Shown here: positions 1 to 36,992 of the stretch, piece by piece
Position numbering within the stretch: position 1 is the first letter of the stretch
Layout of the letters: every line of letters starts with the position of its first letter
Assembly (NCBI GenBank): GCA_021298285.1
Contig: JAJTFN010000043.1
Coordinates: forward strand, 1-36,992
Origin: Verrucomicrobium sp.
GTDB taxonomy: Bacteria; Verrucomicrobiota; Verrucomicrobiia; Limisphaerales; UBA9464
Length of the DNA stretch: 36,992 nucleotides
Direction of reading: 5' to 3'
The notes under the pieces: model-generated
What the model was told of the DNA's origin: nothing
What the model saw: only the letters and a program-made list of their open reading frames with translations
Database searches by the model: none
Program-made: the position numbers and the translations under genes

Positions 1-1308
1 CCGCGCGGCGGCGTCGTAGCTGGCGGAGATGGAGTTGTACTCGTAGGCGCCCTGGTAGCCCCAGCTGTTGTTCGAGATCAGGGCGTTGGTCATCGCCGCC
101 TGTTCCTGGAGGAAGGCGTCCGAGATGGTGGGTCCGGTCTGGAGGTCGATCGGCAGCACGAACAGCCGGGCGTTGGGAGCCAGGCCGCGGAATCGCGCGT
201 TGGTCACCGATCCCTGGACCGGCCCGGGCACCTGCAACGAGGCGGACCCGCTGCCGGCGATGGTCGCGGCGACATGCGTGCCGTGGCCATCGGTGTCGGT
301 CAGGAGGTTGGTCTGCGTGCCCACCGTGAAGACCCGGTTGGTGGTCAGGTCGGGATGGGTCCAGTCGATGCCGGAGTCGTTCACGTTGACCACCACGTTG
401 CTGCCGGTCAGCCCGCGGTAGGGCGCGGTGTTGGTGATGTCGGTGGCGCTGCCGAGCAGGTAGGCCGACCGGTCGTTGAGCAGTTCGCGGCGGTGGGCCT
501 TCTCGATGAGGTGGATCTCGGGCGATCGGGCCAGCGGCACCAGGGCGCCCGGGGGCGCATCGACCGTGACCAGCGTGCCGAACGGGCTGCGCTGGCGACC
601 GACCTCGCGCACCCCGAGGGCCTCGAGGCGGGCCATGGCGTCGGGATCGGCCAGCGACAGCATGAGGCGTTGACCGGCCTCGAGCGGGCGACCATCGACG
701 GCGCGGACCAGCAGGTCGGGCTCGAGCTTGAAGGCCGGGTGCCAGGGCGAGACCGACGCGATGTCGGCGTCGAGGGCCAACCGCTCCACCGAGGCGTCGG
801 AGCCCTCCACGAGGAAGGCGTTGACCGGCAGGTAGGACACCACCTTCAGGTGCTGCTCCTCGAGCCGCCGCCGGGCGTCGGCGTCGGGCTCCCGGGAGAA
901 CTGGACGATGTGGAAGCCCGGCTCGGGTCCCGCCACGAGCGCCTCGGGCAGGGGCAGCGGCTCGCCCGAGCGGGTGTCGATGAGGGCGTTGCGCAGCACG
1001 AGGGCGCGGGAGTCGGCACGGAGCTGGTCGACGGTGCGCGGCGTGTTGCGGGCGCGCCACGGGAACTCGGGGTCGCGGTGGGCCGGTGTCCGGCCGGCCT
1101 CGAGGGGGCGCACGCGCACGCGCTTGGCGTCCACATGGGCCGAGACGGCCAGCGAGGGAGCGAGGGCCGGCGCGGACGGTGCCGCGGCGACGACCGGCGA
1201 CCCGCCCGGGGGCACGGGGTCCGATGCCGGCGGCTGCACCCAGCGGTACAGCCCCAGGGAACCCACCGCCAGGGTGATGGCGACGATCAGGCTTCGAGAC
1301 GGGCGCAT
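1..1308 (-). CDS. Subtilisin-like S8 family serine protease (partial, C-terminus beyond window)
   Basis: The first 436 codons of a secreted subtilase are visible; the reading frame is still open at base 1. Residues 6-22 form a hydrophobic signal or anchor segment. A long propeptide-like region follows up to about residue 290. The catalytic Asp lies in a NDSGID motif (Asp311) and the catalytic His in DGHGTHVA (His342). A NNSWG substrate-cleft motif lies near residue 415. The catalytic Ser should be outside the window. The ATG at 1308 is 22 bases after the stop of the large cassette protein, so this is probably the last visible gene of the pseudopilin operon. By inference it could be a substrate or a processing enzyme of that export system. 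The family call is firm; the role is not. Confidence 0.9.
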   Translation of the reverse strand, partial: MRPSRSLIVAITLAVGSLGLYRWVQPPASDPVPPGGSPVVAAAPSAPALAPSLAVSAHVDAKRVRVRPLEAGRTPAHRDPEFPWRARNTPRTVDQLRADSRALVLRNALIDTRSGEPLPLPEALVAGPEPGFHIVQFSREPDADARRRLEEQHLKVVSYLPVNAFLVEGSDASVERLALDADIASVSPWHPAFKLEPDLLVRAVDGRPLEAGQRLMLSLADPDAMARLEALGVREVGRQRSPFGTLVTVDAPPGALVPLARSPEIHLIEKAHRRELLNDRSAYLLGSATDITNTAPYRGLTGSNVVVNVNDSGIDWTHPDLTTNRVFTVGTQTNLLTDTDGHGTHVAATIAGSGSASLQVPGPVQGSVTNARFRGLAPNARLFVLPIDLQTGPTISDAFLQEQAAMTNALISNNSWGYQGAYEYNSISASYDAAAR

Positions 1309-1330
1309 GACGAAAACGGGTTGGCGACGT

Positions 1331-4300
1331 TCAGTCCGTGGTCAGCACGCGGTGCTCTTCCACCACGGGACGCAGGGTTTGGGTGACCGGGGCGTTGGTC
1401 GAGAGGGCCCCCTCGAAACGCAGCACGGTCTTGGTGGCGAATTCGCCGGTGACGACATAGTTGGTGGCCATGCCGAAGAAGGGACCCGGGGCGGTGACCA
1501 CGGCCCCGGCGGCCGGCCGCAGGGTCTGGGCCCAGGAGTACACCACGTAGCGCGGTTCCTCGGCCTTGAGCAGCGAGAGGATCTGCTGCGGGAGACGCTC
1601 GACGACCTCGTCGGGGACCGCGCGGAACGGGCGGTCCGGGTTGTTGGGGTCCGGGAGGATGTTCTCCAGCAGCGGGGAACCGGCCGACAGGGTCTCGACC
1701 GAGCAGATCTCGCCGACCGACCGGAATCGCGGCAGGGAACGGCGGGGCCTCTGCTGCCGAACGGGGTTCCCGTCCAGGCCGACTCCGATCTCGACCAACG
1801 GGTCGCCCGGCCAGACGTTGGTGTGCACGAAGCCCGAAACGATGCCACGGACGGCCTGGCCCTGCGCATTGGTGTACCCGGAGACGATGCGGTGCAGGTA
1901 CGAGGACCCGTTGCCGCCGGCCGGGTCGAGCACGGTGGCCACGAGGTTCGTGCCGTCGGAGGCCAGGCGCCGCAGCGCGGGAACCCCGGAAAGGATGGCG
2001 GACCAGGCGGCGAGATTGGTCTGGTTCACGCCCACCTGGCCGCGGGCGGCATTCTCGGTGAGGGCCGTCGAGAAGGTGTCCAGCAGGGCCCAGTCATTGG
2101 TCGGGTGGGTGCCGTAGCTGCCGGACCACCAGCGCCAATGGTGCCGGTCGCTGATGTGCCCGGCATCGTCCGTCTCGATGTTGGCCACCGGGCTCTTGAG
2201 GTAGACCGTCTGCCAGGGCGTGCCCCGGTGGATCCGACCCAGCTGGCCGATCGAGGCGAAGGCGTTGGTCGGCGTCGGGAACGACCAGGCGGCGCTGTTG
2301 GTGATCAGAGGATCTTTGTAGGCCATGTCCACCGCGAGGATCGGGGTCGGGATCCCCGTGCCCAGGTTGGCCGAGATTCCCCAAGGGGCGTAGGCGTTGA
2401 TGAACTTGTACGGAGCGGCGACGCGGTTGGTCCGATAGATGGTGGTCACCAGGAAGTCTCCGCTCGCCTCGGCGACCCGGCTCTCGGCGATGCCGGGGTC
2501 GAGCTGGAGGCCCTGGAACATGGATGGGCGACGCTCCGGGTGGACATCGGCGTAGAACTTCCAGTAGCCCTCGGGATGGGTGTAGACCAGTCCGCCAGGT
2601 TGCAAATCCTCCTTGGTGTAATGGACGAAGGGATCGTTGGCCATCCGCCGCTCGGTCAACTGGACCTCGCCCACGGGATTGAAGCCCACCTGGATGCGGT
2701 TGCCGTTGACGTTGCCACCGGAAGCCAGGAGCCGGTCGAGTTCACGACGGGCCACCACCTGCGCGCTGCGCGGCACGGAGTTGATGCCGTAGAGGAAGGC
2801 CCTCAGGCCGAGGCTGGCGTCGACCCGCGGATCCCCGGTGGTCTGCACCCCGGGAAGGGTCGCCGCCTCCCAGAACTGGAGCACCCGGAGCGGGTTCACC
2901 GAGGCGGAGAACTGGTTTTCAAAGCCGAGCGGGATGACCCGACCCGCCAGGAAGTTGGTCTGCCACAGTTCCGCCATCCGCAGCGGACGGTTCGAGGTGG
3001 CCCCGCCCCCCAGGTTGCCGCCGATGTTGTCGAAGCCCTCGTTGACGCCCGCGTCGCCGGCGACGCCGGGGATGCCACCGCTGGCGGTGTAACGGAGGTT
3101 GTCCAGCAGGTTGGTCTCCACGGTGCCGCTCTTGAGGTTGACGAAGTCGAGCAGCCGCGGGGGCACGAAACTGTCATCCACGATGGCGAAGACCAGCCGG
3201 TTGGTGACCGCCAGCGTGAGCTGCGGCACCAGGCGATCCGGCCGGGTTCCCGGCATCGGGAACATCGCCAGCGGGTTGTTGGTCTCGTTGAGCGGGAAAA
3301 CCCGGCCGAGCACGGGGTTGTACACCAGGCCGAAGACGGCGTTGTGGTTGAGGGCCGGGAGGTACTCCTGCGCATCCCACCGCGCACGGAATCCGGTGTT
3401 GCCGGTGCCGACGCGCACCACGTTGCCGACCTGCACCGAGTAGTTGGTGCGGTTGAAGACCATCGGGTTCTGCGGGCTCCACGGCAGGGACGGGTTGGCC
3501 GGCTGCGGGATGAACAGCGGCTGGCCCAGCGGGCGGGCGGCATCGGCCAGGCTGCCGTCATAGAGGCAGACCTCGGTCCAGTTGGTGGCGATGAGGCGCA
3601 GCGGGCGATTGGCGGGAAAGGCCTGCAGGTAGGCGTTCCAGGCCTCGACGGCCGACTGGTTGACGATCTGCAGGGTGTACTGCCCGTACTTCACCACGCC
3701 GAGGGCGCTCAGGGTGGTCTCGTTGGTGGGCCGCACGGCGCCGTTGGGCGGGCGCTCGAGCAGCAGGCGGCGGCCGGTGCGCACGCGGGTCTGCCAGAAG
3801 GCCTCGTTGAACTTCGGCAGGCCCAGGGCGTTCGGACCGGTCTGGTTCTGCTTGGTGCCCACGATGAACGGGATGCCGAAGACGTTGGTCCGGGTGGGAA
3901 CCCTCGGATCGGCGCTGAGGTTGGCCACGTCCAGCGGGTTGTCGAAGTCCATCCAGTTGGTCCAGGCCGTGTTCAGCACCTGCGCGACGGCGTTGGTGAC
4001 CTCCTCGAGCCCGGCCAGGCGGACGACCGGCAGCCGGCGGCCCGGGTTGCGCGGATCCTCACGATCTTCCCGGTAGAAGGTCGGACGATAGACATGCGGC
4101 GGGAAGGGCTCGGTGCCCAGGCCACCGGCGAGGTTGGTGCGCACCTCGTGGATGTTGGCCGAGAGCTGGAGCAACCGGTGCAGCTTGGCCGTCCAGGTGT
4201 GGTTGGTCAGCGAGACCACCTGCGCCTGGGCGCGGGAACCCACCGCGTTGGTCACCCAGTGGCCGCCGGCGATGGCGATGCCATGGGCGGCCTCCTCGCG

Positions 4301-5968
4301 GGCCGTCACGTTGGCGGCATCGAGGTAGGTGAAGTTGGCCAGCTCGGGCAGGCCGTTGGAGAACTCCTTGCGCAGCAGCCGGTCGCCGGCCAGTTGCATC
4401 CACGACCGCGCGGTCCACGGCACCAGCGCGGTGGCGCGGGCGGCCGATCCGGCCAGGCCGTTGGTGGTCACCACATTGGCGCTGTGGGGCTGGGCCCCGT
4501 CGGCATCGAGGACCTGGTAGTTGAGGTTCAGCTTGGACCGCCGGAAATAGCGGTTGGCGAGGTCGACCCCGACCTCGATGCGTCCGTCGGAAGCGTCGGT
4601 GCCCAGCGATCCGAGCAACCGGTAGAAGGTGTAGGCGTTGTAGGTGGCGTTGGAGGCCTGCGCCGGGGAGAACAACTGGGCCGCGAAGCCGCTGCGCCGC
4701 GTGTCAAGGTTGGTCCAGATGACCCGGTTGGGCCCGAGGGGCAGGAGGCCAGGGTCGGTGAGCAGCTGGAACGGCGTCAGGTAGGGCCGCGCGACATCAC
4801 CACCCGACCAGAGGCGCGTGACATTGTCGCCATCGGTGAGCAATCGCGGGTTGCGGACCTGGGCCAGGCTCAGCACGAGCGGTCCGTCGGAGAGGTCGTC
4901 GATGCCGTTGGAGGGCAGCACGCGGCCGGCGGCCGCGATGTCGGACGCGCCACCGACCTGCAGGAGGGTGTCGCCGGCGAGGATCTCCTGGGCGGACGCG
5001 CGGCCGGCCAACCCGCCCACGCGCCGGTTGGCCCAGAGGTTGAGGGCATGATCGAAGGCCAGGCCGGAATTGTCGCCGTTCGTCGAGTAGGCGTAAGTCT
5101 GCCAGAGGTTGGTGTTCAGGTCGCGGAACAGGCCGGCCAGGTTCAGCTCCCACGGGGCCACGCCCTGGTTGCGGAAGAACAGGCTGGTGGTGGCCTCGGG
5201 GTTCCGGGCCTGGTTGTGCGCATGGTTGAGGTCGACCGTCTGGTCGGCCGGGACCACGAGGTAGGCGATCCGGTAGAGGAAGCGGTTGTTGCCGGAATGC
5301 GGCCGGTCGGGATCGGACAGCACACCGATCCATTCCGGGTCGCCGACGTGCCACACGCGGTTGGTGCCGATGGCGACGCCGAGACCATTGCGCTGGAGCA
5401 CGAACCCGTTGGTGTCGAAGCGGCCGTTGCGGTTGAGGTCGAGGTAGAAGCGATCCTCAAAGGAATCGGGCCGGGCATCGAGGCGACCCGTCCGCGCGAC
5501 GACCGGCACCCGGGGATCCAGGTACAGGTTGGCGAGCATCCGGCGGTACTCGAGGATCTCCGCCGGGTTGTTCAGGTCGAAGGGCCTGCCGCCGTACAGG
5601 TACGACACGTTGGTCAGGGCCGAGAACCAGCGGTTCGACTGGACGATGGTCTGCGGGTCGCCCAGCCCGGCGACCGAGAGACCGGGAAGGTAGAACGGAG
5701 CGATGAGGTTGGTGGAGACCAGCAGCGTGGGGGCCTCACGCAGCCCGGAGGCCTCGATCTGGGCCAGGATGCGGGCCCGGGCCCGGTTCAGGGCCGCGTC
5801 GGCGGCGATGCGCACGTCGGCCTGCTCGCCGGCGGCCGCGACGGCGGCGCGCTCCCGGCGGGCGACGGCCAGGAAGGCGACCGCCGTGATCGTCACCACC
5901 GAGAGCATGATCAGGGTGATGACCAGCGCCACACCGCGCCGGCTGGATGGGGGGTAGAGTCGTTTCAT
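1331..5968 (-). CDS. Giant exported protein with PilX/GspK-like N-terminus (Verru_Chthon cassette protein A-like)
   Basis: This 1545-residue protein starts with a short basic leader and a hydrophobic helix (residues about 12-35, motif RRGVALVITLIML) of the kind found in PilX and GspK minor pilins. It lacks the Glu+5 of major pilins. The rest looks exported: no further membrane helix and many TN and Asn-rich stretches. A region near residues 245-290 contains VDLNHAHNQARNP and PWELNLAGLF, which resembles what I remember of the Verru_Chthon A family (TIGR02600). Size, order and partners fit that cassette. An upstream in-frame ATG at 6037 would add 23 residues. I prefer 5968 because it overlaps the preceding stop in an ATGA, which suggests translational coupling, and because it puts the helix at the N-terminus. 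Biochemical function is unknown; a tip or adhesin-like component of a pseudopilus is a guess. Confidence 0.75.
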   Translation of the reverse strand: MKRLYPPSSRRGVALVITLIMLSVVTITAVAFLAVARRERAAVAAAGEQADVRIAADAALNRARARILAQIEASGLREAPTLLVSTNLIAPFYLPGLSVAGLGDPQTIVQSNRWFSALTNVSYLYGGRPFDLNNPAEILEYRRMLANLYLDPRVPVVARTGRLDARPDSFEDRFYLDLNRNGRFDTNGFVLQRNGLGVAIGTNRVWHVGDPEWIGVLSDPDRPHSGNNRFLYRIAYLVVPADQTVDLNHAHNQARNPEATTSLFFRNQGVAPWELNLAGLFRDLNTNLWQTYAYSTNGDNSGLAFDHALNLWANRRVGGLAGRASAQEILAGDTLLQVGGASDIAAAGRVLPSNGIDDLSDGPLVLSLAQVRNPRLLTDGDNVTRLWSGGDVARPYLTPFQLLTDPGLLPLGPNRVIWTNLDTRRSGFAAQLFSPAQASNATYNAYTFYRLLGSLGTDASDGRIEVGVDLANRYFRRSKLNLNYQVLDADGAQPHSANVVTTNGLAGSAARATALVPWTARSWMQLAGDRLLRKEFSNGLPELANFTYLDAANVTAREEAAHGIAIAGGHWVTNAVGSRAQAQVVSLTNHTWTAKLHRLLQLSANIHEVRTNLAGGLGTEPFPPHVYRPTFYREDREDPRNPGRRLPVVRLAGLEEVTNAVAQVLNTAWTNWMDFDNPLDVANLSADPRVPTRTNVFGIPFIVGTKQNQTGPNALGLPKFNEAFWQTRVRTGRRLLLERPPNGAVRPTNETTLSALGVVKYGQYTLQIVNQSAVEAWNAYLQAFPANRPLRLIATNWTEVCLYDGSLADAARPLGQPLFIPQPANPSLPWSPQNPMVFNRTNYSVQVGNVVRVGTGNTGFRARWDAQEYLPALNHNAVFGLVYNPVLGRVFPLNETNNPLAMFPMPGTRPDRLVPQLTLAVTNRLVFAIVDDSFVPPRLLDFVNLKSGTVETNLLDNLRYTASGGIPGVAGDAGVNEGFDNIGGNLGGGATSNRPLRMAELWQTNFLAGRVIPLGFENQFSASVNPLRVLQFWEAATLPGVQTTGDPRVDASLGLRAFLYGINSVPRSAQVVARRELDRLLASGGNVNGNRIQVGFNPVGEVQLTERRMANDPFVHYTKEDLQPGGLVYTHPEGYWKFYADVHPERRPSMFQGLQLDPGIAESRVAEASGDFLVTTIYRTNRVAAPYKFINAYAPWGISANLGTGIPTPILAVDMAYKDPLITNSAAWSFPTPTNAFASIGQLGRIHRGTPWQTVYLKSPVANIETDDAGHISDRHHWRWWSGSYGTHPTNDWALLDTFSTALTENAARGQVGVNQTNLAAWSAILSGVPALRRLASDGTNLVATVLDPAGGNGSSYLHRIVSGYTNAQGQAVRGIVSGFVHTNVWPGDPLVEIGVGLDGNPVRQQRPRRSLPRFRSVGEICSVETLSAGSPLLENILPDPNNPDRPFRAVPDEVVERLPQQILSLLKAEEPRYVVYSWAQTLRPAAGAVVTAPGPFFGMATNYVVTGEFATKTVLRFEGALSTNAPVTQTLRPVVEEHRVLTTD

Positions 5969-7176
5969 TGGGGCGCGGTGCGGAGGACGACCCGCTGGCG
6001 GAGGGTCTGGAGGGCGCCGGCGTTGTTCGCCAGCCACCGGTTGCGGGCCTGCAGCGTGTCGGGAAGGGCGCGGAACTGGTCCAGCTGCTTGCCGTCCAGC
6101 AGCGTGATCTCGATCTCGAGGGACGACGGGAGGTTGGGCCCGCGGAACAGGGCGCTCACCTGGCCGGTGTCGGCGTCCACCGACAAGACCTCGATGGGCA
6201 GCGGCCGGGACACGTTGCCAAGCCGGTTGGTGGCCAAGGCCTGCCAGTCGGCCGGGGCGACCGGGAAATGTCGGGGGGAATTGGTGTTCACGCCGACCCT
6301 CGGGAAGAGGACGTCGAAGCGGACCGGGTGGTTTCCGTCAAAGGGCCTGCCATCGGCATCGAAGGCGGTGACACGGCACTGGATGACGCCCTCCAGCAGG
6401 CGGGCGGCGTCGAGGCGGGCCGCGCGGGTCGACGCCGTGGGGTAGGCGGCGGTGGAGAGGCGGGAGGCGATGAGGTTGGTTCTCAGGGCGGGGGCACCGC
6501 TCAGGCGGTAGGGAGAGACCGTGGATGGCGCGGCCAGGCCGCCGTCGAGGAGACCGAGGTTGCCAAGCACCTGCACGAGGTTGGAACTCGGGAGGGCCTC
6601 GTCATAAAGGTAGAGAGAGCCGAGACCGGGAATGGTCCCCGGGGCCACGGGCCCGGCGTCGAGCGTGCCGAGGAAGATCCCGGCCACATGCCAGCGGCCG
6701 CCACCGACCGGGTAGGTGAAGAACAGCTCGTCGAAGCGCAGCGGCTGGGTCCGGTTGGCCGCAGGACCGTCGCCGGGGAAGACCAGGTCGTAGCCGTTGG
6801 CGTCCGACGGGCGGATCACCAGGTGCAGGGCGTCTTCCACCTGGGGAGAGGCCGCCCGCTCCACGCTGCGAACCACCAGATCGAGGGCCGAACGACCGCC
6901 CTCGGACAGATCGGCCTGGTTCAGGCTCTGCCGGAAGGCCTTCTGGGTCTGGTCGAACATCGCATAGAGCGCCAGGATGATGACCGTCAGCAGGCCGACG
7001 GCGATCATCAGCTCCAGGAGCGAGAACGCGGAAGCCAGGCGTCGGGGGCTCCGGCGTCCAGTCGCTCCCGCGATCCCGGCGGGGGCCAGGCCGCGGACCG
7101 GGAGAGCGCGGCGCTCCCCGGCACCGGCCGGGCCGGCGACGCCGGCGGCACCCACCTCGAGAGGGAAAGGCTTCAT
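5965..7176 (-). CDS. Prepilin-like protein (Verru_Chthon cassette protein C-like, GspJ/PilW-type)
   Basis: The protein has 403 residues with a type IV prepilin signal: a 50-residue basic, Gly/Ala-rich leader, then a cleavage site Ala50|Phe51 in SAFSLLELM with Glu at mature position 5, followed by a hydrophobic helix. The size and the long C-terminal domain resemble GspJ/PilW minor pseudopilins and Verru_Chthon protein C (TIGR02599). The leader is unusually long, but no later start precedes the cleavage site, so ATG 7176 is used. The longer upstream frame overlaps the coding part of the previous gene and was rejected. Its stop overlaps the start of the next gene by 4 bases, and it begins 5 bases after the preceding gene, so the three genes are probably translated together. 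Confidence 0.8.
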   Translation of the reverse strand: MKPFPLEVGAAGVAGPAGAGERRALPVRGLAPAGIAGATGRRSPRRLASAFSLLELMIAVGLLTVIILALYAMFDQTQKAFRQSLNQADLSEGGRSALDLVVRSVERAASPQVEDALHLVIRPSDANGYDLVFPGDGPAANRTQPLRFDELFFTYPVGGGRWHVAGIFLGTLDAGPVAPGTIPGLGSLYLYDEALPSSNLVQVLGNLGLLDGGLAAPSTVSPYRLSGAPALRTNLIASRLSTAAYPTASTRAARLDAARLLEGVIQCRVTAFDADGRPFDGNHPVRFDVLFPRVGVNTNSPRHFPVAPADWQALATNRLGNVSRPLPIEVLSVDADTGQVSALFRGPNLPSSLEIEITLLDGKQLDQFRALPDTLQARNRWLANNAGALQTLRQRVVLRTAPQ

Positions 7177-7181
7177 AGGGG

Positions 7182-8081
7182 TCACAGGGAACCCGGCGGG
7201 AACCGGTAGAACAGGACGGCCCCGGGGCCGGGGGTCTCGGTGGCGGGGTTGAACGGGTAGGCGATGTTGCCGAAGTACGCCGGATCCTGGGGCACGTTGC
7301 CCCGCAAGGGCGCCGGCCGGCCGAGCACATCGGTGCGGAACTCCCGGCGGTTGAGGCCCAGCCGGTATTGGTCGGGCTCGGCTCCGGTGCGCTGCAGCGG
7401 CCACTCGAGGATCATCCGGACCTCGGACACCTCCGCACCCGGGCTGCTTCCCGGGCGGGTCACGGTCTCGAGGGTGACCCGGTAGCGGAAGGCGAAGTCG
7501 ATCCGGGGATCGTTGGGGTTGCCCCGGCGCTCATTCCAGCGGATGACCGGGTGCTCGGCCATGGATCCGCTCATCGAGCGCATCTCCAGGCGGACGATGT
7601 TGGTCACGGTGACCGCGGTGCTCCGGCTCGAAGGCGACGGTTCCAGGGTGTACTTGGGGCGGCTGATGAGGCCCACCAGCTGGAAGGCATCTCCGAAGGG
7701 GTCGGAACCGGACGGGGTGCCGGCGACCATCGGTCCGTGGAAGTGGTTGGTCCGCGTGGGCGAACGGTCGCGGTACTGGCGGATCAGGGTCACGCGGTCG
7801 GCGTAGTTGAGCAGCTCCTGGAGACGGGTCTGACCGCCCCGCACGGCGTTGAGCAGCAGCTCGGCATCCTGGGTGAGCAGGGACTCCTCGCGGTTCTGCT
7901 TCTGGACGTTCAACCCCGCCGGCAGCACGCCGATGATCGCCACCATCGCGATGGCCACCACGGCGATGCACAGGGCGATCTCGATGAGCGTGAAGCCCGA
8001 ACCGGGGCGCACCCGACGGGCGGGCCCGATGGGCCGGGGCGAGGTCGGTCCCGGGGGGGCGGATGGGCCGGAGAGTCTCAT
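7182..8081 (-). CDS. Prepilin-like protein (Verru_Chthon cassette protein B-like, GspI/PilV-type)
   Basis: This 299-residue protein carries a 29-residue basic leader and a prepilin peptidase site Gly29|Phe30 (GSGFTLIEI, Glu at +5), then a hydrophobic helix ending in the VLPAGLN segment common in PilV/GspI-like minor pilins. The globular part contains the Verrucomicrobiota-style TN motifs. It corresponds in size and position to Verru_Chthon protein B (TIGR02598). The ATG at 8079-8081 shares one base with the stop of the preceding gene (TGATG), a typical coupling arrangement. The much longer frame upstream is only the shadow of the preceding gene. Likely role: minor subunit of the pseudopilus built by the neighbouring ATPases (inference). 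Confidence 0.82.
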   Translation of the reverse strand: MRLSGPSAPPGPTSPRPIGPARRVRPGSGFTLIEIALCIAVVAIAMVAIIGVLPAGLNVQKQNREESLLTQDAELLLNAVRGGQTRLQELLNYADRVTLIRQYRDRSPTRTNHFHGPMVAGTPSGSDPFGDAFQLVGLISRPKYTLEPSPSSRSTAVTVTNIVRLEMRSMSGSMAEHPVIRWNERRGNPNDPRIDFAFRYRVTLETVTRPGSSPGAEVSEVRMILEWPLQRTGAEPDQYRLGLNRREFRTDVLGRPAPLRGNVPQDPAYFGNIAYPFNPATETPGPGAVLFYRFPPGSL

Positions 8082-8992
8082 CAGGGAAGGGCGGGTTTGA
8101 GGATCCGGGACCGGCCGGTGAGGCTGGAAACGATCACCCGGTTGTTGGTGGCGTTGTCGCGGGGCGTCTCGATGGCGTCGGGCGTCACCGACGGATCGAT
8201 GCGGCCGGCGGCATCGCGGGCGATGAACACGCTGCCCTGCCCCACGCCGAGGGCCAGCTCCGACATGGGGGGCAGCTGGAGGTCGCCCCGGCCGTTGAGC
8301 ACCCAGGCCCGATTCATCTCGTCGAGGGCCAGTCGCCCGTCGGGCCCGAAGGCCACGAAGTGCATGGGGATGGCCGGGAGCGTGTCGCCCGGGAACTCGG
8401 CCAGGGGAAACCGGAACGGGCGCCGCGGAAGCTGATGCAGGGCGAGGTCGCGCCGGTCGGTCGGTCCCAGGGGCGCCGGCAGGAACAACCGGGGCGAGAG
8501 GATGACCCCCTCGGGCAAGGTCTGCCAGCCGGGCCCCAGGTAGCGGGTGTGGCTGCGCCCGGGCTGGGCACCGGTCTCGCGCTCCACCAGCAGCGCGTAC
8601 GAATGGTACACGCCCAGGGCGATGTTGGTGAAGCTGCGCAGCGCCTGTTCGCGGAATCCCTGTGGCGCGAGCTGCCGGCCGACGATCATCGCCTCGACCT
8701 GCGAGTCGAGCTCCGGCCGGGCCACCCAGACGTTGGTGGGCGCGAAGACCACGTACACGGTGGTCCGCAGGCGGAGGGCCTCCTGGCGGGCGCGGTTGAG
8801 GTCGTCGCTGAGCTGCCGGTGCCCGCTGGCCACGGTCTTGCCCTGAACCATCCCGCGGATCGCCGGCACGGTCACGCCGGCCAGGAGCCCGATGACCGCC
8901 ACCACCACCAGGAGCTCGAGCAGCGTGAAGGCCCCGGACCGCCGGCTTGGAGCGGCGGGGTCCGTGCACCCGGGGGATCCTTGGGGCTTCAT
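8081..8992 (-). CDS. Prepilin-like protein (Verru_Chthon cassette protein D-like, GspH-type)
   Basis: A 303-residue protein with a 21-residue leader and the cleavage motif GAFTLLELLVV (Ala21|Phe22, Glu26), followed by a hydrophobic helix and the VASGHRQLSDDLNRARQEA amphipathic stretch. That stretch is typical of GspH/FimT-like pseudopilins. The C-terminal part (about residues 90-303) is longer than in GspH. It fits Verru_Chthon protein D (TIGR02596), whose companions B, C and A follow directly. It starts 58 bases after the stop of the GspG-like gene upstream, with no terminator visible between. The -1 residue is Ala rather than the usual Gly. Confidence 0.82.
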   Translation of the reverse strand: MKPQGSPGCTDPAAPSRRSGAFTLLELLVVVAVIGLLAGVTVPAIRGMVQGKTVASGHRQLSDDLNRARQEALRLRTTVYVVFAPTNVWVARPELDSQVEAMIVGRQLAPQGFREQALRSFTNIALGVYHSYALLVERETGAQPGRSHTRYLGPGWQTLPEGVILSPRLFLPAPLGPTDRRDLALHQLPRRPFRFPLAEFPGDTLPAIPMHFVAFGPDGRLALDEMNRAWVLNGRGDLQLPPMSELALGVGQGSVFIARDAAGRIDPSVTPDAIETPRDNATNNRVIVSSLTGRSRILKPALP

Positions 8993-9050
8993 GGGGTGGC
9001 CTTGGTGGGGGCGGCTGGCGCGGGCGGTGGCGTCGGGCGATCCGACGTCG

Positions 9051-9830
9051 TCACTTCCAGCTGTAGATGTTGTCGCGGTTGTTCGGGTGGTCCTGGTCGG
9101 CCGTGAAATCGGCCTTGCCGTCGGGCCCGAGGGACATCACCAGCGTGTTGCCGGGGATGAACCGGGGCTGGGCCGGGCGGCCCGGTGCCACCAGCGGGAA
9201 GGGGCTCAGGACCCGGCTGTCGTAGTCGAGGTCCAGCACGATGATGTAGGGGTGTCCCCACGGGTCGCGGTACACGCCCAGGTCATCGACGCCGTTGGGC
9301 TGGTTGCGCCCCACGGTCTTGGTGGCCAGATACACCGTGCGCTTGGGGTTCTGGTTGTTGTTCAGGTTGACCGCATCGGCCACCCCACCCTGGATGTCGG
9401 CCACGCTCTGTGCGGTGAGGATGGCGATCACCTCGGAGTTGTTGGCCTCGCGGCCGCTGTTGCCCAGGTCGCGGACCAGCTGGTAGCCCGTCTTGGTGGC
9501 CACGGTCGGCGTGGGCAGCACGCCCTTGGCGTCGGGCGTGTTGGCGTTGCCGAAGATCCAGTCGGGCGCGCCCGCCGGGCGGCCGGGCAGGCCGTGGGCG
9601 TCGCGGGTCCGCTTGGTTGCCGGCAGGCGGGAGTAGTCGGCCTGGTACGAGTTGATCGCGCCCACGATGCCCGTGACCTCGACCTTGGCCTTGGCCGACT
9701 TGGCCTTGGTCGTCGCCGAGGCGATCGCCGGCAGGAGCATCGCCGCCAGGATGCCGATGATGGCGATGACGACGAGGAGTTCGATGAGCGTGAAGGCGGC
9801 GTGGCGCCGGGCGGTCGTTCGGGTCTTCAT
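9051..9830 (-). CDS. GspG-like prepilin-type protein
   Basis: The protein has 259 residues: a 12-residue leader, cleavage motif AAFTLIELLVVIAIIGILA (Ala12|Phe13, Glu17), then the N-terminal helix of a major pseudopilin. The following KVEVTGIVGAINSYQADYSRLP segment is the alpha1-C/loop region typical of GspG-type proteins. The C-terminal part has the YRDPWGHPYIIVLD signature of GspG-like pseudopilins, where the DPWG loop normally sits beside the calcium site. At 259 residues it is longer than classical GspG (about 140). ATG 9830 is used; the upstream extension of the frame is antisense-style noise rich in Arg and Pro. It lies 97 bases after another GspG-like gene. Confidence 0.88.
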   Translation of the reverse strand: MKTRTTARRHAAFTLIELLVVIAIIGILAAMLLPAIASATTKAKSAKAKVEVTGIVGAINSYQADYSRLPATKRTRDAHGLPGRPAGAPDWIFGNANTPDAKGVLPTPTVATKTGYQLVRDLGNSGREANNSEVIAILTAQSVADIQGGVADAVNLNNNQNPKRTVYLATKTVGRNQPNGVDDLGVYRDPWGHPYIIVLDLDYDSRVLSPFPLVAPGRPAQPRFIPGNTLVMSLGPDGKADFTADQDHPNNRDNIYSWK

Positions 9831-9927
9831 GGGTTCTCTGACGCGCGGGTGGGATCGGAAAGGGGCGTTGGTCGGGGCGATGGGCGTAGGCCGGATGGCG
9901 GGGTCTGGGATCGTCGGGCGATGGGGT

Positions 9928-10713
9928 CTAGTTGGATTCCTTCCAATTGCCGATGACCTTGACGCGGTCGCGGCCGACGGGAATCTCGGCCCACAGGTCG
10001 AAACCGCCCGGATTGTTCGTCGGGTTGGTGGACACGTAGCGCCAGGGGTTGAGCCCCCGGTTGGTGGGCACGGGATGATCGTCGCGGTTGTTGGGCCAGG
10101 CGAAGCCGCTCGAACGCTTGCCCGAGGCGTCGGTGGCGAAGCCGACGGCCAGGACCTCGATGTCGGCGTAGCCGGCGTCGCCGCGCCGGCGGAACACCTC
10201 GGCATACTGGCCTTCCTTGAAGTCGGTGGCGAAGAGCCGGTTGCGCAGCTCGGGGGGCTTGGCGTTCTGGATGCCCTCGCGGCCGAACCACTGCTGGAGC
10301 TCGACCGAGCGGATGCCGTCGCCGTCGTCGGCATCGGCGCGCGGGATGAAGAAGCCGTCGGCCCGGGTGGCGTTGGTGAGGTAGACGCCCGACAACTCGT
10401 AGAAGAGGGGGCTCAGGGCCGGAGTGGAAAGGGTCTGGAACCCCTGCCCCGGAACGGCAACCCGGCGGATGCCGTCGGGCGGATACACCCCGAACCGCGC
10501 CTTGTAGGCCTCGATCAGCGTCACCAGTTGCTGCAGCTCGGCCCGCACCCGCGACTCCTTCATCTTCGTCGCGGCCGCCGGGGCCAATCCGACCACCATG
10601 CCCGCGAGGATGCCGATGATGGACATGACCACCAGCAGCTCCAGCAGGGTGAACGCGGCCCGGCCCCGGGTGGTGACCGGGGTGCGTGGGGACGATGGGC
10701 GGCAGGATCTCAT
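9928..10713 (-). CDS. GspG-like prepilin-type protein
   Basis: This 261-residue protein has a 20-residue Arg/Pro-rich leader and the cleavage site Ala20|Phe21 in AAFTLLELLVVMSIIGILA (Glu25). The region after the helix (VRAELQQLVTLIEAYKARFGVYPPD) is a clear GspG/type II pseudopilin hallmark. Residues about 95-115 read LFYELSGVYLTNATRADGF, a pattern I associate with Verrucomicrobiota GspG paralogues. It is the first prepilin gene after the BrnT-BrnA pair, 34 bases downstream of the antitoxin stop with no obvious terminator between them, so read-through from the toxin-antitoxin promoter is possible. It is probably a major or alternative pseudopilin subunit of the system encoded around it. Confidence 0.88.
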   Translation of the reverse strand: MRSCRPSSPRTPVTTRGRAAFTLLELLVVMSIIGILAGMVVGLAPAAATKMKESRVRAELQQLVTLIEAYKARFGVYPPDGIRRVAVPGQGFQTLSTPALSPLFYELSGVYLTNATRADGFFIPRADADDGDGIRSVELQQWFGREGIQNAKPPELRNRLFATDFKEGQYAEVFRRRGDAGYADIEVLAVGFATDASGKRSSGFAWPNNRDDHPVPTNRGLNPWRYVSTNPTNNPGGFDLWAEIPVGRDRVKVIGNWKESN

Positions 10714-10747
10714 GGGTTCACGCGGGAGCGGCGACTTTCCCGAAGGA

Positions 10748-11029
10748 TCAACGGTCCTTCAATTCCTTTTCCATGCGCTCGCTCAGCCACTGCTTGATCA
10801 TGCTCTGGTAATTGAGGAACCGGGAGCGGGCCAGGCGCTTGATGCGGCTGAGCATCCGGGGATCCATCCGCAGGGTGATGGTGATGGATTCGGACTGCTC
10901 CGAACCCGCGGTGGCCGACAGGTCCATCAGGCGCGGATCGACCTGGTTGTCCGCCCAGAAGTCGGCCTCGGCCTGCTCGCTGTCGAAGAGCGGGACGTCG
11001 TCCCAGGACTGGATGGTCTGCTGGTTCAT
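10748..11029 (-). CDS. brnA: BrnA-like CopG-family antitoxin
   Basis: The 93-residue protein begins with an acidic segment (VPLFDSEQAEADFWADNQVD) that matches the toxin-binding part of CopG-type antitoxins (PF12441). It ends with a ribbon-helix-helix DNA-binding domain, about residues 48-90: the SITITLRMD strand, then RIKRLARSRFLNYQSMIKQWL helices. The family neutralises BrnT RNase toxins and represses its own promoter. It starts 30 bases after the stop of the BrnT-like gene, the toxin-first order usual for brnTA. The ATG at 11029 is the only sensible start. An inverted repeat over the promoter upstream of the toxin could be its operator. Confidence 0.85.
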   Translation of the reverse strand: MNQQTIQSWDDVPLFDSEQAEADFWADNQVDPRLMDLSATAGSEQSESITITLRMDPRMLSRIKRLARSRFLNYQSMIKQWLSERMEKELKDR

Positions 11030-11059
11030 GGAACGCGGGAGCGCGCAGGTCGGCCGGGC

Positions 11060-11347
11060 TCACCCCGCCAGGGCCTGGGTCAGCCGGCGCTGGTAGAAGT
11101 ACGCCTCGGCGTCGGTGAAGGGCCGGGACAGGATGACCCGGATGACCTTGCCGTTGGTCCGGTACACGCTGAAGAGGCCCTGCCCCCCGGCCGATTGGCC
11201 CAGGTTGAAGAACCGGGCCTGCACCCCGAATCGCGGCGAATCGGGCAGCAACCGGATGGCGAAGGGATCCTCGAACGATTCCTCGATCGCCGGGATGGAG
11301 ACCGATCCGTCCAGTTCGAAGGGCAGGTTGTTCCAGTCGAACTCCAT
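11060..11347 (-). CDS. brnT: BrnT-like toxin of a type II toxin-antitoxin system
   Basis: The 95-residue protein opens with MEFDWN and contains the EESFEDPFAIRL, ARFFNLGQ, LFSVYRTNGKVIRVI and LSRPFTDAEAYFYQRR segments. These follow the strand-helix plan of BrnT ribonuclease toxins (PF04365). The canonical motif near the C-terminus usually reads RIISAR; here it is RVILSRP, so the catalytic surface may be modified. A GTG at 11356 would add MGS. I chose the ATG at 11347 because the family begins with ME(F/W) and a G-rich GGGTGGG lies just upstream. The cognate antitoxin follows directly. Alternatively it is a BrnT paralogue that has lost RNase activity; only the family call is supported. Confidence 0.75.
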   Translation of the reverse strand: MEFDWNNLPFELDGSVSIPAIEESFEDPFAIRLLPDSPRFGVQARFFNLGQSAGGQGLFSVYRTNGKVIRVILSRPFTDAEAYFYQRRLTQALAG

Positions 11348-11393
11348 TGAGCCCACCCGTCAGTCCATTCGAGTATGGCCGATGCGCATTCAA

Positions 11394-11414
11394 TGTAACT
11401 ACTTTGTATTTACA
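11394..11414 (-). promoter_or_regulatory. Putative BrnA operator (inverted repeat over the -10 region)
   Basis: Read on the minus strand, arms TGTAAATA and TAGTTACA are inverted repeats with one mismatch, separated by CAAAG. The element overlaps the -10 candidate of the brnT promoter. It is one of the most AT-rich stretches in the region. Ribbon-helix-helix antitoxins typically bind such repeats for autoregulation; binding here is inferred. Confidence 0.5.
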
Positions 11415-11435
11415 CCTGCGCAGCACCCCGGTCAA
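11407..11435 (-). promoter_or_regulatory. Putative sigma70-type promoter of brnTA
   Basis: On the minus strand TTGACC (complement of 11430-11435) and TAAATA (complement of 11407-11412) are separated by exactly 17 bases, and a TG precedes the -10. The predicted start of transcription would be about 50 bases before the brnT ATG. The -35 matches consensus at five of six positions; the -10 is weaker. Confidence 0.5.
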
Positions 11436-11455
11436 GCGGCACCCACCGTTCGATC

Positions 11456-11485
11456 AAAAAAGGCCATCGGCACCGGCCGATGGCC
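11456..11485 (-). terminator. Rho-independent terminator after the gspF-like gene
   Basis: A perfect 10-base-pair stem (GGCCATCGGC with GCCGATGGCC, 11462-11485) with a four-base loop is followed, in the minus-strand direction, by six T residues (complement of 11456-11461). It begins 20 bases after the stop of the GspF-like gene, so it ends the ATPase/platform operon and separates it from brnTA. Confidence 0.88.
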
Positions 11486-11505
11486 CGGGGAAGGCCCCAG
11501 TCCGC

Positions 11506-12867
11506 CTAGTCGCCACCGCCACCACCGGTGTCACCACCGAGGGTCTCCATCAGCTTGATGAGCGGCAGGAACATCGCGATGACGATGGAACCCACCACCA
11601 CCGCGAGGAACACGATCATGATCGGCTCGAGGAGCGAGGTCATGGCCGAGACGGCGTTGTCGACCTCCTCGTCGTAGTTGTCCGAGATCTTGAGGAGCAT
11701 CTCCGGCAGCGCGCCGGTCTGCTCGCCGACGTCCACCATCGAGACGACCATCGGCGGGAAGACCCCCGACTTCTCCAGGGGCGCCGTGATGGTCTCGCCC
11801 TCCTTGACCGACTCGTGGATGTCGAGCACCGCCTTGGCGACGACCACGTTGCCGGCCGTTTCGCGGACGATGTTCAGCGCCTGGAGGATGGGCACGCCCG
11901 ACTGGACCAGGGTGCCCAGGGTGCGGGTGAACCGCGCGATGGCCACCTTGCTGATGACCGGGCCGAGGGCCGGCATGTGCAGCTTGAACTTGTCGAAGTA
12001 CCAGAGGCCGAGCTTGGTCTTGATGGACACCTTGAAGGCGATGACGAAGATGACGATGCCCCAGACCACCTGGCCCGGGAACGGCATGCCGCCGAAGAAC
12101 CAGTCCGGGAAGATCACCGTGTTGTCCTTCAGGGTCTCGGAGATCTTCAGCACGAAGAGGGTGAACTCCGGCATGCCGGCGTCGCCGCCCAGCAGGTCGG
12201 CGAAGATCATCTTGAACTTCGGCACGACGACGATCATCAGCAGGGCCACGATGCCCACCGCCACGACCATGACCGCGATGGGATAGAACATGGCGGCCAC
12301 GACCTTGCCCTTGATCTTCTCGGCCTTCTCCATGAACTCGGCCAGACGCTTGAGGACGACCTCGAGCACACCGCCCAGCTCGCCCGCCTTCACCATGTTG
12401 ACGAAGAGCCGATTGAAGACCTTGGGGTGCTGGGCCAGGCCCTCGGAAAAGGTCGAGCCGCCCTCGATGGAGAGCGACAGGTCGCTCAGGATCTTCTTGA
12501 GCGTGGGGTTGCGCTCCTGCTTCTCAAGCACGCGCAGTCCGCGCAGCAGCGGGAGACCCGCCTCGACCAGGGTGGCCAGCTGACGGGTGAAGGTGGTGAG
12601 CACCTTGGCCTTCACCTTGCCGCCGAAGCCGGGGATCTTGATGTTGATCTGGCCGGCCCCCTTCTTCTTGCCCTTGCCCGCGGCCGCGCCGCCGGCGCCC
12701 TTGCCACCCTTGGCGTCGGACTTGGGCGGAGCCACCTCGGTCACCTTGGTCGGCAGAAAGCCCATCTCCTTGAGGCGGTTGAGCGCCTCGGCCTGGCTGC
12801 CGACCTCGAGGACACCCTTGGTCTCCTTGCCGCTGCTGTCCATGGCGACGTAGTTGAATTTGGCCAT
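11506..12867 (-). CDS. Type II secretion / type IV pilus inner-membrane platform protein (GspF/PilC family)
   Basis: The 453-residue protein has the GspF/PilC layout. An N-terminal domain starts with FNYVAMDSSGKETKG and includes an EALNRLKEMGFLPTKV segment. Two T2SSF domains follow, each with the family pattern (TFTRQLATLVEAGLPLLRGL and RFTRTLGTLVQSGVPILQAL). Membrane segments lie at about residues 192-220, 265-280 and 414-436. The GEQTG motif near residue 380 is conserved in the family. A Gly/Lys/Ala low-complexity linker at about residues 46-75 and a Gly-rich C-terminus are unusual. A strong Shine-Dalgarno (GAGGAGA) precedes ATG 12867. It is the last gene of the four-gene assembly block and ends at a clear terminator. 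It anchors the pseudopilus assembly machinery in the inner membrane and couples it to the PilB-type ATPases. Confidence 0.94.
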   Translation of the reverse strand: MAKFNYVAMDSSGKETKGVLEVGSQAEALNRLKEMGFLPTKVTEVAPPKSDAKGGKGAGGAAAGKGKKKGAGQINIKIPGFGGKVKAKVLTTFTRQLATLVEAGLPLLRGLRVLEKQERNPTLKKILSDLSLSIEGGSTFSEGLAQHPKVFNRLFVNMVKAGELGGVLEVVLKRLAEFMEKAEKIKGKVVAAMFYPIAVMVVAVGIVALLMIVVVPKFKMIFADLLGGDAGMPEFTLFVLKISETLKDNTVIFPDWFFGGMPFPGQVVWGIVIFVIAFKVSIKTKLGLWYFDKFKLHMPALGPVISKVAIARFTRTLGTLVQSGVPILQALNIVRETAGNVVVAKAVLDIHESVKEGETITAPLEKSGVFPPMVVSMVDVGEQTGALPEMLLKISDNYDEEVDNAVSAMTSLLEPIMIVFLAVVVGSIVIAMFLPLIKLMETLGGDTGGGGGD

Positions 12868-12952
12868 ATCGGTCTCCTCGGGAATGGGGTCGAAAAAGGG
12901 TCGGAAAAAGGGGTTGGATTGCCCGGTCGCCGGGTAGGGTCGCGGGGACGGA

Positions 12953-14653
12953 TCAGGTGTACTTCAGCACTTCCTCGACGGTGGTCTCGCCGGCGTAGAT
13001 ACCCCGGAGGCCGTCCTCACGCAAGGTCACCATTCCCTGCTCGATGGCCTTCTGCCGGACGACGACGGTCGGCGCGCGGTCGTTGATGAGGTTTCGGATC
13101 GGATCCGAGACGGCCAGCAGCTCGTAGATGCCCTTGCGACCCCGGTAGCCCGTGTCGTTGCAGGTCCCGCAGCCGCGGCCGTAGTAGAAGGTCTTGTCGC
13201 CGATGTCGTGGGCCGAGAGGTTGAGGTTCTGCAGCTGCGACTCGCTCGGCTCGAACGGGGTCCGGCAGGTCGGGCACACCCGGCGTACCAGGCGCTGGGC
13301 CAGCACGGCCAGGAGGGTGGACGAGATGAGGAAGGGCTCGACGCCCATGTCGACCATGCGGGTGACGGCGCCGGCGGCGTCGTTGGTGTGCAGCGTGGAG
13401 AGCACCAGGTGGCCGGTCAGCGAGGCCTGCACGGCGATCTGGGCCGTCTCGAGGTCGCGGATCTCACCCAGCATGATGATGTCGGGGTCCTGGCGGAGGA
13501 ACGCGCGCAGTGCCTTGGCGAAGGTCATGCCCGCACCCTCGTTGACCTGGACCTGCATGATCCCCTCGATGTCGAACTCGACCGGGTCCTCGACCGTCAG
13601 CAGCTTGGTGTCGATCTGGTTGATCTGCCGGAGGCACGAGTAGAGCGTGGTGGTCTTGCCGCAGCCGGTGGGCCCGGTGACCGTGAAGATGCCGTTGGGC
13701 TGGTTGATGGTCTCGATGATGTAGTCGTAGCCGTCCTTGGGCAGGCCCAGGGTGTCGAGCTGCAGCTGCACGGCGCCGCGGTCGAGCACGCGGAGCACCA
13801 CCGACTCGCCGAAGGCCGTGGGCAGGGTCGAGATGCGGAGATCGACCTGCTTGCCCGAGATCACCGTGCTGATGCGCCCGTCCTGCGGGAGCCGTCGCTC
13901 GGAGATGTTCAGGTTGGCCATGATCTTCAGGCGCGAGGTCACCGGCGTCGACAGGTGCCGGGGCGGCGGGGCCATCTCGTAGAGGGCGCCGTCCACGCGG
14001 TAGCGGATCTTGAACTCGTCCTCGAAGGGCTCGAAGTGGATGTCCGAGGCCCGGTCCTGCACGGCCTGCATCAGGACGAGGTTCACGAACTTGACCACCG
14101 GGACGTCGTTGACGGCATCGTCCAGCGAGATGGACATGCCCTTGGGCCCTTCCTCCTTGACCACCTCGCCGTCACCCCCGAGCTCCTTGAGCAGCTGGGC
14201 GTACCCGAGGTCGGCCTGGGCGGGGTAGAACTTCTCGACGCAGGCGGCGATCTCGACGGGGTTGGCCACCACCAGCTGGAGCGTGTGCTTCAGCGAGAAA
14301 CCCAGCTCGTCCATCGTCTGGGGGTTGAGCGGGTCGGCCAGGGCGATCTGCAAGGTGTCGCCGTAGAGGGCCACGGGCACCACCTGATACATGCGGGCCG
14401 TCTCGGTCGGCACGGCGGCGATGGCCTCGGGCGGGATGGTCTCCGGCTCGAGGGTCACCACCATGGTGCCCAGGTGGTCGGCCATGATCTGCAGGATGGA
14501 GTCGAGGTCGAGCAGCCCGTAGTCCTGGAGGATCTGGGTGACCGGCTTGCCGCTGCGCTGCACCTCCTGGGCGATCTCCTCGATCTGGAGGTCGTCAAGC
14601 AGCCCGCGCTCGCGGATGAGCGCGACCAGTGGGTGGGAGATGGCTTCGGGCAT
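12953..14653 (-). CDS. PilB/GspE-family assembly ATPase (copy 1)
   Basis: The 566-residue protein has an N-terminal MshEN/T2SSE_N-like domain (about residues 1-150) followed by the GspE ATPase core. Visible motifs are Walker [11 protein letters not shown] (about 325-334), the Asp box region (VEDPVEF), Walker [11 protein letters not shown] (about 389-398) and the His box (STLHTNDA). A four-Cys zinc site is formed by CPTC (about 458) and CGTC (about 493). ATP hydrolysis drives extrusion of pseudopilin from the membrane. It begins 18 bases after the pilT-like stop, with no clear Shine-Dalgarno, and is followed by the platform protein. Full length and all catalytic motifs are intact. A second, divergent copy lies two genes upstream. 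Whether it serves pilus extension or type II secretion cannot be decided from the sequence. Confidence 0.94.
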
Positions 14654-14671
14654 GGCGTGGGTCGGTCGGGG

Positions 14672-15772
14672 TTACTTGCGGGCCTGGGTCTCGGCGCGGG
14701 AGGCTCGGATCTCCTCCAGTTTCTGGTGGATGGTCATGGGATCCAGCGCCTTGGTCACGACCTCCTCCTCGGAGATCATGCCGGCCTGCCACTTGTCGAG
14801 CAGGAAGCCGTCGAGGGTGACCATGCCGTATTTCGAGCCCGTCTGGATGTCGGACTGGATGCGGAAGGTCTTGTTGTCGCGGATGAGCGCCGCCACCGAC
14901 GGCGTGTTGATCATGATCTCGAAGACGGCCACGCGGCCCGGCTTGTCGATCCGGGGCACGAGCAGCTGGGAGATCACGCCCTGGAGCACCGTGGAAAGCT
15001 GGATGCGGATGGTCTCCTGCTGGTTCTGCGGGAAGGCGTTGACGATACGGTCGATCGTCTTGGCCGCGCCGGTGGTGTGCAGGGTGCCGAAGACCAGGTG
15101 GCCGGTCTCGGCCGCGGTGATCGCCGCCTCCATCGTCTCGAGATCGCGGAGCTCGCCGACCAGGATGATGTCGGGGTCCTGACGCAACGCGCGGCGCAGC
15201 GCCTCGGCGAAGGTGGGCACGTCGACGTTGACCTCCCGCTGCGTCACCACCGCCTTCTTGTGCTTGTGGTAGTACTCGATGGGGTCCTCGATGGTGATGA
15301 TGTGCGCCTCGTCCTTCTCCTCGTTGAGGATGTTGAGGAGCGAGGCCAGCGTCGTGGTCTTGCCCGAGCCGGTCGGGCCCACCACCAGCACCAGGCCGCG
15401 GGGCTTGTTGATGAGCGTCCGGACGCTGCTGGGGATGCCGATCTGCTCCATCGTGAGGAGCTTCGAGGGGATCTGCCGCAGCACGAGGGCGAAGTTTCCC
15501 TTCTCCTTGAAGGCGCTGACGCGGAAGCGGGCCAGCTCGCCGAAGGCGAAGCCGAAGTCCGCGCCGCCCTTCTCGCGGATCTGCTGGATGTGGTCTTCCG
15601 AGGTGATGGAGCGCATCAGCTCCTCGGTGTCCTCGGGGCGCAGCGGCGGGCCGTCGACGCGCTGGAGGATGCCGTGGATGCGGATGACGGGGGGAATGTT
15701 GACCCGGATGTGCAGGTCGGCTCCGCCCTCGGAGACCATCAACTGCAGCAGGTCGGACATCTGGTAGGACAT
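14672..15772 (-). CDS. pilT: Twitching motility / pilus retraction ATPase PilT
   Basis: The 366-residue protein matches PilT in length and motifs. It has an N-terminal PAS-like region ([21 protein letters not shown]), Walker [11 protein letters not shown] (about residues 129-138), Walker [11 protein letters not shown] (about 197-206) and a His box GTLHTTGA. The retraction-specific C-terminal motif reads [10 protein letters not shown] (about 291-300), corresponding to AIRNLIRE in classical PilT, with the conserved LIR core. No zinc-binding Cys pairs are present, which separates it from PilB/GspE. It lies between the two assembly ATPases. A PilT argues for retractable type IV pili rather than a pure type II system. 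ATG 15772 is used; the ATG 12 bases further in is an equally possible start. Confidence 0.94.
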
Positions 15773-15918
15773 GGGGCGTTTCTGGAAAGGGGGTTCGGGA
15801 TCGGTGGGCTGGGGGGCTCTGGGACGGACTCAGCCCGCACGGACACAAGCCGCCGGGGGCGTCACCGCCACCTCGTACAAAGCAACTCCGGGGCCATTCA
15901 TGGTCGCAATCGGTGGGG

Positions 15919-17643
15919 TCAATGCTCGGAAACGGTGGCCCGGACGACCTCGTCCACCGTCGTCACGCCGGCCAGGACCTTGCGCATGCCGTCCTCCCGG
16001 AGGGTGCGCATGCCCATCTCGCGGGCCCGGTTGCGCAGCACGTTGGACGGGACCTTGTCGTAGATCAGCTTCCGGGCCTCGTCGTTGATGTTGAAGATCT
16101 CGAAGAGGCCGAAACGCCCCTTGCAGCCCGTCTTGTTGCACTCGGGGCAGCCCTTGCCCTTCCGGGGGGTGGCCGATGCCACCTGCTCGGGGGTGAAGCC
16201 CAGGCCGGCGATCTCCTGCTCGGTCAGGACGTGGGGCGCGGCGCACTTCTTGCACACCTTGCGGACCAGGCGCTGGGCCATGAGGCAGCGGGCCGACGAG
16301 GCGACCAGGAAGGGTTTCACGCCGATGTCGATCAGACGGGCCACGGCCGACGGGGCGTCGTTGGTGTGCAGCGTGGAGAAGACGAGGTGGCCGGTCAGCG
16401 ACGCGTTGATGGCGATGGTCGCGGTCTCCATGTCGCGGATCTCACCCAGCATGATGACGTTGGGCGACTGGCGGAGCATCGAGCGCAGGGCCGCGGCGAA
16501 GGTGAAGCCGATGTGCTCGTGCACCTGCACCTGGTTGATGCCGGCCAGCATGTACTCGACCGGGTCCTCGACGGTGATGATCTTGCGGTCGGGCCGGTTG
16601 ATGTAGTTGAGGCAGCTGTAGAGCGTCGTCGTCTTGCCCGAGCCGGTCGGGCCGGTGACCAGCAGGATGCCGTCAGGCAGGCTGGTCATGCGCTCGAAGG
16701 TGGCCTGGTCGTCGGCCATGAACCCCAGCTCGGCCAGGCCCAGCCGGAGGCCGGACTTGTCGAGGATACGCATGACGATGGACTCGCCATGCGAGCAGGG
16801 GATGACGTTGACGCGCAGGTCGATGACCTTGCCTCCGACGTTGGTCTGGATGCGGCCGTCCTGCGGGATGCGCTTCTCGGCGATGCTCATCCCCGAGGAG
16901 ATCTTGAGGCGGGCGATGACCGGCGCCTGGAGCCGCTTCGGGATGTCCTTCATCTCGGTCATCATGCCGTCGATGCGGTAGCGCAGGCGGAATCGCTTGC
17001 CCATGGGCTCGAGGTGGATGTCCGAGGCCCGCAGCTTGAAGGCGTCGACGATGATCTGGTTGACCAGGCGGATGATCGGCGCGTCGGCGTCCAGCGCCTC
17101 GCTGTCGGCCCCCACCTCGCCCTTGAGCGCCCCGACCTCGACCTCACCCTCGGTGATGTCCTGGATCATCTTGGCGATCTCGGAGTCGCCGCGACCTCCG
17201 CCGCCGCCCGAGTTGCCGTAGTACTTGTCCAGGGCCGCCTTCAGGTCGTCTTCGCTGGTGACGCGGTACTCGAGGGTCTTGCCGAGGGATACCTGGAGGC
17301 CGTCGATGGCCTCGATGTCGGACGGGTCGGACAGGGCGACGACCACCGTGCCGTCATGGGCGGCGACCGGGACGGCGTTGTACTTGCGGGCCACGTGCCG
17401 GGGGACGGCGTTGATGACCTCGTCGGTGAGCCGGGTCTCCGCGAGGTTGACCATCTCGACGCCGAAGTAGGTCGACTTGGCCATGACGACCAGCGATGCC
17501 TCCAGGCGGCCGGTCTTGACCAGGGTGTCCACCACCCCCTCCCCCGAGGCCTCGGCCTCCGGGCGCACCTCGGCGACGGCCTCCTGGGTCGTCAGACCCA
17601 TGTCGAGCATGGTTTCGAGAAGAAAATCGTCTTTGGCAGCCAC
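15919..17643 (-). CDS. PilB/GspE-family assembly ATPase (copy 2)
   Basis: The 574-residue protein has an N-terminal MshEN-like domain (about 1-145), a Gly-rich hinge (GNSGGGGGRGDSE) and a complete GspE core. Motifs are Walker [11 protein letters not shown] (about 328-338), VEDPVEY, Walker [11 protein letters not shown] (about 394-403), STLHTND, and zinc ligands CKKC (about 461) and CPEC (about 498). It differs from copy 1 across the N-terminal domain and hinge, so this is not a recent duplication. The start is a GTG at 17643, chosen because GAGGA sits four bases before it and no ATG precedes the conserved region. It is the first gene of the block, 60 bases downstream of a promoter candidate and 146 bases before pilT. 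Confidence 0.93.
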   Translation of the reverse strand: MAAKDDFLLETMLDMGLTTQEAVAEVRPEAEASGEGVVDTLVKTGRLEASLVVMAKSTYFGVEMVNLAETRLTDEVINAVPRHVARKYNAVPVAAHDGTVVVALSDPSDIEAIDGLQVSLGKTLEYRVTSEDDLKAALDKYYGNSGGGGGRGDSEIAKMIQDITEGEVEVGALKGEVGADSEALDADAPIIRLVNQIIVDAFKLRASDIHLEPMGKRFRLRYRIDGMMTEMKDIPKRLQAPVIARLKISSGMSIAEKRIPQDGRIQTNVGGKVIDLRVNVIPCSHGESIVMRILDKSGLRLGLAELGFMADDQATFERMTSLPDGILLVTGPTGSGKTTTLYSCLNYINRPDRKIITVEDPVEYMLAGINQVQVHEHIGFTFAAALRSMLRQSPNVIMLGEIRDMETATIAINASLTGHLVFSTLHTNDAPSAVARLIDIGVKPFLVASSARCLMAQRLVRKVCKKCAAPHVLTEQEIAGLGFTPEQVASATPRKGKGCPECNKTGCKGRFGLFEIFNINDEARKLIYDKVPSNVLRNRAREMGMRTLREDGMRKVLAGVTTVDEVVRATVSEH

Positions 17644-17710
17644 GGTGTCCTCGGGATTTTCCGTCGGCCCAGCCCAGGGGGAGCGCAGGTCTCGGGAACA
17701 AGTGCCGGTG

Positions 17711-17739
17711 AGTTAAGGAAGGGGCGTTCACAATGTCAA
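17711..17739 (-). promoter_or_regulatory. Putative sigma70-type promoter of the pilB-pilT-pilB-pilC block
   Basis: On the minus strand a perfect TTGACA (complement of 17734-17739) is followed by 17 bases and TTAACT (complement of 17711-17716). The -35 is exact, with ideal spacing, in an otherwise GC-rich setting; the -10 matches only three positions. The distance to the GTG start is about 60 bases. Confidence 0.5.
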
Positions 17740-17850
17740 ACGCGGACCTGCCGAAAGATTCGCGGCGAACGGGCGGCCTCGTCGGACAGAATGCGCTGGA
17801 CCGACGGGAAGCGTTGATTAGCTTGGACTGAGCCCCGGATCGTGACCGGC

Positions 17851-17885
17851 GGGCCTGACGCCGCCGGGCCGGTGGCGTCAGGCCC
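17851..17885. repeat. Perfect 12-bp inverted repeat with 11-base loop
   Basis: Arms GGGCCTGACGCC and GGCGTCAGGCCC are exact reverse complements around an 11-base centre. There is no T tract on either side, so it is not a standard intrinsic terminator. It lies upstream of the methyltransferase gene and could be a protein-binding site, an attenuator hairpin or a REP-like element. Confidence 0.7.
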
Positions 17886-17941
17886 GACACCGGCCCAAGA
17901 TCGGCCGGACAGCCGAACCACCCCCCGGAAATCGCAGAGAT

Positions 17942-17971
17942 CCCAAAACCTCAGACACCCCAAAACCTCAG
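17942..17971. repeat. Short direct repeat (CCCAAAACCTCAG twice, 17-base period)
   Basis: Two exact 13-base copies start at 17942 and 17959. They are richer in A than the surroundings and sit 50-79 bases before the methyltransferase start. They could be a binding-site pair or replication slippage; nothing in the sequence decides this. Confidence 0.65.
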
Positions 17972-18020
17972 CCATCCCCGGAACCCGAGCCCTCCGCCCG
18001 GGCGACCGGCACCCGAACCC

Positions 18021-18929
18021 GTGATCGACATCCACTTCGGCGACAACCTCGAAATCCTCAAGGGGTTTCCCGACGCCTCGTTCGACCTCATCTACATCGA
18101 CCCCCCGTTCAACACCGGCAAGGTCCAGGCCCGGACGCAGATCCAGACCGTCCGGGATGACGAACACGGGGACCGGACCGGCTTCCAGGGCCGCCGTTAC
18201 CGGACGGTGAAGGTCGGGACCAAGGGTTACGCGGACACCTTCTCGGATTATCCGGCGTTCCTCGAGCCCCGCCTGGAGGAGGCCCGGCGGCTTCTCAAGC
18301 CCAACGGCTCGTTCTTCTTCCACATCGACTACCGGGAGGTCCATTACTGCAAGGTGCTGCTGGATGGGATCTTCGGCCGGGAGTCGTTCCTCAACGAGAT
18401 CATCTGGGCCTATGACTACGGGGCCAGGGCCACCCGGCGCTGGTCGCCGAAGCACGACAACATCCTCTGGTACGCCAAGGACCCTGAGAACTACACCTAC
18501 CGCTTCGACGACATCGACCGCATCCCGTACATGGCGCCGGGGTTGGTCGGCCCGGAGAAGGCCGCCCGGGGCAAGACCCCCACGGACACCTGGTGGAACA
18601 CCATCGTCAGCCCGAACGGCAGGGAGAAGACGGGCTACCCCACACAGAAGCCGCTGGCCATCATCAACCGGATCATGCGGGTGCATTCCAACCCCGGGGA
18701 CCGGGTGCTCGATTTCTTCGCGGGCAGCGGCACCATCGGGGAGTCAGCGGAGCGGCTTGGCCGGTCGGCGGTGCTGGTCGACAACAACCCGGAGGCCATC
18801 GGGGTCATGGCCAGGCGCCTCGGCTTCGCCCAACCGCGCTTCCACGGCATCGACGCGCCCCCCATGGCGCCCGCCGGGGACGACGGCGATCTCTTCACCG
18901 CGAAGCCGCCGACCCCTGAGCCGTCCTGA
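18021..18929 (+). CDS. Site-specific DNA methyltransferase, beta class (adenine-N6 or cytosine-N4), solitary
   Basis: The 302-residue protein has motif IV DPPFNTG at residues 27-33 and the SAM-binding motif I DFFAGSGT at 231-238. This is the order that defines beta-class amino-methyltransferases. KTGYPTQKP (about 210-218) is the conserved segment before motif I. The central region (FHIDYREVHYCKVLLDGIFG, IIWAYDYGAR, YMAPGLV) closely resembles, as I remember it, a methyltransferase family common in Actinobacteria. No restriction endonuclease or specificity subunit is next to it, so it appears to be an orphan. The start is GTG 18021; no ATG fits upstream. It is the only plus-strand gene in the first 24 kb, its 3' end overlaps the end of the truncated DUF1501 frame, and short repeats flank its stop. 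Together these are signs of acquisition. Confidence 0.92.
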   Translation: MIDIHFGDNLEILKGFPDASFDLIYIDPPFNTGKVQARTQIQTVRDDEHGDRTGFQGRRYRTVKVGTKGYADTFSDYPAFLEPRLEEARRLLKPNGSFFFHIDYREVHYCKVLLDGIFGRESFLNEIIWAYDYGARATRRWSPKHDNILWYAKDPENYTYRFDDIDRIPYMAPGLVGPEKAARGKTPTDTWWNTIVSPNGREKTGYPTQKPLAIINRIMRVHSNPGDRVLDFFAGSGTIGESAERLGRSAVLVDNNPEAIGVMARRLGFAQPRFHGIDAPPMAPAGDDGDLFTAKPPTPEPS

Positions 18930-20301
18930 GCCGTCCCGCCGACCCAAGTTCCACCGCCCTGCACCACCCGTCCGCTGAACCAGGCCGGATCGTGGCGTGG
19001 AAGTCGTGCACGTGGACCCGGTCGCTGCCCACGCGGATGCCCAGGTCGTCGGAGGCTCCGTACACCGTGCCGGCCCGGACGCCCGCCCCGGCCAGCCACG
19101 ATGAGAACACCCAGTGGTGGTGCTCCCGGCCCCGGTGGTCCGCCGTGGCGTTGAAGGGGGTGCGGCCGAACTCGGTGGTCCAGACCACCAGGGTGTCCTC
19201 CAGCATCCCGCGCTGGCGCAGGTCCTTCAGCAGGCCGGCGATGGGCCGGTCCACGTTGGCCGCCAACGGGCCGTGCTGGGTCATGTCGCCGTGGGCATCC
19301 CAGTTGTCGGACGAGCCCGAGTCGATCAACTCGATGAACCGCACGCCGCGCTCGGCCAGTCGCCGGGCCACCAGGCACTGCCAGGCGAACCCCCGGGTGC
19401 TGCCCCGCTCCAGGCCGTACAGCGCATGGGTGGCGTCGCTCTCGCGGGACAGGTCGAAGAGCTCCGGCAATTCCATCTGCATGCCGAAGGCCGTCTCGAA
19501 GGACTTCATCCGGGCCGCCAGCAGCGGATCGCCCGGTCGGGCCGACCGGTGGCGCAGGTTCAGGCGGTCCATGGCGGCCATCTCGAGCGCCTGCAATTCC
19601 TCGGAGGGTGACCGCCGACGCAGATTGGCCACCGGTTCCGCCCCCGGCACCACCCAGGTGCCCTGGTGGGCCCCCGGCAGGAAGTCGCTGGCCCAGACCT
19701 GCCCCCCGGCATACGGGCTCTTCGGTGCGATGACCACAAAGGACGGCAGGTTGCTGTTCTCGGTGCCCAGGCCGTAGCTGACCCAGGACCCGATGCTGGG
19801 CCGGGCGAAGGTGAACGAACCGGTGTGGATGCCCAGGGTGGCCTCGTAGTGGTTGGTGTGGTCCGAGGTCATCGACCGGATCACGCACAGGTCGTCGACG
19901 CATCCGGCCATGTGCGGGAAGAGGCCGCTGACCTCGGTGCCGCAGCGGCCGTGCCGCGCGAACTCCCACTGGGGCCGCTTGGCAAACATGGTGAAGTCAC
20001 CCTTGCGACCCTGGAACTCGTCGACGGTCACGGTCTTGCCGGCGCTGGCGAAGAGCCGCGGCTTGGGGTCCCACGAGTCGACATGGGAGACCCCGCCGCT
20101 CATGTAGAGGAAGATCACCCGCTTGGCCTTGGGCGTGAAATGCGGCGCCCGGGGCAGGAGCGGATCGGCGGAGATCCCGGGCAGGCCGCCACCCTCCCGC
20201 GCCAGCAGGTCGCGCACGATGCCCGGGAACAGCGCGGACCCGCCGACGAGCGACCGCAGGAAGCCGCGGCGGCGGGGATCGAAAAGGGCGTGACGGGTCA
20301 T
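18895..20301 (-). CDS. DUF1501 family protein, TAT-type export signal, C-terminus lost
   Basis: The 468-residue frame starts with a twin-arginine signal (RRRGFLRSL, residues about 10-18). It carries typical DUF1501 segments: RVIFLYMSGGVSHVDSWDPKP, DLCVIRSM, HTNHYEATLGIHTG, GFAWQCLVARRLAERGVRFIEL, DNWDAH and TTEFGRTPFNATADHRGREHHH. The family belongs to the alkaline phosphatase/sulfatase fold, usually encoded next to DUF1549/DUF1553 cytochrome-like proteins, as here (56 bases after it). The family normally continues after HDFHATI with LHLLGLDHxRLTY and a DVHG motif. Here homology stops at about residue 438 (base 18988) and is replaced by 30 unrelated residues that read into the end of the convergent methyltransferase. 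The missing tail of about 40 residues makes activity doubtful. An alternative reading is that the tail was lost by rearrangement and the gene is decaying. Confidence 0.85.
   Translation of the reverse strand: MTRHALFDPRRRGFLRSLVGGSALFPGIVRDLLAREGGGLPGISADPLLPRAPHFTPKAKRVIFLYMSGGVSHVDSWDPKPRLFASAGKTVTVDEFQGRKGDFTMFAKRPQWEFARHGRCGTEVSGLFPHMAGCVDDLCVIRSMTSDHTNHYEATLGIHTGSFTFARPSIGSWVSYGLGTENSNLPSFVVIAPKSPYAGGQVWASDFLPGAHQGTWVVPGAEPVANLRRRSPSEELQALEMAAMDRLNLRHRSARPGDPLLAARMKSFETAFGMQMELPELFDLSRESDATHALYGLERGSTRGFAWQCLVARRLAERGVRFIELIDSGSSDNWDAHGDMTQHGPLAANVDRPIAGLLKDLRQRGMLEDTLVVWTTEFGRTPFNATADHRGREHHHWVFSSWLAGAGVRAGTVYGASDDLGIRVGSDRVHVHDFHATIRPGSADGWCRAVELGSAGRLRTAQGSAASR
18906..18945. repeat. 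Nested 10-base direct repeats around the methyltransferase stop
   Basis: Four consecutive 10-mers read CCGCCGACCC, CTGAGCCGTC, CTGAGCCGTC, CCGCCGACCC. The inner pair is a tandem duplication that contains the methyltransferase stop codon (18927-18929); the outer pair is an exact direct repeat. The pattern suggests slippage or end-joining at a junction. Confidence 0.85.
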
Positions 20302-20357
20302 CGGGGAGATCAGGGTCAGGGTGGGATTCGTCCGGTTCCAGGGCCTCGAGGCGCAGC

Positions 20358-23300
20358 TCAGTCGATGGTGAGGAATTCGTTGCTCCCGAGCAGCACGCGG
20401 ACCCACGCCGCCAGCGCCCGTGCCTCCGCCTCGTCGCCGGTCCCGGCAGCCGGCGTCTGTCGGTATCGGGCCAGGAACCCGGCGGCATCGGCGGCCTCCT
20501 CCGGACAGGGCGGGCGCCGCAGGATGCGTCGGAACACATGGTCCACCTGCGCCGCCTCGGCGGGATGGGTGGCGCGGGCCGCACGGGCCAGCCGGTCGGC
20601 CTGGCGGTGCACCAGCGGGTCGTTCAGGAAGAACAAGGCCTGCGAGGGCACCGTCGTGGTGCGGCGTCCGGCCGTGCTGGCATTGGGGTCGGCCCCGTCG
20701 AAGAGCGCCAGGAACGGGTGCCGCTGGATCCGCTGGGTCATCAGGTAGACGCTGCGGCGGGAGTGGTCGTAGGAGGCCACGTACGGCCCATGCTGGGTGT
20801 AGCCCCAGCGGGTCGGTGACGGGAACGGATGGCCCTGGCCGACGGACAGGTCCAGCTCCCCGCACGCCTCCAGGAGGGCGTCCCGCGTCTCCTCGGCCCC
20901 GAGGCGGCGGCGGGCGAAGGGGGAGAACAGTCCGTCGGCCAACGCGGCGCCCGTTGCGCCCGCTCCGACGATCCCGCCGGCACCCGGGATCTCGACCGGG
21001 CAGGACAGGGACCCACCGGTCGCGTTGGCCGTCGCGGTCGCCGGGACGGACGGGGCGTCCGCCTCGGGGTCGCTGCGCTGGCGGTAGGCGGCGCTGCCCA
21101 GGATGAGCCGGTGGAGGGCCTTGATCGATCCGCCGGACCGCCGGAACTCCGAGGCCAGGTGATCCAGCAATTCCGGATGGCTCGGGGCCTGTCCCCGGAG
21201 GCCGAAGTCGTTGGCCGTGGCCACCAGGCCCACGCCGAAATGCTGCTGCCACACCCGGTTGACCATCACCCGGGCCGGCAGCGGATTGGCCGGGTCGGCC
21301 AGCCAGCGGGCCAGCTCGAGCCGGCCGCTGCCGGTCGTTGGCGGGTCCATGCGGGCCGGGCCCACGGCCGAGAGGGTGCCTCGGCGGATCTGCGGACCCG
21401 GTTGGTCGGGCTCGCCCCGGACCTGGAGGACCGCGTCGCGCGGGGTGCCCTCGGACACGCCGTAGGCCAGCGGGAAGGGACCCTCCACCAGCAACCGCTC
21501 CAGCTCGATCGCCGCCGCCTGGGCCTCCTGCTGCAGCGCCTGGAGACGGCCCTCGAGGGCGGCTGTCCGGGCCCGGCGTCGATCGGCCGAGGCGGGATCC
21601 TCGGCGACGGCCACCGCACCGACCGGTGGCAGCGGGGCCTCCTGCACGGCGAAGTTGTCGGCATCCAGGGCTGGCTTCGGACCGGGCCGGTGGCCGTGGC
21701 TGTCGATGAAGACATCGTCGATGGCCCCGTCCCAGCGCGGGTGGAGCGCGCCGGCGAAGGCCACCGGGGCCGACGACGCGCCGCCCCCCTCCTCGCGCAG
21801 GGTCGCCTCGTACCGGCGGGCCTTCAGGTCGAGCTCGATGGCCACCTGGTACCAGCGACCCCGGCGCAACGGGGCCACCCCCTCCCGGCGCTCGCCGTCG
21901 ATGCGGAAGAACTCCGACCCCGACCAGAACAGCTCGATCGCCGCCGAGGTGCCCGCGCCGTGGCCGAGGTAATACCGCCAGGTACCCTCCGGACCGGGCT
22001 GCAAGCCCCCGGGAACCTCACCGCACCGGAAGTCGAAGGCCGCCCGCAGGCGACCGGTCCGGTCGGCCTTCCAAGCCGGGGAGAGAGCCTGCCCGAAGCC
22101 GTCATAGGCCGGTCCTCCGGGCAGGTGGAGGCCCAGGCGCCCCCGGGGAAGCAGCCCCACGAAGGGACTCTGGGACTCGGCCCGGAGCCGCACCCGGCTG
22201 TCCGGGCCGGGTCGCCACGGCGCCGCCGGCGGAGCACCGGCCTTCTGTCCCTCAAGGCCGCCGTCGATGCCGCGCAGGGACGCCAGTTCGGCCTCGAGCC
22301 GGTCGCGCTCGGCCATCGAACGGTCGGCTGCCACGGCCAACGGCTCGGTGGACACGGGTGCCAGCGGCTCGGGCTGGACGGCCAAGTTGTCGAGGCAGAG
22401 TCCGGGGCGCGGGACCGGCGAGCCCGCCGTGGCGCCGGGTGTGCCGGGCCCCCGGCCCGAGTCGAGGCCGACGAAGTCGAGCACGCCATCCCAGGCGTCG
22501 GGGAGCGGCAGCGGCCCCGTCGACCGCACCGAACCGGGCACGCCGCAACGGGCCGTGATCGTCCTGGCCTTCCGGTCGACCTCAAGCTGGAGGTTCTGCC
22601 AGGTTCCCGGGGCGAATTCGCCCAGCACGATCGCAGTCCGCGATCCCGGCGATCCCGGCGATCCGGCGGCCGACGCTTCGGTGCGCAGCGAGACCCCGCG
22701 GGCGGAGATCAGCACCTCGAAGGCCGGCTGCCGCCCCCCGTCGCGCCCCGCCCACAACCGGTGCGTGGCCCCGCCGGCGGGGGCGTCCTCCGCGGGTCCG
22801 GGGAGGGTCTTGAAGTCGACCTGGAGCGACCACCGGGACGCCTCGCGGATGGGACGTCCGAGCCGGTTCAGGGACTGGCCCAGGTGCCATGAGGCGGTGC
22901 CCGCCGGGATGGAGGCGCCCACGCGCCCTCCCGGGTACCGGTTGCGGAAGGGGCTCTGCGCGTCGGTGGTGACGGCGATGGGGCCGTCATAGACCCAGGG
23001 CGGCACCAGCACCCCCTTGCTGCCGCCGGCGGCCGGGGCCTGCAGCTCGAAATCGCCGTCCAGGTCGTCGATGGACCGCAACACGGCCGAGGGCACGGGC
23101 AACCCGGCGCGCTGGACCACCCGGGTCAGAGAGGCGACGCGGGCCTCGTGCTCGCGCCAGCGCGGCAGGGACTCCTCCGGCGGGATCAGGGGCACCATCG
23201 AGCGCGTCCGCTGCTTCTGCTCCGAGCCCGGGAAGGCGAAGCGGGTGCTCTCGAAGATGCCGTAGAGCGCGTAGTACTCGGTCGCGGAGACCGGGTCATA

Positions 23301-24026
23301 CTTGTGGTTGTGGCAGCGGGCGCACCCCAGCGTCAGGCCGAGGAAGCTCTGGCCCAGGGTGTCGATGGTGTCCTGCAGCGTGAGGTGGTGGTAGTTCTCG
23401 GAATCGAAGCCGAAGCGCCGGGAGATGGCCAGGAACCCGGTGGCCGCCACCCGCTCGGCATAACGGTCCCCGGGGCCCTGCCGGGCCAGGAGGTCGCCGG
23501 CGACCTGCTCCTGGACGAAGTCGAAGTAGGGCTTGTCGGCATTGAAGGCATCGATGACGTAGTTCCGGTAGCGCCAGGCCACCGGCACGGGATAGTCGGC
23601 GGTCTCGCCGGCGGTGTCGGCGTAGCGCACCACGTCGAGCCAGTGGCGACCCCAGCGTTCGCCATATCGGGGCGAGGCCAGCAGGCGGTCGACCACCCGG
23701 TCGAAGGCCCCGGGCGAGGCGTCCCGCTCGAAGGCCTCGATCTCCTCCACCGTTGGGGGCAGGCCCGTGAGGTCGAAGGTCACGCGGCGGATCCAGGGGC
23801 GCCGGTCGGCCTCCGGGGCAGGCTTGCGGCCTTGCCGCTCCAGGGCGGCCAGGAGGAACCGGTCCAGGGGCGTGCGGCACCAACCGGCATCGACCACCGG
23901 CGGCGGAGCCGGGTCTCGGACCGGCTGGAAGGCCCAATGCGACGCGGGGGCCGGGCCGGCTGCCGCTGCCGCCAACGCGGCAAGGGCGGCACCGACCAAC
24001 CACCGGAGGGTCTGGGCAGGGCTCAT
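20358..24026 (-). CDS. Secreted DUF1549/DUF1553 (PSCyt2/PSD1) protein with two LamG-like inserts
   Basis: The protein has 1222 residues after a signal peptide (about 1-26, ending PAPA). DUF1549/PSCyt2 spans about 30-280: DRFLLAALE, RRVTFDLTGLPPT, YGERWGRHWLDVVRYADTAGE and the heme-like motif CARCH at 235-239. DUF1553/PSD1 occupies about 890-1222 (GRLELARWLADPANPLPARVMVNRVWQQHFG, and VPSQALFFLNDPLVH). Between them are two related concanavalin/LamG-like units. Each opens with a QSPF segment and a G-R-G/L region and closes with DN(L/F)AVQ. An N-terminal PSCyt1 domain is absent. The DUF1501 partner gene follows. An ATG at 24050 would add 8 residues; 24026 places the signal peptide first. The family is abundant in Planctomycetes and Verrucomicrobia; polysaccharide-related surface roles are suspected, not proven. 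Confidence 0.92.
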   Translation of the reverse strand: MSPAQTLRWLVGAALAALAAAAAGPAPASHWAFQPVRDPAPPPVVDAGWCRTPLDRFLLAALERQGRKPAPEADRRPWIRRVTFDLTGLPPTVEEIEAFERDASPGAFDRVVDRLLASPRYGERWGRHWLDVVRYADTAGETADYPVPVAWRYRNYVIDAFNADKPYFDFVQEQVAGDLLARQGPGDRYAERVAATGFLAISRRFGFDSENYHHLTLQDTIDTLGQSFLGLTLGCARCHNHKYDPVSATEYYALYGIFESTRFAFPGSEQKQRTRSMVPLIPPEESLPRWREHEARVASLTRVVQRAGLPVPSAVLRSIDDLDGDFELQAPAAGGSKGVLVPPWVYDGPIAVTTDAQSPFRNRYPGGRVGASIPAGTASWHLGQSLNRLGRPIREASRWSLQVDFKTLPGPAEDAPAGGATHRLWAGRDGGRQPAFEVLISARGVSLRTEASAAGSPGSPGSRTAIVLGEFAPGTWQNLQLEVDRKARTITARCGVPGSVRSTGPLPLPDAWDGVLDFVGLDSGRGPGTPGATAGSPVPRPGLCLDNLAVQPEPLAPVSTEPLAVAADRSMAERDRLEAELASLRGIDGGLEGQKAGAPPAAPWRPGPDSRVRLRAESQSPFVGLLPRGRLGLHLPGGPAYDGFGQALSPAWKADRTGRLRAAFDFRCGEVPGGLQPGPEGTWRYYLGHGAGTSAAIELFWSGSEFFRIDGERREGVAPLRRGRWYQVAIELDLKARRYEATLREEGGGASSAPVAFAGALHPRWDGAIDDVFIDSHGHRPGPKPALDADNFAVQEAPLPPVGAVAVAEDPASADRRRARTAALEGRLQALQQEAQAAAIELERLLVEGPFPLAYGVSEGTPRDAVLQVRGEPDQPGPQIRRGTLSAVGPARMDPPTTGSGRLELARWLADPANPLPARVMVNRVWQQHFGVGLVATANDFGLRGQAPSHPELLDHLASEFRRSGGSIKALHRLILGSAAYRQRSDPEADAPSVPATATANATGGSLSCPVEIPGAGGIVGAGATGAALADGLFSPFARRRLGAEETRDALLEACGELDLSVGQGHPFPSPTRWGYTQHGPYVASYDHSRRSVYLMTQRIQRHPFLALFDGADPNASTAGRRTTTVPSQALFFLNDPLVHRQADRLARAARATHPAEAAQVDHVFRRILRRPPCPEEAADAAGFLARYRQTPAAGTGDEAEARALAAWVRVLLGSNEFLTID

Positions 24027-24145
24027 CGGGGAATCTTCGTTCCATTCCACCCCGCCGGCCGATCGACCGGAAGCGCAAATTGCAGGACCTCTCCGAAGAC
24101 GCTGCCGAATTGTGTTCGGGGGCGGCCCGTGGTTGCCTTGACCCC

Positions 24146-25023
24146 ATGACGCTGCAATTCGGATTCCTGGGGCTGGGCTTCATGGCCGCGACCCACATCC
24201 AGGCCCTGGCCCATGTGCCCGGAACCTGCGTGGGCGCGATCTGCAACCCGAGCGGACGCAACCTCGACGGCGACCTCACCCGGGTCGGCGGCAACGTGGG
24301 CGACCCCAACGGCGTGCGCCTCGACATGACGAAGGCCCGCGCCTACCGGGACGTGTCCGAATTCCTCGCCGACCCGGCGATCCACGTCGTGGACATCACC
24401 ACGCCCACCAAGAGCCACCTCGGGCTGGCCCTCGCCGCCCTCAAGGCGGGCAAGCACGTGATCGTGGAGAAACCCATGACCCGGACCGCCGAGGAAGGCC
24501 GCCAGCTGGCCGAGGCGGCCCGCGAGGCCGCCACCCGGGGCGTGTTCCTGATGCCGGCGATGTGCCTGCGCTTCTGGCCGGAATGGCAGGCGGCCCGGGA
24601 GGCCATCGTGGGCGGACAACACGGCCGTGTGCTCAGCGCCCGGTTCCGCCGGGTGGCGCAGGCCCCGGGCTGGGGACACGGGCATTTCCTCAGCGCGGCC
24701 GATTCCGGCGGGGCGCTGCTCGACCTGCACATCCATGACGTCGACTTCATCCGGTACTGCTTCGGGCACCCGTCGCGGGTGTTCTCTCGGGGCCACACCA
24801 AGGTCAGCGGCGGCATCGACCATGTGCTCACCCAGTACGACACGGCCAGCGGTGCGGTGGTCAGCGCCGAGGCGGGTACGCAGGCCAGCTGCGGCACTTC
24901 GTGGAATCCATCCGCGCGGGCACTCCCCCGAGCGTGGTCACCGCCGACGACGGTGCCGCCGCCGTCGCCGTCTGCGAGGCCGAGGCCGAATCGATCCGCA
25001 CCGGGTTGCCCGTGAGCCTCTGA
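24146..25023 (+). pseudogene. Gfo/Idh/MocA-family oxidoreductase, broken by internal deletion and frameshift
   Basis: Residues 1-245 read as an NAD(P)-dependent Gfo/Idh/MocA oxidoreductase: Rossmann motif GFLGLGFMA (6-14), EKP at 108-110 and catalytic HIHD at 195-198. After SAEAG (near 24872) the frame changes. The open frame runs to 25015 with an Arg/Pro-rich nonsense tail. In another frame, starting near 24874, the expected C-terminus appears (GYAGQLRHFVESIR, then a VTADD segment and GLPVSL) and stops at 25023. About 55-65 residues normally found between these parts are missing, so this is a deletion plus a shift, not a single-base slip. The ATG at 24146 is chosen by the Rossmann start. The intact stop would lie one base before the HAD gene start, so the two formed an operon. 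An assembly error remains possible. Confidence 0.8.
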
Positions 25024-25024
25024 G

Positions 25025-25810
25025 ATGAACTCCTTGCATGTCGTCTTCGACTGGGACGGGACCCTGTCGTTCATCCGGGCCGGCTGGGGCGAAGTCATGC
25101 TTCGCCAGTGGCTGGAATTCCTGCCTCCGGCCCCCGGTGAATCGGCCGAGGCGCGGGAGGCCATGGCCCACCGCGAAATCTGGGCCTTGAATGGCCGGCC
25201 CAGCATCCACCAGATGGAGCGCCTGGGAGGGCTCGTCGCCGAGCGCGGCGGCACCCCGTGGCACCCGGACCGCTACCAGGACGATTTCCAGGAACGCCTC
25301 GGCCGGTTGATCCGCGAGCGCATGGACTCCATCGGCCAGGGAATCCGCCCGGCCGACCATTACCTGGTCCGGGGCGCCCGTGCCTTCCTGGGCCGGTTCC
25401 AGGCGGCCGGCGCCACCCTGCACATCGTCAGCGGCACCCCGCGGCCGGCGGTCTCGGCCGAAGTCGATTGCCTGGGGGTGCGCGGGTTCTTCGGGGAACG
25501 CATCCACGGGCCCACGGGCCTGACCGACACCTCCTTCCACAAGCGCCACGCCATCCGGGAGATCATCGACGCCCACGGCCTGGATCCGGCCCGCGCCCTG
25601 GTGTCCTTCGGGGACGGCGCGGTGGAGATCGCCGAGACCAAGGCGGCGGGCGGACGGGCCGTCGCCGTGGCGGCCGACGAGGCGCATTGGCACTCGGGCC
25701 GCTGGGATGAGTCCAAGCGGCTGCGCCTCACGGAAGCCGGGGCCGATTACGCGATCCCCGACTACCACGAGCCGGATGCCGTTTGGTCATGGCTCGGCGG
25801 GCACCCTTGA
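25025..25810 (+). CDS. HAD-superfamily hydrolase (phosphatase)
   Basis: The 261-residue protein has HAD motif I DWDGT (Asp9 nucleophile, Asp11), motif II in HIVSGT (about residue 138), a motif III Lys in FHKRHAI (about 176) and motif IV FGDGAVE (about 198-204). The helical cap lies between about residues 18 and 110. It resembles beta-phosphoglucomutase or phosphoglycolate phosphatase-type enzymes, but no feature identifies the substrate. It starts one base after the original stop of the Gfo/Idh gene, so the pair probably acted on the same sugar-derived compound. It is complete and ends 39 bases before a convergent gene. Confidence 0.88.
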   Translation: MNSLHVVFDWDGTLSFIRAGWGEVMLRQWLEFLPPAPGESAEAREAMAHREIWALNGRPSIHQMERLGGLVAERGGTPWHPDRYQDDFQERLGRLIRERMDSIGQGIRPADHYLVRGARAFLGRFQAAGATLHIVSGTPRPAVSAEVDCLGVRGFFGERIHGPTGLTDTSFHKRHAIREIIDAHGLDPARALVSFGDGAVEIAETKAAGGRAVAVAADEAHWHSGRWDESKRLRLTEAGADYAIPDYHEPDAVWSWLGGHP

Positions 25811-25849
25811 GCCCGCTCCGGCATGTCGGACCCCCGGGACGGTGCGGTC

Positions 25850-27211
25850 TCACTCCGAGCCGTCGAGCCGGGTCGTGGCGGTCGGGTTTGCGGGCGCAGC
25901 GGGCGATGGCGCGACCTTTGGCTCGACCAGGCGCTTCCAGTCGGGCGGAAGATCCTCGAGGGTCTCGGTGAGGATCTCTCGGACGGCCTCCCGATCGGCG
26001 GACGACAACCTCCGGAAGGGTTCCGAGAGGTCGGCCCCGCTGAGCACCTCGGCCATGCGGCGGTAGATCTTCTGCTTCAGCGGCGCGGGCAGCCGCCGGA
26101 AGGCCTCGGAGTGGATGAGAAAACTGCAGGGGTGCCGGAAGAGGTGCCTCTGCAGGTCCAGCTGCCGCAGGGAACGGCCCTTCCGGTCGCGCGGACCGGC
26201 CGCCTCGAACCCGCGGACGAACTCGGGATCTCCCTGCACCGGGTGCGCGAGGGGGACCTCTCCGGCGAAGAGCAGGTGCTGGACGAGGCCCTCGACCGGC
26301 GACTTGAGGTAGTCGACATGCCCGTAGGCCGCGAGGTGCTGGGCGGCCATGTAGTGGACCCGGGCGATGAAGTTGTGCAGGTGGACCTGATGACCGAGCA
26401 CCATCAGGGCCGCGATGTCGCTGCCGGGGGCCGGGTATTTGGCGGGATCGAAGAAGTCGTCGAGACGGGTCTGGTTGCCGCCCAGCGACGGGTTGGACTT
26501 GGCCTTGAGGAAGTCGTCGCCCATCCGGTTGCCCCGGTGCGGCACCGGGCCGTGCGTCCCGGTCACGTACCAGCCGCCCCAGCGGTCCGCCAACGGCGTC
26601 CGGTGATTGATCGGCTCGATGCCGGTGGCCAGGTCCACGATGCCCTGGCGGTCGGTCTCCACCGAGCGGAAGAGGTGTCCCGGCACGCCCATCGTGCGGG
26701 ATGAGGCGTGGCACTCGAGGCAGTTGTCGATGCGCTGGATGACCGGCTTGTCGGTGGGCTTCTGCTCCACGACGTAGAAGATCCCTCCCAGGCGGGGGTC
26801 CACCTCGGAGACCTCCACCAAGGGTGAACCGGGGATGTACCCGAGGTAGACGTCGTCGTTGAAGAAGATGGCGCGCGGGTTGCCCGGATGGATGTGCTCG
26901 CGCTGCAGCGACGTCTTCGAGAAGACCAGCGTCTGCGAGGCCGGGGACACCCCCAGCGCCTTCTGCACCGACGGCAACCAACCCAGCTTGGCATCCCAGG
27001 CCAGCGTGACCGTGCCGGCCTCGATGCGCCGGAGGAGTCCGGCCACGGGTCCGGTGGTCGGCTCCTTCGAGTACTTGAGGGCCTCGGTCTCCAACTCCAC
27101 GAGGTGGGTCGAGCCCTGGAAATCACCCCGGACCGCCCCGGCAAGCAGGAGGCCCAGGACCGCCCCCCGGACCCCGCCGGACGGGGTCGTTGAACGCTGA
27201 ATGGTTTTCAT
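25850..27211 (-). CDS. Secreted monoheme c-type cytochrome-like protein of unknown role
   Basis: The 453-residue protein begins with a signal peptide (about residues 1-29). It has a single heme-binding motif, CLECH (Cys164-His168). Downstream are many conserved-looking aromatic and His-rich stretches (HLHNFIARVHYMAAQH, HLFRHPCSFLIHS) that might supply the distal axial ligand. The upstream part (IFFNDDVYLGYIPGSPLVEVSEVD) and the segment after the heme site resemble, from memory, uncharacterised cytochrome-like proteins of Planctomycetes and Verrucomicrobia. ATG 27211 was chosen because it places the signal peptide at the N-terminus; the long upstream frame is Arg-rich noise. The C-terminal 20 residues are a low-complexity Ala/Pro/Thr tail. 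Redox role in the periplasm is inferred from the motif only. Confidence 0.75.
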   Translation of the reverse strand: MKTIQRSTTPSGGVRGAVLGLLLAGAVRGDFQGSTHLVELETEALKYSKEPTTGPVAGLLRRIEAGTVTLAWDAKLGWLPSVQKALGVSPASQTLVFSKTSLQREHIHPGNPRAIFFNDDVYLGYIPGSPLVEVSEVDPRLGGIFYVVEQKPTDKPVIQRIDNCLECHASSRTMGVPGHLFRSVETDRQGIVDLATGIEPINHRTPLADRWGGWYVTGTHGPVPHRGNRMGDDFLKAKSNPSLGGNQTRLDDFFDPAKYPAPGSDIAALMVLGHQVHLHNFIARVHYMAAQHLAAYGHVDYLKSPVEGLVQHLLFAGEVPLAHPVQGDPEFVRGFEAAGPRDRKGRSLRQLDLQRHLFRHPCSFLIHSEAFRRLPAPLKQKIYRRMAEVLSGADLSEPFRRLSSADREAVREILTETLEDLPPDWKRLVEPKVAPSPAAPANPTATTRLDGSE

Positions 27212-27341
27212 GGCTTCACCCACGCTGACGTCCGGTCCGCGGCCCGCCCCGCCTCCCATGGCCGGATCCTGACCCGTTCTTGCCCGGCGATGCCCTCCGA
27301 GGGTCGCAGCGGCGGACGTGCCGGGGCCGATGATCGGTCCC

Positions 27342-27647
27342 TCAATGCCATCGGAACACCGCCAGGAGCGAGGCGGCCATGGCCAGGATGAGCAGCACGC
27401 CCACGATGGTCCACAGGCGGCGCCGGTCGGGTCGTTTCGGCCGCCCCTGCCCGAACTCCCGGGCCACGAAGTCGTCGTAGTCGAAGTCGTCGTCATCCCC
27501 CGGCAGGTCGAGGCCGGAGACGGCCGCCTCCTCGTTCCAGCCGGAGTCGCGCGAGGCGCCGCAGCCCGGGCAGGCCACCGCCCTGCGGGGCACGAACTCG
27601 CCGCAGACCGGGCAGTCCCCCGGGGGTCGAAACACCTCGTCGCTCAT
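27342..27647 (-). CDS. Small zinc-ribbon protein with C-terminal membrane anchor
   Basis: The 101-residue protein has an N-terminal zinc ribbon with CPVC (Cys12, Cys15) and CPGC (Cys26, Cys29). An acidic DDDDFDYDDFVAREFG linker (about 53-68) and one transmembrane helix (about 78-98) near the C-terminus follow. It looks like a tail-anchored cytoplasmic-facing protein. It starts 17 bases after the phosphoesterase gene stop, so they are likely cotranscribed. Similar zinc-ribbon plus single-helix proteins are frequent in Verrucomicrobiota; no function is known to me. ATG 27647 is chosen because the ribbon follows at once. Confidence 0.8.
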   Translation of the reverse strand: MSDEVFRPPGDCPVCGEFVPRRAVACPGCGASRDSGWNEEAAVSGLDLPGDDDDFDYDDFVAREFGQGRPKRPDRRRLWTIVGVLLILAMAASLLAVFRWH

Positions 27648-27664
27648 CGGGCTCCAGGATGGGG

Positions 27665-30409
27665 TCAATCGTCGTCGTCGTCCGCGTCGGGGATCACGGC
27701 CCACTCCGGGTAGGGCCGGTCCGTGCCGGCGACCGCATTCCAGAGGATGCGGTTGAGCACGTCCTCCGGCGCGCGGTCGACCTGACGGAAGTTCAGGCGG
27801 GCCGAGACCTCCGCGTCACGCCTCAGGACCGGGTCCTTCAGGGCCTTGGCCGGCGGGTTCATCTGGTCGAGCGGCACGTTGTTCGCCACGGCCGAGTAGG
27901 GGGTGAAGTCCGGAGTGTCCTGGAAGCAGTCGGACATCGGCGCCGCGCTGGCGTCGAACTGGTTCATCGGCTTCATGCCCAGCACCTGCTCGAGGGTGCG
28001 GATGATGCTGGTGGTGTTGTACCGGGTGGAGACCACCGCACCGCGCCGGGTGTAGGGGCTGATGCAGAAGGCCGTGGTGCGATAGCCGCTGACATGGTCC
28101 CAACCGGCCTGCGGATCGTCCTCGATGGCGAGGATGAGCGTCTCCTTCCAGAATCGACTGCGGCTGACCGCCTCGACGATCCGCCCGAAGGCCAGGTCGT
28201 TGTCGGCCACGCAGGCCGCCGGCGTGGGCTGGCCCGGCGAGGTGCCGCTGGTGTGGTCGTTGGGCAGGCAGATCAGGGTCAGGTTGGGGAACTCTCCCCG
28301 GGCCTCGAAGTCCTTGAGTTCGCGGATGAAGACGTCGGCCCGGTACTGGTCGGGCACGGACATTTCCCAGCCCACGTAGTGGGTCGGGGTGTGCGGCACC
28401 AGCGAAGGCACCATCGCCCGGCTGGAGAAGATCACCTCGTCGGACTCGCCCTTCCAGGTCCGGTGGCACGGCAGGAACGGGATCGATCCCTTCCTCTTCG
28501 GATCCCGCCAGCGGACGGTGGGCTCGGCGAACTCCCCGTAGTTGCGCAGGGTCTTGCCGTGCTTGAGGGCGTTGTCCCAGAGGAAACCGGCCGGCGAATA
28601 GGCCAGGGCGTCGGCATCGTCCTCGCCCATGCCGTCGGGGTAGCTGCGCGGGAAGCCGGCGAAGGACTTCTCCATGTAGTCGGTCGAGAACGCCGTGGTG
28701 GACCACTGATGGCCGTCGGCGCTGAGGATCCCGGCGCAGTAGGTGTTGTCGAGGAGCACGAACTCGCGGGCGATCTTGTGCAGGTTGGGCGTGATCTTCT
28801 CGCCGAAGATGCACAGGTCGGCACGGCCGTTGCCCCGCGGCTCGTCGCCGAAGACCTGGTCGTAGGTGCGGTTCTCCTTGATGATGTAGATGACGTGCTT
28901 GAAGACGCTCGGCTCGCCGATGCGCTCGGGCACCGGACGGGGTTTCACACCGGGACGGGCCGGCAGCCGGGAGTCGAGGATCGCCTCGCGGCGCAGGTTG
29001 CGCGAGACCGTCTCGGAGAGCTTGGCCAGGGTGCGCCGGGACGGGACGGGCACCAGCGAGAGCGTGCCTTGGTACTGGTGGGTGTTGAAGCCCTCGGCCC
29101 CCGTGTCGGAACGTTTGGTCTTCGAGGCCATCCCCTTGACGTTGGCGACGATCAACTGCCGGCGCGCCGTGTCGTGGACCAGCGCGGCGGGAAACCACCC
29201 CACCGGGATCAGTCCCGCCAGGCGGGATTCGCGGTCGGCCGGGTCGAAGCGCACGACCGCGATCGCGTTCTGGGAGCCGTTGGCGACATAGAGGGTCCTG
29301 CCATCCGGGGCGAAGACCAGGGCGTTGGGCGAGGCGCCGAAGAGGTCGGCCGGGTTGATCTTGGTCCAGACCGTCTCCACCACGGCGCGGGTGCGGGTGT
29401 CGATCACACTCAGGGTGTCCGCGCCGGCATTGGCGCAGACGACGTGGCGTCGGTCGGGCGACACCGCCAGCGCCGAGGCGTGCAGGCCGGCGAGGACCTC
29501 CTGCGTCGCCGTGTCCGCCGGGGCCTTGAGGTCGATGATCGACACGGAGCCCTCGCTGGCGATGTGGCGGACCGGGTCCACCCGCACCGTGGTGCCGCGG
29601 CCGGCCGGACCGGTCAGGTCATCCGGACCGGGCCGGCGCCCGCCCCAGTTGCTCACATAGGCCGTGTCGCCCACGAGGACCACGTCATACGGGGCGACGC
29701 CGACACGGAACTCGCGCAGGACCTTGCCGGACTCCGCCTCGAGCTCGAGCAGGCGGTTCGAGAGGTTGGCGCACACGTAGAGTCGTCGGCCATCCGCGCT
29801 GAAGGCCAGCCCGGCCGGGATCTCCTCCTTGCGGCGCGGGGCATCGGCCGCCGGCAGCGGGATCGAGTGCGAGGGGGCGACCGTGCCGTCGGCCTCGATC
29901 CGGAACACCTTCAGGCTGCCGTTGACGTTGCTCAGGACGACACGGCGGCCGTCGGGCGAACAGACCAGGCCCGTGTAGCTCACCTGCCCCTTGGCATCGG
30001 GCTTGAGGATGTTGGGCGAGGGCACGGAGGGCCGCGGTTCGTTCACCTGCTCGGACGGCAGGGGCACGCGCTGGAGGATCGCGCCGGTGACCGGGTCGAG
30101 CACCAGCAGCTCGCTGGTCTTTCCCGAGACGAAGAGGCGTGACCCGTCGGGCGAGAGCGCCAGCACCTGGGGGCGCAACCCCGCCAGCTCGACCTGCCGG
30201 CCAAGGGGGGTGAGCGTCTGGTTGACCGGGGTGATGGATCGGCCGCCGGCGTGGTGGCCGACGGTCTCGCGACGGGCCGCCTCGCGCGAGGCGGCCGGCG
30301 ATGCCGCGAAGGCGTCGGACGCGACCCCGGCCACCAGTGCGACGATCCATGCGGCGCCCAGGCAGGCCCGGGCGACCCCGGACCCGTCCGCTCGAAGGAA
30401 GGATTCCAT
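27665..30409 (-). CDS. Secreted YncE-type beta-propeller / alkaline phosphatase-superfamily phosphoesterase fusion
   Basis: The 914-residue protein has a signal peptide (about 1-35). A beta-propeller of YVTN/YncE-type repeats covers about 60-460 (LALSPDGSRLFVSG, VCSPDGRRVVLSN, AFSADGRRLYVCAN, AVSPDRRHVVCANAGADTLSVID, VFAPDGRTLYVANGSQN). A phosphoesterase/phospholipase C-like domain covers about 500-880. The catalytic-site signature HVIYIIKENRTYDQVFGD lies near residue 505-520, with SADGHQWSTTAFSTDY and AIEDDPQAGWDHVSGYR further on as metal-ligand regions. The architecture matches proteins annotated as bifunctional YncE/alkaline phosphatase family. The C-terminus ends in five Asp. AAAGAGG is a good ribosome site before ATG 30409. 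An 11-base-period repeat lies 64-81 bases upstream. Confidence 0.9.
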   Translation of the reverse strand: MESFLRADGSGVARACLGAAWIVALVAGVASDAFAASPAASREAARRETVGHHAGGRSITPVNQTLTPLGRQVELAGLRPQVLALSPDGSRLFVSGKTSELLVLDPVTGAILQRVPLPSEQVNEPRPSVPSPNILKPDAKGQVSYTGLVCSPDGRRVVLSNVNGSLKVFRIEADGTVAPSHSIPLPAADAPRRKEEIPAGLAFSADGRRLYVCANLSNRLLELEAESGKVLREFRVGVAPYDVVLVGDTAYVSNWGGRRPGPDDLTGPAGRGTTVRVDPVRHIASEGSVSIIDLKAPADTATQEVLAGLHASALAVSPDRRHVVCANAGADTLSVIDTRTRAVVETVWTKINPADLFGASPNALVFAPDGRTLYVANGSQNAIAVVRFDPADRESRLAGLIPVGWFPAALVHDTARRQLIVANVKGMASKTKRSDTGAEGFNTHQYQGTLSLVPVPSRRTLAKLSETVSRNLRREAILDSRLPARPGVKPRPVPERIGEPSVFKHVIYIIKENRTYDQVFGDEPRGNGRADLCIFGEKITPNLHKIAREFVLLDNTYCAGILSADGHQWSTTAFSTDYMEKSFAGFPRSYPDGMGEDDADALAYSPAGFLWDNALKHGKTLRNYGEFAEPTVRWRDPKRKGSIPFLPCHRTWKGESDEVIFSSRAMVPSLVPHTPTHYVGWEMSVPDQYRADVFIRELKDFEARGEFPNLTLICLPNDHTSGTSPGQPTPAACVADNDLAFGRIVEAVSRSRFWKETLILAIEDDPQAGWDHVSGYRTTAFCISPYTRRGAVVSTRYNTTSIIRTLEQVLGMKPMNQFDASAAPMSDCFQDTPDFTPYSAVANNVPLDQMNPPAKALKDPVLRRDAEVSARLNFRQVDRAPEDVLNRILWNAVAGTDRPYPEWAVIPDADDDDD

Positions 30410-30472
30410 GCCTCTTTTTCGGTCGTCTTGACCGGAGGGGCAATGCCGGAGTGTCCCGGGCGCGCGGGATGA

Positions 30473-30490
30473 CGGAAACATTCCGGAAAC
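30473..30490 (-). promoter_or_regulatory. Tandem 7-bp repeat upstream of the phosphoesterase gene (possible regulator site)
   Basis: On the minus strand GTTTCCG occurs twice, separated by four bases (GAAT), giving an 11-base period. Two 7-mers with a 4-base spacer is the geometry of Pho boxes and other response-regulator sites, although the sequence differs from the proteobacterial CTGTCAT. It lies 64-81 bases before ATG 30409. Confidence 0.35.
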
Positions 30491-30631
30491 GGCCCGACTC
30501 GGATGGATGGGCCGGGATCGGCGCATCGTCCGATGCCAGGCACCGGAGCGCAGGGCCTCCGCCGGACCATGCCACGCCCGGCCTGGGCGGGTGCGGGCGC
30601 CCGGTGCCCCCGATCACGCCCCGGAAGGCGC

Positions 30632-31279
30632 TCAGGGCACGGGGGTGATCCGGAGGTCGTCGAAGCGGATCGGCGTGCCCGAGAAGGGCATGCCCCAGAC
30701 GCCGGCCTTGCCCGGAGGGAGCTTGCCGGCCTCGTCGTGCTGCAGTTGGGCCTCCTTCGGCTCCTCGTCGCCCTGCCAGGCCTTGGCGGTGATGCGGACC
30801 CCGGAACCCGAGGCCTTGACGTTCAGCCGGAGACGGGTCCACTGGCCGCTGGTCCACTTGAACGGCGCGGTGGCCTGGACGTCGTCTCCCTTGACCAGCT
30901 CGAGGGCGTTCTTGGCCGGTGCGACGCGGACCTTGTAGCCGCCAACGCCATTGAGGCCGACGGCGAAGGTCGGGAACTTGCGACCGGTCTTGGTGCCGAG
31001 GATCCGCGCGGTCACCTCGAGACCCTCGGCCTGGTTGGGACCGAAGAGCACCCCGAACGACTCGAGCGGTGCGCCGGGCAATTCCAGGAACCGGTTGCCC
31101 TCCTCGTCGCGCACGGCGAACTGGCCGTCCAGGACCATGAAGGACTCGGGCACCTCACCGACCTTGGCCGAGGAGAACGACTCGTCGAACACCGGCGAGC
31201 CCGACTGCGCCCGGAGCCCGGGGAACCGGGAACCCAGGAGGACGGCGGCGAGGAGGCCGATCGGGAAAAGACGTTTCAT
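30632..31279 (-). CDS. Secreted LamG/concanavalin-like protein
   Basis: The 215-residue protein has a signal peptide (about 1-24, ending LRAQ) and one beta-sandwich-like domain. Markers are FDESFSSAKVGEVPESFMVLDGQFAV near the start, GGYKVRVAPAKNALELVKG, GQWTRLRLNVKASG and, at the end, IRFDDLRITPVP. The terminal IRFDDLRI pattern is typical of LamG-like or 3-keto-disaccharide hydrolase-like (DUF1080) folds. No catalytic residues can be assigned, so carbohydrate binding is only suggested. ATG 31279 is chosen for the signal peptide. It lies 108 bases after the TolC-family gene and 222 bases before the phosphoesterase gene, all on one strand. Confidence 0.75.
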   Translation of the reverse strand: MKRLFPIGLLAAVLLGSRFPGLRAQSGSPVFDESFSSAKVGEVPESFMVLDGQFAVRDEEGNRFLELPGAPLESFGVLFGPNQAEGLEVTARILGTKTGRKFPTFAVGLNGVGGYKVRVAPAKNALELVKGDDVQATAPFKWTSGQWTRLRLNVKASGSGVRITAKAWQGDEEPKEAQLQHDEAGKLPPGKAGVWGMPFSGTPIRFDDLRITPVP

Positions 31280-31387
31280 GGACTGGGTTCTGGTAGGACA
31301 ACGCCCACGCTCAGGCAAGTCCGGCGACCGGGCGCGGGACCGAAGGGGCGGCGGGACGGTGCCGCCCGACAGATGCCCCGGGCACCC

Positions 31388-32926
31388 TCAGCGGATGTCG
31401 AGCACGATGCCGAGCTTGTTGAGGATGTCGCCCTCGGCCTGGGACAGGCGGTAGAGCTCCTTGTTGTAGTCGGAGAGGGCGTTGATCTCGCTGGCCTCGG
31501 CGCTGGTGAGGTCGCGCTGGATCTGCAGGACCTGGAAGGCGGTGCTCTTGCCGTTGGCGAGCTTCTTCTCCTCGGCATCCAGCGCCTGGGCGGCGAACTC
31601 GCGCTGCTTGCGGGCGGCGTTGACCCGCTCGAACGAGGTGCGGGCGGAGCGGATGGAGATGTCGATGTCGCGCATGAGGTTCTGCTCGATGCGCTTGTAG
31701 CTCAGCAGCAGGCGCTCCTGCTCCAGCTTGTTCTGCTTGTGGCTCTCGCGGGCGTTGCGGTTGCTCAACGGAAAGCTCAGGCGCAGGCCTGCGTAGTGGT
31801 TGGGCAGCTTGCGGTCGGAAAGGTCGTTGAGCGACGAACCGAACTCGGGCTCGGCACCGACGACGCCGTAGCCACCCAGGAGGTCGAGCTGCGGGAAGAG
31901 CTGGTTCTTGGTGAACTTGAGCCGGACCTTCTGGGAGTCGAGCTGGATGCGGGCGTCGACGATGTCGGGAGACAGGGTCAGCGCCTTGTGCCAGCTGTCC
32001 TTCTTGTCGAAGGCCACGGGCTCGGCGGTGAGCTGGAGCGTGGGGTTGAGCAGCACGTTGTCCCAGCCGCCGAGGTCGTCGTTGATGAGGTTGCGCAGGT
32101 TGGTGGACGCGTCACCCAGCCGCGCCTCGCTCTGGAGCAGGTCGGCCTTGGCCCGGTAGACCTCGGCCTCGGACTGCTTCTCGTCGAGGGGGGCCAGGGC
32201 ACCGACCTCGACGCGCTTCTTCTGCTCGGTCAGCCGTCGCTCGGCCGTCTCGACGGCCTTGCGCTGCACGCGAACGTTTTCGCGGGCCGCGATGAGGTCG
32301 TGGTAGGCCAGCGCCACCTGGGCCACGACGGTGATCACCTGACGGCGGGCCCCCTGCTCCGAGCGGCCGATGCCCAGCTTGTTGACCTGGACCATCATCC
32401 GGGTGGAGTCGATCCAGAAGTCGCGCAGGAGGGGCTGGGTGAGGTCCAGGCTGGCGAAGGGGCTGTAGAAGAAGCCCGAGTTGATCTCGGGACGGGTCGG
32501 GGTCGCGAAGAAGACGTTGTTGTTGCGCACCATGCCGCTCTGCAGCGAGTAGCGCAGACCCGTCTCGGTCGGCGCCAGGCCCTGCAGACCAAGGCTGTAG
32601 CTCTCCGACCAGGACTCGCCGCCGGGCGGGATGAAGTCGCCGGGATTGCCCACGCCGGCGCTGGTGCGGAAATTCTGCCTCGCCGACGTCGCGAAGACCG
32701 GATCGTAGCCGGAGAAGGTCTGGCGGTACTGGCTGAGCGACTGGCGGGGATTGAAGTATGCGATCCGGATGTCCAGGTTCTTCTGGAGGGCCAGCTTCAG
32801 GCAGTCGTCGAGGGACACCGCCTTGAGTTCCTGGGCGGCATGGGCGGCGGACGCCCCCAGGGCGAGCGCGGCCAGGAGTCCGCCGGCGCGGCGCGCGGCA
32901 CGGGACCAGATCTGCTTCATTTCCAT
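31388..32926 (-). CDS. TolC-family outer membrane efflux/secretion protein
   Basis: The 512-residue protein has a signal peptide (about 1-31, ending AHAA), the opening VSLDDCLKLALQKNLDIRIA of TolC/OEP proteins and two long helical repeats. The first carries VAQVALAYHDLIAARENVRVQRKAVETAE; the second carries DIDISIRSARTSFERVNAARKQREFA and ALDAEEKKLANGKSTAFQVLQIQRDL. Both repeats carry the predicted outer-membrane strand regions. It forms a trimeric outer-membrane duct that partners an inner-membrane transporter and an adaptor, neither of which is in the window. ATG 32926 is used; an ATG two codons later (32920) is equally plausible. It could also serve as the exit channel for a type I system. 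Confidence 0.92.
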   Translation of the reverse strand: MEMKQIWSRAARRAGGLLAALALGASAAHAAQELKAVSLDDCLKLALQKNLDIRIAYFNPRQSLSQYRQTFSGYDPVFATSARQNFRTSAGVGNPGDFIPPGGESWSESYSLGLQGLAPTETGLRYSLQSGMVRNNNVFFATPTRPEINSGFFYSPFASLDLTQPLLRDFWIDSTRMMVQVNKLGIGRSEQGARRQVITVVAQVALAYHDLIAARENVRVQRKAVETAERRLTEQKKRVEVGALAPLDEKQSEAEVYRAKADLLQSEARLGDASTNLRNLINDDLGGWDNVLLNPTLQLTAEPVAFDKKDSWHKALTLSPDIVDARIQLDSQKVRLKFTKNQLFPQLDLLGGYGVVGAEPEFGSSLNDLSDRKLPNHYAGLRLSFPLSNRNARESHKQNKLEQERLLLSYKRIEQNLMRDIDISIRSARTSFERVNAARKQREFAAQALDAEEKKLANGKSTAFQVLQIQRDLTSAEASEINALSDYNKELYRLSQAEGDILNKLGIVLDIR

Positions 32927-32930
32927 TCTG

Positions 32931-32946
32931 TTGGACGGTTGGACGG
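32931..32946. repeat. Tandem TTGGACGG duplication just upstream of the tolC-like start
   Basis: Two exact adjacent 8-mers lie 5-20 bases before ATG 32926 on the minus strand, within the 258-base divergent region shared with dxr. They fall in the 5' leader where a ribosome site would be expected. No clear promoter for either gene was recognised in this region. Confidence 0.55.
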
Positions 32947-33184
32947 TGGATTCGGGAGCCGTGTCCCGGGAACGATGGTCCCACCGGGGCATGCGCTCAA
33001 CGACGCCCCGGTCGGACACTTTCTTCACCGATTCGGCCCCTGACATTACCTTCGCGATGACCGGCAAGGCCAGTCCAAGGTTTCAGGGCACGCGCAGACC
33101 GACATGCCCGATGCCAACGGGCCGACCGTGCCGGTGCCGGGCTCTTGCCGCAGGGACACCGGCACCCCCAGACTGGGCCGACAC

Positions 33185-34336
33185 ATGAAGCGCGTCGTCC
33201 TGCTCGGGAGCACCGGTTCGATCGGCACCAGCACCCTGAAGGTGGTGGAGGACCAGCCGGACCGGCTGCAGCTGGTCGGATTGGCCGCCGGCGGGAACGC
33301 CGGGCTCCTGGTCGAGCAGTGCCGGCGACACCGGCCGCGGCTGGCCTCGATCCACGACACGGCCAAGGCCGGGGAGGTGCGTTCGGCGCTCGACGGGACG
33401 ACCGGGGTGCTGGCCGGGCCGGAAGCGCTGGTCCGGCTGGCGACGATGCCCGAGGCGGACATCGTGCTCATCGCCATCGTCGGCACGGCCGGGCTCGAGC
33501 CCGCCCTGGCCGCCATCCGCGCGGGCAAGGACATCGCCGTGGCCTCGAAGGAAATCCTCGTCATGGCCGGCGAGACGGTGATGCGCGAAGCCCGGGCCCA
33601 CGGCGTCCGGGTACTGGCGGTCGACAGCGAACATTCGGCCATTTTCCAGTGCCTGGACGGCAAACCCGCCGCCTCGGTGCGCGCGCTGTGGCTGACGGCC
33701 TCCGGCGGCCCGTTCCGCGATGCCACGAAATGGCCCAAGGAGACCCTGGAGGCGGTCACCGTGGAGCAGGCCCTCAAGCACCCGTCCTGGGTCATGGGCC
33801 GCAAGATCACCATCGACTCGGCCACCCTGTTCAACAAGGGCCTGGAGATGATCGAGGCCCGCTGGCTCTTCGACATCGGGATGCCGAGGGTGCAGGTCGT
33901 CGTGCATCCGCAGAGCGTGGTGCACTCCATGGTGGAGTATGTGGATGGCTCGATCATCGCGCAGTTGTCCACCCCCGACATGTGCCTGCCCATCCAGTAT
34001 GCGCTGCTGTACCCCGAGCGCATCCGCAGCGACCGGGTCCAGACGAACTTCGCCAGGATCGGCCAGCTCACCTTCGAGGAGCCCGACACCGACCGGTTCC
34101 CGGCCCTCGGCTTGGCCCGACGCGCCGGCGAGGTGGGCGGCACCCTGCCGGCGGTGCTCAACGCGGCCAACGAGGTGGCCGTGGAGCGATTCTGCGCCCG
34201 GAGGCTGGGATTCACGGGCATCCCGCGGTTGGTTTCGCAAGTCATGGACGCCCACCGCGTGGTCGAACAGCCCGACCTCGGGCAAATCCTCGAGGCCGAC
34301 CGGTGGGCGCGGGCCGAGGCTGAACGCCTGGCCTAG
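33185..34336 (+). CDS. dxr: 1-deoxy-D-xylulose-5-phosphate reductoisomerase
   Basis: The 383-residue enzyme converts DXP to 2-C-methyl-D-erythritol 4-phosphate with NADPH, the committed step of the MEP isoprenoid pathway in the cytoplasm. Visible motifs are the NADPH site LLGSTGSIGTSTL (about 5-17), ASKEILVMAGE, the metal/substrate residues in VDSEHSAIFQCL (about 147-158), SGGPFRDA, and WVMGRKITIDSATLFNKGLEMIEA followed by HPQSVVHSMVEY. Length and all motifs are normal. ATG 33185 is chosen; the upstream in-frame start at 33104 would add 27 residues before the Rossmann strand. It stands alone here, without the uppS, cdsA or rseP neighbours seen in many bacteria, and converges on the next gene. 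Confidence 0.97.
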   Translation: MKRVVLLGSTGSIGTSTLKVVEDQPDRLQLVGLAAGGNAGLLVEQCRRHRPRLASIHDTAKAGEVRSALDGTTGVLAGPEALVRLATMPEADIVLIAIVGTAGLEPALAAIRAGKDIAVASKEILVMAGETVMREARAHGVRVLAVDSEHSAIFQCLDGKPAASVRALWLTASGGPFRDATKWPKETLEAVTVEQALKHPSWVMGRKITIDSATLFNKGLEMIEARWLFDIGMPRVQVVVHPQSVVHSMVEYVDGSIIAQLSTPDMCLPIQYALLYPERIRSDRVQTNFARIGQLTFEEPDTDRFPALGLARRAGEVGGTLPAVLNAANEVAVERFCARRLGFTGIPRLVSQVMDAHRVVEQPDLGQILEADRWARAEAERLA

Positions 34337-34394
34337 GCCTCGGCTTGGCTCCGTCGGCCGGGTTGGCCGCCGGGTTTCCGCCCCGTCCGCGACG

Positions 34395-35309
34395 TCAATT
34401 CTCGTCGGCGATCGGAGGCTTGCCCGGAGGCAAGGGTTCCCCGCGCAGGAAGGCCGCCAGCGCCGGGATCTTGTCGGTGTTGATCAGGTCCACGCCCGCC
34501 TCCCGGCAGACCTTCCAGGCGGCTGGCCGGTCGGGCAGCGCCCAGAAGCGGATCTTCCGGCCCTGCGCATGGGCCAGGCTCACCAACCCCTGCAACCGCG
34601 CCTTCTCCGGCGCGGGCATCTCCCCGTCGCCGTCCCAGCGGAAGAGCGCACGCCAACTCTCGCTGACCAGCGGGACCAGCGCCACGGGTGCATTGCCTCC
34701 TGCGGCAACCCCGGCCGGGGCGGCATTGGTCAGGTCGCTCATGCGGCCGTCCAGCGCGCACCAGCGGTCGCGGTCGGCCCGGGCCAGATCCCAGGCCCGG
34801 TCGCCGCTGAGCACCACCGTGACCGCGCCCGTCACCACGCCCGAATCCCGGAAGCGGGTGAGCATGGGCGCATACGGGGCCAACTCGGTCTTGAGACGCT
34901 CGTACACCTGGGCCCCCTGCCCCTTCCCGTCCACCAGCAGCATCAGGCGGGCCTTGGGGTCGGCGAAGATCCCGGTGCGGTTCCTCACGCGCTCGGCCAG
35001 CGGGTCGAGGTAGAGCGACTTCAGGGTGCGCCCGGGCCGCAGGTCCTTGCGGTCATGGGCCACCCAGAGGCTGCCCTCGACGAGGAACACATCGGCCTCG
35101 ACGCTGCAGAACCCGTGGTCGAGGGCCTCGAGCAGCGGCCGCTTCTGCTCGTAGTCGTTGTGGGAATGGGCCTGGGGGAGGGGTCGGAGGGCCGCCCCGG
35201 ACCCGGCTTCCGCGGCAAGGATCCCCGGGAGGAGCGACAGCAACGCCCAGCCACTCAGGCCCGCAGGAACCCGGAGCGCACGCAGGTGACGGAACCACGA
35301 AGGAATCAT
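34395..35309 (-). CDS. Secreted glycerophosphodiester phosphodiesterase / PI-PLC-like protein
   Basis: The 304-residue protein has a signal peptide (about 1-36). It then shows the TIM-barrel active-site layout of GDPD/PI-PLC-like phosphodiesterases: HSHNDYEQ (His48, His50, Asn51, Asp52), VEADVF (Glu71, Asp73) and VAHD (His85). A conserved C-terminal RFWALPD and GVDLINTD pair matches the last barrel strands of GDPDs. These enzymes hydrolyse phosphodiesters such as glycerophosphodiesters in a metal-dependent way; this subfamily's substrate is unknown. It starts 31 bases after the prepilin-like gene stop, so the two are likely cotranscribed. The ATG at 35309 is preferred to an adjacent GTG. Confidence 0.85.
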   Translation of the reverse strand: MIPSWFRHLRALRVPAGLSGWALLSLLPGILAAEAGSGAALRPLPQAHSHNDYEQKRPLLEALDHGFCSVEADVFLVEGSLWVAHDRKDLRPGRTLKSLYLDPLAERVRNRTGIFADPKARLMLLVDGKGQGAQVYERLKTELAPYAPMLTRFRDSGVVTGAVTVVLSGDRAWDLARADRDRWCALDGRMSDLTNAAPAGVAAGGNAPVALVPLVSESWRALFRWDGDGEMPAPEKARLQGLVSLAHAQGRKIRFWALPDRPAAWKVCREAGVDLINTDKIPALAAFLRGEPLPPGKPPIADEN

Positions 35310-35340
35310 CACAGTCCAAGGTGGCCCAGATCACCCCGGC

Positions 35341-36165
35341 TCACTTGCCCGGGCGCTTGGCCGGAGTCACCCAGCCTTTGTGCCAGTCGAGGCTCCAGAG
35401 GCGCTCGAGGCGGACCAGTTCGGCATGGCCGTCGACGAAGCCCGCGTTGATCGCCCCCGGCAGGTTGTCCTTGGGGTTGAAGATCTGGTTGCGGCCCCAG
35501 GTCGCGCTGCCGTGACGGGGCAAGGTCAGACGGACCATGGCCCCGGCGAAGTCGTCACCGGTGAAGAGGTTCCTGGCCGGCATGTCATTGGGCTGGGGCC
35601 AGGTGTCGATCCAGTTGCTGTCGGCGATGACGGGCGTGGTGGCCGGGGTCGGGCAGTCGGCCTCGTTGCGGAACTTCTTCACCCGCTGGTCCGGCGTGCT
35701 GAAGTACGGATCATCATCGCCGTAGAACCACCCGTTGAAGGTGTAGCTGGCCTCGTAGTCGATCCCGCGCGAACCGGTCCAGAGCCAGGTCTGGTTGAGC
35801 GAACCGCTGTTGGGGTGGCGGCGCTTGGCCTTGGTCGGGGCTGGCGGGGCCGAGGGGCAGATGCGCGCGGCATTGATGCCGCCGTAGTTGGTCGCCAGCA
35901 CGGTCACCCACAGGGCGTTGTCCATGTTGGCCGTCGCGGCCCCGTTGTAGGGCACCGGCTTTCCATGGTCCGACAGGTACATGAACGTCGACAACGTCAG
36001 CGACTTGGCGTTGTTGATGCACTTGATGGAGCTGGCCTTGGCCTTGGCCTTGGCGAGCGCCGGCAGGAGCATCCCGGCGAGGATGGCGATGATGGCGATG
36101 ACCACCAGCAGCTCGATCAGGGTGAAGCCCTTGCGGGAACGCGGGGCGCGGAAGGCGGGAATCAT
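35341..36165 (-). CDS. Stand-alone prepilin-type protein with C-terminal VDGH motif
   Basis: The 274-residue protein has a 13-residue basic leader and the classical cleavage site Gly13|Phe14 in KGFTLIELLVVIAIIAILA (Glu18), then a pilin helix continuing into LAKAKAKASSIKCINNAK. Toward the end it has AGFVDGHAELVRLERLW and WHKGWVTPAKRPG. Multi-copy Verrucomicrobiota/Planctomycete pseudopilin-like proteins related to DUF1559 share this C-terminus. Such proteins occur in many copies per genome, scattered from the secretion machinery, and their function is unknown. It probably uses the same prepilin peptidase as the cassette at the left of the window, yet it has Gly rather than Ala at -1. Confidence 0.88.
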   Translation of the reverse strand: MIPAFRAPRSRKGFTLIELLVVIAIIAILAGMLLPALAKAKAKASSIKCINNAKSLTLSTFMYLSDHGKPVPYNGAATANMDNALWVTVLATNYGGINAARICPSAPPAPTKAKRRHPNSGSLNQTWLWTGSRGIDYEASYTFNGWFYGDDDPYFSTPDQRVKKFRNEADCPTPATTPVIADSNWIDTWPQPNDMPARNLFTGDDFAGAMVRLTLPRHGSATWGRNQIFNPKDNLPGAINAGFVDGHAELVRLERLWSLDWHKGWVTPAKRPGK

Positions 36166-36269
36166 GGCGACAGGGCGGTGAGACGTTCCCCAAATGACGC
36201 GTCGAGGGTCCCTGCTCGGTCAAGGGTGGAGTTGGCGATGGCGATCAAGCCGATGGACCGCCGGCGCCC

Positions 36270-36992
36270 CTACCGCAGCCCGCCGAACTCGACCCCCACC
36301 AGCGACTCGGCCGCGAGGGTGCCGAGCTGACGGCGCAGGGCCAGGATGTTGCCCTCCTCGCTGGGGTGGTTGCGGTTGCTCAGGAAGATCACCCAGGTGC
36401 GGCTCTGCGGATCCTGCCACAGGGAGGTGCCGGTCCAGCCGGAATGCCCGAAGGAACCCACCGGGAAGAGCGATCCACGAGGGCCGGCGTAGGGCGAGTC
36501 GATGTCCCAGCCCAGACCCCGCTTCGGCAGGCTCGGCGGCGTCTGCACCGAGACCATGCGCGCCACGGTCTCCGGGCGCATCACCCGCACGCCATCGAGG
36601 ATGCCGCCGGCGTCCATCATCCGGCAGAACCGGGCCACGTCGGAGGCCGTGGTGAACAGCCCGGCATGGCCGGCCACCCCGCCCATGCGGCGGGCGGTGG
36701 GGTCGTGCACCTCGCCGCGGAAGCAACCCTCGCCACCCCGGCACTCGGTCGGAGCGATGCGGTCGAGGGCCATGCCCCGCGTCAACGGCCGATACCCGGT
36801 GTCGCGCATCTTCAGGGGCCCGTACAGGCGGGCCTCGCAGAAGGCGTCCAGCGGCTGGCCAGCGACCGTCTCCACCAGCTTTCCCAGAAGGATGAAGTTG
36901 ATGTCCGAATAGACGAACTTCGTGTCCGGCGGGTGCGTCGGCGTCTCGGCGCAGGCCAGCTCGAGGGCCTTGTCGGAGCCGCTCCACGATCC
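36270..36992 (-). CDS. Beta-lactamase-type serine hydrolase (class C/AmpC-like family), N-terminus beyond window
   Basis: The last 240 residues of a PF00144-type serine hydrolase are visible. The frame is open at 36992 and no start is seen. The second active-site motif appears as VYSDINFILLG close to the visible N-terminus (Tyr-x-x-x-Asn type), and the third as HSGWTG, the HxG equivalent of KTG. PLKMRDTGY and GVAGHAGLFTTASDVARFCRMM are further family signatures. The catalytic SxxK should lie beyond the window edge. The family includes esterases, D-aminopeptidases and transpeptidase-like enzymes as well as beta-lactamases, so no resistance function should be assumed. A 104-base gap without recognisable signals separates it from the prepilin-like gene. 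Confidence 0.9.
   Translation of the reverse strand, partial: GSWSGSDKALELACAETPTHPPDTKFVYSDINFILLGKLVETVAGQPLDAFCEARLYGPLKMRDTGYRPLTRGMALDRIAPTECRGGEGCFRGEVHDPTARRMGGVAGHAGLFTTASDVARFCRMMDAGGILDGVRVMRPETVARMVSVQTPPSLPKRGLGWDIDSPYAGPRGSLFPVGSFGHSGWTGTSLWQDPQSRTWVIFLSNRNHPSEEGNILALRRQLGTLAAESLVGVEFGGLR

Follow-up and report, generated by a model that had tools for sequence, protein, structure and literature searches.

The window (the whole 36,992-nucleotide stretch of DNA analysed here) carries a pair of genes resembling brnT and brnA at the head of a row of pseudopilin-like genes. This raises the question of whether the pair encodes a working toxin–antitoxin system or serves to control the genes behind it. 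It is debated whether toxin–antitoxin modules of chromosomes ever become domesticated as ordinary gene regulators. The initial annotation had placed a BrnT–BrnA pair between a terminator and the pseudopilin operon, and these coordinates, all on the minus strand, were confirmed.

Gene order and transcription signals of the locus

The features of the locus, with the evidence for each, are as follows.

15919–17643, minus strand: gspE-like gene
14672–15772, minus strand: pilT-like gene
12953–14653, minus strand: gspE-like gene
11506–12867, minus strand: gspF
11461–11486, minus strand: stem of an intrinsic terminator 3′ of gspF, with its T run at 11460–11455 (hairpin scan)
11430–11435, minus strand: -35-like hexamer TTGACC of the putative brnTA/pseudopilin promoter (sequence)
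11373–11414, minus strand: operator-like block TGTAAATACAAAGTAGTTACATTGAATGCGCATCGGCCATAC over a -10-like TAAATA at 11412–11407 (conservation in relatives)
11060–11347, minus strand: brnT-like gene, 95 amino acids, predicted BrnT fold without the Lys-His pair (profiles and AlphaFold2 model)
10748–11029, minus strand: brnA-like gene, 93 amino acids, ribbon-helix-helix, CopG_antitoxin family (profile match)
10714–10747, minus strand: gap of 34 bases between brnA and ppA (terminator, operator and promoter scans all negative)
9928–10713, minus strand: pseudopilin gene ppA, with N-methylation motif (profile matches)
9051–9830, minus strand: pseudopilin gene ppB, GspG-like (profile matches)
8081–8992, minus strand: pseudopilin gene ppC, Verru_Chthon D/GspH-like, under the cut-offs (profile matches)
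7182–8081, minus strand: pseudopilin-like gene ppD (weak N-methylation motif, 20.4 bits versus a cut-off of 21.2)
5965–7176, minus strand: pseudopilin-like gene ppE (weak N-methylation motif, 19.9 bits versus a cut-off of 21.2)
1331–5968, minus strand: gene for a very long protein whose N-terminus resembles Verru_Chthon A (TIGR02600, 22.2 bits versus a cut-off of 332.3; no Pfam match)

The row of pseudopilin-like genes runs on the minus strand from 10713, the first base of the ppA ATG and 34 bases after the brnA stop codon, down to about 1331. The TIGR02600 match of the very long protein covers the first 56 profile positions only. The start of brnT is best placed at 11347, since this ATG is common to the relatives and is, in several of them, immediately preceded by a stop codon. 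The three ATPase genes before gspF are grouped at 12953–17643, one of them PilT-like and two GspE-like, the latter two with MshEN domains, which in other systems bind cyclic di-GMP. An open reading frame on the plus strand (18021–18929), which adjoins the secretion genes, has a DPPF motif and reads like a DNA methyltransferase. An apparent second copy of the locus in the same genome, on contig C16 (G000:C16, locus L003, positions 1–4055), was discarded: these 4055 bases match the window locus at 99.94% in one block over the 3181 bases compared, and the contig was therefore taken as redundant, probably from a strain variant that stayed in the bin, and not as a paralogue.

Upstream of brnT, the hexamer TTGACC (11435–11430) stands 17 nt before TAAATA (11412–11407), and the stretch marked in the initial annotation ends, at 11435, on this hexamer. 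The consensus of the block that overlies the -10-like hexamer is TGTAAATACAATGTAnnnACATTGnATGGGC..TAC. A pattern with 15 fixed letters, GTAAATACANNGTANNNACA, was searched for in 80 brnT upstream regions, namely the window and 79 of the best 80 loci drawn from a genome scan in which 355 stretches were confirmed. It occurred exactly in 59 of the 80 regions and with at most three mismatches in 79, the sole exception being locus L079 (upstream of 5001). At the same threshold, controls gave one match in 400 shuffled regions and one in 80 regions with the pattern reversed. In the best 80 loci, none of 79 regions before ppA and none of 54 before gspF had a site with three mismatches or fewer, the closest approaches having no fewer than five and four mismatches, respectively. 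TTGAC was found within 32 bases 5′ of the operator in 77 of 79 sites of these loci, at hexamer-to-site spacings of 14–17 bases. Sigma-70-like sites followed the same distribution in the best 80 loci: they were present in 61 of 80 regions before brnT versus 12.5 expected, and were not enriched before ppA (2/78, 4.7 expected) or gspF (5/53, 3.9 expected).

At the scale of whole genomes, the operator with at most one mismatch was found in 43 of 59 genomes of the order, and reading by eye placed it just upstream of brnT in 42 of them. Five other sites, each with one mismatch, were seen (one each in G009, G028 and G038, and two in G036), and the reversed control gave one match overall. Five genomes (G032, G036, G041, G045 and G053) have a brnT match with no operator nearby at one mismatch or fewer.

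The gap between brnA and ppA has a median of 34 bp in the best 80 loci, with a terminator-like hairpin in one of 72, and in the window the hairpin scan found no minus-strand terminator in it. This bears out the initial annotation, which had described the gap as free of terminators and had seen no better promoter for the pseudopilin genes. Between gspF and brnT, a terminator-like hairpin was found in 17 of 56 of these loci; that of the window has an 11-pair stem and a T run, in a scan that returned four such sites overall versus 2.2 expected by chance. An inverted repeat of eight pairs at 10742–10760, which spans the brnA stop codon, could influence translation coupling to ppA; it is not a minus-strand terminator, because it has no T run on that strand.

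In the comparison of relatives, the brnTA promoter with its built-in operator-like block is the sole promoter signal found before the pseudopilin genes, and a conserved one. A single transcript of brnT, brnA and the pseudopilin genes from the operator-bearing promoter is the economical reading of these signals. Because the operator and the only promoter signal precede brnT, and the gap behind brnA is without a promoter and nearly without terminators, cis control of the pseudopilin genes by the brnTA promoter appears well supported at the sequence level.

Distribution and inheritance within the order

Conservation of brnTA at this site in relatives, raised in the initial annotation, was borne out. 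The gene order brnT-brnA-ppA is kept in all of the best 80 loci as far as their contigs extend: brnA follows brnT in 79, and by the rule used ppA follows brnA in 77, the three departures being a ppA that overlaps brnA (L092) and two loci that run off their contigs (L080 and L093). The labels of these loci are mostly Verrucomicrobia, Verrucomicrobiales, Limisphaerales, Pedosphaera or 'subdivision 3', and the remainder comprises seven Akkermansia muciniphila, two only 'bacterium' and one Omnitrophota, all being unverified labels of metagenome bins. Gene gspF lies upstream of the pair in 56 of the best 80 loci and is absent from 19 with more than 1.5 kb upstream, five being too short to tell. Since the order was held in the 19 loci without an upstream gspF, the pair belongs with the pseudopilins and not with gspF.

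The brnT-like gene is present as a single copy in 47 of 59 genomes, a count that includes the window's genome with its redundant contig, and in 36 of the 39 good ones. Median dN/dS values at genus level (10 sequences) were 0.076 for brnT, brnA and ppA alike and 0.058 for gspF, and protein distances tracked those of gspF (Mantel r of 0.62 for brnT and 0.73 for brnA, n = 50). This comparison shows brnT and brnA as slowly evolving genes under purifying selection. Such a pattern bears directly on the notion that an ordinary mobile BrnTA addiction module was inserted by chance before the operon. The family resemblance to BrnTA speaks for it; the distribution already contradicts it, in that the pair occupies the same place in 80 of the best 80 loci as contigs allow, is single-copy and has distances that track gspF, and a search of a plasmid collection gave no match. 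We regard this explanation as very improbable.

Twelve genomes, G011 and G043 among them, lacked a brnT match, and the relevant contigs were read in the other ten. Two of these, G037 and G054, lack the pair cleanly: their pseudopilin genes come directly after gspF, across gaps of about 159 and 331 bp that showed no brnTA and no operator half-sites of the type looked for; gspF of G054 has a partial repeat of its 3′ end. In the remainder, brnA lies at the contig end (G031), contigs end inside the first pseudopilin genes (G005, G012 and G052), gspF and 1.4 kb beyond it contain neither the pair nor pseudopilins (G046), a gspE-like gene follows gspF (G057), the contig carries a gspF paralogue (G019), or ppB and ppC are present without the pair and without ppA (G050). 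Because G037 and G054 run pseudopilin genes behind gspF with neither pair nor operator, the pair is dispensable.

These two genomes also lend weight to the idea that the pair regulates itself only, that the pseudopilin genes have a promoter of their own and that the adjacency is historical. Against this stand the 78–79 regions before ppA of the best 80 loci without promoter or operator signal, the short gap with its single hairpin in 72 loci, and the persistence of the adjacency even where gspF is elsewhere, and we judge self-regulation alone to be quite unlikely. The reading that we favour, and consider probable on this comparative evidence, is that the pair derives from a BrnT/BrnA module and is now a regulator dedicated to the pseudopilin operon and passed on vertically.

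The BrnT-like and BrnA-like proteins

The family labels given by the initial annotation held in part. A BrnT fold and a ribbon-helix-helix partner were recovered; the BrnT-like protein scored well under the Pfam cut-off (PF04365, 21.3 bits versus a gathering cut-off of 34.5) and ppA scored under the GspG cut-off (32.7 versus 88.85 bits), as it did under that of GspH (34.3 versus 80 bits). Among 73 relatives of the BrnT-like protein, 51 match PF04365 at E ≤ 0.01. An AlphaFold2 model built from a 73-row alignment reached a pLDDT of 80.8, an earlier model having been poor (pLDDT 59). Its best structural match was 7vd7_A, a Salmonella toxin (Foldseek E 0.022, probability 1.00), which superposed with Z 10.5 and 2.4 Å over 84 residues at 23% identity. 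The second was Brucella BrnT, 3u97 (Foldseek E 0.16, probability 0.93, Z 6.8), followed at lower Z by a CdiA toxin domain and toxins of the RelE superfamily; none of the Foldseek matches of the model had an E-value below 0.001. A profile–profile comparison against seven BrnT proteins gave a probability of 95.2 over 71 columns, and a sequence search of the PDB with the first BrnT profile returned chance matches only. The structural matches and the profile comparison led us to take the protein as a BrnT homologue.

According to passages in two papers (PMC10714953 and PMC13284704), a Lys and a His at the N-x-x-K-H place matter for the toxicity of BrnT-type toxins, and an Arg and a Glu are likewise named. 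The Lys-His pair is kept in none of 81 sequences of the BrnT-like family and in none of 19 distant relatives, the segment that holds it in canonical BrnT is 4–5 residues shorter in the family, and 62 of the 81 proteins have no histidine anywhere. Residues E22-F29, R45, R63, N65-G66, R75 and E81 are invariant across 73 BrnT-like sequences, and R75 and E81 are, from the alignment, probably the counterparts of the Arg and Glu named in both papers.

BrnT proteins scoring over the Pfam cut-off were found in 8 of 57 genomes of the order. Lys-His is kept in six of nine such places (L197–L200, L204 and L213), and the remaining three have Lys-Tyr (L201), Lys-Gln (L202) or neither residue (L203); this count includes all nine, and the canonical BrnT alignment, A4, left out L203 (neither residue), L200 and L204. 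One of the nine, L204 (G364:C37), is a canonical BrnT remnant with in-frame stops, that is, a decaying ordinary copy beside the conserved family. L164, which comes from another taxonomic class, keeps Lys-His.

The initial annotation had assumed a working toxin, and this part was not supported: the Lys-His pair is lost in every family member examined, and the distribution is near-core. A still active toxin–antitoxin pair that employs other active-site residues, for example Arg and Tyr as in RelE, and couples growth arrest to pseudopilus production would fit with R45, R63, R70, R75, E81 and Y85 being invariant or nearly so in a RelE-superfamily fold, with the likely correspondence of R75 and E81 to residues named in PMC10714953 and PMC13284704, and with three of the nine over-cut-off BrnT proteins of the order being likewise without Lys-His. 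With Arg, Glu and Tyr conserved, RNase chemistry would still be conceivable. We nevertheless hold an active toxin to be rather unlikely, because the toxicity-linked Lys and His are missing family-wide from a shortened segment and because inheritance is vertical and near-core, which is unusual for addiction modules.

The best match of the BrnA-like protein was PF12441, CopG_antitoxin (40.7 bits versus a gathering cut-off of 28), over nearly its full length, and all 13 members of alignment A3 matched this family at E ≤ 0.001. It scored under the cut-off of the NCBIfam equivalog for BrnA, NF047399 (24.5 versus 60 bits), and a BrnA profile search of the PDB gave no match. Strand residues T50, T52 and R54 are identical in all 13 aligned BrnA-like sequences, six of them from outside the order. 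By analogy with the ribbon-helix-helix fold these residues would contact DNA, and the domain is, judging from the sequence, intact.

On the reading that the pair is a dedicated regulator, BrnA, probably in complex with the BrnT-like protein, would bind the block at 11373–11414 and repress brnT, brnA and the pseudopilin genes as one transcript. For the altered BrnT, a role as partner or co-repressor is proposed, in which sensing of the ratio between both proteins would set the pseudopilin dose, for which the conditional cooperativity of toxin–antitoxin operons is a model. Complex formation or ratio sensing is likelier than RNA cleavage, since the fold and the invariant residues are kept and Lys-His is lost. 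Stress-driven release of repression, also put forward by the initial annotation, is not well supported. In a cultured verrucomicrobium, a pseudopilin is among the genes over-expressed on alginate, according to passages of PMC13274419 that do not concern BrnT, and pseudopilin-type genes can therefore respond to substrate.

Sister families and comparison with known systems

A brnT-like profile run across 288 genomes of the phylum matched in 31, the window's genome among them, and 20 neighbourhoods beyond the order were read. One of these, L148 in another class, has brnT, brnA and pseudopilins in this order, with an operator-like site at three mismatches, and L164 holds a canonical-like pair. In 18 loci of families f26, f31 and f35 (L145–L147 and L149–L163) the pair lies away from pseudopilins; the gene 3′ of it is VanZ-like in eight and miaA-like in two, as judged in each case from a tested member, and a glyoxalase-like gene is seen upstream of it in some. 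Within 1 kb before the unlinked brnT genes, the best operator match had 4–7 mismatches. Being kept away from pseudopilins and without an operator near brnT, the pair may have another role in these families.

Verru_Chthon-A-like genes are numerous in these genomes, and pseudopilin cassettes are strikingly amplified in two of them, G275 and G124, with 19 and 22 Verru_Chthon-A matches, some of them pieces of one gene, and about 18 and 15 N-termini, respectively. In 19 genomes, the operator at two mismatches or fewer gave 49 forward and reverse matches, barely above the 37 obtained with the reversed pattern, so that most of these sites are due to chance. Merging by hand, with G062 set aside, left 43 places in 18 genomes. 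Four of them, in G292, G124, G275 and G272, lie within about 260 bp upstream of Verru_Chthon-A-like genes versus 0.015 expected in 300 bp windows (P = 2e-9, or 2e-5 if sites were ten times denser there).

Regions upstream of cassettes were then scored for 60 of 108 hand-counted cassette N-termini, including one from G293, a genome with a canonical-like pair; most TIGR02600 matches in families f26 and f35 and in the controls are weak and confined to the N-terminus. Sites with at most three mismatches were found in 9 of the 60 regions versus 4 of 300 shuffles and 2 of 60 with the reversed pattern. A weight matrix built from 78 sites of the order exceeded the 99th percentile of dinucleotide shuffles in 18 of the 60 regions, in 13 of 18 genomes, with 0.6 expected. 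In six genomes devoid of the pair this was seen in 1 of 40 regions versus 19 of 61 in genomes with it (Fisher p = 2.4e-4), the 61st region, L217, having been added later from the operator scan itself. Absence of the pair from the controls was checked in one search that matched none of six controls and six of six positives. A rank test over all operator scores showed no overall shift between genomes with and without the pair (p = 0.34), and at most a subset of cassettes would therefore carry sites.

Combined, these data provide a lead, or a hint, that some Verru_Chthon pseudopilin cassettes of sister families may be under trans control by the pair. A broader reading would make the disarmed pair a dedicated, clade-wide regulator of pseudopilin cassettes in Verrucomicrobiota, which in the order of the window would act in cis from the head of one cassette and in sister families would reach some of the amplified cassettes in trans, with the former toxin as the partner tuning repression; this is offered tentatively, at somewhat below even confidence.

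In titles and abstract openings of the literature, nothing was found that links BrnT or BrnA to pseudopilins or describes the BrnT-like family, nor any account of pseudopilin-cassette control. The parts of the locus are of known kinds, and the combination was not found in print. It is a candidate case of domestication that is kept order-wide: the toxin-like half has lost key residues, the DNA-binding half is intact, and a strongly conserved operator-like block marks the likely target. The reading predicts the binding site to the base and names pseudopilin production as the regulated function, in a group where some bacteria carry many pseudopilin cassettes.

Like the Verru_Chthon cassette (TIGR02596–TIGR02600), the gene row combines pilin-like proteins with one very long Verru_Chthon-A-like protein; unlike it, the proteins of the window score under the cut-offs of these profiles, and to our knowledge the definition of that cassette does not include brnTA. 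The BrnA-like protein passes the cut-off of PF12441 and falls under that of NF047399. The closest solved structure to the BrnT-like model belongs to the Salmonella complex 7vd7, whose toxin has a canonical KHG motif in an intact Lys-His segment, which the BrnT-like family has lost. Since this defining feature is missing, the pair is not classed as a BrnTA toxin–antitoxin system, although its function may resemble that of the regulatory half of such a system. The pair shares with the BrnT–BrnA system of Brucella abortus (PF04365; PDB 3u97) the toxin-first order, the BrnT fold and a ribbon-helix-helix partner. In the Brucella system, the antitoxin is reported to bind its own promoter; the candidate counterpart here is an operator-like block. 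Unlike the Brucella system, the pair of the window has a shortened segment that has lost Lys-His and a sub-cut-off Pfam score, is near-core and heads a pseudopilin operon.
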